This document shows, piece by piece, positions 1 through 64,000 of a stretch of 64,000 nt of DNA. The stretch lies in assembly GCF_023008545.1 (NCBI RefSeq), contig NZ_CP095398.1:558001-622000 (forward strand), in the 5' to 3' direction. Under the pieces are notes generated by a model. The model did not search any database and was not told the origin of the DNA. It worked only from the letters and a program-made list of their open reading frames with translations. Made by a program: the position numbers and the translations under genes. This stretch comes from Natribaculum luteum. GTDB taxonomy: Archaea > Halobacteriota > Halobacteria > Halobacteriales > Natrialbaceae. The first letter of the stretch is position 1. Each line of letters opens with the position of its first letter.

Positions 1-1110
1 TGCCTCCTGACGGACGGGATAGTAGCCCGTATCCTGATGCCACTGGATCTGATTTTCGGGCTGGGTCATGAACTCGAGCAGCTGGCCGACCTCGTTGGCG
101 CGGCTCTCCGACATTCCGTCGGGGACCCAGAGAGAGGCACCACCGATGACGACGCCTTCTCGGTCGTCGATCGCCGGGTAGAACCCGGTCCCGAGCTCGA
201 ATCCTTCTGCCTCGCTTTGCTCGATGGCCCCGGCGACGGAGGCCGTCGAGGTGAGCATCATCGCAGCGTTTTGCCCGTAGAACAGGTCCGCTGCCTCGCC
301 CCACGCCTCCATTCCGGGGTTCGTGTAGAGACCGTCCTGGGCCATCTCCCGCCACCACGACCAGAGTGCCTCGCCAGTCTCGGTCTCGGTGTGGACCGTC
401 GTCGGATCGCCGCCCCAGCCGTTCTCGTTGTCGACGAGGGTCTGGCCGTCGAGCGAGTACCAGTGTTCGAGAAACCAGACGTGGTTCGGCCAGGTGATGC
501 CGTACTCGGCCGCCCCCGAGTCGACGATGTCACGCGAGTACGCCATCACCTCCTCGAGCGTCTCCGGCGGCGACTCGGGATCGAGGCCAGCCTCGTCGAA
601 GACGTCTTTGTTGTAGTACAGAATCGCATTCGAGTTGTTAAACGGCATCGAGTACAGCTCCCCGTCGATCGTGAAGAAGTCGGTTACGGGGTCGAGGAAG
701 TTGTCGAACGGGTAGTCGTCGGGCATGATCCCCTCGACCGACTGGAACGCGTCGGTGTCGAGGATCTGTTTCGCGTGGAGGCTGTCGATCTGGACGATTT
801 CCGGCATCGTTCCTGCCTCGATCGCCGCAAACGACTGGTTCAGGGTGTCCTCGTAGCTTCCCTGGTAGACCATCTCGACTTCGATGCCGGTTTCTTCCTG
901 GAACGTGTTCCCCAGCGCCTCGATCGCCTCGCCGTTGCCGCCACCCATCGCGTGCCAGACGGTGACGGCGTCTTCGTCCGGCTCGTTCTCGAGGTCCCCC
1001 CCGTCGTTTCCGTTCGACGAGACGCTCCCGAGACACCCGGAAACCGCGATCCCGCCGACAATAGCTGCTCCCCCGCGTTTCAGCACCGACCGTCGTGAAT
1101 TACGAGTCAC
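1..1110 (-). CDS. ABC transporter substrate-binding lipoprotein (partial, C-terminus off window)
   Basis: Extracellular solute-binding protein of the sugar/glycerol-3-phosphate (UgpB/MalE) type that would deliver substrate to an ABC importer. I chose the GTG start at 1110 because it gives a twin-arginine signal (SRRSVLK), a hydrophobic stretch and a lipobox-like VSGCLGS, the usual haloarchaeal Tat lipoprotein layout. After an acidic linker come TVWHAMGGGNG and, later, YSMPFNNSNAILYYNKDVFDEAG, both typical of this family. 370 codons are visible and the frame is open at base 1, so the last residues and the permease genes lie outside. The sugar cannot be told from sequence. Confidence 0.9.
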   Translation of the reverse strand, partial: MTRNSRRSVLKRGGAAIVGGIAVSGCLGSVSSNGNDGGDLENEPDEDAVTVWHAMGGGNGEAIEALGNTFQEETGIEVEMVYQGSYEDTLNQSFAAIEAGTMPEIVQIDSLHAKQILDTDAFQSVEGIMPDDYPFDNFLDPVTDFFTIDGELYSMPFNNSNAILYYNKDVFDEAGLDPESPPETLEEVMAYSRDIVDSGAAEYGITWPNHVWFLEHWYSLDGQTLVDNENGWGGDPTTVHTETETGEALWSWWREMAQDGLYTNPGMEAWGEAADLFYGQNAAMMLTSTASVAGAIEQSEAEGFELGTGFYPAIDDREGVVIGGASLWVPDGMSESRANEVGQLLEFMTQPENQIQWHQDTGYYPVRQEA

Positions 1111-1221
1111 GTACGTTCTCTGCCAGAGACTACTAATGAAATCTGCTAAGAGCCGAATGTAATCGACTGGAGCTGATTGTAGTAGTCTGGTAGGACACGT
1201 ATCGGATCGTATGAAATATAT

Positions 1222-1366
1222 TCACAGGCTGTCGAAGCGGATGTTCCGACCCTCGAGGTCAGGGTGGAAGTCGACACGCAACTCGACACTCCACGCTACT
1301 GTGGCAGGCCGACTCCCAACGTTGCCCAGCAACAAGACCGGCCCGTTCGACAACTCAAAATCCTAC
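1222..1366 (-). pseudogene. Remnant of an unrecognised coding sequence
   Basis: On the minus strand the frame ending with TGA at 1222-1224 reads as sensible protein (ELSNGPVLLLGNVGSRP, later VELRVDFHPDLEGRNIRF), but a TAG lies directly upstream and the adjoining sequence to about 1675 continues in another frame. No start codon or ribosome site is evident. I read it as the 3' end of a decayed gene. The rest of 1111-1640 shows nothing else I can support. Confidence 0.35.
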
Positions 1367-1647
1367 GATGCGAGCGGTACCGTCTGGGCCACCGTCGAGG
1401 CTGACGGCGACTGGACTCGAGGTGACCAAATCGTAACAACCAGTCCGATACGCCGTCGAGACAGAACAGCATCGATACTCTCCCTCGGGGGCACGGCGTC
1501 CTGCAGAGGTATGGAAAGCGCTGCCAAGTAGAGGGCTTGTCAACGGTGCTGGACGCGCTGAAAAGCACATATTCGGCCACAGTAGGCGACGGATCTTCGT
1601 CGTCTCTCGCCCTTCAGGACAATGGGAACGTCGATTTTGGCGGCCTC

Positions 1648-2096
1648 TCAACTTTCGTTCGATACATCGTCCCATCGTCTCGAACGAGCACCGACGAGGA
1701 GATACGATTTCGTCAGCAGATAGAACGTGAGCAAAGAGGGAACGAGTAGTGAGGCCACGTAGAACGGATGGCTTCCCGACACGACGTTCAACGGGACGTT
1801 TTCGACGATTCCAAAGGGTAGCCCAGTAACGTACCTGAGATCATCCTCGGGCGGGAAAAGCGGATGGAGTCCCCTCAGTTGCACGACGACGAGGACAACG
1901 CTGGCTACCCAGTACGGGAGTACCATAAGTCCGAAAGGTACTCCGAAAAGAGCCCTCCACTGAGGAGTAATCCGAGCAGTTGAGCAGTCGATTCACCGGG
2001 GTCCGTAGCGCCTTCGGCGAGAAGATAAAAGACGATGACCGGGATCGTGGTGAATATTAACTTGATAATACTGGCTTTTATTCCGAAGATAGCCAA
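1648..2096 (-). pseudogene. Membrane protein, probably split by a frameshift
   Basis: Two overlapping minus-strand frames (2096-1905, starting MAIFGIKASIIK; and 1926-1648, starting MVLPYWVASV) both encode hydrophobic segments. Reading the second frame upstream of its ATG gives ALFGVPFGLMVLPYWVASV, a smooth continuation, while the first frame ends soon after in unconvincing residues. A single-base shift around 1930-1960 would join them into a protein of about 150 residues with four or so membrane segments. No family is recognised. It may equally be two small genes. Confidence 0.4.
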
Positions 2097-2135
2097 ATTT
2101 AACCAGTTATCGTACGATGGAATCGTGCCGGTTTC

Positions 2136-2339
2136 TCAAGGACCGTTCTCGTCCGGTGGGGCCGAATTCGCTTCTTCGATCGTTCTACTGAGCACCAGGA
2201 GGTTGTACCCTGCAACGAGAATCAGCGGCAAGATGAATGCACCAAAGTAGCTGAGTAGTGCCCCGATGAGAAAGGTGCCAACTGCCTCGTCGCTTCGAGA
2301 TAGATACGTCAACGAATCACTGATGATCTCTCTAGGCAT
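2136..2339 (-). CDS. Small DUF4013-like membrane protein (short or truncated)
   Basis: A 67-residue protein if the ATG at 2339 is used. I prefer it to the ATG at 2411 because an AT-rich TATA-like stretch (about 2368-2380) lies between the two. The opening MPREIISDSLTYLSRSDEAV followed by a glycine-rich hydrophobic segment (LIGALLSYFGAFILPLILVAGY) resembles the N-terminus of haloarchaeal DUF4013 membrane proteins, which are usually about 200 residues. It ends early at SAPPDENGP, so it may be a truncated copy; the decayed membrane gene downstream could be its former remainder, though the frames do not simply connect. Confidence 0.4.
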   Translation of the reverse strand: MPREIISDSLTYLSRSDEAVGTFLIGALLSYFGAFILPLILVAGYNLLVLSRTIEEANSAPPDENGP

Positions 2340-2611
2340 ACTCGTAATTGCGACCAGAAATGTCACTGGACATCTATTTAAGTAAGAGGGCGATACGAGG
2401 AATTCGGGCACCAGTCTCTAGAATATGGAACTCTACATCATTCGTTCGATCAGTTATTTCGAGAAATGAAGTTACATCCACGACGATAGTACAGTCACCC
2501 CGCTCACCGCCGTAGACGGGAAAATTTCCGGTTCTGGGCGTCGCGAATGGAGAAGTGGCACAGACGTCGCTGATCGATGTCCGTAAACCCGCTCGAGCCT
2601 CCGCTCCACCT

Positions 2612-3730
2612 ATGCACGCTGCCGTGCCGGAATACGATCGAGACGAACTGCGCCAGCAGGCGGAGACGTTCGTTCGACAGTGCTACACTGAGTTGGACAA
2701 AGAGGCGGAGATCGAGCCCCGTCTGGCGGAGATCCGCGAGTCGATCGCCGAAACCGGCCACTACGAGCACACCTTCGAGGAACTCGAGCACGGCGCACGG
2801 ATGGCCTGGCGCAACAGCAACCGCTGTGTTGGGCGACTCTTCTGGCAGACGCTCGACGTGATCGACGCACGCGACTGTGACGACGCCGAGAGCGTCCACG
2901 AGGCACTGTGTCACCACCTCGAGTACGCGACCAACGGCGGCGACATCCAGCCGACGATCACGTTGTTCGAGCCGATGGTTCGCGGGGAACGGCAGGTTCG
3001 CATCTGGAACTACCAGCTCGTTCGCTACGCCGGCTACGAGACCGACGACGGTGTCGTCGGCGACCCGGACGAACTCGAGTTTACGAAGTACTGCCGTTCG
3101 CGGGGCTGGGAGGGCGAGGGGACCGCGTTCGACGTCCTCCCGCACGTGATCCAGATCCGCGACCGGGAGCCGGAACTGTTCGAGATACCCGACGACCTCG
3201 TCCTCGAGGTGCCGATCCGCCATCCGGAGTACGACTGGTTCGAGGACCTGGATCTCCAGTGGTACGCCGTCCCCGTCGTCTCGAACATGCGCCTCGAGAT
3301 CGGCGGCCTCCAGTATACGGCCGCGCCGTTCAACGGCTGGTACATGGCGACCGAGATCGCTGCGCGGAACCTCGCCGACGAGGACCGGTACGATATGCTT
3401 CCGGCGGTCGCAGACGGAATCGGACTGGACACCTCCCGCCAGCGGTCGCTGTGGAAAGACGAGGCGGTCGTCGAACTCAATCGGGCGGTGTTGCACTCCT
3501 TCGAGCGCGACGGCGTCACAATCGTCGACCACCACACGGCAGCCGAACAGTTCGAAGCGTTCGAAACGCGCGAAGCCGAGGCCGGTCGCGAGGTGACCGG
3601 CGACTGGTCGTGGCTCATCCCGCCGGTCTCCCCGGCGACGACCCACATCTTCCACAAGACCTACGACAATTCGATCGAGACGCCGAACTTCTTCTACCAG
3701 GAGCCGCCGTACGAAGACGACGGACAGTGA
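2612..3730 (+). CDS. nos: Nitric oxide synthase, oxygenase-only (bacterial type)
   Basis: Haem-thiolate enzyme that oxidises L-arginine to citrulline and nitric oxide; this class has no fused reductase and borrows electrons from cellular flavoproteins or ferredoxins. I took the ATG at 2612 (372 residues) over the GTG at 2555 because the protein then begins where known bacterial oxygenases begin. The haem motif ARMAWRNSNRCVGR places the ligand cysteine at residue 72. The arginine-binding region PFNGWYMATEIAARN has its glutamate at 248, and the pterin-side C-terminal part (SWLIPPVSPATTHIFHKTY) is intact. It stands alone, with no pterin or reductase gene beside it. Family assignment is secure; the in vivo role is unknown. 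Confidence 0.95.
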   Translation: MHAAVPEYDRDELRQQAETFVRQCYTELDKEAEIEPRLAEIRESIAETGHYEHTFEELEHGARMAWRNSNRCVGRLFWQTLDVIDARDCDDAESVHEALCHHLEYATNGGDIQPTITLFEPMVRGERQVRIWNYQLVRYAGYETDDGVVGDPDELEFTKYCRSRGWEGEGTAFDVLPHVIQIRDREPELFEIPDDLVLEVPIRHPEYDWFEDLDLQWYAVPVVSNMRLEIGGLQYTAAPFNGWYMATEIAARNLADEDRYDMLPAVADGIGLDTSRQRSLWKDEAVVELNRAVLHSFERDGVTIVDHHTAAEQFEAFETREAEAGREVTGDWSWLIPPVSPATTHIFHKTYDNSIETPNFFYQEPPYEDDGQ

Positions 3731-4031
3731 TCGTGTCGGACGACGGTCAGTAACCACCTCGGTCCACTCGAGCGACCGTCACCACGGGTGGGAGGCCACG
3801 AGACGCGATCGGAGTGTTCCAGACGGCAGGCACTATCGAACGAGCGCCGACAGTTCGTCTCGCCGGGCACGGGCGATCCCGGTTCCCGTTTTGTCACGTG
3901 CCGTCGACGATCGTCTGCCTTCCACAGTAGCGAGGGCGTCACTCGTTCGACGGGTTCGATCTCGAGGTAGTTCACCCGGTTGAGGGGTCGTTGGGGGGTT
4001 TTTCGAGGTCGTGGTCGTGGGGTTTCGGTGG
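3731..4031. other. Intergenic stretch without a supported gene
   Basis: About 300 bases between the nitric oxide synthase and the P-type ATPase. Frames here are shadows with poor composition. A G-rich run (gttggggggtttttcgagg, 3990-4008) precedes the ATPase start. I see no repeat, RNA gene or clear terminator. Confidence 0.4.
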
Positions 4032-6638
4032 ATGGACCGGAACCCCGTCGACTCCCGTACCCTCCGTCGCGTCCGCGGTCTCACCGCTCGTGAAGTTGAC
4101 GAGCGGCTCCGGCGCGACGGGCCGAACGTCCTGCCGACCCAGCGGCCACCGCCGGCGTGGCACGTGTTCGTCGAGCAGTTCGTTCACTTCTTTGCGATCA
4201 TGCTCTGGGTCGCGAGCGGTCTGGCGTTCGTCGCCGGACTGAGCGAACTGGGAGTTGCGATCGCTCTGGTCGTGGTCGTCAACGGCGTCTTCGCGTTCGT
4301 CCAGGAGTACCGCGCCGAGCGTGCGGCAGAACGGCTTCGAGATCTGCTTCCGGAACGAGTCACCGTCCGCCGTGACGGGACGACGCGCGAGATCGACGCG
4401 ACGGAACTCGTCGTCGACGACGTCGTCTTGCTCGGCCCGGGGGATCGCGTGTCGGCGGATCTCGAGATCGTCGATTCCCACGGCCTGCAACTCGACATCT
4501 CGTTACTCACCGGCGAGAGCGTTCCAGAGTCGGTCGCGGCAGGCGAGACTGCGTATGCAGGAACGTTCGTCGTCGAAGGCGAAGCGACGGGGACCGTCCA
4601 GGCGACCGGATCCGAGACGAGACTCGGAGAGATCGCAGCGTTGACGCGTGCGAGAGAGCGTCCGGAGACGCCGCTTCACCACGAGATCGATCGCCTCGTC
4701 AGAGTCATCGCGATCGTCGCCGTCGTAGTCGGCGGCGTCTTCTTCGCCGTGAGCGTGGCACTCGGGACCGACCCCGGCGTCGGCATTCTCTTCGCGATCG
4801 GCGTCACTGTCGCGCTCGTTCCCGAGGGGCTTCTTCCGAGCGTGACGATGTCTCTCGCCGTCGGGGCCAAACGCCTCGCGACGGAGAACGCGCTCGTTCG
4901 GCGACTCGAGTCCGTCGAGACGCTCGGCTCGACGACGTTCATCTGCACGGACAAGACGGGGACGCTCACACAGAACCAAATGGCCGTCGTCGAAGCCTGG
5001 ACGCCGATGGGTCGCGCCCGGATCGAGGGCGACGGCTACGAACCGACGGGAACCGTCGACGCAGACGATGGGACGCGACCCGTGCTTCGAGACCTGGGCA
5101 CCGTCGTCGCGCGGTGTTCGACCGGCGACGTCGAAAAGCGGGACGACGAGTGGGTGGCACACGGCGATCCGATGGAGGCCGCACTCGTCGCGTTCGCCCG
5201 TCGACTGGACGTGAACGTTCCGGAGCGAACGCGTGCGAATCCGGACGTGCGGCGGTTTCCGTTCGATCCACGACGGCGGCGAACGTCGGTGCTCACGCAG
5301 GATCGACTGCTGGTGATGGGCGCGCCGGAGGCGGTCATCTCGAGGACTCGTCACGGGGGTGACGACGCGAGGGCTGCGGTCGCGAAGATGGCGGAACGCG
5401 GACTGCGCGTCCTCGCGGTCGCGACGCGACCTGCCGACGACGTACCCGTAGACGACGACCTCGAGTCGATCGAGACGGACCTCGATCTGGTCGGCGTCGT
5501 CGGACTCGAGGACCCGCCGCGGCCCGGCGTGGCGACCGCCGTCACCGCGAGCAAGAACGCGTCCGTCCGGACAGCGATGATAACGGGCGATCACCCGACG
5601 ACGGCACGGGCGATCGCCGAGGAGGTCGGGTTGCTGGCCGACGAAGGACTCGTCGTCGACGGCGACGATCTTCCCGAAGACGACCAGGTCCTCGGAGCAA
5701 TTCTGGATCGCGATGGCGTCGTGGTGAGTCGGGTCAGCCCCGAGGATAAACTCCGAATCGCCCGTGCGTTGCAAAACAGGGGTCACGTCGTGGCGATGAC
5801 CGGCGACGGCGTCAACGACGGGCCAGCGCTCCAGGAAGCCGACGTCGGCGTCGCGATGGGCCGTTCGGGAACGGACGTCGCGCGTGAGGCGGCGGATCTG
5901 GTCTTGCTCGACGATAACTTCGAGACGATCGTCAACGCGATTAAACAGGGACGCGCGACGTTCTACAACATCAAGCGGTTTCTCACCTACCACCTCACGG
6001 ACAACGTCGCACAGCTCACACCGTTCGTCGTGTGGGCACTCGCAGCGGGGCAGTTTCCGCTCGCGCTCGGCATCCTCCAGATCCTCGCACTCGACATCGG
6101 CACCGATCTCCTTCCAGCGCTCGCACTCGGCTCGGAACCGCCCTCCGAGGACGTCCTTCGGCAGCCACTCGAGGCCGAGCACCTGATCGACGAGACGGTA
6201 CTCGGCCGGGCGTTCGGCGTTCTCGGCCCGACCGAAGCGACCGTCGAAATGACCGCGTTCGTCGTCGCACTCGCCACCTTCGGCTGGACACCGGGCGGCG
6301 AATTTCCCGCTCAGCCAGGGCTCCTGGCGGCGTCCGGGGCGGCGTTCACCGCCGTCGTCGTCGGCCAGATGGCGAACGCCTTCGCCTGTCGGAGTACGAC
6401 CAAGTGGCCCGGTGTGCTCGGCTGGACGTCCAACCGCCTCCTCGTCGGTGCGGTCGGCGTCGAGTTACTCACGTTACTGGTGTTCCTCTTCATTGGACCG
6501 ATCGCACGGATACTGGGACACGCGCCGCCGCCGCTCGAGGGAGCGCTCGTCGCCCTGCTCGCCGCGCCGGCAATTCTGCTCGTCGACGCGATACACAAAC
6601 GCTGGCGTGTGAGAAGAAACGATCACGGTTCAGAATAG
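4032..6638 (+). CDS. P2-type cation-transporting ATPase
   Basis: Membrane pump that uses ATP to move a cation. From the ATG at 4032 it has 868 residues; a GTG at 4011 would add seven. In order: N-terminal cation-ATPase segment (TAREVDERLRRDGPNVLP), first membrane pair, actuator motif LTGESVPES, third and fourth membrane segments with PEGLLPSVTMSLAVGAKRLA, phosphorylation site CTDKTGTLTQ (Asp307), hinge GDGVNDGPAL, and a C-terminal group of six hydrophobic segments. PEGLLP is the form seen in the Ca2+/Na+/K+-type P2 pumps, not heavy-metal P1B pumps, and there is no N-terminal metal-binding domain. The ion cannot be fixed from sequence. The ATG/GTG choice is uncertain. Confidence 0.92.
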   Translation: MDRNPVDSRTLRRVRGLTAREVDERLRRDGPNVLPTQRPPPAWHVFVEQFVHFFAIMLWVASGLAFVAGLSELGVAIALVVVVNGVFAFVQEYRAERAAERLRDLLPERVTVRRDGTTREIDATELVVDDVVLLGPGDRVSADLEIVDSHGLQLDISLLTGESVPESVAAGETAYAGTFVVEGEATGTVQATGSETRLGEIAALTRARERPETPLHHEIDRLVRVIAIVAVVVGGVFFAVSVALGTDPGVGILFAIGVTVALVPEGLLPSVTMSLAVGAKRLATENALVRRLESVETLGSTTFICTDKTGTLTQNQMAVVEAWTPMGRARIEGDGYEPTGTVDADDGTRPVLRDLGTVVARCSTGDVEKRDDEWVAHGDPMEAALVAFARRLDVNVPERTRANPDVRRFPFDPRRRRTSVLTQDRLLVMGAPEAVISRTRHGGDDARAAVAKMAERGLRVLAVATRPADDVPVDDDLESIETDLDLVGVVGLEDPPRPGVATAVTASKNASVRTAMITGDHPTTARAIAEEVGLLADEGLVVDGDDLPEDDQVLGAILDRDGVVVSRVSPEDKLRIARALQNRGHVVAMTGDGVNDGPALQEADVGVAMGRSGTDVAREAADLVLLDDNFETIVNAIKQGRATFYNIKRFLTYHLTDNVAQLTPFVVWALAAGQFPLALGILQILALDIGTDLLPALALGSEPPSEDVLRQPLEAEHLIDETVLGRAFGVLGPTEATVEMTAFVVALATFGWTPGGEFPAQPGLLAASGAAFTAVVVGQMANAFACRSTTKWPGVLGWTSNRLLVGAVGVELLTLLVFLFIGPIARILGHAPPPLEGALVALLAAPAILLVDAIHKRWRVRRNDHGSE

Positions 6639-6749
6639 CTCCTCAAGCGGGAGCGACGCTCGCGTGAAGTCGCAGCCTCCCCCATTAGTGATCGAGCACC
6701 ACCCGGTGGAGGTATACCCACCGTCGACGACGATCGACTCGCCGTTCAC
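6630..6749 (-). pseudogene. C-terminal tail of a lost short-chain dehydrogenase
   Basis: Minus-strand codons running from directly after the HAD stop read FVNGESIVVDGGYTSTG and then a short non-conserved extension to a TGA at 6630-6632. The motif (F)VNGxxIVVDGGYT is the classic C-terminal signature of NAD(P)-dependent SDR reductases. Nothing of the remaining 220 or so residues is present. It is in the same frame as the upstream HAD gene and separated from it only by that gene's stop codon, and its end overlaps the convergent ATPase end. A relic left by recombination or deletion. Confidence 0.7.
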
Positions 6750-6752
6750 GAA

Positions 6753-7415
6753 TCACTCGTTCGTGATCGCCGCGACCTCGTGGAGCGACTCGGCCTCGTA
6801 GGTCGGAGCAACCGAGAGGTCCACGTCACGACAGTGGGAGCGGCGAACGAACACCGAATCCATCCCCGCTCGATGGGCCGCGATCACGTCGCTTTCGCTG
6901 TCGCCGACGTAGAGGGCCGATTTGGCGTCGAGATCGGTCAACGCCCGCTCGAGGTAGTAGGGATTCGGTTTCTTCAACTCGAGGCTCTGGACGGTCTTCT
7001 CGCGGCCGTAGTAGGTGTCGAACGTCGGTAACGGATCGAAAAAGTCGAGGAGGAACTCGAGGGTGCTGTGGTGGTTGTTGCTCACGACTCCACGATTGCA
7101 GGTAACGTCTGTGATCGCTGCAACATCCTCGTAGCAGGTCCGCGCTCCCGTTCTGAATGCGGCCAGTTGCGACTGCTCGTCGTGGTGCTCGCGTGCGTCC
7201 CAGAACGTCTCCACCTCGAAGTCGTAGGCTGCACAGATTTCGTGCAGTCTGTCGGCGGTCACGCCCTCGACGACGTCGTCGATGTGTCGTCGGTCGGCGG
7301 CTTCGACGCCAACCTCACGGAACGCCGTTCTCGTGGCTTCGGACTGCGTTTCGTACGCAGGTGGCTCGACGAGCACGCCGTCGTTGTCGAATAGAACCGT
7401 GTCGTAGTCGGTCAC
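6753..7415 (-). CDS. HAD-superfamily hydrolase (phosphoglycolate phosphatase-like)
   Basis: A 220-residue HAD-IA phosphatase. Motif I is FDNDGVLVEP (DxD with the nucleophile at residue 10), motif II is VVSNN, motif III is the lysine in ELKKPNPYYLERAL, and motif IV is YVGDSESDVIAAHRAG. A helical cap lies between motifs I and II. The substrate cannot be inferred. The last residues (EVAAITNE) run in frame, across one stop codon, into an SDR C-terminal relic, so the natural 3' end may have been replaced; the core motifs are all present and the enzyme is probably active. Confidence 0.88.
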   Translation of the reverse strand: MTDYDTVLFDNDGVLVEPPAYETQSEATRTAFREVGVEAADRRHIDDVVEGVTADRLHEICAAYDFEVETFWDAREHHDEQSQLAAFRTGARTCYEDVAAITDVTCNRGVVSNNHHSTLEFLLDFFDPLPTFDTYYGREKTVQSLELKKPNPYYLERALTDLDAKSALYVGDSESDVIAAHRAGMDSVFVRRSHCRDVDLSVAPTYEAESLHEVAAITNE

Positions 7416-7624
7416 GCTCTGTCGATATTCTGTACAGTTAATTTACTATTTCGATCGGCTCTCTCGACCGCACCCGGCTCCCTGCTCAGATCGTCTCGCC
7501 TCGACGGGACGAACTGACCGCTGGGTGTCTCACACGTCGTTTCTTAGTATCGTCGAATTCTGGTCAGATAAATACAATAGGGTTTATCGCCGGATGGATT
7601 GGCCAACTATGTGGTGTAGTACCA

Positions 7625-8947
7625 ATGACTGTTCACGTCCACCGGTGGATCGACGACCACGAAGAGGAGATGATCGACTTCCTACAGGAGTACGTCCGCT
7701 ACCGGTCGCCGACCGAACACGAACGGGAGGTCCAGCGCGAGTTCATCGAGCCGTTCTTCAGAGACGAGATGCGCTGGGACGACGTCGACGTCGTCGACGT
7801 TTCGGAGGAGGCGGACCGACCCAACATCAACGGTCGGCTCGTCGGTACCGGCGACGGTGAGGGGCGCAATCTCCTGTTCAACGGCCACTCAGATATCGTC
7901 GACGTCTCCGAGGAAGCCGAGGAAGCGTGGACGACGGACCCATGGGAGCCCGTCATCCAGGACGGCAAACTCTACGGCCGTGGCGCGAACGACATGAAGG
8001 GGCCGAACACCGCGATGATCTGGGCGGCGAAAGCCGTCATGGAGTCCGACGTGGAACTCAGCGGCGACCTCATGATGAGCATCGTCGTCGGCGAGGAGTT
8101 GAACCAACAGGAGTACGGCTCGATCGCGGCGACAGACGCGTTCCTGGACGAGGGAATCGACATTCCGATCTGTCTCAACACGGAACCGACGAACAACGAG
8201 ATTCACACCAAAAGCGCCGCGACGTTCGACTTCACCATCACGATCCACGGCAAAGAGGTGCATACCTCCCAGCGGAACCTGACCCGGTATCCACAGCGCC
8301 ACGGAATTCCGGTCGGACAGGACGTCGGTGTGGATGCGGGGCTGCTCATGGCGGAACTCCTCCAGGAATTCCACGACCTCGAGCATCAGTGGAACATGCG
8401 CTACCGGGACGAGATTTACGGCGGCGGTGGTCACCCCGCACCGGACGCACAGGGGGTCGGCCCGATCGGTATCAACTGTACGATCGTGGAGGCCGGCGAC
8501 TACATCGCGTCGATCCCTGGTCAGGCGACGATCGAGGGACACGTGTTCTATCCGCCGTTCGCCGACGACGAGAAACTCTGGAGCGAGATGCAGGCGGTCG
8601 TCGAGAAGCTGGCGCTGACACACGACTGGCTGGACGAGCATCCGCCGGAGATGAGCTGGAAGGACGTCTTCGACTGGCCGGCGTTCGACGTCCCCGCGGA
8701 CCACCCCGCCTGTCAGACGCTGGGCACGGTCGTCGAAGACGTCACCGACGAACGGCCCGTGTACTCGGGTTTCAAAGCCGTCGCCGACAACTCGTACATC
8801 CAGCGCGACTGCGGAGTGGACACGATCAGCCTGGGTCCCGGGGATATCTCGATGGGGGCACACGGACCGGACGAGTACATCCCGCTCGAGCAGTTCGTAA
8901 CGGCGGCGAAGATCTACGCCTCCATGATCCTCGAGTGGTGCGGGTGA
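7625..8947 (+). CDS. M20-family metallopeptidase/deacylase (ArgE/DapE/acylase type)
   Basis: Cytoplasmic zinc-dependent amidohydrolase of 440 residues. Metal-binding pieces are NGHSDIVD (His88), GRGANDMKG (bridging Asp123) and the glutamate pair in VVGEELNQQ (catalytic Glu157, ligand Glu158). A dimerisation or lid domain follows (HTKSAATFDFTITIHGKEVHT), and the C-terminal ligand histidine fits SMGAHGPDEYIPLEQF. These features place it with ArgE/DapE/ACY1-like deacylases, whose substrates range from N-acetylated amino acids to dipeptides. No biosynthetic partner gene lies nearby, so the substrate is open. Confidence 0.9.
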   Translation: MTVHVHRWIDDHEEEMIDFLQEYVRYRSPTEHEREVQREFIEPFFRDEMRWDDVDVVDVSEEADRPNINGRLVGTGDGEGRNLLFNGHSDIVDVSEEAEEAWTTDPWEPVIQDGKLYGRGANDMKGPNTAMIWAAKAVMESDVELSGDLMMSIVVGEELNQQEYGSIAATDAFLDEGIDIPICLNTEPTNNEIHTKSAATFDFTITIHGKEVHTSQRNLTRYPQRHGIPVGQDVGVDAGLLMAELLQEFHDLEHQWNMRYRDEIYGGGGHPAPDAQGVGPIGINCTIVEAGDYIASIPGQATIEGHVFYPPFADDEKLWSEMQAVVEKLALTHDWLDEHPPEMSWKDVFDWPAFDVPADHPACQTLGTVVEDVTDERPVYSGFKAVADNSYIQRDCGVDTISLGPGDISMGAHGPDEYIPLEQFVTAAKIYASMILEWCG

Positions 8948-9734
8948 CAGCGATCCGGAGTCTTGGTGTGGACCGACGCCGATTCCGGTGCGCACGACAC
9001 GGGTGAGGCCCCCGAGAGTCGACGCCCATTCTCGCAGTGAGCGGATCGGATGCGACCGTCTCGTCGCCGGATCTGCCCAGTTCGACTGCAGTGGTCGAAT
9101 TAGGATCGACGAATGATGTGTTGTGCCTTCGACACGCACACGACAGAAAAACGCTAGCCTCACTGGGAGTATCGACCAACTCGAGGGAGATCTGGTGGAG
9201 CGGGAAGAAACACTACTGCTGTTTATAAATGTCAATATCTGACCCGATCTTGCTATACTATAATTTTCACATATAGTTCATTTATTTGGTATTTATTAGT
9301 ATACGGGCTCGATTGGCCGTTCACACTGGGTTCACGAAACTGATTTACAGTTCGAGAATCGTCGTAGCCAGAATCACGTTATGGCCAACGAAACCGCCAT
9401 CAGACTCGGTGACAACCAAAACGTGTGTTCTCGACACAGCCTCGGTCTCAGATGCAAACACCACGGAATCGGAACAGCGTCGAATATATATTTTATAAAA
9501 CAAAACAGAGAGCTTCTCTCCTTCTCGAATTGTTTTAACAATGTCAGAACAAAACTGCTGGCGAGTGGTTGAAACCGTTCGCCTTCACACGGATCAGCTT
9601 CTCTGAACACGACCGGGTCGAGGAACCGAACATATATTCCTGTTCATGACTGAATGTGATTGGCACGCAGTGTCGACTCTGGTTCGATCGTATCGAATCA
9701 GGGGAAGTCGGCACGAAGTGAGCCACGATTCACT
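8948..9734. other. Long intergenic stretch, partly AT-rich
   Basis: About 790 bases with no frame I trust. It falls from typical GC to AT-rich around 9230-9310 and 9480-9540, which may hold promoters, but no regulator site, RNA gene or transposon end could be recognised. It precedes the interrupted DHH gene. Confidence 0.4.
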
Positions 9735-9974
9735 ATGAGCGAAGCTCGCCAGCTACTAGAGAAATTCCGGGAGTGTGAGTCGCTCGCGATCATCGGCCAC
9801 TCGAATCCGGATCCAGACTGCATCGCGAGTGCTCTCGCGCTCGAGCGAGTCGCGACCGAGGCGAACGTCGACGACGTCAAACTGGTTTACTGTGGGGAAA
9901 TCTCCCACCAGCAAAATCGGGCATTTATCAATTTACTGAATATCTCGCTCAGTCATCCGGCCACCGACTCCTCG

Positions 9975-10020
9975 TTGACGTCCTCCATACGGCTGAAGCC
10001 GTGGGATTCCTCCGTGGGCA
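9975..10020 (-). repeat. Right end (RE) hairpin of the tnpB element
   Basis: TTGAC followed by GTCCTCC and an imperfect hairpin (acggctgaagccgt) immediately downstream of the tnpB stop codon on the minus strand. In tnpB elements this region encodes the 3' part of the omega (re) RNA, whose guide runs into the flanking host DNA; here that would be the DHH gene. The RNA itself is inference; the hairpin and its place are seen. The same TTGACnTCCTCC start recurs at 28429, 37790, 42499 (minus) and 58106. Confidence 0.6.
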
Positions 10021-10421
10021 ATCCGGCCAGCAGATTACCCCGGCTGTGAACTTGCGGGTTCGCTGATACTGGTTTGGTCAAGCAGACTCGACTGTTCTCC
10101 AAAACTTCTGGGTGTCCAGTCGTGTCCATTCCACTCCCAGTACGCCCCATCGGTGGGTGCGTCCCTATCGCGTTCAGCAGAGAGGGCAGCGGGCCGCGCC
10201 ATCGGCCCAACTTCGTCTTGCAGTAGATTCCACGCCCCAGCAATATCACTATGCGCGTCTAACTCGCACTCGTGGCAACGGAACGAATCGCCATCACGCA
10301 ACACGTCCTCACTCTCGCACTCCGGGCACGTACTACTCGAATCAAACTCGTTCACTCGCTCGACGGTGATGCCGACATCGCCGAGCGTGAGTTCAAGCCT
10401 GTCGACGAGTTGGCGATGGGA

Positions 10422-11541
10422 TGCCTTGTTTTGCCGCCGATTGACGGCAACTTCAGACGTTCTCACAGGAAGGTTCCGTCAGATTAACCGGGAAATGGAC
10501 GCCGTCTGGCGATATGGCATCGCTCAGACGACTAGCGCGAATGTGTCGAGACCTTGCCAAACAGCACGTTGACGATCCGGACGTACCCGCCGCGCCGGAT
10601 GGCGCGGACGGGTACGCCAAGTGGACACAGATCGCGTTAATTCTGTTCCGCGTCGAACTGGAGAAGAGCCTCCGTGAGACTGAAGACTACCTCAACGAGA
10701 TGCCAGGTGTTCTTGCTGTGTTCGATCTCGACGAGGCACCGCACTACAGCTCGTTCTGTCGGTGGGAGCAGGAGTATCAGATGCGTGAACTGCGCCGCCT
10801 GCTCCGCGCTTCGGCGGAGCAGGCGGGCTGGAGTGGTGAAGCTGCGATTGATGCAAGTGGCTTCCAGCGCGATCAAACCAGCTACCACTACCGCGACCGA
10901 GCGAACTACTCATTCCAGTCGATGAAGACAACGATCTTGATCGACGTGAACTCACTGGCGATCAAGGACGTTCATTTTACGACGCAGAAGGCCTGGGACG
11001 GCCACATCGGGATGCAGGTCTTCCGCCGGAACGCGGAAGACCTGCGTGTGTTGTCTGCTGACGCGAACTACTCGTGGAGCGACCTCCGTGAGGAGTGTCG
11101 CTCCGAGTCAACGCGACCGTTGATCAAGCACAGGGAGCAGACACCGTTGCAGAAGGCCCACAACGCACGAATGAACGATGACTACAACCAGCGCTGGATG
11201 AGTGAAACCGGCTTCTCGCAGTTGAAGCAAGACGACGGCGAGAAGCTCCGCTCCCGGAGCTGGCACGGCCAGTTCCGGGAGCTAACTCGCAAGTGCATCG
11301 TGCATAACCTAACGCAGGCGGCGAGTTAGGGCTCGCCGCCTGCTCCCCTTTTCCGGACGTATCCGGGAGAGGCATCGCCGTCGTCACCGGAACAACGGAG
11401 CAAGGTACCATAGTTTTGACTCATCAGCAATCGCTGTGACTGACAGCTACTGCATCTTCTGAGGTCGAAAAGCCGTCTCTAACGTCGTGAAATTGTAGAT
11501 CAGCAACCCCACCCCGATGCCGTCTTGCGTTCAACAAGGCA
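10422..11541 (+). mobile_element. ISH1-like insertion sequence (IS5 family), 1120 bp
   Basis: Ends are TGCCTTGTT at the left and AACAAGGCA at the right, with further partial inverted similarity, and they are flanked by an exact 8-base target duplication CGATGGGA (10414-10421 and 11542-11549). The size and 8-base duplication agree with ISH1 from Halobacterium. It sits inside tnpB and encodes one intact transposase. The region between the transposase stop and the right end (11330-11541) is part of the IS. Confidence 0.93.
10514..11329 (+). CDS. IS5-family (ISH1-type) transposase
   Basis: A 271-residue DDE transposase filling most of the 1120-bp element. IDASGFQRDQTSYHY holds the first catalytic aspartate, VLSADANYSWSDLREECR fits the second, and SETGFSQLKQDDGEKLRSRSWHGQFRE holds the glutamate, in the spacing of ISH1-type enzymes. 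The open frame appears undamaged. A second, diverged but intact relative lies at 46777-47592; the two share the C-terminal FRELTRKCIVHNL almost exactly. Confidence 0.93.
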   Translation: MASLRRLARMCRDLAKQHVDDPDVPAAPDGADGYAKWTQIALILFRVELEKSLRETEDYLNEMPGVLAVFDLDEAPHYSSFCRWEQEYQMRELRRLLRASAEQAGWSGEAAIDASGFQRDQTSYHYRDRANYSFQSMKTTILIDVNSLAIKDVHFTTQKAWDGHIGMQVFRRNAEDLRVLSADANYSWSDLREECRSESTRPLIKHREQTPLQKAHNARMNDDYNQRWMSETGFSQLKQDDGEKLRSRSWHGQFRELTRKCIVHNLTQAAS

Positions 11542-11599
11542 CGATGGGACCAGAACGCGTGTGTCTTAGTGTTCACTGTCGCCGACCAATGGGTGTCCA

Positions 11600-13002
11600 C
11601 ATTGGTCTTTAGCTAAGCCTCAGCAGCCGGTTGGATGGTAGTAGCGAGCTGTTCTTGCAGGATTGGTCGTTGCCTGTGGATCTTCTGAGCGTCTTCGATC
11701 AGTCGTTGTAGCAGTGGCGGCGGTGAGTAGGCGAGATACTCTCTCAGTTCGCGGAGGATGAGCTGGGCGTGCGACCGAAAGGTCGCCGCCCAGCGTTCCG
11801 GCGGAAACACGATCCCATCATCAGCGTGCTCTATGACCAGACCGAGTAAATCACGACTCACGACCAAGGATAACAACGCTGCGTACAGCAGAATCTCTAC
11901 GATGTGCTTCTTCGTCGTGTCGAACTCGTCCAGTTCGTACTGCGTCTTCAGTTCACGGAACAACAGCTCTACTTCCCATCTACATCGGTAGATCGTCGCT
12001 AGATCGGCCGGGAGAAACTCTTCCCGAGAAAGGTTCGTGATGTACAGATGGTAGTCGTCGGCGTCCTCGTTGCGGACGCCGACGACGCGGAACCGTTTCG
12101 TATCACGTGACTGCGTGCCCGCGTACTCTCGTCGGTCAAACTCGACCTCGACTTCCACGTCGATGTACTTCCGGGAGAGATCATCCACGATGTCGAAGAT
12201 CTTCTCGCCTTCTAAGGGAATGGCGCGGCCGCGCCATTCCCGTAATTCCTCCGTTACAACCGGGTTCGCGCTCTTTTTCAGTCGGCTCACGAAGTAGCCG
12301 TCGTTCTCGTCGATCAACGCGAACCGCCGGTACTTGAAATAGGCGAGGTCGAAGATCGCTAGCCGTCCTTCCAGCCACGATCCTGTGTTAAACAACGTGC
12401 TGTCGTGCGTTTTCTCGTCTGTGACGTTGAAATGTTCGACTGTCTGGTCAGTGACGTTGTGGAGCAGGTGGAGCTTCGCTCCAGCCTGCTCCTCGTGACG
12501 TGCTTTGTACGCTTCAGAGAGCAACTCGTGCAACCGCAGGACGGTTCCATCAGCGATCATCACGTCTCGAAACCGGTCGAACTCATCAGAGACGGTGTGA
12601 GGGACAGCGACCTCGTCGAACCCGTATTCGACGAGGTCGCGGAGGTACTCTGCGAGCGTCGGAGTCAACCGCTGGTAGAAGCCGCCCGGAGAAAGTGACT
12701 CGTCAGCGGTAGAGTTGTAGGTACGTCTGAAGGCCGCAAGCGTTCGGCTTTCGCCTGCGGCGAAGCCGAACGCAAACGACCAGACAAGTGGCGGGAGCTG
12801 AAGCTTCCCCTCGCGCTCGACCACGCCGACGGCATCGGCGTGGTCTTCGAGCGCTTCAGAGGGAAGGAGGTTAGTGAGACGGCGTTCAATGTGACGTGAG
12901 GAGGTTTCGGTGTGCACAGCTGTCACCTCCTCATTCCTTCCGAAAAGCAACTCCGATAAGCCGCCGCTGTCATGCGGTTCTTGGCTTAGCTAAAGACGGA
13001 TG
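11600..13002 (-). mobile_element. ISH8-like insertion sequence (IS4 family), 1403 bp, copy 1
   Basis: Termini CATTGGTCTTTAGCTAAGCC and, inverted, CATCCGTCTTTAGCTAAGCC, with an exact 10-base target duplication TGGGTGTCCA at 11590-11599 and 13003-13012. The length and 10-base duplication match the ISH8 group. It is inserted in tnpB just after the VGDLTDVLDTH segment. A second copy of identical length and apparently identical sequence lies at 29196-30598 in the opposite orientation, which points to recent activity. Confidence 0.93.
11613..12950 (-). CDS. IS4-family (ISH8-type) transposase, copy 1
   Basis: A 445-residue DDE transposase. The IS4 signature Y-(2)-R-(3)-E-(6)-K is met exactly by YRCRWEVELLFRELK. 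Upstream, VMIADGTVLRLHELL contains the first aspartate and IFDLAYFKYRRFALIDEND the second. The protein is identical to that of copy 2 (29248-30585), so both should be functional. The internal perfect palindrome ggaatggcgcgg/ccgcgccattcc (about 12220-12241) is part of the coding sequence. Confidence 0.95.
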   Translation of the reverse strand: MLFGRNEEVTAVHTETSSRHIERRLTNLLPSEALEDHADAVGVVEREGKLQLPPLVWSFAFGFAAGESRTLAAFRRTYNSTADESLSPGGFYQRLTPTLAEYLRDLVEYGFDEVAVPHTVSDEFDRFRDVMIADGTVLRLHELLSEAYKARHEEQAGAKLHLLHNVTDQTVEHFNVTDEKTHDSTLFNTGSWLEGRLAIFDLAYFKYRRFALIDENDGYFVSRLKKSANPVVTEELREWRGRAIPLEGEKIFDIVDDLSRKYIDVEVEVEFDRREYAGTQSRDTKRFRVVGVRNEDADDYHLYITNLSREEFLPADLATIYRCRWEVELLFRELKTQYELDEFDTTKKHIVEILLYAALLSLVVSRDLLGLVIEHADDGIVFPPERWAATFRSHAQLILRELREYLAYSPPPLLQRLIEDAQKIHRQRPILQEQLATTIQPAAEA

Positions 13003-13854
13003 TGGGTGTCCAATACGTCGGTGAGGTCGCCAACGTATACGGTGTCCACGTTCCGTTCTAAGAGCCAGTCAGCCGCGTGTTTCACCGCCGCGTCACGGCT
13101 ATGGTCACGCTTCTCCCCGCGCTCGTCATACACGCGTTGAATCCGCTTGCTCGTGTACTGGTCGTCGGGAAGCGCGGATTGCAACTCGGAAATCACCTCG
13201 GACAGGACCTGGAACTGGTCGAACTCGGGTCGAGCATGATATACGGCGGTTTCGCCAGAGGTGGTGACGATGGCGAGGGTGTTGTTCGCGCCGACGTCGA
13301 TGGCGGCAGTGTGCGTCGTGTTCTCGCTGTCGAGTGTATGAGTGAATGCATCCAGTCGCTGTTCTCGTAGGTTGTCTGGCCGAATGCGAACCGGATGCGT
13401 GACACGAAGCGTGTCAGCCGCCTCGTCGTAGACGAGTTCTAACCTGCTATCGTCACCGTTCCACTGTGGATTTCCGCGAACTTCGAGAGTGATTCGTTCT
13501 TGATACTCGAAGTTGTATTTGTCTTCGAGGACGTCGCCAACGCCGAATTCGAGGATGCTCTTGTCCTCGTCCCAGTCGAACGCGTACAGGTCGTTGCGGA
13601 CGAGACCGTGCAACTCGTACCCGTCGTCACGATTGCCCCAGTAGCCGGGTGGAGATGGTTTCTCCGTGACTGTGGAGTCTGCGTCGTCGTGGTATTTGTC
13701 GAGGAGGCGGAAGTGGCTCCGCCATGCTTCGCTGTTCTTGCGGGCGACTTGCTGGCATGCTGCCTTGCCGAGAATGGGTGCGTACTCGTCGTACAGGTCT
13801 GTGTACTCGGCGCCCCAAACGTCACCGTCTTCTTGGAAGTATTGTTGGCGTCGT

Positions 13855-13905
13855 CTCCAGACGCTTTGCGTCTGGATGGCCCACCAGAACTTTGTTCTGG
13901 GGACG
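13855..13905. repeat. 49-base double-hairpin insertion in tnpB
   Basis: Two adjacent perfect hairpins, each with a three-base TTT loop: ccagacgc/gcgtctgg (8-base stem) and ccagaac/gttctgg (7-base stem). Deleting 49 bases plus one CGT restores the tnpB codons for ITYRRRQQYFQEDGD, so it is an insertion with a probable 3-base CGT duplication that shifts the frame. I do not recognise it as a named element. Coordinates may be off by a base or two. Confidence 0.65.
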
Positions 13906-14916
13906 TCGATAGGTTATCTGGTTCCACAAGGGGGCGTGGGCGGCCAACCACTCGAACAAGCACTGCTTGTACCGTTCGGTAGCGGGGTGAGCAGTGTACT
14001 CGTTCGTGCGTTGTGGTCGGTCGCTCATGTGTTAGATGTCGGTTACTTGTATTGTAAACGTTGGGATTGCAGGCGGGCTATGGTATCGTGGTTGTCTTCA
14101 CTAGTGACGGATTCATCCCACGACTACAGTCGTGAGCTTTCTCCTGTATTTCTGTAACCGAGTACGAATCGTTAGCGCTCGTCGACCACTCGAAAATCGA
14201 TTCGTCGCTTCCGCGCACTCCGCAGTCGCAGATCGAGGTTATCGTCGATCACCACGACACCACCGCACGCTCGGACGCCGAAATCGTCGACAGACGGCCA
14301 GAGTACGGGTCGACAGCGACGATCATGATCGAGTATCTCGAGGAGTTAGACCTCGAGCCGTCGTCGCGACTGGCATCGGCACTCCTCTTTGCCCTGCACC
14401 GCGAGCGACTCGACTACGTGAACAACCCGACGCTCAAAGAGTATCACGCAGCAACGTTCGTCTATCCGTACGCGGACACCGAACTACTCGATCAACTCTA
14501 CGGCTCGGCGTACTCTCCTGCGACGATTGACGCGATCAGTAAGGCGATCCAGAAGCGGGAGATTCGCGGCTCGAGTCTCGTCACCTGTATCGGTCGGACG
14601 ACGGAGGGCGATGCGCTTCCACAGGCGGCAGACTACCTGCTGAATCTCGAGGGGGTCGACACGGTCCTCGTCGAGGGCATCGTCGACGACGCGGTTCGGA
14701 TGAGCGCCCGCTCCAACGATCCCCGCGTCGACATTGGCGCCGTTCTAAACCGGGCGTTCGACGACGTCGGGAGTGCTGGCGGCCACAGCGACATGGCCAG
14801 CGCACAGCTCCCACTCGGCATCTTCGCGGACAACGTCGACGGCGACGACGTGCTCCTCGAGTTACTGTTCGACGACATCTCGCGTCGCTTCTTCGACGCA
14901 CTGAATCTCGATTGAC

Positions 14917-15014
14917 ACTACTGGACAACAGTCAGTACATCCTCGATCGCGTTTCGACGGCTGTCGCCGCCTGGCCAGGGCGTCTCGAGATCTCTCTCCT
15001 GTCTGGATGTACTA
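14917..15014 (+). repeat. MITE-like palindromic repeat, copy 1 (diverged)
   Basis: Starts cactactggacaacagtcag and ends gtctggatgtacta, the mutated form of the terminal pair ATACTACCGGACAAC...GTCCGGCAGTAT seen in three other copies. The inner sequence cctcgatcgcgtttcgacggctgtcg is shared with all of them. It begins two bases after the DHH stop codon, where it may act as a terminator-like hairpin. Confidence 0.7.
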
Positions 15015-15398
15015 TATATCTTTACGTACCTACCCCTGTAATTCAGGGTTCGAAAAACCGAACTCGAAACCGAGATACGACTCGAGGCAGGGCGACGATT
15101 TTGGTGTCGTCTCGCCCGGTATTGTCGACGAGCTTACAGTCGGTGGGTAGTTACCGATTGCTAACCTCCGTACCCGTGGGTAAGAGTACTCGATAGTTAT
15201 TTATTCAATCCAAATACAAAAATTTTTAAATATAGTGAAGCAACGTACAGTCGAATTCCACAGGTCGACGTCGGCCAGGACGACTGCGATACTATCGTCG
15301 CCAAACGTCAGCGCACGTCTCCCCGCGAGCCCGTGACCGGACTCAGCGGGACGTCGCCGATTCCGATCACTCGATTCGAGGAATGGGTACGTTGTTTC
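15015..15398. other. Intergenic, partly AT-rich; no gene seen
   Basis: Between the first two MITE-like copies. An AT-rich run around 15195-15235 could be promoter DNA. No frame here has convincing composition and no RNA gene was recognised. Confidence 0.4.
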
Positions 15399-15508
15399 AT
15401 ACTACCAGACAAAACAGTTCAGACATCGATCGCACTCGAGACGCTGTCGTCGCTGCCGACAGCCGTCGAGACGCGATCGAGTAGTCACTGACTGTTGTCT
15501 GGCAGTAT
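15399..15508 (-). repeat. MITE-like palindromic repeat, copy 2 (inverted orientation)
   Basis: Bounded by atactaccagac and gtctggcagtat, a near-perfect inverted pair. The body reads, on the minus strand, like the copies at 20173 and 63154 (gtcactgactgttgtctggcag, gagacgcgatcgagtagt). 110 bases, no open frame. It lies in non-coding DNA downstream of the gene at 15614-16216. Confidence 0.85.
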
Positions 15509-15613
15509 CAGTTGCGACGATAGCACGCGAGAGACTCCACACGGCGAACTCCGACTGGGACACGTATCCGGCAGTCTCCATCGGTGACTGGATCTCGAAC
15601 CACCTCGCTGCTG

Positions 15614-16216
15614 TCATTCTGTCACCGTACTACCGTCGATCGTACCGGCGACGTACACCAGACTCAGGAGCATCAGTCCGATTCCCAGCGGCAACAGCCA
15701 CGCGAACGTGGTCAACAGGATACCACTCGCCTGTATCCCGAGTGCGATCAGGACGACGGGCCCACAGCAGACAGTGCCAGACAGCAACGCAGGCAACGAC
15801 GCGACCAGGCCCGATCCCGCAGCGATCCCGCAAGCTGCCGGCTGCACGACGGCGAGATAGGTCAGTCCGAGATTGATGCCGACGAGGTTCGCGACCGAGA
15901 GCCCGATCGCGACGTTGACCGGCGACACCAGAATTCGAACGACGCCGGTGTCGAGAAGTGCGACGGCTTCGAACGATGCGGGGCCGGTTCGGGCGAACAT
16001 CCGACCGACTGGATCGTCGACGGCGACCAGGGTCGCCGGGACGTCGGGTCGGAACGCGAGGTCACCGACGATCCAGAGGAATGCCACGAGGTAGGCGACG
16101 GCGACGACGACTGCGACCGCCAGCGAATCGCGTCGGAGCACGACGAGGCGCGTGGCAGCCACCGTCTCGTCGAGCCGTCGCTTTGGATTCAGGTCGAGTC
16201 GAGTCACCACGCTCAT
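15614..16216 (-). CDS. Haloarchaeal polytopic membrane protein of unknown function
   Basis: A 200-residue protein from the ATG at 16216 (MSVVTRLDLNPKRRLDETVA), which I chose because that ATG overlaps the stop of the upstream DUF3179 gene by four bases (ATGA), implying translational coupling. It has about five hydrophobic segments and an unusual LLSGTVCCGPVVLIALG motif in the fourth, where the paired cysteines next to GP could bind a metal or redox group. No named family is recognised; the coupling suggests it works with or anchors the DUF3179 lipoprotein. Confidence 0.75.
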   Translation of the reverse strand: MSVVTRLDLNPKRRLDETVAATRLVVLRRDSLAVAVVVAVAYLVAFLWIVGDLAFRPDVPATLVAVDDPVGRMFARTGPASFEAVALLDTGVVRILVSPVNVAIGLSVANLVGINLGLTYLAVVQPAACGIAAGSGLVASLPALLSGTVCCGPVVLIALGIQASGILLTTFAWLLPLGIGLMLLSLVYVAGTIDGSTVTE

Positions 16217-17313
16217 TCGTGGACCTCCGTAGACGGGTAGTAGCCGTACCAGGCGAACCACATCGCGTCGAACCCGAGCTCGCGCTCGAGTGGCAGCCCG
16301 TCGGCGTCGTACTCCTCGCCGTCGACGGTGAGCGCCCCACCGTCGTACTCGACTGCCAGTTCGTCGGCGTTCCGGTACACGTATCCCGTATCGAGCACCT
16401 CGTCGTAGACGGTCACGTACGGAACGTCGGTTACTGAGCCTTCGACGACCACGCGCTCGCGCAGCGTCGCTTTGGGGACTGCCATCGCGCCGTCGTCGTT
16501 TCGAGCCCCGACGACGACCGCTTTCGCGGGAAATCTATCGTCGGTCGCCAGCGGCCTGAACAGCGTGTTTTCGTCCTCGTAGTAGCCGCTCCGGGGATTG
16601 TACTGCCCGTACGGATCGTCTCCGTAGTTCCGGACGTGACCGGTATCCTCCGTGAGCACGACCGTCTCCGGATACTGCTCGCGCCATCGCCCCCACGTCG
16701 TCCATGTCACCTGAAACTCCTCGAGGTACTCCCCCTCGTGTGGACCCCGGATGCCTCGCGCCAGCATCTGGGGCCACCACGTCTCCGTCCCGCGATCGAA
16801 CATGACGAGGTTGCTGTTGATCAGTCGACCGGAGACGCCGAACTCGCTCTCTCCCCGGTAGAATCCCTGTGCCGTCCCGGTCAGCGGACAGTACGTCACG
16901 GCGACTGCGTCGCCACCCACGACGTCGTTTACCACCTCGTGCCACACGAGTACGTACTGGGGATAGGCCTTCGGGTCACCGTTCAGTTCGACGCCGAAGA
17001 CCGGATCGCCGTCCTCGAGGGTCGTCGGAGGGTCGTCGGCGGCGGTGAACTGTGGCTCGTCGATCGACGGAATGCCGTCCGGTCCTGGCCCGCCGGAGAG
17101 ACTCGCGTCGTCGAGTTCCTCGGTCGTGTACTCCTCGGGGAGCGATCGATCGACCGTCGGCGGACCGGCGGTCGGTCTATCTTCGTCGTCCGTTCCACTG
17201 TCGAGGACGCGAGAGCCGCCGAGACAACCCGCGAGAGCGGCTACGGCGACGGCTCCGGTCGTACGGAGCACGTCGCGCCTCGATCTGCGCCGCCTCGGTA
17301 GCCACTCTTCCAT
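16213..17313 (-). CDS. DUF3179-domain lipoprotein
   Basis: Exported protein of 366 residues from the ATG at 17313, selected because it gives a twin-arginine signal (RRSRRDVLRTTGAVAV) and lipobox ALAGCLGG. The body shows DUF3179 features: FGVELNGDPKAYPQYVLVWHEVVND, AVTYCPLTGTAQGF and SGRLINSNLVMFDRGTETWWPQM. The conserved cysteine in TYCPLTG is typical of the family, whose function is not established. It is translationally coupled to the membrane protein gene that follows. Confidence 0.9.
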   Translation of the reverse strand: MEEWLPRRRRSRRDVLRTTGAVAVAALAGCLGGSRVLDSGTDDEDRPTAGPPTVDRSLPEEYTTEELDDASLSGGPGPDGIPSIDEPQFTAADDPPTTLEDGDPVFGVELNGDPKAYPQYVLVWHEVVNDVVGGDAVAVTYCPLTGTAQGFYRGESEFGVSGRLINSNLVMFDRGTETWWPQMLARGIRGPHEGEYLEEFQVTWTTWGRWREQYPETVVLTEDTGHVRNYGDDPYGQYNPRSGYYEDENTLFRPLATDDRFPAKAVVVGARNDDGAMAVPKATLRERVVVEGSVTDVPYVTVYDEVLDTGYVYRNADELAVEYDGGALTVDGEEYDADGLPLERELGFDAMWFAWYGYYPSTEVHE

Positions 17314-17583
17314 ACGTGGTACGAGGCACCACCTCCTCATAACCAGACGTTGGTCGTGCGCGGCAGACACACGGGCGCAACCTCACGTTCCAGCCACCTT
17401 CCTCCGAAGGGAACAGGGACCGCCGCGTGACGCGTCATCGTCACGGGCCCGGCTTCGAGACGGGTACCGTTGCAATCGAAACGTGTCGTACCGTTCGTTC
17501 CGGCTATAAAACGGCGAATTCTCGGTGGGAACGATCCCACCCCGCTCGCGCTGGCGCGTTCGCTGCAGGCGGGCTGCGAACAG
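17314..17583. other. Intergenic stretch, nothing recognised
   Basis: About 270 bases between the divergent or unrelated ends of the DUF3179 and DsrE genes. Open frames here overlap each other without a convincing start or acidic composition. Confidence 0.35.
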
Positions 17584-17940
17584 CTAGAACGTGATGACCT
17601 CGTAGCCGTCGTCGACGAGCGACCGGACGCTGGGGTGTCCATCGTTGTCGTCGAGACGTACCACGCCAGCATCGTTTACCGCATCGTCGACGCCGAACGC
17701 TCCGGTACAGAAATCACATACCGACGTATCGTCCCGGACTGCTCGATACAGCTCGTGATAATCGCTCTCCTCGTCTTCGAGTTCGGGAATCCACTGGGTC
17801 CCCGCGCCGTCGAAGATGAGTTCGACGTCGTCGCCGTCGCTATCCGCGAACTCCTTTGCCGTCTCGAGGCCGTTTACGAGGCGACCGAGATTGGCGTGTC
17901 CGTCGGTTCCTGCAAGGATCATGACTGCTGTTTTCGTCAT
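17584..17940 (-). CDS. DsrE/DsrF-like protein
   Basis: A 118-residue small sulfur-relay-fold protein from the ATG at 17940 (MTKTAVMILAGTDGHANLGR). The pattern of an N-terminal beta strand followed by GTDGHANLGRLVNGLETAKEF and VELIFDGAGTQW is the DsrE-like layout; cysteines occur in SVCDFCTGAFGV, a position where related proteins carry sulfur-transfer residues. DsrE-like proteins bind or pass sulfane sulfur, but many haloarchaeal paralogs are uncharacterised. Downstream of it lies a flavin disulfide reductase in the same orientation, so a thiol or sulfur role is plausible but not shown. Confidence 0.85.
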   Translation of the reverse strand: MTKTAVMILAGTDGHANLGRLVNGLETAKEFADSDGDDVELIFDGAGTQWIPELEDEESDYHELYRAVRDDTSVCDFCTGAFGVDDAVNDAGVVRLDDNDGHPSVRSLVDDGYEVITF

Positions 17941-18147
17941 TGCACGTTCCAGTATGGCGCTGGATAGTATAGCCCGTGTGTGGTTGTGCAACCGAAGTGC
18001 ACTTGCAGCGGTCATTTATATACCCTGACGCCGATTTCTACTCCTTCGATAACCGATGGACTCGCGTGTAGCAACTCGCCACGGCCGCTGAAGAAGCCTC
18101 TCGTCCCTCGAGGCGGAGACGCGCGTCGTATCCGATCGAACCCGGGA

Positions 18148-19578
18148 TCAGCTCGAGCGACTGCTCGCTCCGCCACGAGAGAACTGACCAGCGAAGGCTC
18201 GCTGGACGACCTCCGAGAGGGCGGGATGGATGTGAACTGACTCACGGATATCCTGCACTGTGCCCGAGCCGGCGTTCATCGCCACGACGACCTCCTGGAT
18301 GAGGTCGGCGGCTTCCGGCCCGATGATGTGACAGCCAAGGATCGTCCCGTCCAGGTCGACGATGACCTTCACGAAGCCGTCGGCATTCATCGCACTTCCT
18401 CGCGCGGTCTGGTCGTACCGGTACGTTCGGGTCGCATACTCCCGGCCGGCGTCCTGGAGGTCGCCCTCGTGTGCGCCGACGCCGGCGACTTCGGGTGAGG
18501 CGAAGACCGCGAACGGCATTGCCGTGTAGTCGACTGGCTGGAGATCCTCGCCGAAGAGGTTTCGGGCGACCGCCTGTGCCTCGTGGTTGGCGCTGTGCTT
18601 CAGGAGGTGCTCGCCGACGATATCACCGAGCGCCCACACACCCTCGGCGGTCGTCCGCAGGTACTCGTCGGTCTCGATGAACCCTCGTTCGTCGGTGTCG
18701 ACCCCTGCTGCGTCGAGGTCGAGCGTATCCGAGTTCGGAGTGCGTCCGGCGGCCACGAGCAGCGTATCTCCCGTCACGGTCACGGTATCGTCTTCCAGTA
18801 ACCCGCCATTTTCGCCGTATTCGTAGGGGTGTGCTTCGACGGTCACCGTTCCGTCAGTCTCGGAGGCGGCGGTGGCCGCGTAGCCGGTGTGAACAGTGAA
18901 TCGGTCGGCGTACCGCTTGGTGAACGCTTCGGCGACTTCGTCGTCGGCCTCCGGCAGGAGGTTCGGGCGTCGTCCGACGATCGTCACGTCGCTTCCGAAC
19001 GTGCCGAAAAAGTGGCCGAGTTCGGCCGCAATGTACCCTCCGCCGACGATGACGAGGTGGTCCGGTGGTGTTTCCAGTTGCAACGCTTCGGTGCTGGTCA
19101 GGTACTCCACGTCGTCGATGCCGTCGACGGCGGGAATCGACGGACGGGTTCCAGCGGCAATCAGTACGGTTTCGGCTCGGATGCGGGTGCCGTCGTCCTC
19201 GCCGTCGACGATTTCGACCGTCCGGTCGTCGACGAACCGGCCCTCGCCCTCGTAGAGATCGTGACGCGAGGAGGAGTGTAATCCTCGCCGAATCGACTCC
19301 GAGTCGGATTCGACTTCCTCGTTGACCTCGCGGACGATCTTAGAGAATTCGACGTCGCTTACCCTGGCGTCGATGTGGAACTCGCCGGCCCGTTCGACTG
19401 TCTCCAGCACGTCTGCGTGGTAGAGCAACCTCTTCGAGGGGATACATCCTCGATTGAGACACGTCCCGCCGAGCGGCCCTTTCTCGACGACTGCGACGGA
19501 CTGACCGCGATTGACGGCAGCGTTTGCGACGTCGAGCCCGGAACCGGATCCAATGACTAGCAAATCGACTTCGTGCAT
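18148..19578 (-). CDS. Pyridine nucleotide-disulfide oxidoreductase (dihydrolipoyl dehydrogenase/thiol disulfide reductase family)
   Basis: FAD enzyme of 476 residues from the ATG at 19578. GSGSGLDVANAAVNRG binds FAD, GGTCLNRGCIPSKRLL is the redox-active disulfide, VGGGYIAAELGHFFGTFG binds NAD(P)H, and the dimer-interface acid-base pair is HIHPALSEV. The CLNRGC variant and YHADV segment are also seen in mycothione reductase and in haloarchaeal enzymes sometimes called MerA, one of which reduces bis-gamma-glutamylcystine. That is a reasonable alternative to dihydrolipoyl dehydrogenase, especially as a lipoyl-fused E3 exists at 32400. Substrate is not settled. Confidence 0.88.
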   Translation of the reverse strand: MHEVDLLVIGSGSGLDVANAAVNRGQSVAVVEKGPLGGTCLNRGCIPSKRLLYHADVLETVERAGEFHIDARVSDVEFSKIVREVNEEVESDSESIRRGLHSSSRHDLYEGEGRFVDDRTVEIVDGEDDGTRIRAETVLIAAGTRPSIPAVDGIDDVEYLTSTEALQLETPPDHLVIVGGGYIAAELGHFFGTFGSDVTIVGRRPNLLPEADDEVAEAFTKRYADRFTVHTGYAATAASETDGTVTVEAHPYEYGENGGLLEDDTVTVTGDTLLVAAGRTPNSDTLDLDAAGVDTDERGFIETDEYLRTTAEGVWALGDIVGEHLLKHSANHEAQAVARNLFGEDLQPVDYTAMPFAVFASPEVAGVGAHEGDLQDAGREYATRTYRYDQTARGSAMNADGFVKVIVDLDGTILGCHIIGPEAADLIQEVVVAMNAGSGTVQDIRESVHIHPALSEVVQRAFAGQFSRGGASSRSS

Positions 19579-19747
19579 GCCGTCTCCGTCGACGTCCTCA
19601 CGTAATAATCGACCGCCGGTGTGTCCTTCTCTTGCCAACCCGCGCTGGAGTCGTTACCTCCGGAGATCGAAGACGACCTCGAGCGGGTGTGTACCTGTGT
19701 TCAACGGCCGCGCCGCGGTTTAATAGCCATCTCGCCTGAGTCAACTC

Positions 19748-20173
19748 ATGGCATCCATCAGTGCCGGTCTCGCGGGCGGCGTCGTTGCAACGATCGTTAT
19801 GACCATCGCGATGATGATACTGGGCGACGATGGGCCACCACCGACGGCACGGCTCGTTTCGAAGTTCGCAGGAGGCGATCCCGAAGAGTACGCGATGCCC
19901 GGGATGGCGTTACACGTAATCTACGGTATCGTCGCCGGCGCTGTCTTCGCAGTCGGCGTTCCGCTGATCGGCCTCAACCTCGACTCGATCGTCGGTGCCG
20001 TCGGACTCGGTCTTGCCTACGGTATCGTTCTGATGATCGGCGGCATGGTGGTCTGGATGCGGACGATCATCGGAATAGAGCCCGATCGCGACATGCTGAT
20101 GACGTTCGGGACCGTTCACGTCGTCTACGGAGTCGTCCTCGGCGCGTTCCTCGGGGCTGGACTCTTCGGATAA
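19748..20173 (+). CDS. Small membrane protein, unknown
   Basis: A 141-residue protein with four hydrophobic segments: residues about 4-26, 53-75, 80-105 and 117-140. Glycine-rich membrane repeats (GLAGGVVATIVMTIAMMILG at the start, VVYGVVLGAFLGAGLFG at the end) are typical of haloarchaeal membrane proteins of unknown role. Its stop codon (20171-20173) touches the MITE-like repeat that follows, so the end of the gene may have been set by that insertion. Confidence 0.75.
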   Translation: MASISAGLAGGVVATIVMTIAMMILGDDGPPPTARLVSKFAGGDPEEYAMPGMALHVIYGIVAGAVFAVGVPLIGLNLDSIVGAVGLGLAYGIVLMIGGMVVWMRTIIGIEPDRDMLMTFGTVHVVYGVVLGAFLGAGLFG

Positions 20174-20281
20174 TACTACCGGACAACGGCCAGTGAATCC
20201 TCGATCGCGTCTCGACGGCTGTCGCCGCTGGCGACCGCGTCTCGGATGCGATCGAGAGATGAACCGTTCTGTCCGGCAGTA
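20173..20281 (+). repeat. MITE-like palindromic repeat, copy 3
   Basis: Bounded by atactaccggacaac and gtccggcagta; body cctcgatcgcgtctcgacggctgtcg is near-identical to the copy at 63154. 109 bases, non-coding, immediately after a stop codon. Confidence 0.88.
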
Positions 20282-20350
20282 GACGTATCGACGGCCGACT
20301 GCACCGCGTTTCGGAGCGAGCTACGAACTCGCAACTGACGATCCAGAACA

Positions 20351-20908
20351 ATGTCACGACTTTCACTACTCGACACAGACGACGTTCCGGAGGAGTATCA
20401 CCACCTGTTCAGCGACGACTACCTCGGCGACCGCCACATCTTTCGCGTCTGGGCGCACAATCCCGACGTCCTCGAGGCTACCCTCGAGTATCTGAACACG
20501 CTGTACGACCAGCTCGGAGACCGACGCAAGGAGCTCGTCATCCTCACCGTCGCGAGAGCCCGCGGCGCTCGCTACGAGTGGCACCAGCACGTCGACATCG
20601 CCCGCAACGAGGGCGTCACGCTCGAGGAGATGCGAGCCATCGGGGGGAACGATCTCTCGGTGTTCGACGACGCCGAGTTCGTCTTGCTCCAGTATGCTCG
20701 AGCCGTCGAATCCGGAACGGTGACCGACCAGATCCACGAGGCGCTAATGCGAGCGTATACGCCGGCGGAGATCGTCGCACTCGGACTCCTCGTCGACTTC
20801 TACGTCGGACTGTGTAACTACATCGCTTCCGTCGATCTCCCGTTCGAGGGCGGTGAGTTCGTCGGCTGGATACCCGACGAAGAGACCGTTTCGGCGCTAT
20901 TCGAGTAG
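20351..20908 (+). CDS. Carboxymuconolactone decarboxylase/AhpD-like protein
   Basis: An all-helical CMD-fold protein of 185 residues. RRKELVILTVARARGARYEWHQHVDIARNEGVTLEEMRAI is the family core. The classic AhpD redox pair CxxC is absent: the position reads RYEWHQH, keeping the histidine, which is the form found in many non-peroxidase CMD proteins. It is followed 74 bases downstream by a TauE/SafE gene in the same direction, so co-transcription is possible. Reaction unknown. Confidence 0.88.
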   Translation: MSRLSLLDTDDVPEEYHHLFSDDYLGDRHIFRVWAHNPDVLEATLEYLNTLYDQLGDRRKELVILTVARARGARYEWHQHVDIARNEGVTLEEMRAIGGNDLSVFDDAEFVLLQYARAVESGTVTDQIHEALMRAYTPAEIVALGLLVDFYVGLCNYIASVDLPFEGGEFVGWIPDEETVSALFE

Positions 20909-20982
20909 GTGAGTATGAACCCCGACGTTCCCTCCGAAGAGAGAGCCGAGACGAGTACCCCGAACGGAGGCCTGGATCCGTA

Positions 20983-21969
20983 ATGCGACTCCGAGCGAGC
21001 GTCGTCGGCGGTTTCGCCGGTGTCGTGGGACTGGTACTGCTCACCGAGCTCGGCGCCTCGAGCAGTTCCGCGAGCGTCGACGTTGCACTGCAGTCGGTTC
21101 CAGCCCCGACGGGGTTCCCGGTCGAACAGTTCCTCGCTCACTGGTGGGTGTTCCCGGCGTCGATTCTCTTCTCGACGATCGCACTCTCGTCGGGCGTCTC
21201 GGGTGCGCTCTTTTTCAGCCCGTTTTTCATTCTCGTCGTCGGATTGCCACCTGCACAGGCGATCGGCGCGGGACTCCTGACCGAGGTGTTCGGGATGGGA
21301 AACGGACTGGTAAACTACGTCCGCCAGCGGACAGTCGATTACGCGACGGCGAAGTGGTTATTGCTCGGCGCGGTTCCGGCCGTCGTCGTCGGGGCGCTCG
21401 TGGCCCACTCTGTGCCGACGACGCTGCTCACGATCGCCTTCGGCGTCGGGTTGCTCCTGCTGGGGACGTTTCTCGTCTACTACGATCCGCCCGAGAAGTG
21501 TGTCCCGGGCGAAGGCGAGGGCGAACTCCTGGAACGAAAGAATACGGGCCGGGGAAAAACCGTCGTCGAGGCGGCCGACGGCGAGACGTTCACCTACGAC
21601 ACCTGCTGGCGGCCACCTGGACTCGGGCTGGCAACCGTCGGTGGGTTCATCACCGGACTCATCAGCGCCGGCCTCCCCGAGATTACGACGACGCAGTTGA
21701 TTATTCGGTGCCGGCTCCCGCCTCGCGTGGCGATCGCGACGAGCGTGTTCGTCCTTGCCGTCGCTGCGATCGCGGGTGCAGCAGTCCACGCGCTCGCCGC
21801 CACTCCAGTGTGGTACGTCGTGGTCTGGTCGATCCCCGGCGTCCTGTTCGGCGGTACCATTGGCACACGGGTCGGCAAGTACGTCCCGAGTGAACTCATG
21901 GAACCGGCGCTCGGAGTCGTCTTCGTGATCGTGGGAGCCATCGTGCTCGGGAGCGAACTACTCGCGTAG
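20983..21969 (+). CDS. TauE/SafE-family anion exporter
   Basis: Membrane protein of 328 residues with about eight hydrophobic segments in two halves. SSGVSGALFFSPFFILVVGLPPAQAIGAGLLTEVFG and ITGLISAGLPEITTTQLIIRCRLP are the paired family motifs. A roughly 70-residue cytoplasmic loop between the halves holds CVPGEGEGELLERKNTGRG, larger than usual. Members export sulfite, sulfoacetate or other organosulfur anions. A 22-codon frame (20915-20983, starting MNPDVPSEER) overlaps the ATG as TAATG and might be a coupled leader, but this is weak. Confidence 0.88.
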   Translation: MRLRASVVGGFAGVVGLVLLTELGASSSSASVDVALQSVPAPTGFPVEQFLAHWWVFPASILFSTIALSSGVSGALFFSPFFILVVGLPPAQAIGAGLLTEVFGMGNGLVNYVRQRTVDYATAKWLLLGAVPAVVVGALVAHSVPTTLLTIAFGVGLLLLGTFLVYYDPPEKCVPGEGEGELLERKNTGRGKTVVEAADGETFTYDTCWRPPGLGLATVGGFITGLISAGLPEITTTQLIIRCRLPPRVAIATSVFVLAVAAIAGAAVHALAATPVWYVVVWSIPGVLFGGTIGTRVGKYVPSELMEPALGVVFVIVGAIVLGSELLA

Positions 21970-22115
21970 GGCTCTTTCGAACGGCTGCCGGAAACCGTTG
22001 CACACTCGTCTTCCCTCGCTACAGTTCAGGCGAGAGTGCCAGTCACGTCGGGTTCGCGTGGGATCCGCTGGGATCGCGACCCATCGAGTTTCTCGCCGTC
22101 TCGTCCCCGAGACAG

Positions 22116-22709
22116 TCACGTTTCGGGGAACGAGTCCCAGAATACGTCCGGTAGCTCTCGATCGGTGTTCGCTTCGAGATAGTCCTGTTTGGTCAGATTC
22201 GCGTCTTCGATGAGCGCGGCAGCCTCCCCGGCCCAGACGTAGAACCCGATCAGCGTCTCGCGGCGCATCCGCTCGAGGTCGACCGAGTGATACACGTTGA
22301 CGACACCTCCTTTCTCTCGGTTCAGTTCAGATCGACGAAGGAGACCGAGGTCGACCAGTTTGTTCAGATACCGCGTGACCGTACTGCGGTCGTATCCGAG
22401 CGTTTCGGCGACCTCGTTGGCGGAAAGTGGACCCTCACCGATGACGCACAGACAGATGTCCAGCCCGGCTTTTGGTAGTCCGAAGGCCTGGAGAAGTACC
22501 TGTCTGACGTCGGGAGGCCTGACGCTCATTTCGATGTCGGTCACGCGCTCCATCGGTTCGTCGTGACAGGACATCGGGGGATCGTCACGACCGAGCACGA
22601 GGACGACGTTGTCACAGTCAGGACACTCGAAGAGATCGTACTGACTGGACGATGGATCGTACTGGACCTCTTGGGATTCTTTTGATTGGCTCGTATCGCT
22701 TTCAGACAT
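22116..22709 (-). CDS. Zinc-ribbon plus winged-helix transcription regulator
   Basis: A 197-residue DNA-binding protein. After an acidic lead of about 27 residues, FECPDCDNVVLVLG...PPMSCHDEPME resembles a small zinc ribbon (C-x2-C and a later cysteine and histidine). Then a MarR/TrmB-like winged helix: EGPLSANEVAETLGYDRSTVTRYLNKLVDLGLLRRSE, with a wing around GGVVNVYHSVD. A C-terminal helical part follows. Similar architecture occurs in haloarchaeal regulators of unknown targets. It lies convergent to the TauE gene. Confidence 0.85.
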   Translation of the reverse strand: MSESDTSQSKESQEVQYDPSSSQYDLFECPDCDNVVLVLGRDDPPMSCHDEPMERVTDIEMSVRPPDVRQVLLQAFGLPKAGLDICLCVIGEGPLSANEVAETLGYDRSTVTRYLNKLVDLGLLRRSELNREKGGVVNVYHSVDLERMRRETLIGFYVWAGEAAALIEDANLTKQDYLEANTDRELPDVFWDSFPET

Positions 22710-22772
22710 TAGCTTCCAACGCCTCCATGCAGGTGAATAGCTAGGCGGCCCCTCAGTAAATATTGATTCGTT

Positions 22773-23045
22773 TCATTCATCTGGGTCCATTGTAGACGGA
22801 ACGACGATTACCGGCCCGTCGGTTTGGAGTTGGACAAACTCTTCACCGGTGGTCGTCACGCGGACTCGTCCATCTGGTCGTATTCGAGCCAGTTCACAGT
22901 CTGCTAACCCGTCGAGGTGAGCCACAATCGTACGTTCGTCGACCTCGAGTTCTGCTGCGAGCGCATCGACTGTCGTCGTCTGTCGCGTGTCGGCATCGCT
23001 CGCTAAAGCAAGTTGTTCGAGTACTGCTCGTCTCGTTACAGACAT
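22773..23045 (-). CDS. Small winged-helix DNA-binding protein
   Basis: A 90-residue protein from the ATG at 23045 (MSVTRRAVLEQLALASD). I rejected the longer frame to 23258 because its extra residues are basic and unlike the family. ALAAELEVDERTIVAHLDGLADCELARI is a helix-turn-helix and RPDGRVRVTTTGEEFVQL the wing. It lies 63 bases downstream of the zinc-ribbon regulator gene in the same orientation. Confidence 0.7.
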   Translation of the reverse strand: MSVTRRAVLEQLALASDADTRQTTTVDALAAELEVDERTIVAHLDGLADCELARIRPDGRVRVTTTGEEFVQLQTDGPVIVVPSTMDPDE

Positions 23046-24363
23046 TGTAGTCGGAGCTCGGTACGTGCCGGCCATAGCTCTATCTCGGGTCGCCTCGCAA
23101 TCATAGTGGTTACTCTTCGATCGTCTGATTGGGGACTCAAAACGCCGACTCGTCGTACGTCGGATACGGTCTGAGACAGCTCGGTACTCGCGAAACAAGT
23201 CGTCTCTGTCGTTCCCTCGGGTTGTGATGAATTCGGAGACGTGCTCTTCATAGGACACCTTCTGTCTCTATTACCGATGTCATCTATTACGGGTTCGGCG
23301 GCCGTGCAAGACAGAGACAACCATGGACTGGGGTCGAATCGATAGGGAACGCGACGTCGACCGCCCCAGAGTCACGTGGTTCGAGACGTGAAACGCCTCG
23401 TCATCGAGCGAAAGCGATGGTCTCGCGGACGGCGAGAGAACTTCGATCCCTCGAGCAGTCGGCACTTCGCGCCGACGACATCGCGAGTCGCTGATTCGCT
23501 CAGTCACGGAAGAGCGAATCTCTTCCGAACGACCCCGATCACTCGCTATTCTACCAGTAGCCATTGCTGACAAACAGTAAATTGACCGATTCTTAAAATA
23601 CAAATAAACGAGTGAATTCTCCAATCTACCAATTTTAAATATATTATGTAATTCCGAGAATTCGGTATTGGCCGGCGTCGAAAAGTGGTCCACGATTGGA
23701 CACGCGAGCACGATCTCCAGCCCGCCACTGACGTAAATCGGAACCGCGTGTAGGTGATAAAACGGTGAGCTGGATCGGCGATCATCGATGTTGGCCGTTT
23801 AGTATTGCCAGTTCAGAGGAAACTCCTCTCTCAGGCACTGTTCGACGGTCACAGCGGCTTTTCGAGAACGACTTGTCGTGAATAACTCGAGAGAGACGAT
23901 TTCGACGCTGCTGCGTTTCTCCTCGGTTTGCACAACGCCTCCGGACTGTGCTCCGTTGACACGCGCTCGGATTTCGCTCCGAAGCACGTGCCGATCGGAA
24001 CACTTCAAAACATATCATTCGTAAGGTAATACGATCGACTTTATCGCTCTCAAATCGTTCTATCCACGTGATGTATCGACGGTGGATCCGCGGTTCCAAC
24101 TCTCGTCTCGAATCCAAAGATCGGTGGCTCGAAGAATCGTCTGGCGCGTTCTCGAGACGCCGGCGTCGACTTCCCCGTCGTGGTCTGCTCGCATCGCGTT
24201 CGATCGAACGTGCTCGTCTATGGGATTAGCACGCAATATAATTGTGGCCGATACGTTCGTTTCGACGTCGACAATTGTCTCGAGGACGGCATCTATCTCT
24301 GGTATCGAAGGCCCTATTAACAAATCGGCTGCAAATAATAATTGAGTGAGTAGAACAATACTA
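23046..24363. other. 1.3-kb region of degraded or unassigned sequence
   Basis: No frame here is convincing over its length. The best candidate is minus 23799-24008 (69 residues, ending AVTVEQCLREEFPLNWQY), which could be a small real gene or a remnant. Minus 24060-24380 opens with a hydrophobic stretch but then loses sense. Around 23379-23425 is sequence reading VVRDVKRLVIERKR on the plus strand, matched at 59789 (see findings). 23575-23660 is AT-rich. Confidence 0.4.
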
Positions 24364-25614
24364 ATGCGACTCAGACGCACGATACGCGATACATTCGACG
24401 CTCGAGGAGTACCGGCAGCAGACCAGCAACTTATCGGGTATACGACGGGTGCACACGCACTCGATCACCTCGTCATCCTCTCGATTCCGCTTTTCGTTCC
24501 CATCTGGATCGAGGAGTTCCAGGTGACGACGTACGAGCTCGGGCTGCTCGTGACGCTGATGACCGGCCTGTACGGGGTTATGGCGCTACCATCCGGCATT
24601 CTGAGCGACCGGTTCGGTGCGGACACGATCATCACCGGGTTCTTGCTGTTGACCGGTGCGGTGTTTCTGGCCGTTCCATTCGTGAACTCGTTTGCGGCGC
24701 TTGCGGTCGTCGTCGCGCTCGCGGGTGCCGGTGCCGGGCTCTACCACCCGCCGGCGCTCGCGTTCATCAGTCGCGAGGCGGAGGCACCGAGCAAGGGCTT
24801 TGCCTACCACGGGATCGGCGCGAACCTCGGGATCGGCATCGGACCGCTGCTCATCACGGCCGGGCTGGCGGTCAGCGACTGGCGAACCGTGCTCGCACTC
24901 CTCTCGGTTCCGCTGCTTGGATTCGGCGTGCTCTTCGCGCTCCGCGGGCCCTCGGACTCGAACGATCACGGCGCGTCCGAACAGTCGCTGGGCGACGTCT
25001 TCGGGCAGCTTCGTGCGCTCGTCACTCCCGTTTTCGTCGGTATCGTCGCCGTCTACGTGTTCGCGGGCATCTACTACCGCGGCACGCTGACGTTCCTCCC
25101 GCAGTTTATCGACACGCTGTCGTCGCTTCCGAGCCTCGATCTCGCAGGTGCCTCTGTTGGCGCGGGCCAGTGGCTCTACTCGCTGATCCTGCTGACCGGG
25201 TCGGTCGGCCAGATCGTCGGCGGACTCCTCGGCGAACGGTTCGAGATCGAGCGCGTCCTGCTGGGCGTCTTCGCGGCGACGAGCCTCGCCCTGCTCGCGC
25301 TCGGCGGGCTCTCTGGCACCGCCGTCATCGGGGTCGGACTCGTCTTCGGTGCCCTCCTGTTCACCCTCGCTCCGCTCCAGTCGTCGCTCGTCGCGAAACA
25401 CACGCCCGACGCGGGCCAGGGGATCGGCTTCGGACTCGTCTTCACCGTCAACTTCGGCATCGGCGCACTCGGGGCCTCGCTCGCCGGCTGGATTCTCTCG
25501 AGCAGTTCCTACTCGCTGCTCTTTGGCGTGCTCGCGGTGTTCCCGCTCGTCGCGGCCGTCGCAGTGCTTTCGGTCTCGAGGGCCGGAGTGGCCACTGAAT
25601 CGCTCACACACTGA
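24364..25614 (+). CDS. MFS transporter
   Basis: A 416-residue major facilitator with twelve predicted membrane segments. I used the ATG at 24364; a GTG six codons upstream is possible. The loop 2-3 motif appears as GILSDRFGAD, and the related motif in the second half is GGLLGERFEIE. YHPPALAFISREAEAPSKGFAYHGIGANLGIGIGP fits the fourth and fifth segments. Such carriers move drugs, sugars or organic anions; the substrate is not readable. TrmO follows 23 bases downstream in the same direction. Confidence 0.88.
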   Translation: MRLRRTIRDTFDARGVPAADQQLIGYTTGAHALDHLVILSIPLFVPIWIEEFQVTTYELGLLVTLMTGLYGVMALPSGILSDRFGADTIITGFLLLTGAVFLAVPFVNSFAALAVVVALAGAGAGLYHPPALAFISREAEAPSKGFAYHGIGANLGIGIGPLLITAGLAVSDWRTVLALLSVPLLGFGVLFALRGPSDSNDHGASEQSLGDVFGQLRALVTPVFVGIVAVYVFAGIYYRGTLTFLPQFIDTLSSLPSLDLAGASVGAGQWLYSLILLTGSVGQIVGGLLGERFEIERVLLGVFAATSLALLALGGLSGTAVIGVGLVFGALLFTLAPLQSSLVAKHTPDAGQGIGFGLVFTVNFGIGALGASLAGWILSSSSYSLLFGVLAVFPLVAAVAVLSVSRAGVATESLTH

Positions 25615-25637
25615 CTCGACCACAACACACCAATCCA

Positions 25638-26069
25638 ATGACCATCACGTACACACCGATCGGACGCATTCGCTCACCCTACGACTCCCCCGCCGACGTC
25701 GTCCACGACGATGTCGACGAGACGACCGGCAAGATCGTCCTCGAGGACGAGTACGAGGCCGGTCTCGACGGACTCGAGGAGTTCTCACACGTCGTCGTCT
25801 TCGCCCACCTGGACGAGATCGACGAGTACCGACTCACCGCTCGGCCGCCACACGCCGACGACCTCGAGGTCGGCGTCTTCGCGACGCGGAGTCCCCACCG
25901 ACCCAACCCGCTCGCCCAGACGACCGTCGAGTTGCTCGAGCGCGACGGGACGACGCTTCACGTCAGGGGACTCGACCTCGTCGACGGGACGCCTGTCGTC
26001 GACGTGAAACCGTACGTCGGATCGATCGACGACGAAGACGCCTCCTTCGGGTGGCTCGAGGATCTCTGA
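25638..26069 (+). CDS. trmO: TrmO (TsaA/UPF0066 family) tRNA m6t6A37 methyltransferase
   Basis: A 143-residue beta-barrel SAM-dependent enzyme that methylates N6-threonylcarbamoyl-adenosine 37 of some tRNAs. The family signature is clear: IGRIRSPYDSP at the start, LDGLEEFSHVVVFAHLDEI, GVFATRSPHRPNPLAQTTVELLE (the SAM-binding RSPHRPNPI motif) and DLVDGTPVVDVKPYV. Archaeal members of this family are widespread; some could act on other substrates. Its stop codon touches an 82-base palindrome. Confidence 0.9.
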   Translation: MTITYTPIGRIRSPYDSPADVVHDDVDETTGKIVLEDEYEAGLDGLEEFSHVVVFAHLDEIDEYRLTARPPHADDLEVGVFATRSPHRPNPLAQTTVELLERDGTTLHVRGLDLVDGTPVVDVKPYVGSIDDEDASFGWLEDL

Positions 26070-26150
26070 TAACGATGGCTGTGAGTCGTTACCGCTGCAA
26101 CCGCGAACCAGCTTGCGGTTGCGTCGGCAACCAGTCACAGCCACCATTAT
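26069..26150. repeat. 82-base imperfect palindrome (MITE- or terminator-like)
   Basis: Ends ataacgatggctgtga and tcacagccaccattat form a terminal inverted pair with one mismatch, and inside ctgcaaccgc pairs with gcggttgcg around a gaaccagctt loop. It starts at the final base of the trmO stop codon. No open frame. It could be a small mobile palindrome or a strong transcription terminator. Confidence 0.65.
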
Positions 26151-26469
26151 GAGAGCCAGACCGAATCGAGAACAGAGCAGGCGGTCGACCGGCGGACATC
26201 GCAGCGACGTCCGGTCGGCGATCCAGAACGATGACCTCGTGTTCGATGCCGATCCCGAAACGAGAAACGAGAGCGCAGGGACATCGCGAAAAGACGTGCA
26301 GTACGAACGAACGATCGGTTCGTCGCCGACTCGAGGACAACCTGGTGACAGCGCGTACGACAACCCACGATAGTCAATTTTCGTATAACTCTCAGTTAGG
26401 GCCTGTCATCTACTCAGCGCAGTAACGACATCGTCAACTGTGAGTGACATCCTCCTTGCCGGGCACTGT

Positions 26470-26838
26470 CTAGTTCAGCACCTCCTGAGCTGGTGTTCGG
26501 CCATCGAGTGCTTGACTCGGTTGATCGTGGTTGTAGTGGTGTCTAAACCGTCTGAGCCAGCGATGTGCGCTGGCTGGACTGCCCCGCCAAAACGAATGAA
26601 AGCAGTCGATTCGCATCGACACAGTCTGGAACCATTTTTCGATATGGTTCCGGTCTGTGTAGTTGAGCTGACCGCTCAGATCGTGTCGAAAGAGGGCAGT
26701 CAGATAACCACCGTCGTCAACCGGAAACTCGGTGTGTAACCGACCCCGCTCTACTTCACTCGGGCTGCTACCCTCGCTCGTTGCGGCCGGGGGCTCCGCC
26801 TCGAGAGATGCTGAAAATGCAGCCCATACTCTTGCCAA
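26470..26838 (-). pseudogene. IS6-family transposase, C-terminal remnant
   Basis: The final 80 or so residues (YLTALFRHDLSG, YTDRNHIEKWFQTVSMRID, WLRRFRHHYNHDQPSQAL) match the end of IS6-family DDE transposases, including the glutamate-bearing segment. The first part of the frame (about 26750-26838) is unrelated and the first two catalytic aspartates are gone. No intact IS ends or target duplication were found. Inactive. Confidence 0.8.
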
Positions 26839-26955
26839 GACCCGTGAGGGGTTTCTAGGTTAGTGGGTTGCATTTCTAGCTACACTCGTCCAACCGCCGC
26901 AACGCTCTCTGCCGATAATCAAGGCGAGTGCCTCGGGGCGTGTCCCCGAAGCAGT

Positions 26956-27513
26956 TCACTCATTCCACGTAAGCTGGTCAACGGTTGGAAACTCAGCCTT
27001 CGCTGTCTGGGGCGGGTTGTAGTATCGAGACTTGATATCGTAGTACCCGAATTCGGGAGGGAGACGAGCGCACGCCGTTGCCAGATTCTCGTCCGCTGTG
27101 TGGGTAATTACACGAATGCGGGCATTCGCGTCGAACAATCGAACCGCCAACGCGACCAACGACGCATCCCGCCAGTTGTTCGTCTCTGGATACTTGCTTT
27201 GCTGGTTGAGAAACGCATCTGCAACGAAGCGCGCTTTCTCAACTGGCCCAGCACTATTATCAAACCCTTTTGTGCGATCACCTGGCAGCGGTGTGGCCAC
27301 CCGAAGCCACCCCTCTTCGATAGCCCTATCGAGGTATGGATTCGTCGGTGAATCGGCACTCCCAGTATCCGCCAGTTCGTGGTAGACCGCTGCTGGCACC
27401 CAAATCTCTGTTCCGGATTCCTCGACGGCACTCTTGAGCGACTGTAAACGCGGACTGGGATGCTTCCCTACATTCCGAAACATCACCGTGTCCGCAATGT
27501 TCGCAGTGTACAT
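26956..27513 (-). CDS. PIN-domain-like protein (probable toxin partner)
   Basis: A 185-residue protein with a PIN-like layout: TVMFRNVGKHPSPRL at the start, VPAAVYHELADT with a conserved glutamate, NNWRDASLVALAVRLFD, and VITHTADENLATACARL near the end, supplying the four acidic positions expected of this RNase fold. It starts 14 bases after the stop of the upstream winged-helix gene, so the two form an operon. Haloarchaeal HTH-PIN pairs of this type are thought to be toxin-antitoxin-like; activity here is inference. Confidence 0.75.
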   Translation of the reverse strand: MYTANIADTVMFRNVGKHPSPRLQSLKSAVEESGTEIWVPAAVYHELADTGSADSPTNPYLDRAIEEGWLRVATPLPGDRTKGFDNSAGPVEKARFVADAFLNQQSKYPETNNWRDASLVALAVRLFDANARIRVITHTADENLATACARLPPEFGYYDIKSRYYNPPQTAKAEFPTVDQLTWNE

Positions 27514-27527
27514 CCTCGGTACTCAGG

Positions 27528-28151
27528 CTACTCGTCAGCAAATTCTCCGAGGAGATCGCCTTCGTCCTCATCGAAATCATCCGGTGCGTACGTCGTCGGG
27601 GCCGACTCGTCGTCACCGAGATCGAGAATCGAATAGAGCGCTTCGACGAGATCATACGTAGTTCCAGGCGAAAGGTCTGTGAGGGTCGCGATCTGCCGGA
27701 TTGTGACATCCCCCTCACTGTGTGCCTTCACGAGATCGTATGCGAGTGCGAACGTGACGATACCGTGGTCTTCGAAAACCCGCTTGATCACTGGGTACTC
27801 GTTCTTCTGTGCGATCACTTCGATAAGTTCGGGTGTGATCGAGACTTCCGTCTCGCGGACCGTCAGTGTCAGCTCGAACTCTTCAGCGGTGTACACGGCG
27901 GTCCCGCCATCGTCACCGACCTTGCTAATCAGGCCCGCCTGCTCCAGCTTATGGAGATAGTCGTACACCGTCTTCTTCGAGACGGTCGTTGATTCAACGA
28001 GTTCGGGGCCCGTGGCAGTCGCTGTGCGTCTAATCGATGTATAGAGGCTAGCGAGGGACGCGTTCTCGAGTAATTCTGCGAACGTGGGGATTCCGGTGAT
28101 CATCCCCGGAGTCTCACCCGCGTTTCGCACGTGTTCTGTATCGTAACTCAT
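27528..28151 (-). CDS. Winged-helix regulator, antitoxin-like partner of the PIN protein
   Basis: A 207-residue protein from the ATG at 28151 (MSYDTEHVRNAGETPGM). I rejected the longer frame to 28328 because this ATG lies inside a symmetrical operator with a TATA-like core. Residues about 45-85 form a winged helix (TGPELVESTTVSKKTVYDYLHKLEQAGLISKV). A second helix-turn-helix lies near residue 165 (VTIRQIATLTDLSPGTTYDLVEALYSI). The very acidic tail (DDFDEDEGDLLGEFADE) is typical of haloarchaea. Likely represses its own operon. Confidence 0.82.
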   Translation of the reverse strand: MSYDTEHVRNAGETPGMITGIPTFAELLENASLASLYTSIRRTATATGPELVESTTVSKKTVYDYLHKLEQAGLISKVGDDGGTAVYTAEEFELTLTVRETEVSITPELIEVIAQKNEYPVIKRVFEDHGIVTFALAYDLVKAHSEGDVTIRQIATLTDLSPGTTYDLVEALYSILDLGDDESAPTTYAPDDFDEDEGDLLGEFADE

Positions 28152-28168
28152 CTTGTATAGAGTTACGA
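28141..28168. promoter_or_regulatory. Inverted-repeat operator over the start of the HTH-PIN operon
   Basis: Perfect 9-base inverted repeat TCGTAACTC (28141-28149) and GAGTTACGA (28160-28168), separated by ten bases that read tatacaagat on the minus strand. The left arm includes the first codons of the regulator and the centre holds a TATA-like sequence. Its 19-base repeat spacing, about two helix turns, suits a dimeric winged-helix repressor. Binding is inferred. Confidence 0.6.
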
Positions 28169-28428
28169 AACTGGAAACCATAAACGTTTGCCACGGAAAT
28201 GAGACGCTGTAGTGTCCACAGGTGTCGAGGCGAATGCCACGGGACTCGGCCCGGGGCGGTTCACACACGAGGTTACTGCTTTTCCGCCTGGAAATGTGCA
28301 CCTCGATAGAAGCTATGACCGACTGCATACGCTACCGCTCCGTGGATTGGGATTCACTCCCTAATGGATGGTTTGGAGGCGTGTCTCTACACAGAGACGA
28401 CAGTCGCACTCCTAGAGTTTGACCTCCT

Positions 28429-28470
28429 CCCGCGCCTAACGTCGCGGGAATCCCACCATGGGATTTCAGG
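28429..28470 (-). repeat. Right-end hairpin of a truncated tnpB element
   Basis: TTGACCTCCTCCCGCG followed by a hairpin (cccgcg/cgcggg) lies 20-60 bases beyond the stop of the tnpB remnant, as in the element at 9980. It fits the RE and omega RNA region of an IS200/IS605-type element. The other end of this element has been lost. Confidence 0.6.
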
Positions 28471-28490
28471 CCGAGCGCGGCCCTAAGGTT

Positions 28491-29195
28491 TCAAGACGCA
28501 TACGTTCCAAGCGTTAACTGCTGAGTTTCAGCATCGGCTTGGCTGTCTTGTGGGACGGTCAAACGTCCCCCATCCTCAGCCGAGTCATCGCCACTCGTGT
28601 GTTCTCTTGAATGGCTCTCTCCGCTGAGGCAGCGGTCTGCAATATTGAGCGCGGCGTTAACGTCTGCTTGGTACTCTGAAACCCAACACTCCGAATTGGA
28701 ACACTTGAACGTCGCCTGCTTCGGACGGTAGCCCTGTTCTCCACAACAGTGGCACGTCTTCGAGGTGTACGCGGGATTTACCGTCTCCACTCGAATCCCT
28801 TTTTCCGCTGCCTTGTACCGAATCTGGGCGTGCATCTTCGCAAACCACCATCCATGAAGCCGCCGGTTCATGAACGCGTCGTAGTCCATGTTCTCACGGA
28901 TGTGCGTCAAGTCTTCCAGAACCAGTACGGGGGTCTCGAATTGGTCGGCGTAGGCGACGACCTCCGACGTGACCGTGTGGAGAATGTGGTCGATGTGTCG
29001 CCACAGTTCGTCGCCGTAGGAGTCAGCGATTCGTTTGCTTCCACGCTGCTGAAGGCGTCGAGTTGCCGTGAAGTACATCTCACGGAGTTGTCGAACCGTC
29101 TTGCCTTCGTCGTTCCAGAGGTTGGGTGTAGCCGGGGAGCCACGCTCGTCACGGTGACACACAGTTAACAAAGAGGCTTCCCCGATATCTACCCC
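28491..29195 (-). pseudogene. tnpB: tnpB lacking its N-terminal half
   Basis: The frame enters directly from the ISH8-like end and starts at the RuvC-I strand (VDIGEASLLTVCHRDERG). VLVLEDLTHIRENM carries the RuvC-II glutamate, a CHCCGEQGY...CSNSEC zinc finger follows, then YQADVNAALNIA with the RuvC-III aspartate. About 190 N-terminal residues, including the RNA- and TAM-binding part, are absent and are not found on the other side of the IS. The apparent ATG at 29198 is formed at the junction. Not functional as an RNA-guided nuclease. Confidence 0.88.
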
Positions 29196-30598
29196 CATCC
29201 GTCTTTAGCTAAGCCAAGAACCGCATGACAGCGGCGGCTTATCGGAGTTGCTTTTCGGAAGGAATGAGGAGGTGACAGCTGTGCACACCGAAACCTCCTC
29301 ACGTCACATTGAACGCCGTCTCACTAACCTCCTTCCCTCTGAAGCGCTCGAAGACCACGCCGATGCCGTCGGCGTGGTCGAGCGCGAGGGGAAGCTTCAG
29401 CTCCCGCCACTTGTCTGGTCGTTTGCGTTCGGCTTCGCCGCAGGCGAAAGCCGAACGCTTGCGGCCTTCAGACGTACCTACAACTCTACCGCTGACGAGT
29501 CACTTTCTCCGGGCGGCTTCTACCAGCGGTTGACTCCGACGCTCGCAGAGTACCTCCGCGACCTCGTCGAATACGGGTTCGACGAGGTCGCTGTCCCTCA
29601 CACCGTCTCTGATGAGTTCGACCGGTTTCGAGACGTGATGATCGCTGATGGAACCGTCCTGCGGTTGCACGAGTTGCTCTCTGAAGCGTACAAAGCACGT
29701 CACGAGGAGCAGGCTGGAGCGAAGCTCCACCTGCTCCACAACGTCACTGACCAGACAGTCGAACATTTCAACGTCACAGACGAGAAAACGCACGACAGCA
29801 CGTTGTTTAACACAGGATCGTGGCTGGAAGGACGGCTAGCGATCTTCGACCTCGCCTATTTCAAGTACCGGCGGTTCGCGTTGATCGACGAGAACGACGG
29901 CTACTTCGTGAGCCGACTGAAAAAGAGCGCGAACCCGGTTGTAACGGAGGAATTACGGGAATGGCGCGGCCGCGCCATTCCCTTAGAAGGCGAGAAGATC
30001 TTCGACATCGTGGATGATCTCTCCCGGAAGTACATCGACGTGGAAGTCGAGGTCGAGTTTGACCGACGAGAGTACGCGGGCACGCAGTCACGTGATACGA
30101 AACGGTTCCGCGTCGTCGGCGTCCGCAACGAGGACGCCGACGACTACCATCTGTACATCACGAACCTTTCTCGGGAAGAGTTTCTCCCGGCCGATCTAGC
30201 GACGATCTACCGATGTAGATGGGAAGTAGAGCTGTTGTTCCGTGAACTGAAGACGCAGTACGAACTGGACGAGTTCGACACGACGAAGAAGCACATCGTA
30301 GAGATTCTGCTGTACGCAGCGTTGTTATCCTTGGTCGTGAGTCGTGATTTACTCGGTCTGGTCATAGAGCACGCTGATGATGGGATCGTGTTTCCGCCGG
30401 AACGCTGGGCGGCGACCTTTCGGTCGCACGCCCAGCTCATCCTCCGCGAACTGAGAGAGTATCTCGCCTACTCACCGCCGCCACTGCTACAACGACTGAT
30501 CGAAGACGCTCAGAAGATCCACAGGCAACGACCAATCCTGCAAGAACAGCTCGCTACTACCATCCAACCGGCTGCTGAGGCTTAGCTAAAGACCAATG
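29196..30598 (+). mobile_element. ISH8-like insertion sequence (IS4 family), 1403 bp, copy 2
   Basis: Same ends and length as the copy at 11600-13002, inverted relative to it. Unlike copy 1 it has no target duplication: the ten bases on each side are tatctacccc and gctagtcggt, and the flanking genes are two different broken genes (tnpB and a HAD hydrolase). The simplest reading is a deletion between two copies, or an adjacent deletion made by this one. Confidence 0.93.
29248..30585 (+). CDS. IS4-family (ISH8-type) transposase, copy 2
   Basis: Identical in all 445 residues to the copy at 11613-12950, including the YRCRWEVELLFRELK signature. The gene is intact. Sequence identity between the copies implies they can recombine; being in opposite orientation, recombination between them would invert the 16-kb segment in between. 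Confidence 0.95.
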   Translation: MLFGRNEEVTAVHTETSSRHIERRLTNLLPSEALEDHADAVGVVEREGKLQLPPLVWSFAFGFAAGESRTLAAFRRTYNSTADESLSPGGFYQRLTPTLAEYLRDLVEYGFDEVAVPHTVSDEFDRFRDVMIADGTVLRLHELLSEAYKARHEEQAGAKLHLLHNVTDQTVEHFNVTDEKTHDSTLFNTGSWLEGRLAIFDLAYFKYRRFALIDENDGYFVSRLKKSANPVVTEELREWRGRAIPLEGEKIFDIVDDLSRKYIDVEVEVEFDRREYAGTQSRDTKRFRVVGVRNEDADDYHLYITNLSREEFLPADLATIYRCRWEVELLFRELKTQYELDEFDTTKKHIVEILLYAALLSLVVSRDLLGLVIEHADDGIVFPPERWAATFRSHAQLILRELREYLAYSPPPLLQRLIEDAQKIHRQRPILQEQLATTIQPAAEA

Positions 30599-30960
30599 GC
30601 TAGTCGGTATTCTCGAGCGAGTTCGTCCAGGAGGCGAGCGGCAGATGGGAGGAGTGTTACGTTCGATTGGTCGCGTTCATCGTCGAACACCGCTGCGACA
30701 TCTTTGCCAAGTTGCCTCTCGTATCCGTTCTCTGCAGCAAGCGTTGCAAAGCATTCAGAACGGAGTTCGGCCATCGAATCGCACGTTTCTGCGAACTCGT
30801 CGTATCGGCCATAGTACTCCTCGACAGAAAAGATCGGTTCGAGATCGAGATGGGAAAAGCACACCCGGAGCAGTTCTCCGGGAGATCGTTCGTACCGAAT
30901 CAAGGTATCATCGAGATCGAAAGAGATCGCTCCGACGTTCTCGACGTTGCTGTGTTCCAT
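30599..30960 (-). pseudogene. HAD hydrolase truncated at its C-terminus by the ISH8-like element
   Basis: From the ATG at 30960 the protein begins MEHSNVENVGAISFDLDDTL, with HAD motif I intact (DLDDT), followed by cap-domain sequence (HLDLEPIFSVEEYYGRYDEF) and SAARLLDELAREYRLAI, the strand that leads to motif II. It is cut there at the IS boundary. Motifs II-IV are missing and no matching remainder lies in the window. I preferred this start over the longer frame to 31128, whose first 56 residues are poor in acidic residues. Confidence 0.82.
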
Positions 30961-31102
30961 TGCCGCCGTATGCATCTTACCCACGGTGGTCCAAAAAGGG
31001 ACGTGATGAGATGAGTAGCGCTGTCGATACGCCCACTCCACGGTTGCTTCGATGATGACAGAGACGACCGAATGGGATTTCGACAGGGCCAAAAGAGAGG
31101 AA

Positions 31103-32224
31103 TCAATCGGCCGTAAACGCTCGTCCACGGGCGACGAGTCGGACGGTCCGTCCTGCCGTGACCGTCCAGACGACCAGCAACAGCGCGGTCACCCCGACCA
31201 GAACGTAGCCGAAGACGTCGACCTCGAGGAGGCCTGCGAGCACGTCGGTCGAGACGGCGAACGCACCGACCGGGAAGGTGTAGGCCCACCACGTGAAAAA
31301 GAAGGGGTGCGTTCGACGGGTGGCGTAGTAGGCGACGAGCGCGCCCGTCAGGAGGAACCACCAGGCCGAAAAGCCCCACAGCAACAGCCCCAGAAGCTTC
31401 AGGAGTGGTTCCAGTGGCGCGGCGGCGACGTCCATGCCGACGCCAGCCTGTAACGCGTGAGAGAGCCGTGCGACGTCGATCGCGAGGACGGCCGTCGGCG
31501 CGAGACCGATGGCGAACGTCGGCGCGAGTTTCTCGTGGGGGAGTGACTCGTAGGCGTATCGATAGAGGACGATCGAGCCGAAAAACAGGAACATGAAGGT
31601 CCCGACGCCGAGGGCGACCACCGACGCGGTGAAGATCGCCTGACCGGCGAGGGTGCCGGCGTAGTACTCGCTGACGAGCAGGAAGCCGAGCAGCGGGATC
31701 ACGAGGTGTGACACCGGCGGGATGTACCACGCGAAGACGCCGTCGTCGGGGCCGATCCGATCGTTGGTGAACATGAGCGTGACGAGCAACAACCCGAACC
31801 CGAAGATGCCGACGCTTCCGGCGACGAACAGGGCGGTAAGCAGCGGCCGCAGGGTCGCGTCGGGCAACACGTCGCCTGTCGTCTGGGCGATCCCGACGCC
31901 CAGGACGAGCAGCGTGATCGGCATCGTCGGGAAGAACTGACTCCGGACGGGGTGGGTCAGGTCGGCCCACACCCGGCCGGGATAGTAGACGATCCGCAGG
32001 AACCACGGAATCGCGTACGCGACCGTCGCGACCAGCGTCAGGCCGACGAACGCCGTGGCGAGCGTCGCGACGGACTCGAGGTGAACCCGTGCTGCGACCA
32101 GCGCCAGCGCGACGCCGAGGACGCCGGTCCCCATCGTCGATCCAAACCACTGCGGTCCGAAGAACTCGATAGTACTCGAGATTCGTGATCGCGTCTCCGC
32201 CGTCGTCCGCTCGACGTCAGCCAT
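31103..32224 (-). CDS. TDT/SLAC1-family transporter (tellurite-resistance/C4-dicarboxylate type)
   Basis: A 373-residue membrane protein with ten hydrophobic segments. FFGPQWFGSTMGTGVLGVAL at the start is the conserved first-helix motif of TehA/Mae1/SLAC1 proteins, and WYIPPVSHLVIPLLG, with its proline-rich helix, and FFFTWWAYTFPVGAFAVST match later conserved helices. Members carry C4-dicarboxylates, sulfite or chloride-like anions; the substrate here is unknown. It stands alone, with the truncated HAD gene downstream. Confidence 0.88.
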   Translation of the reverse strand: MADVERTTAETRSRISSTIEFFGPQWFGSTMGTGVLGVALALVAARVHLESVATLATAFVGLTLVATVAYAIPWFLRIVYYPGRVWADLTHPVRSQFFPTMPITLLVLGVGIAQTTGDVLPDATLRPLLTALFVAGSVGIFGFGLLLVTLMFTNDRIGPDDGVFAWYIPPVSHLVIPLLGFLLVSEYYAGTLAGQAIFTASVVALGVGTFMFLFFGSIVLYRYAYESLPHEKLAPTFAIGLAPTAVLAIDVARLSHALQAGVGMDVAAAPLEPLLKLLGLLLWGFSAWWFLLTGALVAYYATRRTHPFFFTWWAYTFPVGAFAVSTDVLAGLLEVDVFGYVLVGVTALLLVVWTVTAGRTVRLVARGRAFTAD

Positions 32225-32399
32225 AGTATTGTCTAATATTGTAATAACTGTGCGCCGTTAGACTTGAACGTATCGACTGCAGCCAGCCGAAAATTTGGCG
32301 TCAACTGGCGAGTGGCGTGTCGCAGTTCCACACGGTATCACGCCCCATTAGTCTTGCATACCAAAGGCAATATTAAACACGGCCGATGAACTCACGTCG
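32225..32399. promoter_or_regulatory. Intergenic region with divergent promoters
   Basis: Separates the divergent TDT transporter and lipoyl-E3 genes. An AT-rich block at 32226-32248 lies close to the transporter start, and caatattaaac (32369-32379), about 25 bases before the ATG at 32400, resembles a haloarchaeal TATA element giving a nearly leaderless transcript. No operator was recognised. Confidence 0.4.
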
Positions 32400-34247
32400 A
32401 TGACCTACGAGTTCGAGTTGCCGGAGCTTGGAAACGGCGCGACCGACGGGACACTGGTGGCCTGTCACGTCGAACCGGGCGACGACGTGGTCGAGGGTGA
32501 CCTCGTCGCCGAAGTAGAGACCGACAAGTCCGTCGTCGAGCTGTCGGCACCGGTCGACGGCACCGTCACCGACGTCGTCGCCGCCGTCGGTGACACCGTC
32601 TCGGTCGGTGACGTCGTCTTGCGATTCGAGACCGATACGGCGGAATCGGACGGCGCTACCGCTGACGCCGATACCGACGACGACCTCACGCCGGCAGTGA
32701 CGCGACTCGAGGCGGACGACGACCCCGACGCCGATGAGTCGACTGGCACGAACGAGTCGGATGCGGACGGCCCCACGCCGGCGGTCACCCGGATCGACGA
32801 CGACACGGAATCGACCGATACGGCGGACGTGCCCGCGGGGACCGTCGACGGCGTCCCCGAGTCGACCGACGTGCTCGTCGTCGGGGCCGGCCCGGGCGGC
32901 TACGTCGCGGCGATTCGCGCCGCCCAGCTCGGACTCGAGGTCACGCTCGTCGAGAAAGACGCCTACGGCGGTACCTGCCTCAACGACGGCTGTATCCCGT
33001 CGAAGGCACTCATCCACGGCGCGGACGTCGCCCACGAGGCGACGAGCGCCGAGCACCTGGGTATCACCGCCGAGATCGACGTCGACGCCGACCGGCTGAC
33101 CGACTGGAAAGACGGCGTGGTCGATCGACTGACCGGCGGCGTCGAGGGGCTGTGCCGTGCCGCCGGCGTCACGCTCGTCGACGGCCACGCGACGTTCGTC
33201 GACGACCACCGCGCCCACGTTGCGACCGACGATGGGGACGCTGCCATCTCGTTCGAGTACGCGATCGTCGCCACCGGGAGCCGCCCCATCGAGATCCCTG
33301 GATTCGAACCCGACGGCGAGCACATTCTCGACTCGAGTGACGCACTCGAGCTCTCGGATGTCCCCGACCGCCTGGTCGTCGTCGGCGCGGGCTACATCGG
33401 CATGGAGCTGTCGACGGTCTTCGCGAAACTGGGCACGGACGTCACGGCTGTCGAGATGTTCGACGACGTCCTGCCGATGTACGACGACGAGATCTCGCGC
33501 GTCGTCCGCGAGCAGGCCGTCGAGTACGGCGTCGAGTTCCGGTTCGGCGAACGCGCTGCCGACTGGGAGCCGACCGACGACGGCGTTCTCGTCACGACCG
33601 AGGACGAAGACGGCGCGACTACGGAACTTACCGCCGACGCCGCGCTGGTCGTCGCCGGGCGCGAACCGGCGACCGACACGGCCAACCTCGAGGCGCTCGG
33701 CATCGAACTCGACGAAGACGGGTTCGTGCCGACCGACGCCCAGGGGCGAACGGTCCGCGATCACGTCTTCGCCGTCGGCGACGTCGCGGGCGAGCCGATG
33801 CTGGCACACAAGGCCAGCTACGAGGGCGAGGTCGCCGCGGCCGCGATCGCCGGTCAGCCGGCCGCACTCGACCACGAGGCGATGCCCGCTGCAGTGTTCA
33901 CCGACCCCGAAATCGCGACGGTCGGGCTGGCACGCGACGAGGCTGCCGATGCGGGCTACGATCCGGTCGTCGGTCGGATGCCCCTCCAGGCCAACGGCCG
34001 GGCACTGACCGTCGAGGCGACCGACGGGTTCGTCCGCGTCGTCGCCGACGCGGCGACAGAACGCGTCCTCGGCGCGCAGATCGTCGCCCCGAACGCCTCC
34101 GAACTGATCGGCGAGGTCGCGCTCGCACTCGAGGTCGGTGCCGACCTCTCGACGCTCGCCGGGACGGTCCACACGCATCCGACGCTGTCGGAGGCGATCA
34201 TGGAAGCCGCCGCCGACGCTCGCGACGAAGCGATCCACACGCGCTGA
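32400..34247 (+). CDS. Lipoyl domain-dihydrolipoyl dehydrogenase fusion
   Basis: A 615-residue hybrid of an E2-type lipoyl domain and an E3 flavoenzyme. Residues 1-80 form the lipoyl domain, with the lysine to be lipoylated in VETDKSVVELSAP. Residues 85-150 are an acidic linker with two copies of a TPAVTR motif, recalling the TPAVR core of peripheral-subunit-binding domains. Then E3: VVGAGPGGYVAAIRAAQLG (FAD), GGTCLNDGCIPSKAL (disulfide), VVGAGYIGMELSTVFAKLG (NAD) and HTHPTLSEA (acid-base pair). No E1 or E2 genes are nearby. It would reoxidise its own or another carrier's dihydrolipoate with NAD. The lipoate ligase genes at 35415-36427 fit. Confidence 0.92.
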   Translation: MTYEFELPELGNGATDGTLVACHVEPGDDVVEGDLVAEVETDKSVVELSAPVDGTVTDVVAAVGDTVSVGDVVLRFETDTAESDGATADADTDDDLTPAVTRLEADDDPDADESTGTNESDADGPTPAVTRIDDDTESTDTADVPAGTVDGVPESTDVLVVGAGPGGYVAAIRAAQLGLEVTLVEKDAYGGTCLNDGCIPSKALIHGADVAHEATSAEHLGITAEIDVDADRLTDWKDGVVDRLTGGVEGLCRAAGVTLVDGHATFVDDHRAHVATDDGDAAISFEYAIVATGSRPIEIPGFEPDGEHILDSSDALELSDVPDRLVVVGAGYIGMELSTVFAKLGTDVTAVEMFDDVLPMYDDEISRVVREQAVEYGVEFRFGERAADWEPTDDGVLVTTEDEDGATTELTADAALVVAGREPATDTANLEALGIELDEDGFVPTDAQGRTVRDHVFAVGDVAGEPMLAHKASYEGEVAAAAIAGQPAALDHEAMPAAVFTDPEIATVGLARDEAADAGYDPVVGRMPLQANGRALTVEATDGFVRVVADAATERVLGAQIVAPNASELIGEVALALEVGADLSTLAGTVHTHPTLSEAIMEAAADARDEAIHTR

Positions 34248-34300
34248 GGGTCAGCCGTCGGACACCGATACAGGGCCGCTATCTCCTCGTTTCGAGACCG

Positions 34301-34362
34301 TATTTATATCCGATCGATTCACAAGACCTTTTCCTGTATAGTGGACACTGCACAATACAGAC
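34301..34362 (+). promoter_or_regulatory. Promoter of the OsmC gene with possible operator
   Basis: TATA-like tatttatat (34301-34309) lies 54 bases before the ATG at 34363. Between them, CTGTAT (34334-34339) and ATACAG (34355-34360) form a 6-base inverted repeat with 15 bases between, close to the expected transcription start, which could bind a redox-responsive regulator. The repeat is short and could be chance. Confidence 0.4.
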
Positions 34363-34761
34363 ATGGACGACATCTCTCTGACGACGACCAGCGACGACGG
34401 CTTCGACACGCAGAGCGTCATCGGCGACTTCGCACTCGCCATCGATCCGATGGAAGAGACGGGGCCGAACCCGAACGCGGTGCTCGTCGCCGACTACGCG
34501 TCGTGTTTCCTCCCTGCCGTCCGCGTCGGCGCACAGAAAGCCGGCTACGACGACCTCGGTCGGATGGAGATCGACGCGACGGCCACGCTGGACGACGAAG
34601 ACGACCTCGAGAACATCGAGTTCACGCTGAAAGTCGAAGCCGACGTCGACGACCCGGACGAACTCGCCGCCCTCGGTGAGGACATCTGTCACGTGCACGC
34701 GGCGCTTCGAGAGGAGCTACACGCCGACATCACCGTCGAGGCCGGCGCGTTCGATAACTGA
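34363..34761 (+). CDS. OsmC-family protein (peroxide/organic hydroperoxide protection)
   Basis: A 132-residue OsmC-fold protein. DYASCFLPAVRVGAQKAGYDDLG contains the first catalytic cysteine, and EDICHVHAALREEL the second, the pair that reduces hydroperoxides in Ohr/OsmC enzymes. In Ohr and OsmC the reductant is lipoylated protein in several organisms, which makes the lipoyl-E3 fusion just upstream (115 bases) a natural electron donor. That functional link is inference. The N-terminal part lacks the usual dimer-forming strand motifs of classic OsmC. Confidence 0.86.
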   Translation: MDDISLTTTSDDGFDTQSVIGDFALAIDPMEETGPNPNAVLVADYASCFLPAVRVGAQKAGYDDLGRMEIDATATLDDEDDLENIEFTLKVEADVDDPDELAALGEDICHVHAALREELHADITVEAGAFDN

Positions 34762-34803
34762 ATTCGCCTTTCGTATCGCCTTTCGTATCGCAAAACACGC
34801 CGG

Positions 34804-35220
34804 TCAGCGGACGACCGTAACCGGCATCGGCGCACGGCGAACGACTTTCTCGGCGACGCTCCCGAGCAAGACGCGAGAGGGGCCCGCCCGGCCGTGACTG
34901 CCGACGACGATCTGATCGACGTCGTTTTCTTCTGCAAACGACACGATCTCGGCCGCAGGCTGGCCGACGGCCATCTCGAGTCGGTACTCGACGTCTTCGG
35001 CCTCGAGGAGGTCGCTGACCTCCTCGGCCGTCTCGCCTGCCACCTCTTCCCGTTTTTCCATGAATCGCTCACGAGTGAGGTTGAAGCCCGCCCCGAGGGA
35101 GCCGCCGGCCGCTTCGACGACGCGCAGCAGGATGATCTCCTCGTCGGGGTACTCGCGAACTGCGTGTTCGACTGCCTGCTGTGCGGGGTAGGAACCGTCG
35201 TACGCGACGAGGATTGCCAT
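34804..35220 (-). CDS. Universal stress protein (UspA family)
   Basis: A 138-residue single-domain Usp from the ATG at 35220 (MAILVAYDGSYPAQQAVEHA). The ATP-binding motif G-2x-G-9x-G-S appears as VVGSHGRAGPSRVLLGSVAEKVVRRAPMPV, so it is probably of the nucleotide-binding type. It is convergent with the OsmC gene and divergent from the lipoate ligase genes. Such proteins respond to stress by unknown routes in haloarchaea. Confidence 0.92.
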   Translation of the reverse strand: MAILVAYDGSYPAQQAVEHAVREYPDEEIILLRVVEAAGGSLGAGFNLTRERFMEKREEVAGETAEEVSDLLEAEDVEYRLEMAVGQPAAEIVSFAEENDVDQIVVGSHGRAGPSRVLLGSVAEKVVRRAPMPVTVVR

Positions 35221-35414
35221 GTGGGCGATGGGTACCGCAGGTACATAAATCTCGAGGCGACTCGAGAGTGCCACTCGAACGACAGCGAGTCACGGGATCG
35301 ACGTGAAGACGGACGAACGTCGATTGGACGGCCGACAGTGGGCAGGCCGCCCTCGACCGGTCCACGGACCGGAGAAAGTCAGCGTTACCTGTTTCGAACG
35401 CGTTTTTCGTACTG

Positions 35415-35684
35415 ATGCACGACAGCGCGACGGTCAAAGTTCCCGCTGGCAAACTCGTCGAGGTCGACGTCACCTACGACGACCGACTGACGGACGTCCG
35501 CGTGACCGGTGACTTCTTCCTCGAGCCACCCGAGCGTCACGCCTCGCTCGAGGCCGCACTCGAGGGCCATCCAGCCGACGTCTCCCGGCCGACGCTCGTC
35601 GAGGCGATCGAGGCGGTCGACGCGACGCTCATCGGCTTCGACGCTGAGCACCTGGCTGATGCGACGCTGGAGGCGATCCGATGA
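35415..35684 (+). CDS. lplB: Lipoate-protein ligase, C-terminal (accessory) subunit
   Basis: An 89-residue protein matching the small second subunit of archaeal split lipoate ligases: the region corresponding to the C-terminal domain of bacterial LplA (KVPAGKLVEVDVTYDDRLTDVRVTGDFFLEPP). In Thermoplasma the two subunits together are needed to activate lipoate. It overlaps the catalytic subunit gene by four bases (ATGA at 35681-35684), so the two are translationally coupled. Symbol used as in archaeal literature, not for bacterial octanoyltransferase. Confidence 0.88.
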   Translation: MHDSATVKVPAGKLVEVDVTYDDRLTDVRVTGDFFLEPPERHASLEAALEGHPADVSRPTLVEAIEAVDATLIGFDAEHLADATLEAIR

Positions 35685-36427
35685 CCTATCGAATCGTCGA
35701 CGCTGGCACCTACAGCGAGCCGGTACAGCAGGCACTCGAGGGCGTCCTGACCGAGCGTCTCGACGAGGGCGACCTCGAGCCCACGCTGCGGTTCTGGCAT
35801 CGCGAGTCGCCTGCAGTCGCGCTCGGACGCTTTCAGGCGTACGCCGACGAAGTCGCAGTCGACTACGTCGACGAACACGACGTCGACGTCGTCCGACGGC
35901 TCACCGGTGGCGGGGCGATGTACGTCGAACCGGGTGCGGTCATCACCTACTCGCTGTACTTGCCCCGCGAGGCCGTTTCAGACGACATCGAGGCCAGCTA
36001 CGCCGAACTCGACCAGTGGGCGATCGACGCCCTTCGAAGCGTCGGACTCGACGTCTTCCACGAGCCGCTGAACGACATCACCCACGCCGATGGGAAAATC
36101 GGCGGCTCGGCCCAGCTTCGGAAAGACGACGCCGTCCTCCATCACACGACGATGAGCTACGCCCTCGACACGAGCGAGATGCTCCGGGTGCTCCGGATCG
36201 GCGAGGAGAAAGTCTCCGACAAGGCGATCAAGTCCGCGGAAAAACGCGTCGCGGTCATGCGTGACTACGTCGACGCGACCCGGGCGGAGATCATCGACGC
36301 GATGAAAGAGACGTTCACCGACCGCTTCGACGCCGAACCCGGATCGCTTCCGGACGACGTCGTGAACGACGCTCGCACCCGCGCGACCGAGACGTTCGCC
36401 TCCGACGAGTGGAACCGAAAACTCTAG
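35681..36427 (+). CDS. lplA: Lipoate-protein ligase, catalytic subunit
   Basis: A 248-residue biotin/lipoate ligase-fold enzyme that adenylates lipoate and transfers it to lysine. RRLTGGGAMYVEPGAVITYSL is the RRxxGGGxVxxD loop that binds lipoyl-AMP, with alanine-methionine in place of the usual residues; GKIGGSAQLRKDDAVLHHTTMSY contains the catalytic lysine (KIGGSAQ). The acceptor could be the lipoyl domain encoded at 32400. It converges with and overlaps the end of the ZIP transporter gene by four bases. Confidence 0.92.
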   Translation: MTYRIVDAGTYSEPVQQALEGVLTERLDEGDLEPTLRFWHRESPAVALGRFQAYADEVAVDYVDEHDVDVVRRLTGGGAMYVEPGAVITYSLYLPREAVSDDIEASYAELDQWAIDALRSVGLDVFHEPLNDITHADGKIGGSAQLRKDDAVLHHTTMSYALDTSEMLRVLRIGEEKVSDKAIKSAEKRVAVMRDYVDATRAEIIDAMKETFTDRFDAEPGSLPDDVVNDARTRATETFASDEWNRKL

Positions 36428-37305
36428 ACGACCAGCAGCCACGCGAGGACAACTGCAACGGCTCCGACGACGGCACTGACCGCAGCGTGCGTTCGCAGTC
36501 GGTCCTGGAACTGGTGGAAGTCACCGTCGATCGCGGCGTCTGCGGGACACGTCTCGCTCCCGGCGGTACACTCCGGCAGGAGGTCGACGGCGACGTGGAG
36601 GAACACGCCGGCCGCGATACCGAAGAGGAGTCCGCGCACGACGCTCGAGGGGCCAAAGCCGACGATGCCGACGGGAAGCGCGATCAAGCCGACGGCGGCC
36701 GCCGGGAGCGCGAGCGCGACGACGGACCGTCCCTCCCCGGCGAGTCGACGCGCCGCGGCGTAGCCGGCGGGCGCTTTGTGCGAGACGAGTGCGACCCCGA
36801 GGACCGACGTCAGCGACGGCATCGCGGTGTAGATCGCGCCGATGATCGCCCCGGCCGCGAGGGCGTGGACCGTCAGTTCAGCCGCCGTGTGGTCGACCGG
36901 CAACTCGAGGTGGGAGAGTCGGTGGCCGAGGGTGTGGCCGACGTAGCCCGCGAGGAAGCCGACGGCGATGCCGAGGCTCCCGAACTGGCCGTGCTGGCCG
37001 AGCGCCTGCGGGACCAGAAAGAGCGCGGCGCTCGTCACCATCGCACCGCTCGCGAGGCCGTATCCCCACACCGACTCGAGTGGGTGGCTGGCGGTCGCTG
37101 CCCGTGCGCCCAGCGGCGCGCCGATCGCCATCGCGCCGAACGCGACCCAGGAGATCGCCAGCAGTTTCCAGGTAACGTCCGCGGCGAGGGCGAGCACGGA
37201 GAGTACGACAAGCGCGAGCAGTCCGCCGACGCCGACGGCTCGCTCGTAGGAACGCCCCCGGCCCTGTCCCGTGTCCGCCTGTGAGGTGGTGGTGTCTTCG
37301 ATCAC
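36424..37305 (-). CDS. ZIP-family metal transporter
   Basis: A 293-residue membrane protein with eight hydrophobic segments. The ZIP metal path is visible in segment 4 (DHTAAELTVHALAAGAIIGAI) and segment 5 (SVLGVALVSHKAPAGYAAARRLAG, the HKxPxG motif). A histidine-rich loop sits between segments 3 and 4 (GHTLGHRLSHLELPVDH). It should move zinc or a similar divalent ion into the cytoplasm. Substrate and control are not seen; no regulator is adjacent. Confidence 0.9.
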   Translation of the reverse strand: MIEDTTTSQADTGQGRGRSYERAVGVGGLLALVVLSVLALAADVTWKLLAISWVAFGAMAIGAPLGARAATASHPLESVWGYGLASGAMVTSAALFLVPQALGQHGQFGSLGIAVGFLAGYVGHTLGHRLSHLELPVDHTAAELTVHALAAGAIIGAIYTAMPSLTSVLGVALVSHKAPAGYAAARRLAGEGRSVVALALPAAAVGLIALPVGIVGFGPSSVVRGLLFGIAAGVFLHVAVDLLPECTAGSETCPADAAIDGDFHQFQDRLRTHAAVSAVVGAVAVVLAWLLVV

Positions 37306-37469
37306 TATTGCTCGTTAATAACTATACCCCACAGCTTATTAACTCCTTCGCATCTTCTCGACGGCCTGGAACGGCCTCGGTGTCGGTCGTCGGGAATTCG
37401 ATATCGGTACTCGGTCTGTCGTTGAAATCGTCGGAAAGGAGTTTGTGGTTCTGCGTGGTAATACAAGGT

Positions 37470-37748
37470 ATGGGTACGAAAACCATCGACATTCGAGACG
37501 ACGTGTACGAGCGATTGCAGGCTCGAAAGCGAGCGGACGAGAGTCTCTCCGACCTCGTCAACCGCCTGCTGGACGAAACGACCGTCGATTGGCGAGAGGG
37601 CTTCGGAACGCTCTCCGAAGGGGAAGCCGACGAACTCGAGAAGTTCGTCGAGGACTCCCGTGACCAACTGGGCGAGGGCCTTTCCGCGCGGCAACGAGAG
37701 GCTCTCGACGAGTTGACGGATGGAGAGACAGAAGATGAAACTGCTTGA
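37470..37748 (+). CDS. vapB: VapB-type antitoxin
   Basis: A 92-residue protein from the ATG at 37470. The start MGTKTIDIRDDVYERLQARKR, followed by SLSDLVNRLLDE, is the ribbon-helix-helix/DUF217-type DNA-binding domain found in archaeal VapB proteins. The acidic second half would wrap the toxin. Its last codons overlap the start of a vapC gene that is broken after 14 codons, so the antitoxin now lacks its usual partner here. Confidence 0.85.
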   Translation: MGTKTIDIRDDVYERLQARKRADESLSDLVNRLLDETTVDWREGFGTLSEGEADELEKFVEDSRDQLGEGLSARQREALDELTDGETEDETA

Positions 37749-37779
37749 TACGACGGTTCTCAGCCATTATTCACGGTAG
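37735..37779 (+). pseudogene. vapC: vapC toxin, only the first 14 codons remain
   Basis: ATG at 37735 inside the end of vapB gives MKLLDTTVLSHYSR then TAG. MKLLDTT(V/F)L is the first strand of PIN-domain VapC toxins with the first catalytic aspartate. A TTGAC-anchored hairpin begins ten bases past the stop. The other 115 or so residues were not found downstream. The gene is dead. Confidence 0.75.
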
Positions 37780-37789
37780 AGTGACCAAA

Positions 37790-37822
37790 TTGACCTCCTC
37801 CCCCGCGTGAACGCGGGGGAAT
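37790..37822 (+). repeat. Orphan TTGAC right-end hairpin
   Basis: TTGACCTCCTCCCCCGCG then tgaa then cgcgggggaattt: an 8-base GC hairpin preceded by the same TTGACCTCCTCC found at the tnpB right end at 28429. There is no tnpB nearby. It is either a deletion remnant or a small element moved in trans, and it sits where vapC stops. Confidence 0.6.
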
Positions 37823-38302
37823 TTCACGGGAAGGCGGGTGTATTCGCCTCGATTCTCTATAAATTATCGGTGGGCTGTATATATCGCACATAGAACTTTC
37901 ACTCCACCCCGAATCCGAGGAAACCGACCGACTGATCGCGTTTAGCGACGGTGTCATTGAACACAGCAGTCTGAGCAGCTCCGACGCGGCCAACGTCGCC
38001 TCGTCGACTACACAATCAATCGCATGGTATGATCATCGATCGTCTACTGACGGATTGGTTGCACGAATGAGAGATTATATCTCTAGTTATTAAACAGACT
38101 ATGCGAAATACAGTATATATTTTACAAATTGTTATTTGCCCGACCATCCTCGGTTTAGTTGTGATGAAACGTCAGATGCACCTGTTAGGTCGGCAGCGAT
38201 CCAGAAGAGTATCCACGACTCCACTACCGGCACTTCAGACGAATACAGACGGTATGACGGCCTCTGATCGTTTCCGGACGAATGCGCCACTGGGGGAATT
38301 GC
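37823..38302. other. Intergenic stretch, partly AT-rich
   Basis: About 480 bases between the vapC remnant and the oleate hydratase gene. AT-rich around 38060-38140, where the hydratase promoter may lie. Short frames are unconvincing; no further vapC sequence was recognised. Confidence 0.4.
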
Positions 38303-39892
38303 ATGCCTGGTGAACAGACACCACACGTCGCCGACCGCGAAGCCCACGTCGTTGGCGGTGGCATCGCCGGCCTGGCCGCCGCGGCGTTCCTGATTCGCGA
38401 TGGAAACATGCCTGGCGAGAACGTTCATCTCTACGAGAAACTCGACGTCGTCGGCGGGGCGATGGACGGTGCAGGCAACCCCGACGAAGGGTACGTTATC
38501 CGCGGCGGGCGCATGTTCAATTTCCCCGCCTACGAATGTACATGGGACCTCTTCCGGACGATCCCTTCGCTCGAGGACTCCAGCATCTCGGTCAAAGAAG
38601 AGATGAACGAGTTCAACGAGATCCACGAGTCATATGCGGAGACGCGGCTGGTCGAAGATGGGACCCATCTCGATGCCTCGCAATTCGAGCTGAAGATGCA
38701 CCACCGGACCTCGCTGGTTCGACTTCTGCTTACACCCGAGGAACGACTCGGGGACACCCGGATCGAAGAGTGGTTCGACGACGATTTCTTCGAGACGAAC
38801 TTCTGGTACTTGTGGGCGACGATCTTCGCCTTCCAGCCGTGGCACAGCGTCGCTGAAGTCCGCCGATACATGTATCGGTTCCTGCACGTGTTCCCCGGTC
38901 TACACACGTTGGAAGATATCGACCGGACCAAGTACGACCAGTATCATTCGATGATCCTGCCGCTTCGGCGCTGGCTCGAAACTCGTGGCGTCGACTTCCA
39001 GCAGGACTGTCGCGTGACCGATATGGACATCGTGACTTCGCGAGCAGGGCGGACTGTCGAGCGGCTCCACTACGAGACCGGAGAGAGAACCGAGAGCGTC
39101 GAGGTCGATCCCACGGATCTGGTCTTTTTCACCAACGGTTCGATGACCGATGGCTCGGATCTCGGGTCATGGGACGAAGCACCCGAAACGAACGAGACCG
39201 GAGCGTCCTGGGAGTTGTGGAGGTCGATCGCCGAGGACAACACCGGGTTCGGCGACCCCGAGGTCTTCGCGGGCAATGTCCAGGAGACCAAGTGGGAGTC
39301 CTTTACCGTCACGTTACACAACACCGATCTGTTCGATCACATCGTCGAATTCACCGACGAGGAGCCGGGCAACGGGCTGGTGACCTACGTCGACTCGTCC
39401 TGGCTTCTGTCCACTGTCGTCGCAGCCCAGCCCCACTTCCCGAACCAGCCTGACGACGTGAAAATCTTCTGGGGGTACGCCCTGTTCACAGACCAGGAGG
39501 GCGACTACGTCGAAAAGAAGATGTCCGAATGTACAGGACGAGAGATCCTCGAAGAGCTCTGCTATCACCTGCAGTGTGAGGATCGCCTGCCGGAAATCCT
39601 GGAGGACGTAGACTGCGTGCCGTGCATGATGCCGTTCATCACGGCCCACTTCCAGCCCCGGACGCCCGGCGACCGGCCGCTGGTCGTCCCCGATAGCTCG
39701 AACAATCTCGCATTCGTCGGGCAGTACGCCGAACTCCAACGTGACGTCGTGTTCACCGTCGAGTACTCGGTGCGGACGGCGATGACCGCCGTCTATGACC
39801 TGCTCGATCTCGATGCGGAGATTCCACCCGTGAGCAAGCACTACCGCGAACCGGGCGTGCTCGCAGATGCAGTGAGCGCCTCGTTCGATTGA
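38303..39892 (+). CDS. ohyA: Oleate hydratase-like FAD enzyme (MCRA family)
   Basis: A 529-residue protein from the ATG at 38303, seven codons inside a longer frame. AHVVGGGIAGLAAAAFLIRDG binds FAD, and YEKLDVVGGAMDGAGNPDEGYVIRGGR and FRTIPSL are family hallmarks, as is WSTVVAAQP-like sequence (WLLSTVVAAQPHF) and FVGQYAELQRDVVFTVEYSVRTAM near the end. These enzymes add water to the cis-9 bond of oleate, giving 10-hydroxystearate. After GGR many family members have glutamate-methionine; here it is methionine (GGRMFNF), as I recall for Rhodococcus-type members. Archaeal membranes lack fatty acids, so the substrate is probably from outside. Confidence 0.92.
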   Translation: MPGEQTPHVADREAHVVGGGIAGLAAAAFLIRDGNMPGENVHLYEKLDVVGGAMDGAGNPDEGYVIRGGRMFNFPAYECTWDLFRTIPSLEDSSISVKEEMNEFNEIHESYAETRLVEDGTHLDASQFELKMHHRTSLVRLLLTPEERLGDTRIEEWFDDDFFETNFWYLWATIFAFQPWHSVAEVRRYMYRFLHVFPGLHTLEDIDRTKYDQYHSMILPLRRWLETRGVDFQQDCRVTDMDIVTSRAGRTVERLHYETGERTESVEVDPTDLVFFTNGSMTDGSDLGSWDEAPETNETGASWELWRSIAEDNTGFGDPEVFAGNVQETKWESFTVTLHNTDLFDHIVEFTDEEPGNGLVTYVDSSWLLSTVVAAQPHFPNQPDDVKIFWGYALFTDQEGDYVEKKMSECTGREILEELCYHLQCEDRLPEILEDVDCVPCMMPFITAHFQPRTPGDRPLVVPDSSNNLAFVGQYAELQRDVVFTVEYSVRTAMTAVYDLLDLDAEIPPVSKHYREPGVLADAVSASFD

Positions 39893-40026
39893 CTGGCAAC
39901 GGCTGTGCTGTTTCCCGTCATGCTATCTTGCCCGTTTGATAGGGGCTTTGTGGTCTTACGTCCTCTTCACCAGAGTTGGTGAGAACGAGATTGCATCTTA
40001 AATAGGTCGCCGCCGATGTTTCACTA

Positions 40027-40881
40027 ATGCCGGAATTGACCTTTCACGGATTAGATATTGGGCGAGTCGACCCGAATGACGATCTCGTTGAGCGAATCGT
40101 CGAGACGACCGACGAGGAGTATCCCCTGTCGGACGGTGACGTGATCGTTATCACCACGAAAGTCGTTTCATTCGCCGAGGGGCGACTCATCGAAGCCGAC
40201 GATGTCGATGTTACTGAACGCGACCAGCGAGTCGCTGATATCACTGGAATCGATCCACGCGAGGTGGCGGTCATCTATGAGGAAAGTGACGTTCTCGGTG
40301 CAATCCCGATCGCGGAAATTGGTGAGGACCTGCTGTTGGAACACGCTGTGGATCCCGACGTCGCTCAAGAAGCGCTCGACGACGTCCCCTCCATGCTTGT
40401 GACCGAACGTAACGGCCGACTCTGTACGAACGCGGGCATCGACTGGTCGAACAGTCCGGAAGGAAAAATGACGCTCCTTCCAGAAGATCCCGACGAAAGT
40501 GCGCGACGACTCCGCGAGGAGATCGAAGCACGAACCGAAGCCGACGTCGCTGTCGTGCTCTCTGATTCAGAAGTTGCCGGTCCGGGATCGATGGACCTCG
40601 CTGTTGGTTGTTCGGGAATCGAAGCGATTGACGCTAACTTCGGACGGACAGATCTCTACGACCAGCCGAAGATGGGCGGTGTCGATCTCGTCGCCGACGA
40701 ACTCACCGCAGGTTCAGCGCTGCTGTTCGGCCAGGCTGACGAACAGGTTCCCGTCGTGGTCGTTCGTGGGCTCGAGTATGAAGACGGTGAGGGCGTCCCG
40801 AACTCAAGCGGTATCGTTCGTCGAGGCCTCCGCAAAAGCATCGAGTTAACTGCTCGATTGAAGGCCCGGGAATGGTTCTGA
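40027..40881 (+). CDS. cofE: Coenzyme F420-0:L-glutamate ligase-like protein (CofE)
   Basis: A 284-residue enzyme of the CofE family, which adds glutamates to coenzyme F420-0 using GTP. Recognisable parts are DGDVIVITTKVVSFAEGRLI, GRLCTNAGIDWSNSPEGKMTLLPEDPDESARRLR, VVLSDSEVAGPGSMDLAVGCSGIEAI and LTAGSALLFGQADEQVPVVVVRG. It is about 30 residues longer than the typical 250. No other F420 genes are adjacent, so it may be a second paralog acting on something related; the family call is firm and the substrate less so. Confidence 0.88.
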   Translation: MPELTFHGLDIGRVDPNDDLVERIVETTDEEYPLSDGDVIVITTKVVSFAEGRLIEADDVDVTERDQRVADITGIDPREVAVIYEESDVLGAIPIAEIGEDLLLEHAVDPDVAQEALDDVPSMLVTERNGRLCTNAGIDWSNSPEGKMTLLPEDPDESARRLREEIEARTEADVAVVLSDSEVAGPGSMDLAVGCSGIEAIDANFGRTDLYDQPKMGGVDLVADELTAGSALLFGQADEQVPVVVVRGLEYEDGEGVPNSSGIVRRGLRKSIELTARLKAREWF

Positions 40882-41039
40882 CATCGAATCGAGCAACGAC
40901 ACACAGTGTCACGCCTGTCGCACAGTCAGCTGGCACCCTATTGGACGTAAGGGGATCTTCATGGAGTCACGCTCTTTGTGGGTAAGAAACTCCTGTAGGC
41001 AGGAGAGGATTCACTGTCAGTCATAGAGCGCCGAAATCC

Positions 41040-42368
41040 CTACGCAGTATCGTACTCAACGAACCGAACGTCGACCCTCACGTCGTCTCCCGTTTCGTCG
41101 GTAATTCGTTCGTCCAGTTCTGAGACAAGTTCCGGATGTTCGTCATCGCTCGGCTGCTCGACCGTGATTACAATACGTTCGGGTCCTTCGAACAGGGACC
41201 CTTCTTCGATTCGTACTACGGGCTCGAATGGGATTTCTTCCTCGAGAAATAGTTCGACTTCGACGAGGTAGATGTCCTGATACGCCGACGAGTCGAGGAC
41301 GGCTTCCGCTTCCGTCGTGACGTCGTTCTCGAGCGATGCGCGTTCGTACGACGCCCACGTGACACCGATCATGAATACCGACAGTACTAGGATGACGAAC
41401 GTCAACACGACGAGGCGACGACGGACTAACTGACGTGCGATCCCTTCCTCACTCTGAATTTGGGGGCGGTACCCCATCGCCCAGAGGGTGAGGAGGCCCG
41501 TGATATTGACGCCAAGCAGGTTGACGAAGACGAGGACGAGCGAGCCGACTGCGGCGTTCGGTATCCACCAGGCGATAGCGATGCCGGCCGCTGCGGCGGG
41601 CGGGATCAGTGCAGCAGTGATCATCACGCCAACCAGTGTGACAGAGGTACCCGTCGAGAGGCACAACACGCCGGCAATTCCCGCGCCGAAGGCGACGACC
41701 AGCGAAAGGAGGTGAGGAAGGACCCGTTCGCTGACTTCGTCGATTTCGAGGACTTCAATCCCAGGCGGTACGAGAAATAGCGACTTCGAGAGCCAGGCGA
41801 ACGCCGCGGAACCGGCGATCGCTACGCTGACGCCCAGCACTTGATACATAACCCCGGTCCAGAGCAGGTCGCGTTCGTTGAGAACGGTCCCGACGCTGGC
41901 TGCGAGCGTCGGTCCGATCAAGGGTGCAATAACCATCGACCCGACCACGACGGCGGCCGAATCGAGTAACAGCCCGGCCGTCGCAACGATCGCACTCACC
42001 AGCGTCAGCGTCACGTATATCGGAATCGCCAATACGAGTCCTTCCGATTCGGCGTACAGTTCGTAGCGAGCGAGGCGCTGATCGTCCAGTACCTCTCCCG
42101 TGAACCGATCTTTGAGAGCTCCGAACTTCTGGGAGATGACCATGTCTGCCGTAACGATCACCGTGTGATCGTCCTCGCCGAGTCCGACCCTCTCTAACTC
42201 GTCTAAGATGACTTCGACGGCGCTTTTCGGGAGGGTGAATGACACGAGGGATTCGTACTCGCTGCTGTCGTCGGTCGGAACGACTGTGTAGTCAATCCGT
42301 TCCGAGTCAAGTACCTCTAAGACTGGTTCGCGCGTCTCCGGTCGGAGCGAAATCTCGACGTGGCGCAT
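41040..42368 (-). CDS. DUF389 (TIGR00341) membrane protein
   Basis: A 442-residue protein. Residues 1-80 form a ferredoxin-like cytoplasmic domain (MRHVEISLRPETREPVLEVL). The centre is the DUF389 membrane domain with about seven segments, including DSAAVVVGSMVIAPLIGPTLAASVGTVLNERDL and VGVMITAALIPPAAAAGIAIAWW, the conserved MVIAPLIGP and ALIPP motifs. A C-terminal acidic extracytoplasmic domain of about 110 residues follows. The family's function is unknown in archaea. Confidence 0.9.
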   Translation of the reverse strand: MRHVEISLRPETREPVLEVLDSERIDYTVVPTDDSSEYESLVSFTLPKSAVEVILDELERVGLGEDDHTVIVTADMVISQKFGALKDRFTGEVLDDQRLARYELYAESEGLVLAIPIYVTLTLVSAIVATAGLLLDSAAVVVGSMVIAPLIGPTLAASVGTVLNERDLLWTGVMYQVLGVSVAIAGSAAFAWLSKSLFLVPPGIEVLEIDEVSERVLPHLLSLVVAFGAGIAGVLCLSTGTSVTLVGVMITAALIPPAAAAGIAIAWWIPNAAVGSLVLVFVNLLGVNITGLLTLWAMGYRPQIQSEEGIARQLVRRRLVVLTFVILVLSVFMIGVTWASYERASLENDVTTEAEAVLDSSAYQDIYLVEVELFLEEEIPFEPVVRIEEGSLFEGPERIVITVEQPSDDEHPELVSELDERITDETGDDVRVDVRFVEYDTA

Positions 42369-42471
42369 GGGATACTGATCACTGGAGACGGACAGACATC
42401 AAACATTGCGCGCGTCTCGGCAACCCAACCCGAAGACGGTCATGGGCAACCGAGGTCTTCCGCTTCAACCC

Positions 42472-42499
42472 TATTGATTTAGGCGCGGGAGGAGGTCAA
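42472..42499 (-). repeat. Orphan TTGAC right-end sequence
   Basis: Read on the minus strand, TTGACCTCCTCCCGCGCCTAA is identical over 21 bases to the right end at 28429. Here the hairpin partner is missing and it abuts a truncated coding sequence, so it is a relic. Confidence 0.6.
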
Positions 42500-42710
42500 T
42501 ATCTCTCGGAAGTAGTGTGCAACACGACATGGGTTTTCGTACCACTCGAGGCGAGCCTCAAGTTGTTCGATCTGCTGTTGTTTTACAGTGATCTGACGAC
42601 GAAGAAGTCGGTTCTCAAGCTCTTTGACTACGAGTTCTGGCGGAGATACGTACTGTTCTCGGTGTGGATCGTGGAATCTATCGATTCCAGCGATCGGCTA
42701 ACCCCCAGCG
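42479..42710 (-). pseudogene. Coiled-coil coding remnant, possibly transposase N-terminus
   Basis: A minus-strand frame without start codon reads GIDRFHDPHREQYVSPPELV, then a heptad-like stretch of about 30 residues (LENRLLRRQ, QQQIEQLEARLEWYENP), then stops within the orphan TTGAC sequence. The coil ending in ENP is like the leading helix of IS66/ISH10-type transposases. A TAG precedes it. The gene was cut at TTGAC by the element relic. The remaining 42370-42864 shows no gene. Confidence 0.4.
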
Positions 42711-42864
42711 ACACACTTGGTTCACCATCGAGAGTCACTGCACACCTGATCGCACAGCTCTCGTGCGATCAGTGTGTAAATCGTTTCAGTTGTTACTGTA
42801 GCTGGATACATCCGGTATCACTGTTTGTCCACAGATACTTGCTATCGCTCTCCGTCCAGAAACC

Positions 42865-44289
42865 ATGGATACCGCCGTCGTCTGGTTTCGAGACGATCTC
42901 CGAGTCACGGACAATCCGACGCTCGCCGATGCGGTCACCACGGCAGACGAAATCGTGCCGGTCTACGTCGTCGATCCGCACGAGCGCGGCGAGACACGCT
43001 ACGGGACCGAAAAGCTCGGCACTCACCGCGCCAGATTCCGCCGCGAGTCACTGCTCGAGTTACGGGCGGCGCTCCGAGAGCGAGGGGGCGAGTTGTTCGT
43101 CAGGCAGGGCCGTCCGGAGACAGTCGTTCCCGACATCGCGGGTCGCGTCGACGCCGATGCCGTGTACGCACAAACGAAACCGGCGACGGAGGAACGCAAG
43201 GTGGAAGACAGTGTTCGAGCGGCACTTCCCGACGAGATCGCCTTCGAGCACCGGTGGACGCATACGCTGTATCACGTCTCTGATCTCCCGACGTCATACG
43301 AGCGGATGGGGGAGACGTTCACGCCGTGGCGCAAAGAGATTGAACGCGAGTGTTCGATTCGAGAGCCCGTCGAACCACCGAAATCGATTTCCACGCCAGC
43401 CTTGCCCGCCGGCGGTGTACCGACGCTGTCGGACCTCGGACTCGAGACGCCGCCCGAGGACGAACGTACAGTGCTCGCCTTCGAGGGAGGCGAATCAGCC
43501 GGCAAGCGCCGCCTCGAGGCATATTTCTGGGAAGGAGATCACCTCAGAGAGTACAAAGAGACCCGAAACGGGATGCTGGGGGCAGACTACTCCTCGAAGT
43601 TCTCGCCGTGGCTGGCGGCAGGGTGTCTCTCGCCACGGTGGATCTATGACGAGGTCCGTCGCTACGAGGCCGAACGAGTCTCGAACGAGGACACCTACTG
43701 GCTCGTCTACGAGTTACTGTGGCGTGACTTCTTCCAGTTCCAGTTTTGTAAATACGGCGCACAGTTTTTCCATCCCAACGGAATCCGGGACATCGAAAAA
43801 GCGTGGGAGCACGACCGGGAGACGTTCGAGCGGTGGGTGAACGGCGAGACGGGGATTCCGTTCGTCGATGCGAACATGCGCGAGCTAAACCGGACGGGAT
43901 ACATGTCCAATCGTGGCCGCCAGAACGTCGCCTCGTTTCTCGCCGACGCACTTGGTATCGACTGGCGCTGGGGAGCAGCATACTTCGAGGAACGACTCGT
44001 TGACTACGACGTCGCCTCGAACTGGGGGAACTGGGCCTACCAGGCCGGCGTGGGAAACGACTCCCGTGACAATTACTTCGACGTCCTCTCACAGGCCGAA
44101 TACTACGACGCCGACGGCGAGTACGTGACGACTTGGCTGCCCGAACTCGAGGGACTTCCCTCGGCGTTCGTCCACCAGCCCTGGCGACTGAGCGACGAGC
44201 AACAGGCCACCTACGGCGTCGAACTCGGCGTCGACTACCCGCGGCCGATGATCGACATCGAGGCACGCTACGAAGAACTGGATAGCTGA
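42865..44289 (+). CDS. Cryptochrome/photolyase family protein, CRY-DASH-like
   Basis: A 474-residue flavoprotein. The N-terminal antenna domain starts TAVVWFRDDLRVTDNPTL; the FAD domain shows YKETRNGMLGADYSSKFSPWLAAGCLSPR, WRDFFQFQFCKYGAQFF, TGIPFVDANMRELNRTGYMSNRGRQNVASFL and YDVASNWGNWAYQAGVGNDSR. Those segments are typical of DASH cryptochromes, which repair cyclobutane dimers in single-stranded DNA and may act in blue-light signalling. A conventional photolyase role cannot be excluded. An AT-poor 495-base region with relics precedes it. Confidence 0.92.
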   Translation: MDTAVVWFRDDLRVTDNPTLADAVTTADEIVPVYVVDPHERGETRYGTEKLGTHRARFRRESLLELRAALRERGGELFVRQGRPETVVPDIAGRVDADAVYAQTKPATEERKVEDSVRAALPDEIAFEHRWTHTLYHVSDLPTSYERMGETFTPWRKEIERECSIREPVEPPKSISTPALPAGGVPTLSDLGLETPPEDERTVLAFEGGESAGKRRLEAYFWEGDHLREYKETRNGMLGADYSSKFSPWLAAGCLSPRWIYDEVRRYEAERVSNEDTYWLVYELLWRDFFQFQFCKYGAQFFHPNGIRDIEKAWEHDRETFERWVNGETGIPFVDANMRELNRTGYMSNRGRQNVASFLADALGIDWRWGAAYFEERLVDYDVASNWGNWAYQAGVGNDSRDNYFDVLSQAEYYDADGEYVTTWLPELEGLPSAFVHQPWRLSDEQQATYGVELGVDYPRPMIDIEARYEELDS

Positions 44290-44382
44290 CATCGCTGCTC
44301 GGAGGAGAGGTCTCGAGACACTCGGCGGGAGCTACCACCGCTACCGTGTACGCATTTGTGTCAGTACACAGTATGCTCCGGC

Positions 44383-44892
44383 ATGTTCAGACGCGCTCGA
44401 GAGCTCGGCCCGCCGATCCTGGTCCCGCTGGCCTGGACGTTCGTGACGGCCGCCCACCTCGAGGTCGTAACCGAGTACACGCTGTTCATCGCTCACGTCG
44501 TGATGGCCGTCCTTCTGGTCGGCTTCGCGGCGACCGGCTACGCCGACATGCGCGAGGGCGTCCTACGCACGTGGTGGCTGCTCATCGCCGTCGGCTCGGT
44601 CGTCACGCTCTGTGGGGTCGTCGGCCTCTGGCTCGAGCCGACGAATCCGGCGCTTACGGCCGTCGCTCTTTTCGGCTGGATGCTTCTACCGGCAGTCGGC
44701 TTCGTCGATACCAGGCGTCGGGTCACCAGAGGGGGCTGGATCTACGCGGTCGGGACCGCGGGCTGTCTACTCGGTGCGGCCCTCTACGCCGTCGGCCCGA
44801 CCTGGGGCACCCGGACGGCCGCGGTCGGTGGACTCGTGCTCGTCGGGCTTGGCCAGACGGCAGGAATTGTCGATGCGGCGATCCGCTACTGA
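44383..44892 (+). CDS. Membrane protein, unknown
   Basis: A 169-residue protein from the ATG at 44383 (MFRRARELGPPILVPLAWTF). Six hydrophobic segments separated by short loops, including VWTFVTAAHLE-like and TLFIAHVVMAVLLVGFAATG. No charged functional motif and no named family. It follows the cryptochrome gene by 94 bases in the same direction. Confidence 0.72.
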   Translation: MFRRARELGPPILVPLAWTFVTAAHLEVVTEYTLFIAHVVMAVLLVGFAATGYADMREGVLRTWWLLIAVGSVVTLCGVVGLWLEPTNPALTAVALFGWMLLPAVGFVDTRRRVTRGGWIYAVGTAGCLLGAALYAVGPTWGTRTAAVGGLVLVGLGQTAGIVDAAIRY

Positions 44893-44894
44893 GG

Positions 44895-44999
44895 CTACAC
44901 GTCGTCGACGTTGGCCCGCAGATCGACGACGCGCTCGCGGATCGCCTCGAGGTCGCCGGACTCGCGTTTGGAATCGACGTGTGAGTACATCAGTCCCAT
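44895..44999 (-). CDS. Short ORF or C-terminal remnant (34 residues)
   Basis: Reads MGLMYSHVDSKRESGDLEAI then RERVVDLRANVDDV and stops at 44895. The composition is protein-like and acidic at the end, unlike random frames, but it lacks an upstream body; it is either a very small gene or the last piece of a lost one. The stop lies two bases from the end of the convergent membrane gene. Confidence 0.4.
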   Translation of the reverse strand: MGLMYSHVDSKRESGDLEAIRERVVDLRANVDDV

Positions 45000-45159
45000 C
45001 CGATGAGTGGACAGACGGTATCCCCGACTCTCCAGCCCTGTTTCGCTTGAATCTTTTGCTGGGCTTGGTTTGGTACTTTGTTCGCAGTCCGAGCAACTCT
45101 CGGTTGGGCCTGGTTGACCGAATGTTTAAGTCATTATCGCAGTAATCATTATCCAGAGT

Positions 45160-46551
45160 ATGACCTTCTACGACCGGGAGGCGGAACTCGATACCCTCAC
45201 CGCCGCGGTGGAGTCCCCCGGTGCGGACTTCATCGTTGTTTACGGCCGACGTCGAGTCGGGAAGACGGAGCTCCTCAAAGAATTCTGTGCCAATCGCCCC
45301 CACATATACTTCCTCGCCGCGCAGGAGGCCGAGCATAGACAGCGAGAGAAGTTCCTCAACCAGATCGCAGACCACTTCGACGAGCGCGTTCCGCGAATCG
45401 ACGGGTGGGACGAGGCGTTCGAATACCTCGGGGAGCAACTCCAGCGTGAGGATCTCGTCGTCGTCATCGACGAATTCCCATATCTCGTCGCAGAGAACGA
45501 CTCACTCCCGTCGTACGTACAAGCGTTCGTCGACCAGGAACTCGATGGGACGGATTCGATGCTCGTACTTTGTGGGTCGAGCGTGAGTACGATGGAGTCA
45601 GAGATCCTGGGACACGAGAGCCCACTCTACGGGCGACGAACGGCACAACTCGACGTGACGCCGTTCTCGTTTCAACAGGCCCGAGAGGTCATCTCGTACG
45701 ACATCCAGGATGCGATTCGCTCGTATGCCGTCACGGGTGGCACCCCGATGTACCTCACGCTGTTCGACTACACACAGTCGCTCGCGGCGAATATTCAGTC
45801 GCACGTACTGTCACCGTCTGCAGTGCTGTATAACGAACCAGAGTTCCTCCTGCGAACCGAGCTCCGAAACCCGGCCCGGTATATGAGTATCCTCGAAGCG
45901 GTCGCGCTAGGCCATACGACACCGAACGAGATCTCCGGCGCAACGGGGATCGACTCGGGACCACTCTCGAAGTACCTACAGACACTTCGCCGACTCAGGC
46001 TCATCGAACGAGACGTTCCAGTCACGGCCTCGGGGAAGAAATCAAAGCGGTCACGGTACCGGGTGGCTGATGAGTTCCTTCGGTTCTGGTTTCGGTACGT
46101 CGAGCCGAATCGATCCAGTATCGAGGAAGCACCGGAGATCGTGTACGACGGGACGATTGAGCCGGACCTCCCAACGCACGTCGCAACCACGTTCGAAGAT
46201 GTGTGCCAAGAAGCCGTCTGGGAAGGGATTCGACGCGGCACGTTCGAGCCGTACTCAGAAGTCGGTCGCTGGTGGTACGGAGAAGAAGAGATCGATATCG
46301 TCGGGTTGGCACCGAATGACGACCGAGTCCTCCTCGCCGAATGTAAGTGGACGACGGATCCGATTGGGGAAGACCTCGTCGAAAGCCTACGAGCAAAGGC
46401 AGAGAACGTCCGATGGGGACCGCCGGATCGAGACGAGCAATTCGCCCTGTTCTCGAAAAACGGATTCGTCGACGGACTCGAAGCGCAACTCGACGACTCG
46501 TGGTCCCTGTTCAGCGTAGCGGACCTCGACGAGCTACTCACGCCGTCCTAA
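45160..46551 (+). CDS. Archaeal AAA ATPase with DUF234 nuclease-like domain
   Basis: A 463-residue protein. The N-terminal ATPase has Walker A VYGRRRVGKTELL and Walker B VVVIDEFPYL, with sensor-like LVLCGSSVSTMES. A winged helix follows (EISGATGIDSGPLSKYLQTLRRLRLIER), then the DUF234 domain with RVADEFLRFWFRYVEPN and a possible PD-(D/E)xK site (EEEIDIVGL...VLLAECKW). Proteins of this build are common in archaeal accessory regions and of unknown job. The frame keeps its own stop although an ISH1-like element inserted across it. A tttaagtc element at 45125 is a likely TATA box. Confidence 0.9.
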   Translation: MTFYDREAELDTLTAAVESPGADFIVVYGRRRVGKTELLKEFCANRPHIYFLAAQEAEHRQREKFLNQIADHFDERVPRIDGWDEAFEYLGEQLQREDLVVVIDEFPYLVAENDSLPSYVQAFVDQELDGTDSMLVLCGSSVSTMESEILGHESPLYGRRTAQLDVTPFSFQQAREVISYDIQDAIRSYAVTGGTPMYLTLFDYTQSLAANIQSHVLSPSAVLYNEPEFLLRTELRNPARYMSILEAVALGHTTPNEISGATGIDSGPLSKYLQTLRRLRLIERDVPVTASGKKSKRSRYRVADEFLRFWFRYVEPNRSSIEEAPEIVYDGTIEPDLPTHVATTFEDVCQEAVWEGIRRGTFEPYSEVGRWWYGEEEIDIVGLAPNDDRVLLAECKWTTDPIGEDLVESLRAKAENVRWGPPDRDEQFALFSKNGFVDGLEAQLDDSWSLFSVADLDELLTPS

Positions 46552-46553
46552 GT

Positions 46554-47665
46554 TGCAGTGTTGAACGCAAGACAGCGCCGTCATAGAAATTTTGACATTC
46601 GCTTTTCCACCGGTAGCTACGCTCTATCGGTAGGTTCTGAGATCGGACGATTCGATTTCAGCCGACTTGTGCAGTGATCAAAACATCAGTTTCACAAGAT
46701 GCTGCACGAAGTGTGAGATGGACGATGGCGATGCCTCTCTCGAATACGTCCGGAGAAGAGGAGCAGGCGGCGAGCCTTAACTCGCCGCCTGCGCGAGGTT
46801 ATGGACGATGCACTTCCGTGTGAGCTCCCGGAACTGGCCATGCCAGCTCCGGGAGCGGAGCTCGTCGCCGTCGTCCTTCAGCATCGCAAATACGGTCTCA
46901 CTCATTGACCGTTGATTGTAGACTTCGTCGTCAATTCTGGCGTTGTGAGCCTTCTTGAGTGCGTTTTGCTCACAGTGTTTGATCACTGGTCGCGTTGACG
47001 CTTCACGGCAGGCCTCCCGGAGATTGCTCCATGAGTACATCTTGTCAGCCAGAAGTGCCTGCAGTTCTTCGGCGTTGCGCCGAAAGACCTGCAGCCCAAT
47101 GTGACCGTCATAGGCTTTCTTTGTGGTGAAATGAGCGTCCATGATAGCAAGTGACTCCGTATCGACGAGCAGCGTTGTCTTCATCGCATTGAACGAGTAG
47201 CCGACACGATTTCGGTAGTGCGAACTAGCCTGATCTCGCTGGAAGCCGCTGGCATCGATCGAGGCAGTTCCTGAGAGCCCCGCCTGCTCCGCTGACCGGC
47301 GGAGCAGGCGGCGCAACTCTTTCATCGGGAATTCTCCGTCCCACACGCTGAAAGACGTGTAATCAGGTGATTTCTCAAGGCCGAACACAGCAAGGATTCC
47401 CGGCATCTCGTTCAGATAGTCCTCGAACTGCCGGAGCGGCTTGTTGACTTCCTCTTTGAGCAAGAGCAACGCGATCTTCGTGGACTTGGCGTACCCGTCC
47501 GCGCCGTCCGGCGCGGCGGGTACGTCTGGTTCTTCTACGTGGGTCGTGGCGAACTCGTGAAACGTCTGTGCGAGGTTCCTGAGACGTCCCATATCGCCAG
47601 ACGGCGTCCAAATCCCCTGAAATCAGCGATACAATCCGCAGAGGGCGTCGGCGTTCAACAGAGCA
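46554..47665 (-). mobile_element. ISH1-like insertion sequence (IS5 family), 1112 bp
   Basis: Ends TGCAGTGTTGAACGC and, inverted, TGCTCTGTTGAACGC. Exact 8-base target duplication TCCTAAGT at 46546-46553 and 47666-47673. The duplicated bases include the TAA stop of the ATPase gene, so the insertion left that gene whole. It is a diverged relative of the element at 10422-11541. It separates the ATPase from a truncated Mrr-like gene. Confidence 0.92.
46777..47592 (-). CDS. IS5-family (ISH1-type) transposase
   Basis: A 271-residue DDE transposase, intact. ASIDASGFQRDQASSHY holds the first aspartate, ALLADKMYSWSNLREACREAS the second, SMSETVFAMLKDDGDELRSRSWHGQFRE the glutamate. Compared with the copy at 10514 the N-terminal third is much diverged while the C-terminus is nearly the same, so these are two different ISs of one family. 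Confidence 0.92.
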   Translation of the reverse strand: MGRLRNLAQTFHEFATTHVEEPDVPAAPDGADGYAKSTKIALLLLKEEVNKPLRQFEDYLNEMPGILAVFGLEKSPDYTSFSVWDGEFPMKELRRLLRRSAEQAGLSGTASIDASGFQRDQASSHYRNRVGYSFNAMKTTLLVDTESLAIMDAHFTTKKAYDGHIGLQVFRRNAEELQALLADKMYSWSNLREACREASTRPVIKHCEQNALKKAHNARIDDEVYNQRSMSETVFAMLKDDGDELRSRSWHGQFRELTRKCIVHNLAQAAS

Positions 47666-47738
47666 TCCTAAGTACTTCGGTACTAATCCAAGGGAACGTA
47701 TATACGGGACGGATAATCAACAAATAGAACATATCAAA

Positions 47739-47954
47739 ATGCCTGTTCTGGACGATCTCTCCGGGTTCGAGTTCGAGGACGTGATGGAAGATGTTTTCCG
47801 GAATCTTGGCTACGAGAACGTTCGACAAGCAGAACGGACGGCTGACGAGGGGCGCGACATCCTCATGGAGGAGGTCGTGGACGGGACTCGGAGAGGCATT
47901 GTCGTCGAAGTAACTCGCTCGTTCTGGAATGCGACGTGGAACGAACTCTTATAA
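47739..47954 (+). pseudogene. Mrr-type restriction endonuclease, truncated
   Basis: The first 57 residues (LSGFEFEDVMEDVFRNLGYE, RTADEGRDILMEE) match the N-terminal half of the Mrr_cat/restriction-endonuclease domain with its first acidic residue. The sequence leaves the family at GIVVE, exactly where the catalytic ECK motif should follow, and ends as VTRSFWNATWNELL. Without the lysine it cannot cut DNA. It probably belonged with the ATPase before the ISH1-like element came between them. Confidence 0.7.
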
Positions 47955-48044
47955 CTGGTGTCGGTGGATCGAGGAACACTCTCGACCTCACGCGTCCACC
48001 CCCTCGAGTCTGAGCCAGCGCAGTAGCAGTTCGATCCACGCCGG

Positions 48045-48242
48045 TCACTCCTCATCGCGGTTCCTGTATCCGTCGGCATCCAGGTCGAACAGCGGAACGG
48101 CGACGTCGTCGTTCACACCGAACACCCACCGTCGACCGTCCTCGAGACGGACGTCGACGCGTGCGTGGTCGTTCGGACTTACGGAGATTTCGACCTCGAC
48201 GAGCCGACCGGCCTCGAGGTCTCCGCTTCGCTTCAACCTCAC
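48045..48242 (-). CDS. Small acidic protein, possibly cut short by a nonsense codon
   Basis: A 65-residue beta-rich protein from a GTG at 48242 (VRLKRSGDLEAGRLVEVEIS). It stops at RNRDEE, but the same frame continues with PAWIELLLRWLRLEGVDA to another stop at 47988, which looks like a natural helical C-terminus. So a longer ancestral protein of about 85 residues may have gained a TGA. No family recognised. Confidence 0.5.
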   Translation of the reverse strand: MRLKRSGDLEAGRLVEVEISVSPNDHARVDVRLEDGRRWVFGVNDDVAVPLFDLDADGYRNRDEE

Positions 48243-48472
48243 AAGGGTTCGTCTGAAACTATTCTGTAGGAGCTCCGGAGACAGCTGACGTCTTCAGACA
48301 CGCCTGCACCAGAGTCACTCGAGTAAGACCGACGACGACCGATCGAGTGACGTACACACAAGTAGCCGTACCGAGCAAACCACCGCCTTCGTGCAGGGTT
48401 TCAGTGTGGCGTGAAGAGTGCAGTCCTTCTCAGGGCTTGTGAGTTGCCTGGGGACACCCTCGAGTGTGGACG
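48243..48472. other. Intergenic, nothing recognised
   Basis: About 230 bases, no convincing frame, repeat or promoter. Confidence 0.3.
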
Positions 48473-49345
48473 TCAGGTGTCCCCGGACTCGAACTCACCT
48501 GGAATCTCGGCGTCGTCCATCAGCAGGACTCGTCGTTCGGTGTACTCGAGGCCGTTCTTTCGTTGCCGCTTCTTTTTGACCGCGAGCCGGTTCTTCGAGA
48601 GCTCGAGCAAGGCGTCGATCGTCCGCGAGACGAGCTTCTTCGCGTAGGAATCGCTGACGCCCTGTTCTTGCCGACGGATCCAGTGTTTCAGGTCGCCGGC
48701 ACTGACGTACTCGCGAACGCCAGCGCTCCCTTTTCGCCAGGGGTTGTCACCAACCGTCGAGTCGACACGCGCCTTCCAGAGCTTCGCAGCGAGTCGTGAC
48801 GGCAGTGCGGACGTCGTTGCACGGAGCATCTCCTCGTCCATCCTGGCCAGTTGCTGGATGGGGAGGAGGTCGCCGTAGGCGAGCGCGACCCGACCGCCTC
48901 GCTCGAGTGGGTCCTCACTCTCTGGGAGTCGGAAGTAGCGCTGCCCGTCGTCTTTCCGGATGCGCTCGAGGCGGTCGTCGGGAACGTCGATCTCGTTTTC
49001 GTCGACGTGATCCGCGAGGAGATGTGCCCCCTTCTCGAGTTCGCGCGCCTGGAGTTCGCCGACGCGATCTTTGTTCGCGTCGAGTTTCTTCTCGTGGGCG
49101 TCCAGGCGCGCCTCCGTCTGTGTCCGGCACGTCTCGAGTTCGGCCTCGAGTTCGTCGACGCGGGCCTGGAGGCGCGCGTTCTCCTCGGTCGTCTCCTCGA
49201 GTTCGGCCTCGAGACGCTCGAGACGCTCGTCCCGGTTTTCGAGGGCGGTCTCGAGATCGGCGATACGTTCCTGGAGGGTCGTGAACTGGTCGCGAAGCTG
49301 GTCTGCGGTCGGCTGGGTCGAATCTGCAGTCGTGTCTGTTGGCAT
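48473..49345 (-). CDS. Coiled-coil protein of accessory-element type
   Basis: A 290-residue protein. Residues about 15-100 form a long heptad coiled coil rich in leucine and glutamate (RIADLETALENRDERLERLE). The second half is globular and basic: WRKGSAGVREYVSAGDLKHWIRRQEQGVSDSYAKKLVSRTIDALLELSKNRLAVKKKRQRKN, probably DNA-binding and helical. I recall similar proteins on haloarchaeal plasmids, but cannot name a family. The next upstream gene in the same orientation is also plasmid-like. Confidence 0.75.
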   Translation of the reverse strand: MPTDTTADSTQPTADQLRDQFTTLQERIADLETALENRDERLERLEAELEETTEENARLQARVDELEAELETCRTQTEARLDAHEKKLDANKDRVGELQARELEKGAHLLADHVDENEIDVPDDRLERIRKDDGQRYFRLPESEDPLERGGRVALAYGDLLPIQQLARMDEEMLRATTSALPSRLAAKLWKARVDSTVGDNPWRKGSAGVREYVSAGDLKHWIRRQEQGVSDSYAKKLVSRTIDALLELSKNRLAVKKKRQRKNGLEYTERRVLLMDDAEIPGEFESGDT

Positions 49346-49448
49346 GGGTCTGAATCTGGATCTGGAGTCGTCTGGCTGGCGAGCGTCGTAACTCGAGTCG
49401 GCGCAACGCTGAACGGGTGAGACGGCGGCCTTCGGGTCGATCGATTCC

Positions 49449-49516
49449 TCGAGGGTCCCGTCTCGAGGGTCTCGTCTCGAGGGTCTCGACTCGAGGGTCC
49501 CGTCTCGAGGCGAGGG
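49449..49516. repeat. 14-base tandem repeat, about 4.8 units
   Basis: Unit tcgagggtcccgtc / tcgagggtctcgtc repeated in register four times and a partial fifth, immediately downstream of the stop of the 49525 gene. It is non-coding. It may be a slippage tract or a binding array. Confidence 0.8.
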
Positions 49517-49524
49517 AGCCGGCG

Positions 49525-50571
49525 TTACCTTCGCTCCTCGCGGTCACCCCGTGACCTGCACTCTCGTTCGCCGGCGGTCGAGTCGGGCCCGAGATCCGTG
49601 GTGGCGTGGCGACCACGGTGGCTGCCCATCGGGAGCGTCGTGTCGTCGGTCACGTCCCGGTGCTCGTCCGGACGCTCGTCGCACTCGCCGTCTCGACCGA
49701 GGCGGGCGACGACGACCTCGGGACACCGGAGCACGACCGAAAGCGACTCGACTCGAGCGCGAATCTCGCGGAGGTGTCGCCGGGCGATTCGACGCTCGTC
49801 GGCTGTGAGCCCGTCGTCGGTCTCGAGCCACTCGAGGAGCGTCCCCGTCTGCTCGTCGATGGCTGCGAGGCGCGTACGGGGGCGGGGGTGGGCGGTCGTC
49901 CGCTCTGTATCGTCAGACTCGCACTCTCGCCCACCGTCGGTCACGACGCGTGGATCGTCGCCGGCGTCGACGAGCAGGATGTCGTCACCTTCGAGGTCGT
50001 ACACCCGGACGTCGTCGCCGGGGTCGACCTCGAGGGTCTCGAGGACGGCCGACCCGACGCAGACTCGAGCGCGGCGGTGGCGTCGGAGGACCCGGTAGCT
50101 GGCGATGGTCTCGGCGTCGGTCGTGCTGGCGCGGAGGGCGACGCCGTCCTCGTGGTCGATCGCGTGGACGCGGTGGGCTCGAGGCCACGCGCCGAGCCCG
50201 GCGGTCCCGATCGAGAGTCTGCGATCGTCACCGACGGTGTAGGTCGCGAGGTAGCCCTCCCCCGTCGGGACGACGTACCTCGAGTCGGTGCCGCCGTCGG
50301 CGAGGAGGATGCCGTCGTGTGCGAGGAGTTCGACGCCCTCGTCGTCGGGATGGGCGTGTGTGAGAGCGGAAGGATCAGGTGACTCGCGGTCGGACGAGTC
50401 TCCTGGACGAGGGGCAGGGGGTGTCCGCTCTCTCGTCCGTGCATCCGCGGTGTGACGCGGGTGCGTTTTCTGTGTGTCCTGGGGATCGTCTGGACGATCG
50501 TCGTGTCGATCGGGCGATGCTGTCGACTCGAGGACCCTATAGTTATGAGTCCAGAGGCTGTCTTTTCGCAT
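49525..50571 (-). CDS. Acidic hypothetical protein of accessory-element type
   Basis: A 348-residue protein from the ATG at 50571 (MRKDSLWTHNYRVLESTASP). The first 75 residues are disordered and rich in Asp, Arg and Pro. The middle is beta-rich, with two similar segments (GVELLAHDGILLADGGTDSRYVVP and VRVYDLEGDDILLVDAGDDP). A helical segment (LEWLETDDGLTADERRIARRHLREIRARVESL) and another disordered tail follow. No known domain is recognised. It shares orientation with the coiled-coil gene 180 bases downstream, so they may be one unit. Confidence 0.65.
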   Translation of the reverse strand: MRKDSLWTHNYRVLESTASPDRHDDRPDDPQDTQKTHPRHTADARTRERTPPAPRPGDSSDRESPDPSALTHAHPDDEGVELLAHDGILLADGGTDSRYVVPTGEGYLATYTVGDDRRLSIGTAGLGAWPRAHRVHAIDHEDGVALRASTTDAETIASYRVLRRHRRARVCVGSAVLETLEVDPGDDVRVYDLEGDDILLVDAGDDPRVVTDGGRECESDDTERTTAHPRPRTRLAAIDEQTGTLLEWLETDDGLTADERRIARRHLREIRARVESLSVVLRCPEVVVARLGRDGECDERPDEHRDVTDDTTLPMGSHRGRHATTDLGPDSTAGERECRSRGDREERR

Positions 50572-50779
50572 GGCTTCTGAAACCCCGTGCAGGGATTCGG
50601 AAGTCAAGCCTGGCGTGTGGAGGCACGCCGGGTAGCTTTCGTACCCTGATAGCTTGGCTTCCAATTCATCGTTGATACTCCCAGTAACATAATGTTTACT
50701 GCGAATTACTCAGTGACTGCTGGAGGTTGCGCAATAATTAAGGCTTTTCTGATAGTATCCCTACGCAATCGAGACTACT

Positions 50780-51079
50780 ATGAGTTCGACAGTGGACACA
50801 GGAAATACAATGCGACAGCCTGCGGATTGGATGGTTCCCAGTGACGACCGGATATTAGAGCTACTTCGAGAAGAGGGGAACCTGACACCGCAGGCTGTCG
50901 AAGATTTCGGAGGGCCTGTCGCAGGTCATGCAAGCGATCGTCTTCCAATGCTAGCTAAATACGGACTCGTCACAAAGATTTCTCGAGGTCTCTATCGGAT
51001 TACAGATGAAGGTGAAGCGTATCTAGATGAAGAACTTGATGCGAGCGAACTCGAGTCAATTGAAGATACTAAAGGGTGA
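50780..51079 (+). CDS. Winged-helix regulator (phiH1-repressor-like)
   Basis: A 99-residue protein starting MSSTVDTGNTMRQPADWMVP; a start at the internal ATG 50810 is also possible. DRILELLREEGNLTPQAVEDF and ASDRLPMLAKYGLVTKISRGLYRITDEGEAYLDEEL form the winged helix typical of haloarchaeal phage phiH1-like repressors, with the ADWM motif at the front. It lies just before the AT-rich membrane gene in the same direction and may control it. Its own DNA is less GC-rich than its neighbours. Confidence 0.85.
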   Translation: MSSTVDTGNTMRQPADWMVPSDDRILELLREEGNLTPQAVEDFGGPVAGHASDRLPMLAKYGLVTKISRGLYRITDEGEAYLDEELDASELESIEDTKG

Positions 51080-51239
51080 GGCAGCTGCTCACTGGAAATC
51101 TTTATTATCTATTCAACACCGTCACTGGCTTCGAACCAAGTTGTCGCGGGTTCAGATCTGTTGGCGACAGTTAATTAGGCGCGTAGTCATATTTGGTACG
51201 AAACAAATATAAAACATTGACTGAAATCTTAAGACAGGA

Positions 51240-52823
51240 TTGACTCGGAAATATAGTAAAATCGGATCTGTCCTATTACGTATCATCTCCTACATCCCTG
51301 GGTACATTTCAGTTCGGGCACTGGTGATTATAGCAGCAGTCTTCGAAGGGTTGCGGTTTACGGGATATCTGTTTACAGAACCAATCATCACGTCATTACT
51401 GAAGATTACTTCAGTTTACTTTATTAATAGTGGAATGGTCACAACATTAATTGGTCTATTCATAACCATATCAGTAATATTTAGTGTGGGAGTTAATATT
51501 TTTCCTCATAAGAGAACAGAGGAATTAACTATACTTGATATGGTTTGTATTATACAATCGCTTTTTGCAATTCCACTCATCCGACCAGTTATGACTGGAG
51601 GGAGTGTTATCTCCCCGGTGTTAATTTTGGTTATAATATTTGGTGTATATTGGATCTATTTCCATATTTTCACTCAGAAACGATTAGAGAAAAGATTAAT
51701 CAAATCAGTACTTTATTCCGCACTATCCCTTCTGTTAGCTGCTACTGTTGTTTTATTTGAAGGTCTGGCTGTTTGGCTAGCAATCATTGTAGTTTTTAGT
51801 ACTTTTTGGAACAAATTAAGATCAACTCAATATACCGGAGATTATCCAGTCATAGATGCGAATATTGAACAGGAAGTTTTTAACTTCGCATCCAAATCGA
51901 TAGATAATATAAAATACCTAACTACATTCTTGATGGTCCTGTGTGGGTTTAAAATAGCCATCACTCTGATTAGCGGCGATTTTATTTATTACCATAATCT
52001 CCTAACTCTATCAAGATATCTTATAAAAGGGCTTTTAATTCAGAAACAATATCTGATAGAAAGTATTATTTTATACATTTGGATTAGTCTGCCACAAATT
52101 ACATCGGCCATCTTGGGCGTTTATTCGCTGCAGTTTTGGATTGTTGAAATGCGGCGCTTGAATTATTACTATTCCAATAATGGAAAATCAGCTCATGTAT
52201 CTCTTCCACTTAATATGGCTCCAGTTCTCCCCGTTAGTTACATGGGATTTTGGATCGGGTTACAAATCCCCTCTGGCCCCTATAATCCATATCTTATAGT
52301 ACGGAAGCTGTATTCTACAACACAAATAATACAATTCGTTGAGGTATTTCTATGGTTGATTATTTCTATATTTCCAATACATGCAATTTATTGGCGGATA
52401 AAGCCCTTTGTAGATGAGTTCCGAGGAGGCAGATCTCGAATACGTAGAGAAAGGGACTCGGAATCATACAACTACAATTATATGGTATTCGGGTTTGTAA
52501 TCCAGATAGTAGTCGTAGTGCTTTTACAATTTTTCTACCCATCACAGCCATTCTCTATAATTTTTGGTAAACAGGGTAATCTGATCCTCCTGATTTTAGT
52601 TCCCCTTACAATATTATCCACCACCATTACTTCACTACTGTCAAAAAATATATTCTCGCCACTAATATTTTGGACACTCTCAATGATATTTCTTTATTAT
52701 TATTCAATCAGATTTGGCAACTCAATAGGAGCAGTTTTTGTTTTCCTGTCAGTCACGTTCATATCAATATATTCGCTAGATAAATACATTGATGAAGGAT
52801 GTATGACAAATACGCCAATGTAA
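51240..52823 (+). CDS. AT-rich polytopic membrane protein, unknown
   Basis: A 527-residue protein with roughly twelve hydrophobic segments over its full length and a basic cytoplasmic loop around residue 400 (FVDEFRGGRSRIRRERDSES). The only start giving the full frame is TTG at 51240; an alternative ATG is at 51435 or later. Codon use is strikingly AT-rich and Ile/Tyr/Asn-rich, unlike every neighbour, so it was acquired from elsewhere. No transporter signature is seen. It sits directly upstream of the McrB/McrC genes and downstream of a winged-helix regulator. Confidence 0.75.
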   Translation: MTRKYSKIGSVLLRIISYIPGYISVRALVIIAAVFEGLRFTGYLFTEPIITSLLKITSVYFINSGMVTTLIGLFITISVIFSVGVNIFPHKRTEELTILDMVCIIQSLFAIPLIRPVMTGGSVISPVLILVIIFGVYWIYFHIFTQKRLEKRLIKSVLYSALSLLLAATVVLFEGLAVWLAIIVVFSTFWNKLRSTQYTGDYPVIDANIEQEVFNFASKSIDNIKYLTTFLMVLCGFKIAITLISGDFIYYHNLLTLSRYLIKGLLIQKQYLIESIILYIWISLPQITSAILGVYSLQFWIVEMRRLNYYYSNNGKSAHVSLPLNMAPVLPVSYMGFWIGLQIPSGPYNPYLIVRKLYSTTQIIQFVEVFLWLIISIFPIHAIYWRIKPFVDEFRGGRSRIRRERDSESYNYNYMVFGFVIQIVVVVLLQFFYPSQPFSIIFGKQGNLILLILVPLTILSTTITSLLSKNIFSPLIFWTLSMIFLYYYSIRFGNSIGAVFVFLSVTFISIYSLDKYIDEGCMTNTPM

Positions 52824-53116
52824 TTTAGTACCCGAATTGCTCTCTGGGTTAATATACCCTAAATGTATTCTGTTGATTAGGGGGTACGGCGTCGGGAGGG
52901 GTGTGCTAAGGACACGTCCAAGTGATTGAACGGGAAATCTCAGAAATCACTCTTCGATTCTTCCAGCACACTATATATATATATATATATATATGCTCTG
53001 CTAACAATACCTCAAATAATAAATCACACTATATGGTTAAAACCAAATAATTCATCAGTGATTCTCAGATTCCTTAACAGGATTTATAGGAAGGTCCTGT
53101 GTCGTGTTACGGAATA
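52824..53116. other. AT-rich intergenic region with (TA)n tract
   Basis: About 290 bases between the AT-rich gene and the McrB gene. A run of about eleven TA pairs lies at 52972-52994. The final 30 bases before the McrB start contain no clear Shine-Dalgarno. No gene is seen. Confidence 0.6.
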
Positions 53117-56100
53117 ATGACAGACGAGCGCCGGATGTCTACCGTTCGCTTCTACGGTAGCATCGAAGATCGGTTGGGGATTCTCACCGATTTACTCTCA
53201 TACCTCACACAACAGAACGACGGAATTCCACGAGACGAGGTCATCGACTGGCTCATATCCAATACGAACGCACAAACAGCAAACGCGGTCGGGGACCGTC
53301 TGAACTTCCTCGAGGAACTCGGACTCATCGAACACCAGGAGAACCGATACAGCCCTACTCACACCGCCCGCTGGTATCTCAGAGACCGAGACCCGATCGT
53401 TCTGTACAATGCCCTCCGGACGACCGTCAAGGGCTTCGACACGATCATCTGCGCAGTAGCACGCGAGCCCAGAACCGACGAGGAGCTCATGGAAGTGCTC
53501 GTGAACGCCTTCGACGAGTGTGAGATGGAGACGCCGGGAGTCGCAACCCGACACCGGGAGTGGCTCCAGATGCTCGGCTACGTCGAACGGGACGACGAGC
53601 GAACCCACCTCACTTCGGACGGCAAAGAAATCGCCAACCAACTCGAAGGCATTTCCAACGTCGACCTCGAGCCGAACGCGATCTACGACCGCCGTGACCT
53701 CCACTCCAAATACGGCGGCAGCATCCAGGGTGGAATCGCCCCCTCCAGAGATGAGCCGGTCGTCTTCCTCTTCAGTGGCGGAACCGGGGAGGACCACGGC
53801 TACCAGGACGAGATCCGCCCCGACGGGACGGTGATCTACACTGGCGAGGGACAGGTCGGCGACATGGAGATGAAACGCGGGAACGGCGCGATCAGAGACC
53901 ACCTCGAGGACGGCCGCGAGCTCCACTTCTTTACGATGGAAGAGGAAGGCGTCCGGTACGTCGGCCAGTACCTGTATGCCGGCCACTTCTTCGAGGAACT
54001 TCCTGACTCGGAGGGGAACCTCCGTGAGGGAATCCGGTTCAAACTTGCACCGGTCGACAGGGACCCCAAACCGACCCTTCACGCTGAATCCGCCACCAGC
54101 ACCGACTCGACGAATTCCGATCTCAGGCAGTTCACCGATCCGACCGTCTATCAGGTACCGGTCAAGACTGGCGACGGACCGATTCGAACGAATTTCGATC
54201 GGACGATACTCGAGGGCGTCCCACGAGAGCAGCTAGAAGGGATCTACGATCTGCCGATCGACCACGACACCCTTCGGGTATGGGGAAACCAGGAGGACGA
54301 AGCCGCCGAGGAAGGCGACTACCTGATGTTCGCCGATCGCAACGGACGGAGAGGCGGCGAGTACACCATCGTCGCCCGTGTCGCTCATGCAACGGTCTTG
54401 GACCGTGACACAGCAGCCAGATTCACCGACGCGGTCGGCTGGGGCGAGGTCACCGACGAAATCTTTCCCCACGTCCTGTTCCTCGAGCCACTCTACGAGG
54501 CGGAACTCGACCGGGAGGCGTTCTGGGCCACGTTAGGCTTCAAAGGCTGGCCGAACGATACCTACAGCGCCATCAACTTCGATCGGAACGGCTCGAGTTT
54601 CTACGACGAATACGCCTCCGTCGAGGAGTTCATCGGCCAGATCACGGGCCGACAGCTCTATCCCGACGACACCGTTTCCGAGTACGACTCCCTCGAGCAC
54701 GCACTCGAGGACGTCCGCTCGAGCCTGGCCCACGAAGACGAACCGTCGTGGCCGAAAACCCGTATCGGCGAAGCCGTCATCAAAGACTGGTCCGACGCAC
54801 TCACGGGGTTCCGACCGGCGGACGAGGTCGACCCCGATACCGCCGCGAAACTCGAGCAGATCCGCCGGGTCTACGAGCGCCTCGAGTCGGAACTCGAGAC
54901 GAAAGCCGACGAACTCGAGGTTGGGACGCTCGATGCGTTCACTCCTGCCCAGACGTTGTTCCTCTGTGGGGTCCGTCTCGTCCAGGAGGAGTCCGACATG
55001 CCGGGACCGTTCAACCAGCCCCGTCTGAACAGCGTCCTCACTGGTGCCTACACGACGCCCGACGAGCAACCTGACCAACCATCGGACGTGGACGTGGACG
55101 TGGACGTCGATCACCCACTGGCGACCTACATCGAAACCACGGAACCGACCGTCTACAAGTTCACCGCACCGCCGGATTACTGGCTCACCGCACTCGAGTT
55201 CGCGTCGATTTCGTTCGAGGAGGCCGACCGGGAGGGATGGGACCGCCTCGAGGCCGGCGACGTCGTCGTGTTCCACTCTCGAGCGGCACCATCGAACGCT
55301 GACCTCGACGACCAGCCAGGCGGAATCATCGGCTTCGGGATCATCGGGCAGACGTTCGAAACGTCGGAGCCGTGGTGGTGGGACGAACACCACAGGGACA
55401 GCGAGTTCCCGCTGATCGCGAGTTTCGACCGGCTGTTCCTCACGGGTGACCTCGAGCGAATAGATCGCGCCCGCGAGATCGCCGCGAAGGAACCAGCCGA
55501 GATCGAACGCGAACTCGAGGCGCTGACGGCGAACTGCCTGCCGATCGAAGAGGCCAACCGGACCTGTGAGGTCACCACCGGGACGGAGTTCCCCGTCCAG
55601 TCGATGTACGGAACGTTCCGGACGGATGGCGGTGAGATCGATCGCGACCGGCCGATGGCGCTCATCGACGCCATGGCCGACGACCTGACCGAAGTCTCAC
55701 CGATCAATCCGTACAGGTCACTCGAGGGCACGCTTCCGGCGGAGATTCTCGAGGGCCTTCACTTCGAAGACGACCTCGGGGAGAAGATCCTCGAGCAGAT
55801 CTCCACGGCCCTGCGCTCTGGAAAACACGTCCTCCTCACGGGACCACCGGGAACGGGGAAGACCGAAATCGCAGAGCGCGTCTGTGAGCACCTCACGGAA
55901 ACACAGCCGCATCTCTACTCGGGCTTCGAGATGACCACGGCCACGGCCGACTGGTCGACGTTCGACACCGTCGGCGGGTACATGCCGAGCGAGTCCACGG
56001 AGGACGACGACCTCTCGTTCAAACCCGGGATCGTCCTCAACCGCCTCAAAAACTCCCAGACAGGCACTCAGGCGAACGATCTGCTCGTCATCGACGAGCT

Positions 56101-56749
56101 CAACAGGGCGGATATCGACAAAGCGTTCGGCCAGCTCTTCACACTGCTCTCGGGCCAGTCCGTCCAGCTCCCCTACACCGTCGACGGGCGGGAGGTCGAA
56201 CTGACCACCGACGAGGACGTCGATGGAACGCCGGCCAGCAACCAGTACGTCGTCCCCAGCTCCTGGCGGATCTTCGCGACGATGAACGCCTACGACAAGA
56301 CGTCGCTGTACGAGATGAGCTACGCGTTCATGCGCCGATTTGCGTTCGTGCGCGTTCCAGCGCCGACGCTCCCGGAGGCGACGGAAGCCGACGACTCAGT
56401 CGAGGACATCGTCCTCGAGTACGCGAACGCCTGGGATCTCGAGATCACGCGGCGAGAAGCCGGCGCAGTCGGGCGCGTCTGGCGAACGGCAAACACCGCG
56501 GTTGACGAGCGCTCGATCGGGCCGGCGATCATCGAAGACGTCCTCCGGTATGTCAGCCACCATCCCGACGAGGAGCTCAAATACCACCTCACACAGGCGG
56601 TCATCAGCTACATTTTCCCGCAGCTAGAGGGCGTTCCGAAGCGAAAGACGATCGTCAGAGGACTCGCCGCCGTGCCAGACATCGAGACACCACTCCTCGA
56701 GAGCGCAGCCAGAGAGATGCTCCAGGTCCCCCTGCCCACGAATGAATAG
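53117..56749 (+). CDS. mcrB: McrB-type AAA+ restriction subunit with SRA-like and EVE-like reader domains
   Basis: A 1210-residue GTPase-type motor subunit of a modification-dependent restriction system. In order: two winged-helix-like segments (about 8-85 and 95-165); an SRA-like domain at about 190-320 (RRDLHSKYGGSIQGGIAPSR, YTGEGQVGDMEMKRGNGAIR) like that of ScoMcrA; two EVE-like modules at about 342-505 and 675-790 (WLTALEFASISFEEAD, GGIIGFGIIGQTF); and a C-terminal McrB AAA domain with Walker A GPPGTGKT at 909-916, Walker B LLVIDELNRAD at 989-999 and the McrB signature MNAYDK from 1056. Bacterial McrB is about 460 residues. The start is the ATG at 53117. It overlaps mcrC by eight bases. 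Confidence 0.9.
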   Translation: MTDERRMSTVRFYGSIEDRLGILTDLLSYLTQQNDGIPRDEVIDWLISNTNAQTANAVGDRLNFLEELGLIEHQENRYSPTHTARWYLRDRDPIVLYNALRTTVKGFDTIICAVAREPRTDEELMEVLVNAFDECEMETPGVATRHREWLQMLGYVERDDERTHLTSDGKEIANQLEGISNVDLEPNAIYDRRDLHSKYGGSIQGGIAPSRDEPVVFLFSGGTGEDHGYQDEIRPDGTVIYTGEGQVGDMEMKRGNGAIRDHLEDGRELHFFTMEEEGVRYVGQYLYAGHFFEELPDSEGNLREGIRFKLAPVDRDPKPTLHAESATSTDSTNSDLRQFTDPTVYQVPVKTGDGPIRTNFDRTILEGVPREQLEGIYDLPIDHDTLRVWGNQEDEAAEEGDYLMFADRNGRRGGEYTIVARVAHATVLDRDTAARFTDAVGWGEVTDEIFPHVLFLEPLYEAELDREAFWATLGFKGWPNDTYSAINFDRNGSSFYDEYASVEEFIGQITGRQLYPDDTVSEYDSLEHALEDVRSSLAHEDEPSWPKTRIGEAVIKDWSDALTGFRPADEVDPDTAAKLEQIRRVYERLESELETKADELEVGTLDAFTPAQTLFLCGVRLVQEESDMPGPFNQPRLNSVLTGAYTTPDEQPDQPSDVDVDVDVDHPLATYIETTEPTVYKFTAPPDYWLTALEFASISFEEADREGWDRLEAGDVVVFHSRAAPSNADLDDQPGGIIGFGIIGQTFETSEPWWWDEHHRDSEFPLIASFDRLFLTGDLERIDRAREIAAKEPAEIERELEALTANCLPIEEANRTCEVTTGTEFPVQSMYGTFRTDGGEIDRDRPMALIDAMADDLTEVSPINPYRSLEGTLPAEILEGLHFEDDLGEKILEQISTALRSGKHVLLTGPPGTGKTEIAERVCEHLTETQPHLYSGFEMTTATADWSTFDTVGGYMPSESTEDDDLSFKPGIVLNRLKNSQTGTQANDLLVIDELNRADIDKAFGQLFTLLSGQSVQLPYTVDGREVELTTDEDVDGTPASNQYVVPSSWRIFATMNAYDKTSLYEMSYAFMRRFAFVRVPAPTLPEATEADDSVEDIVLEYANAWDLEITRREAGAVGRVWRTANTAVDERSIGPAIIEDVLRYVSHHPDEELKYHLTQAVISYIFPQLEGVPKRKTIVRGLAAVPDIETPLLESAAREMLQVPLPTNE

Positions 56750-58109
56750 AGACGACCTCCTCGAGCAACTCACGGAGGATATCCTCGCCTACGCGATGGG
56801 CGGGACGTTCCCGGAGCGAGAACTCGCTCGCTCGATCAAACCCGAGCAGTTAGACGAGCGCTTCGAGGAGTACGAACTCCTGTTGGACCTCCACTTCATC
56901 CTCCAGGACGACGTCGTCGAGTTCGTCAGACAGCTCTCGGAGCACCTGCGCAGCATCCGAACCGAAACCCGGACGACGTCCCGAATGCGACGCGGGACCG
57001 TCGACGGGCGGATCAACTGGGGCGAGACGATCAAGAAGCGGTACTCGCAGTACCCTCGAGACAACTCGATTTTCGTCTGCGATAACCGATCGGTGAACTA
57101 CGACATCCCCGAGAACATCGTCCTCAAGCGGCTCATCTCCGTCGTTCATCGAACGACTCGAGAGGCCGAGGAGTACCTCCGTGGGGAGTACGACTGGGTG
57201 AGCGAGACCTGGAAGGGCAGCGAGGACCTGATCGACGAACTCCAGCGGATCGTCGAGCGGAACGTCCACGTCCGACGGATTCGCGAGCCGGACACGTACG
57301 AGCCGACCGAACGGATGTTGACGACGGCCGCCGAGTCACGCCACGAAGTCTACCGAGATGCAGCCGAACTGCTCAGGTCACGCCAGCGGTTGTTCCGTGG
57401 CGAGCCCGAGGAGATCCGGCGATTGCTCGAGGAAACTGCCATCGCACCGGACGACACCGATTCGCTGTTCGAGCTCTTCGTCCTGTTTCGGTTCGTCGCC
57501 ACGATCGAGGATCTCCGAGAGACGCAACCGCAGTTCAAGACGATCGCGACCGATCGCCAGGAAGTCGCCCGCTTCGACGGCGACAGGGAGATCGTCCTCT
57601 ATCACGACAATTCCGCTCGAGATCGGAAACTCTCCTTCGTCGCCGTCCCGGACGAGGACAAAGAAAATCCCTCCCGGACGGACCAGGTACAACTCGTTGC
57701 ACAGGAGATCGCGGGGAACTACTTCGAGAAAGACTACCGGAACCACACGGGTCGTCCCGACGTCATCGTCCTCGAGATCGTCTCGGCGGACGAAAACGAG
57801 CACGAGTACCTGATCGTCGAGGTCAAAAACAGCACCAACGAGGACACGATCCGGCGGGGAATCAAGGAGACACTCGAGTACCTCGCCTTTCTCCGTGTGA
57901 ACGAGGAGTACGTCTTCGGTCGTGAGGACGAGGATGGGGATGGAAACGGGGACTACTTCGGCTCTGGGTGGAACGGGCTCCTGGTGGTGCAGGACCTCGA
58001 GGAAGAGACGGCGTCACTCGAGGACCAGTCCGATCGCGAGATTGCCATCCTCCAGGCTTCGGAGCTGGAAGACGAGTTGGAAACGATCCTCGGAGAAGTT
58101 GTATGTTGA
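56742..58109 (+). CDS. mcrC: McrC-like PD-(D/E)xK nuclease subunit
   Basis: A 455-residue partner of the McrB motor. The nuclease core is at the C-terminus: TGRPDVIVLEIV (Asp340) and EYLIVEVKNST (Glu360, Lys362), followed by an arginine-rich helix (TIRRGIKETLEYLAFLRVNEE). The N-terminal 300 residues are mostly helical and should contact McrB; DNSIFVCDNRSVNYDIPENIVLKRLI and DRKLSFVAVPDEDKENPSR are typical of archaeal versions. It begins inside mcrB (8-base overlap), so the two are coupled. Its stop codon lies inside a TTGAC motif that starts a perfect palindrome. Confidence 0.9.
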   Translation: MNRDDLLEQLTEDILAYAMGGTFPERELARSIKPEQLDERFEEYELLLDLHFILQDDVVEFVRQLSEHLRSIRTETRTTSRMRRGTVDGRINWGETIKKRYSQYPRDNSIFVCDNRSVNYDIPENIVLKRLISVVHRTTREAEEYLRGEYDWVSETWKGSEDLIDELQRIVERNVHVRRIREPDTYEPTERMLTTAAESRHEVYRDAAELLRSRQRLFRGEPEEIRRLLEETAIAPDDTDSLFELFVLFRFVATIEDLRETQPQFKTIATDRQEVARFDGDREIVLYHDNSARDRKLSFVAVPDEDKENPSRTDQVQLVAQEIAGNYFEKDYRNHTGRPDVIVLEIVSADENEHEYLIVEVKNSTNEDTIRRGIKETLEYLAFLRVNEEYVFGREDEDGDGNGDYFGSGWNGLLVVQDLEEETASLEDQSDREIAILQASELEDELETILGEVVC

Positions 58110-58146
58110 CATCCTCCTCCGCGTTCACGCAGAGGAGGATGTCAAC
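58105..58146. terminator. 42-base perfect palindrome between convergent mcrC and fic genes
   Basis: gttgacatcctcct and aggaggatgtcaac are exact reverse complements, and the 14-base core contains a second small hairpin (gcg/cgc). It begins with the same TTGACnTCCTCC seen at tnpB right ends, so it is probably an element relic that now can serve as a bidirectional terminator for two genes ending on either side. Confidence 0.6.
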
Positions 58147-58153
58147 CACTGGT

Positions 58154-59422
58154 CTATCGATGGTCAGGGAGCTGCCATACGTGTTCGAGATCAACTAGAT
58201 CGCTCGCGTCTGGGAGTTTACGGTCTTCCTGCTTGACGATATCCATGATTTCCTCGGCTCGAAAGACTCGGTTTCGCTCGTTCCCCGTTATTTCGGTGAC
58301 GACGCCGTCGGCTTTCAGTTGCTCGACTGCCGTATTCGCAGTTGGGTACGTCACATCGATTCGTTCGCTAATTTCTTTGACAGTGAAATACGGAGTTTCA
58401 AACAGCGCGAGTGCGAGTCGTCGTACCGAGGGTCGGTCAGCAGCATACCGCGCTTCGTACTGTTTGCGGGTGTCGATAAGGAGCCGTGCCCGAACGAACG
58501 CCTCTTCGGCCTGTTGACGGATGCCACGAAGGAAGAACTGAAACCATGCATCCCATGCACCCTCTTCGCTGACGGCAAGCAGTCGGTCAGCGTACTCCGT
58601 CCGGTGGCGTTCGATGTACGAACTCAAGTAGAGCATTGGATAGTGGAGCGATCGGCTGGCGATGAGCAAAAGAACGACGAGCAAACGGCCGACTCGACCG
58701 TTCCCGTCTTTGAACGGATGGATCGTCTCAAACTGATAGTGGGCGATCGCAATGTCGATCAGGTCAGGCCAGTTCGTCCCGTGCTGGATAAACCCCTCGA
58801 GATCGTCCATTAGTCCGGGGACTGAGCCGCTTTTCGGTGGGATAAACCGGATTTGCGTTCCGTGGAAGTGGGGATGGTCCTCTTCGATGACGGCAAACCC
58901 GGGACGGAACTCACCGGGAAGAGGATCCTCTTCGTCTGTTCGACCCTGTTCGAGCAGTTGTCCGTGCAGGGTCCGTATGAGCTCCGTCGTGATACTGTCT
59001 CGATCGAACCCAGCAGTCCGGAGGTACGACACCGCCTCCTCGAGTGCGAGGATGTAGTTTCGTGCCTCCTGAACGTCGACTTCATGATCGCTCGTAGGCG
59101 TTTTTTCAACTTCGAGTTGGTCGATGTCGTATCGGTAGATGTCCGACACTGTGACTGCAGTCCCCTCGACTCGCGATGACTGTTCAGCCTCCTTGTATAC
59201 GAAGGAACTGAACACTGCACCGGGGTTCTCGATCTCGCTCCCGAGTCCCTCGAGTCGACCCAATGCCCACATCGCCCGCGCACACTCGGTGATGACTTCC
59301 TCGGAGAGATCCACCCGTGGAGGGAGTGGCTCCGGGAGGTACATCTTCGGAAGTGGCTCGTTCGTTCGGAGTGGGATGTATTGGCCGGGAGCTTCCGATG
59401 GAAGATCGTAGCCATCTTTCAT
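58154..59422 (-). CDS. Fic-family protein with C-terminal winged helix
   Basis: A 422-residue protein from the ATG at 59422 (MKDGYDLPSEAPGQYIPLRT). The Fic active site is HPFKDGNGRVGRLL, complete with catalytic histidine and anion loop, so it should transfer AMP or another nucleotide group to a target protein. An inhibitory-helix motif SSRVEGT lies near residue 80, upstream of the Fic core, as in class II Fic proteins that restrain themselves. The C-terminal 80 residues form a winged helix (FTVKEISERIDVTYPTANTAVEQLKADGVVTEI). Target unknown. It ends 45 bases from mcrC, convergent. Confidence 0.92.
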   Translation of the reverse strand: MKDGYDLPSEAPGQYIPLRTNEPLPKMYLPEPLPPRVDLSEEVITECARAMWALGRLEGLGSEIENPGAVFSSFVYKEAEQSSRVEGTAVTVSDIYRYDIDQLEVEKTPTSDHEVDVQEARNYILALEEAVSYLRTAGFDRDSITTELIRTLHGQLLEQGRTDEEDPLPGEFRPGFAVIEEDHPHFHGTQIRFIPPKSGSVPGLMDDLEGFIQHGTNWPDLIDIAIAHYQFETIHPFKDGNGRVGRLLVVLLLIASRSLHYPMLYLSSYIERHRTEYADRLLAVSEEGAWDAWFQFFLRGIRQQAEEAFVRARLLIDTRKQYEARYAADRPSVRRLALALFETPYFTVKEISERIDVTYPTANTAVEQLKADGVVTEITGNERNRVFRAEEIMDIVKQEDRKLPDASDLVDLEHVWQLPDHR

Positions 59423-60048
59423 TGTCGCCACTTTCGACCCGCTCAATGAAAATCTTCGGGGTAAAGTTTGAATAGCACACGCATTCTAGTCATCGTTAGT
59501 ATACTCACCGGGTTCTGGATTGAACTAGGGATATAATTGATCTCCACACACAGGTAAAAGAAAGGACGGGTTGGATTGTCGGAGTACGCCGTGGGACCCG
59601 AATGGAATCGATACGAACTACCCCGCTCGAGTGATGTGGGCCAGACGGGTTTTGTTACTGATAAGTACATCGGTGAAAGCAGGGGTCTGAAAAAGCAGAA
59701 AGGGCGGATGTGTCGGTGACCATTTTCCGGGCGGTTTTTCTAAACCTCCTATTTATGATATTTTAGAAAGGTATGTGAACTGCCTCGAGGTCGAGTGGTT
59801 CGAGACACGAAGCAGCTCGTTATCGAGCGAAACCGACAATTTCCGGACGACCTCGTGGTCCGCCTTAAAATTCTGTGAAGACGACGCTGACGTGGTCTCA
59901 ATCCGAGACGATCTCGAGCAAGATTCCGACGTACCGTCGTTCCACAGCAGCTCGATGGCGTCTACCGACGACGAATACGTCGGGCCAAAGCCCGAAGAGT
60001 CGGGGTATTCACCTCGAGCGACGATGAACCGCTCAGAGTCGACCGGTG
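59423..60048. other. Region without a firm gene; possible small remnant
   Basis: About 625 bases. Plus-strand sequence from 59789 reads VVRDTKQLVIERNRQFPDDL, and after a frame change CEDDADVVSIRDDLEQDSDV, with sensible acidic composition: it looks like a broken reading frame of an unknown protein. The first part is related to 23379-23425. AT-rich DNA around 59740-59770 could be its promoter. Confidence 0.4.
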
Positions 60049-60282
60049 TCACTCCTCGAGTCGGTCGGCAACCATCGCGTCGACGTTGTAGAAGATGATC
60101 CCGACGGAGGCCAGACTCGTCGCCAGGTAGACGACGAACGGGACGGGGCCGGACGTAACCGTGCCGAGTGCCCCGCCGACGATGCCGACGATCAACAGTT
60201 CGAACCACGTGAGCAGGCTTCGCGAGAGGATCGTCGCCCTCGGTCGCACCGTCTCGCCGCTCGAGGTGTCGTCGCGGTCCAT
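60049..60282 (-). CDS. Small membrane protein, third gene of the cytochrome bd operon
   Basis: A 77-residue protein with two hydrophobic segments (about 25-45 and 48-66), starting MDRDDTSSGETVRPRATILS and ending in an acidic MVADRLEE. It starts three bases after the cydB stop. Bacterial bd oxidases have a single-helix small subunit (CydX); this one is larger and unrelated in sequence, but its place suggests an accessory or assembly subunit. Confidence 0.78.
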   Translation of the reverse strand: MDRDDTSSGETVRPRATILSRSLLTWFELLIVGIVGGALGTVTSGPVPFVVYLATSLASVGIIFYNVDAMVADRLEE

Positions 60283-60285
60283 TCG

Positions 60286-61293
60286 TCAGTACCCCTCACC
60301 TGCTTCGATCGGACCGCTGAACGACGAGTAGAGCACGGCGAAGTAGAGGAAGATGAGCGGGAGCAGGATACTCGCACCGATCGTCATGACGTTGAGCGGA
60401 AGCGTCGAGACGATCGCGTCGCCGACGGTGAGGCCGGTGCCGGGTTCGATGGTCGGGTACATGAGTCGCGCGACGACGGCGACGAGTGCGAACACGAGGC
60501 CGCCGCCGGCGACGAACGCCGTGTAGAACCGATCCTGCCGCGTCGCGACGACGTAAATGCCGCCGAGTACCACGGACGTGACGACGAGTCCGAGCACGAG
60601 CGGCGAGAGGAGCTTCTCCCGGAGCGTGGGGTACGCCGCGTACACGTAGCCGAGCGTGATCACGACGAGCGCGAGATAGGCGACGACGGCCCACTGGCCG
60701 TGTGGTCGGAGCTCCGTCCGGAGCGAGCCTCGAGTTTTGAGTCTGACGAACGCGACGCCGTCGACGATCGTCAGCGCGACGACGACGAGTCCGACGACGA
60801 CGCCGGGCAGTGTCACGATCGAACTGGTGCCGAGCATCCAGTTGCCGACGAACAGACCGAGCAGGAACGGCGCGACGACGCTCCCGAAGACGAACGCCCG
60901 ACCCCACCAGCGCTGCCAGCGCTCGTCCTCGCGTTGCTCGTACATCTCCGGTGCGAGTCCGCGGACGATGAGTGCGCCGAGGATCGCGAACATCAGCAGG
61001 TAGTATCGCGTGAACACCTCCGCGTAGACGGCCGGGAAGGCGGCGAACATGGCCCCACCGAACACGACCAGCCACACCTCGTTGCCGTCCCAGAACGGGC
61101 CGACCGCTGCGAGTAGCTGCTCGCGTTCGTGTTCGTCGTCCCTGATCGCGAACAGCGCGCCGGCACCGAAGTCGAACCCGTCGAGAAACAGGAACATCGC
61201 GAGGATAAAAAACAGGAGTCCGAACCAGATCTCCGGGAGAGGCAGCCCGAACAGCGGCTCGGAGGCAAGCGACGCGAGACTAGTCGTCGTCAT
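60286..61293 (-). CDS. cydB: Cytochrome bd ubiquinol oxidase subunit II
   Basis: A 335-residue membrane protein with eight to nine helices. Family marks: FFILAMFLFLDGFDFGAGALFAI near the start, GPFWDGNEVWLVVFGGAMFAAFPAVYAEVF, and a C-terminal LNVMTIGASILLPLIFLYF. It forms the heterodimer with CydA and carries no haem ligands of its own. It overlaps cydA by 14 bases, so its translation is coupled. The quinol in haloarchaea is a menaquinol. Confidence 0.95.
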   Translation of the reverse strand: MTTTSLASLASEPLFGLPLPEIWFGLLFFILAMFLFLDGFDFGAGALFAIRDDEHEREQLLAAVGPFWDGNEVWLVVFGGAMFAAFPAVYAEVFTRYYLLMFAILGALIVRGLAPEMYEQREDERWQRWWGRAFVFGSVVAPFLLGLFVGNWMLGTSSIVTLPGVVVGLVVVALTIVDGVAFVRLKTRGSLRTELRPHGQWAVVAYLALVVITLGYVYAAYPTLREKLLSPLVLGLVVTSVVLGGIYVVATRQDRFYTAFVAGGGLVFALVAVVARLMYPTIEPGTGLTVGDAIVSTLPLNVMTIGASILLPLIFLYFAVLYSSFSGPIEAGEGY

Positions 61294-62716
61294 CGACGCT
61301 CACCTCCGCTGGCGGTGCCTGTGGCTGTTCGCCGTCGATCACCGCGAGGTCGCTGCCAGCTGGCGGTCCCGCACGAATGATGCGGACGACGACGTACGTG
61401 TACAGGACGAGCAAGCCGGTGTAGACGACGACGAAGCCCACGAGCGTCGCGGTCGCCTCGGCGCCGGTAAGGCCCGTCGAGACGCCCTCGCTCGTCTTCA
61501 TCACGTCCTGGATGATCCACGGCTGTCGACCGACCTCGGTCGTGATCCAGCCGAGGTGCACTGCGACGATCCCGAGCAGGGACGACGCCATCAGCGCCTT
61601 GTGCAGCAGGTCGTCCTGGAAGAGTTCGCCGCGCCACCAGCGGTAGCCACCCCAGAACGCGAGCACGATGAACCAGAAGCCGAGCCCGACCATCATCCGG
61701 AACGCCCAGAAGACGATCGCGACCGGCGGCTGTGGCCCTTCGAACTCCTCTAACCCCTGAATCGTCGCCTGTGGATCACCGCCGCTGGCGAGCCACGACG
61801 CACCGCCGGGGATGCCGATGCCGAAGATCTCCTTGGCGCGTGGATCGAGCAGATCCTGGACGCTCGTCGGGAACGCGACGATGTACTCCGGGACGTAGGA
61901 TTCGGTCTCCCAGACCGCCTCCATGGCGGCGAACTTCTGTGGCTGGGTCTCGAAGACGTGCCTGGCGTAGAAGTCGCCGTGGATCACCTGCAACGGGGCC
62001 GTGATGATCAACGCGACCAGCGCGATCTTGAGCGTCGTCTCCCAGAACCCGACGTTCTCGACCTGGTATCCCCAGACGTGGTGCCGGAAGACGTAGTAGG
62101 CCCCGACGCCCGCCATGAACAACGCGACGGACTCGAGTGCCGAGTTCTGCATGTGCACGTACATCCAGAAAAATCTCGGATTGAAGTACGCCGCCATCGG
62201 ATCGACGAGCCGGACGACCTGATCGCCGTTTTCGGTCACCAGTTCGTAGCCACGAGGCGTCTGCATCCACGAGTTCGCGATCAGGATCCACACCGCCGAC
62301 AGCCACGTCCCGACGCCGACCGCGACGCTCGAGACGAAAAACAGGGCGTCACTGACGCGCTCGCGGCCGAAGACGAAGACCCCGAGGAACGTCGCCTCGA
62401 GCATGAACGCCATCATCCCCTCGAACGCGAGCGGGCCGCCGAATAGCTCGCCCGCGCTCGTCGAGAAGACGCCGAAGTTCGTCCCGAACTCGAACTCGAG
62501 GACGATGCCCGTGACGGTGCCGACGACGAAACTTATCGCGAAGATCCGCGTCCAGAACCGACGTAACTGTTCGTAGATCGGCTTGCCGGTCCGGATCTCC
62601 TTCCAGGTGAAGTAGATGAGAAAGGGCGCAAGGCCCATGCTCATCACTGGAAAGATGATGTGGACGATAGTCGTGACGGCGAACTGAAGGCGGCTGGCGA
62701 TGACGGGATCGAGCAT
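61280..62716 (-). CDS. cydA: Cytochrome bd ubiquinol oxidase subunit I
   Basis: A 478-residue membrane protein that oxidises quinol and reduces oxygen at high affinity. RLQFAVTTIVHIIFPVMSMG gives the haem ligand His19; VHMQNSALESVALFMAG and LEFEFGTNFGVFSTSAGELFGGPLAFEGMMAFMLEATFLG carry the other conserved haem and proton-path residues (EGMMAFMLEATF). The WITTEVGRQPWIIQDVMKT segment is the GRQPW motif of the family, and the Q-loop is the short type. First of three co-oriented genes. Confidence 0.95.
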   Translation of the reverse strand: MLDPVIASRLQFAVTTIVHIIFPVMSMGLAPFLIYFTWKEIRTGKPIYEQLRRFWTRIFAISFVVGTVTGIVLEFEFGTNFGVFSTSAGELFGGPLAFEGMMAFMLEATFLGVFVFGRERVSDALFFVSSVAVGVGTWLSAVWILIANSWMQTPRGYELVTENGDQVVRLVDPMAAYFNPRFFWMYVHMQNSALESVALFMAGVGAYYVFRHHVWGYQVENVGFWETTLKIALVALIITAPLQVIHGDFYARHVFETQPQKFAAMEAVWETESYVPEYIVAFPTSVQDLLDPRAKEIFGIGIPGGASWLASGGDPQATIQGLEEFEGPQPPVAIVFWAFRMMVGLGFWFIVLAFWGGYRWWRGELFQDDLLHKALMASSLLGIVAVHLGWITTEVGRQPWIIQDVMKTSEGVSTGLTGAEATATLVGFVVVYTGLLVLYTYVVVRIIRAGPPAGSDLAVIDGEQPQAPPAEVSVDDDD

Positions 62717-63153
62717 GATTACGTCGTGGTTGGGCAGATTTCCGCGGATCGCCGTTCGAGCGGCGGTATATCAGACGTCTCGAGACGTTCGACGATACCA
62801 CACCGAGTCACCGATGGACGGCGGACGACCACTGCGGACGATTCGTGGCGTGTCTCGACGGCACGTCATGGCTCCCGGGACGTGGAACCACCGGGACGTG
62901 AGACCCGTGACCTCGAATCGACTGCAACGGGCATCGCTTCTGGGTACGGTCGTCTCGCCTCGTCGACCGTGCCAGCACGTGAGTTTCCCCTCGGGTCGAT
63001 CGGGTTCATTCAGATCGGGATCGGGACGGCGGGTCGCGTGGATACGGGTGTAGTTGTATATCATAGCCGGACCGAGTAAAAACGTTCCGCCTAACACCGA
63101 CTCCGTCGACATTGCCAGACGGGAGCAGGCGCGTGGCCGACGACCTCACGTTT
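62717..63153. other. Promoter-side intergenic region of the cyd operon
   Basis: About 440 bases upstream of cydA. No gene with proper composition is seen. TATA-like tagttgtatatcatagc (63049-63065) may serve one of the flanking genes. Confidence 0.4.
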
Positions 63154-63259
63154 ATACTACCGGACAACAGTCAGTGACTACTCGATCGCGTCTCGACGGC
63201 TGTCGTCAGGACAGCGTCTCGAGTGCGATCGATGGCCACACCGTGTCGTCCGGCAGTAT
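63154..63259 (+). repeat. MITE-like palindromic repeat, copy 4
   Basis: Bounded by atactaccggacaac and gtccggcagtat. Body gtgactactcgatcgcgtctcgacggctgtcg is near-identical to copies 2 and 3. Its last base is the first base (on the plus strand) of the DUF1641 stop codon, so it inserted exactly at the end of that gene, or supplies the stop. Confidence 0.88.
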
Positions 63260-63933
63260 CACCCCTGGCTTTTTTCGTCGTTCGTCGGTTCGTCGGTTCG
63301 CTGGCGCTGCATGTTGACGCCCGTGGCGCGAGCGACGGCGACGAGAAACCCAAGTCCGCGCTGGACGTCCGGATCACGAAGCGCACGGAGGAGTCCGACT
63401 GGGCCGAGTCGCTCCGGTGGCGCGTCCGTGGCCGCTGCAGTGCCGACCCCGTCGAGGAGTGCCGTGACGCCGCTGACCGTGTCCGGATCCGCCGTCGTAT
63501 CGGCGATTTCACCCAGCGAGCTTCCCAGTTCGCCGACCGACATGACGATGTCGTCGTCCATCGCGGCAGAGAGCAACGACGCCGCATTTGCGACTCCGAC
63601 CAGCGTTTCGAGATCGCCGTCGGCCTCGAGTCGGGCGACCCGTTCCAGGCCAGCGGCCAGATCGTCGGCGTTGGCACCGACGGCGTCCGCCAGCCGAACC
63701 GTCTCCTCGGTCGCGATTCCGTCGACCGCTTCGCCGAGCGTCGCCGACGTCGCCGCCAGGTCCACGACCAGCCGGTCGTCGAGCGCCTCGCTCGCCAGTT
63801 CCGTCACGTCCAGCAGCTGATTGAGAAGCCCCACCCGGTGGATGAGGGCGGCGACCTCCTTGGGATTCTCGGCGATCGCGTCGACGAGCAGCTGGTCGAT
63901 CTCGTCGTCTCCCGTGATCGTGTTCTCGGTCAT
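63259..63933 (-). CDS. DUF1641 protein
   Basis: A 224-residue helical protein. LIHRVGLLNQLLDVTELASEALDDRLVVDLAATSATLGEAVDGIATEETV and LLRALRDPDVQRGLGFLVAVARATG are DUF1641 features. In haloarchaea and some bacteria it sits beside a sulfide:quinone-reductase-like flavoprotein or formate dehydrogenase; here the upstream gene, three bases away, is such an oxidoreductase. Role unknown, probably an accessory to that enzyme. Confidence 0.9.
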   Translation of the reverse strand: MTENTITGDDEIDQLLVDAIAENPKEVAALIHRVGLLNQLLDVTELASEALDDRLVVDLAATSATLGEAVDGIATEETVRLADAVGANADDLAAGLERVARLEADGDLETLVGVANAASLLSAAMDDDIVMSVGELGSSLGEIADTTADPDTVSGVTALLDGVGTAAATDAPPERLGPVGLLRALRDPDVQRGLGFLVAVARATGVNMQRQRTDEPTNDEKSQG

Positions 63934-63936
63934 GGT

Positions 63937-64000
63937 TCAGAGGAGTCCTCGAGCGGTCAGCCAGTAGGATTCGTTGTACGCGAGTTTCGCCCAGTGGACG
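63937..64000 (-). CDS. Flavin oxidoreductase, last 20 residues (partial)
   Basis: The minus-strand frame entering from the window edge reads VHWAKLAYNESYWLTARGLL and stops at 63937. That ending is typical of haloarchaeal FAD-dependent oxidoreductases of the sulfide:quinone reductase/NDH-2 family, which normally precede DUF1641. The gene is three bases from the DUF1641 start. Only the tail is in view. Confidence 0.65.
   Translation of the reverse strand, partial: VHWAKLAYNESYWLTARGLL

Follow-up and report, generated by a model that had tools for sequence, protein, structure and literature searches.

An orphan membrane-protein gene beside McrBC in Natribaculum luteum as a probable exchangeable cargo of a hypervariable plasmid slot

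Between a small winged-helix regulator and the McrBC genes of Natribaculum luteum lies a gene for a polytopic membrane protein, which a preliminary description had put forward as a candidate new defence component. This raises the question of whether the gene belongs with McrBC, with the regulator, or with neither. The window, that is the whole stretch of 64,000 nucleotides that was analysed, is carried on an 862-kb contig of this haloarchaeal genome. The features from which the question starts are as follows:

45160..46551, forward strand: DUF234 ATPase (PF03008, E 8e-26; PADLOC candidate PDC-S27, E 2.8e-59)
about 47739..47954, forward strand: truncated Mrr-like N-terminus of about 71 codons (MPVLDDLSGFEFEDVMEDVFRNLGYENVRQAERTADEGRDI...), translation read by eye
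50780..51079, forward strand: PhiH1-repressor-like winged-helix regulator (wHTH) of 99 aa, member of a recurring cassette
51240..52823, forward strand: orphan polytopic membrane protein of 527 aa, TTG start, GC 35%, without any homolog
53099..56749, forward strand: McrB-like AAA+ protein (AAA_5), start likelier the ATG at 53117
56742..58109, forward strand: McrC partner, with a PD-(D/E)XK-like motif read by eye and no Pfam match
58154..59446, reverse strand: Fic protein (PF02661; PADLOC SoFic, E 7.5e-103)

The wHTH and the 527-residue ORF are both present where they had been reported, and the identification of the former as a PhiH1-repressor-like regulator is confirmed by its match to phrog_2440 (E 1.5e-33). 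Profiles likewise confirm McrBC, the DUF234 ATPase and the Fic gene in the island, and the truncated Mrr gene is recognisable by eye. The view of the locus as rich in defence-type genes, with a membrane ORF of foreign composition, is supported. The McrB-like protein is 1216 aa in length and has a long N-terminal region (the two restriction genes occupy 53099-58109), and close McrB relatives are found in many Natrialbaceae, some of the matches being without about the first 340 residues. At the corresponding N. breve locus, only the first 29 residues of the DUF234 ATPase match, followed by another gene.

The membrane ORF is a real, intact gene and not a product of chance, because none of 2000 Markov simulations of the region gave a run without stops longer than 188 codons, as against 527 in the ORF, and because the remaining five frames carry 25-48 stops across it. 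Its GC content is 35.4% and its GC3 33%. A hydropathy scan of the protein found 11 strong segments and weaker ones, about 11-13 hydrophobic helices, which fits the AT-rich protein of about 12 helices previously described. Its codon use had been called unlike that of any neighbour. This holds against the neighbours tested, which have a GC3 of 63-80% (the codon-use correlation with McrB is 0.15), but not for the wHTH, which has a GC3 of 38% and a correlation of 0.54. Upstream of the start lies a promoter-like element:

51205..51214, forward strand: TATA-like box (AAATATAAAA), 35 nt upstream of the TTG of the membrane gene

This box suggests that the membrane gene has its own, nearly leaderless transcript. 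The spacing from the box at 51205 to the TTG is much like that from the mcrB box at 53083 to the ATG at 53117, and this spacing points to nearly leaderless transcripts for both genes. A run of TA repeats is found between the two genes, at about 52971-52993.

The earlier statement that the protein matches no known family was borne out. Pfam and NCBIfam gave no family at E 0.1 and the PDB gave no chain at E 1. Nothing matched in the PHROGs, the plasmids or the viral contigs, while the phages gave one weak match (E 0.6) and PADLOC a single chance-level match (E 0.016), the only one to any profile known for McrBC or for defence. Among overlapping samples of 125 genomes of the family, 391 of the class, 393 of the phylum and 392 of the order, only the window itself rose above noise, and two scans of genome contigs, of a kind that reaches close relatives only, found no homolog. 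Several matches with E values of about 1e-3 to 0.1 (G173, G255, G511 and others) were rejected as homologs, being short, hydrophobic and inconsistent in position. No active site was recognisable in the protein, and an AlphaFold2 model of the single sequence had a pLDDT of 47, too poor for use. The preliminary description had proposed tabulating the neighbours of homologs, and had named homologs in housekeeping contexts or a clear match to a transporter family as outcomes that would speak against a defence component. Neither was seen, since the searches turned up no homolog of any kind.

The gene can be placed by comparison with the sister species N. breve (L047) and N. longum (L063). The former aligns to the window at 47950-50603 (93.7%) and again at 53066-58924 (97.8%), and the latter at 48179-50474 (96.3%) and again at 53066-61148 (97.8%). 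Two features follow from the alignments:

50475..53065, no strand: segment whose place is taken by other DNA in the sister species (left break at 50474 in N. longum, 50603 in N. breve; right break 53066 in both)
53083..53088, forward strand: mcrB core promoter (TTTATA), conserved in five loci, just inside the right break

In N. breve the segment holds a different wHTH (63% identical) and a gene, by our reading S8-peptidase-like, that is broken by what we read as a transposase. In N. longum it holds a wHTH (68%), an AT-rich gene that matches PDC-M30A and that we take to be TcmP-like, two mutually similar genes and an S8 remnant. The N. breve S8-peptidase-like gene lies in pieces with the transposase gene inserted (L047, 10890-13789), and N. 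longum shares its S8 remnant (L063 reverse complement, 11121-11919) with N. breve. In two more distant loci, in G106 (L049) and G007 (L056), mcrB comes directly after the wHTH with no insert. The right break at 53066 lies just upstream of the TTTATA element. Close relatives thus carry the same flanks with different content between them, which is what is expected of hotspot cargo. On the other hand, the link to McrBC that had been drawn from position fails: the two sister species, whose McrBC proteins are 97-99% identical, lack the membrane gene at this position, so do the two more distant loci with the wHTH directly before mcrB, and no conserved co-occurrence with mcrB and mcrC was found. From the comparisons with N. 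breve, N. longum, G106 and G007, the membrane gene is, judged by sequence, a lineage-specific occupant of the slot, on which McrBC would not depend.

The left side of the slot consists of a recurring cassette (window 48473-51079), in which the wHTH is divergent from two other genes:

48473..49345, reverse strand: coiled-coil protein (CC290), of the recurring cassette, present in 82 of 125 Natrialbaceae genomes
49525..50664, reverse strand: 379-codon ORF lying between CC290 and the wHTH gene, with poor conservation beyond the genus
51080..51130, forward strand: tail 3' of the wHTH stop, conserved at the DNA level across loci, beyond which the variable cargo starts

The cassette recurs on many Natrialbaceae replicons (loci L064-L071 and L076-L115); it was seen with differing cargo on named plasmids, and in about 40 further loci that have nearly no cargo in common. 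In about 35 loci the DNA is better conserved over the 3' end of the wHTH coding sequence and roughly 50 bp past its stop (window 51020-51130) than over most of the gene, and the alignment then falls abruptly to noise. For this tail, alifold predicted no pairs of a conserved RNA structure. As a sign of insertion by an integrase-type mechanism, a second copy of the junction was sought downstream in 44 loci, and a convincing repeat was found in L105 only, with matches of 14-18 bp in three others; the window itself has none of note.

For a survey of such sites, 40 loci were picked by hand in which a wHTH related to that of the window lies near CC290 on the opposite strand (CC290 is listed in 39 of them, the exception being G047:C48), and L047, L049, L056 and L063 were added (n=44), so that the survey describes sites selected by wHTH similarity and presence of the cassette only. 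In the first 2 kb after the wHTH these 44 loci share almost nothing, a few related pairs excepted. The minimum 500-bp GC in the first 2.5 kb had a median of 0.40 at 40 sites, compared with 0.56 in 40 control segments taken at arbitrary positions of the same contig set and unmatched for gene type (Mann-Whitney p 9e-11). Recurrence of a marker cassette with differing cargo is a further property expected of a hotspot.

Individual cargos of defence type include by profile a Type IIG RM enzyme (L081), a SMODS CD-NTase (L098), an AAA_15 OLD/AriA-like ATPase with a partner (L088) and DUF4365, together with PDC-M30A (L063), a CARF-like gene (L103), a Fic-like gene scoring just below the curated cut-off (L083), a weak Mrr_cat-like domain below the cut-off (L104) and, per existing annotation, a SIR2 protein at a plasmid locus (L066). 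In L098 the CD-NTase gene lies after the wHTH beside a 308-aa gene without a profile match (1835-3737), and the two are possibly a CBASS-like pair. In L088 (5824-7717) the ATPase, whose best PADLOC match is AriA, has after it a gene of 199 aa that matched nothing, and the two may be a PARIS- or OLD-like pair. Other cargos are of non-defence type (amidohydrolase, Cdc6, pentapeptide repeats, glycan flippases), and many more are orphans without assignment. None of the other cargo proteins of the surveyed slots matched the membrane protein.

Taken together, these comparisons argue that the membrane gene is very probably a swappable single-gene cargo of a hypervariable plasmid slot. The slot would lie on a haloarchaeal megaplasmid-type replicon. 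It is marked on the left by the conserved cassette and on the right, in Natribaculum, by the conserved mcrB core promoter. The DNA between the marks is exchanged between sister species, with different, mostly AT-rich genes following the wHTH in other genera. Because 40 of the 44 loci have no second junction copy, we infer that recombination within the conserved flanks brings about the exchange. The membrane gene would be expressed from its own promoter, independently of McrBC. More tentatively, the protein may work at the cell membrane against viruses or to exclude competing elements, since a number of the characterised cargos of such sites are genes of antiviral type; to this role by association we give somewhat less than even odds. 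To the explanation as a whole (slot cargo, a putative antiviral or exclusion role at the membrane, and independence of McrBC) we assign a probability of about 0.5. It is doubtful that the protein also founds a new class of single-gene haloarchaeal antiviral effectors with the cassette as a general Natrialbaceae plasmid slot for such systems. The membrane protein alone is unassignable, and the comparison gives it a recognisable address: the cassette, and then differing AT-rich, often defence-type genes. If the defence enrichment is confirmed, this address would offer a simple way to list candidate haloarchaeal antiviral genes, including orphans invisible to profiles.

The alternative that survives best, although we consider it unlikely, is that the protein is a highly diverged surface-glycan polymerase, flippase or other transporter that arrived with foreign DNA. 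Wzx/Wzy-type proteins are often polytopic, AT-rich and hard to align, and so is the membrane protein; polytopic genes that we take to be flippase-like follow the wHTH in L110, L112 and L113, and the weak G173 match covers 47 residues within a flippase-like ORF. However, the protein had no match in Pfam, NCBIfam or the PDB, no glycosyltransferase gene adjoins its gene, and the other polytopic AT-rich cargos, such as a 562-aa protein in L107, are not related to it.

A two-gene system of wHTH and membrane gene, with the former as the repressor of a toxic or abortive membrane effector, is improbable. The two genes are adjacent on the same strand and both AT-rich at the third codon position, and in the sister species the wHTH differs (63-68% identity) along with the cargo, as such a system would have it. 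Yet in about 40 loci the wHTH is partnered by a cassette of its own, the two genes are 160 bp apart with a separate TATA-like box in that interval, and wHTHs 85-88% identical to that of the window precede other genes in other genera (G044, G047 and G097). These last show that the pairing of wHTH and membrane gene is not conserved, and the dedicated pair considered in the preliminary description gives way to the cassette. We hold it to be just as improbable that the membrane gene is foreign DNA in decay or without function: its protein has no homologs, and broken S8-peptidase remains lie in the same slot of N. breve and N. longum, but 527 stop-free codons far exceed the chance maximum and the TATA-like box is well placed. 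A dedicated component of McrBC, favoured by position, is very improbable, since no homolog of the membrane gene occurs in any of the sampled family genomes with McrB relatives, the gene is missing beside the nearly identical McrBC of the sister loci, and mcrB is served by a conserved promoter of its own on the far side of the right break.

Hotspots with exchangeable antiviral genes are already known, and so are dark-matter islands of archaea (PMC9122126, PMC4158269, PMC11078007). The slot resembles the antiviral hotspots in that constant genes of a mobile element enclose swappable, often antiviral cargo (PMC9122126), and it differs in that the replicon is haloarchaeal, the markers are the coiled-coil protein and the PhiH1-repressor-like wHTH, and the cargo is a candidate, antiviral by association. 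With the dark-matter islands it shares clustered orphan, fast-evolving genes, many of them for membrane proteins and some for defence, while the present slot is recognised from a recurring cassette and from direct comparison of sister species; a search of that paper by terms did not bring up the cassette (PMC4158269). The homeocassettes and genomic islands of Halorubrum ezzemoulense are likewise alternative islands between the same anchors in a haloarchaeon, with some restriction genes, whereas the present slot belongs to another genus, has other anchors and carries mostly short AT-rich cargo (PMC11078007). The wHTH of the window also resembles PhiH1-repressor-like wHTH proteins of haloviruses (BJ1 ORF20, pleolipoviruses) through its phrog_2440 match and its 60% identity with BJ1 ORF20 over 78 residues, and unlike these it stands within a plasmid-type cassette adjoining variable cargo. 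The literature searched, which was limited in extent, held no description of the cassette as a hotspot, and the coiled-coil/ORF/wHTH cassette appears to be a new example of the exchangeable hotspot kind.
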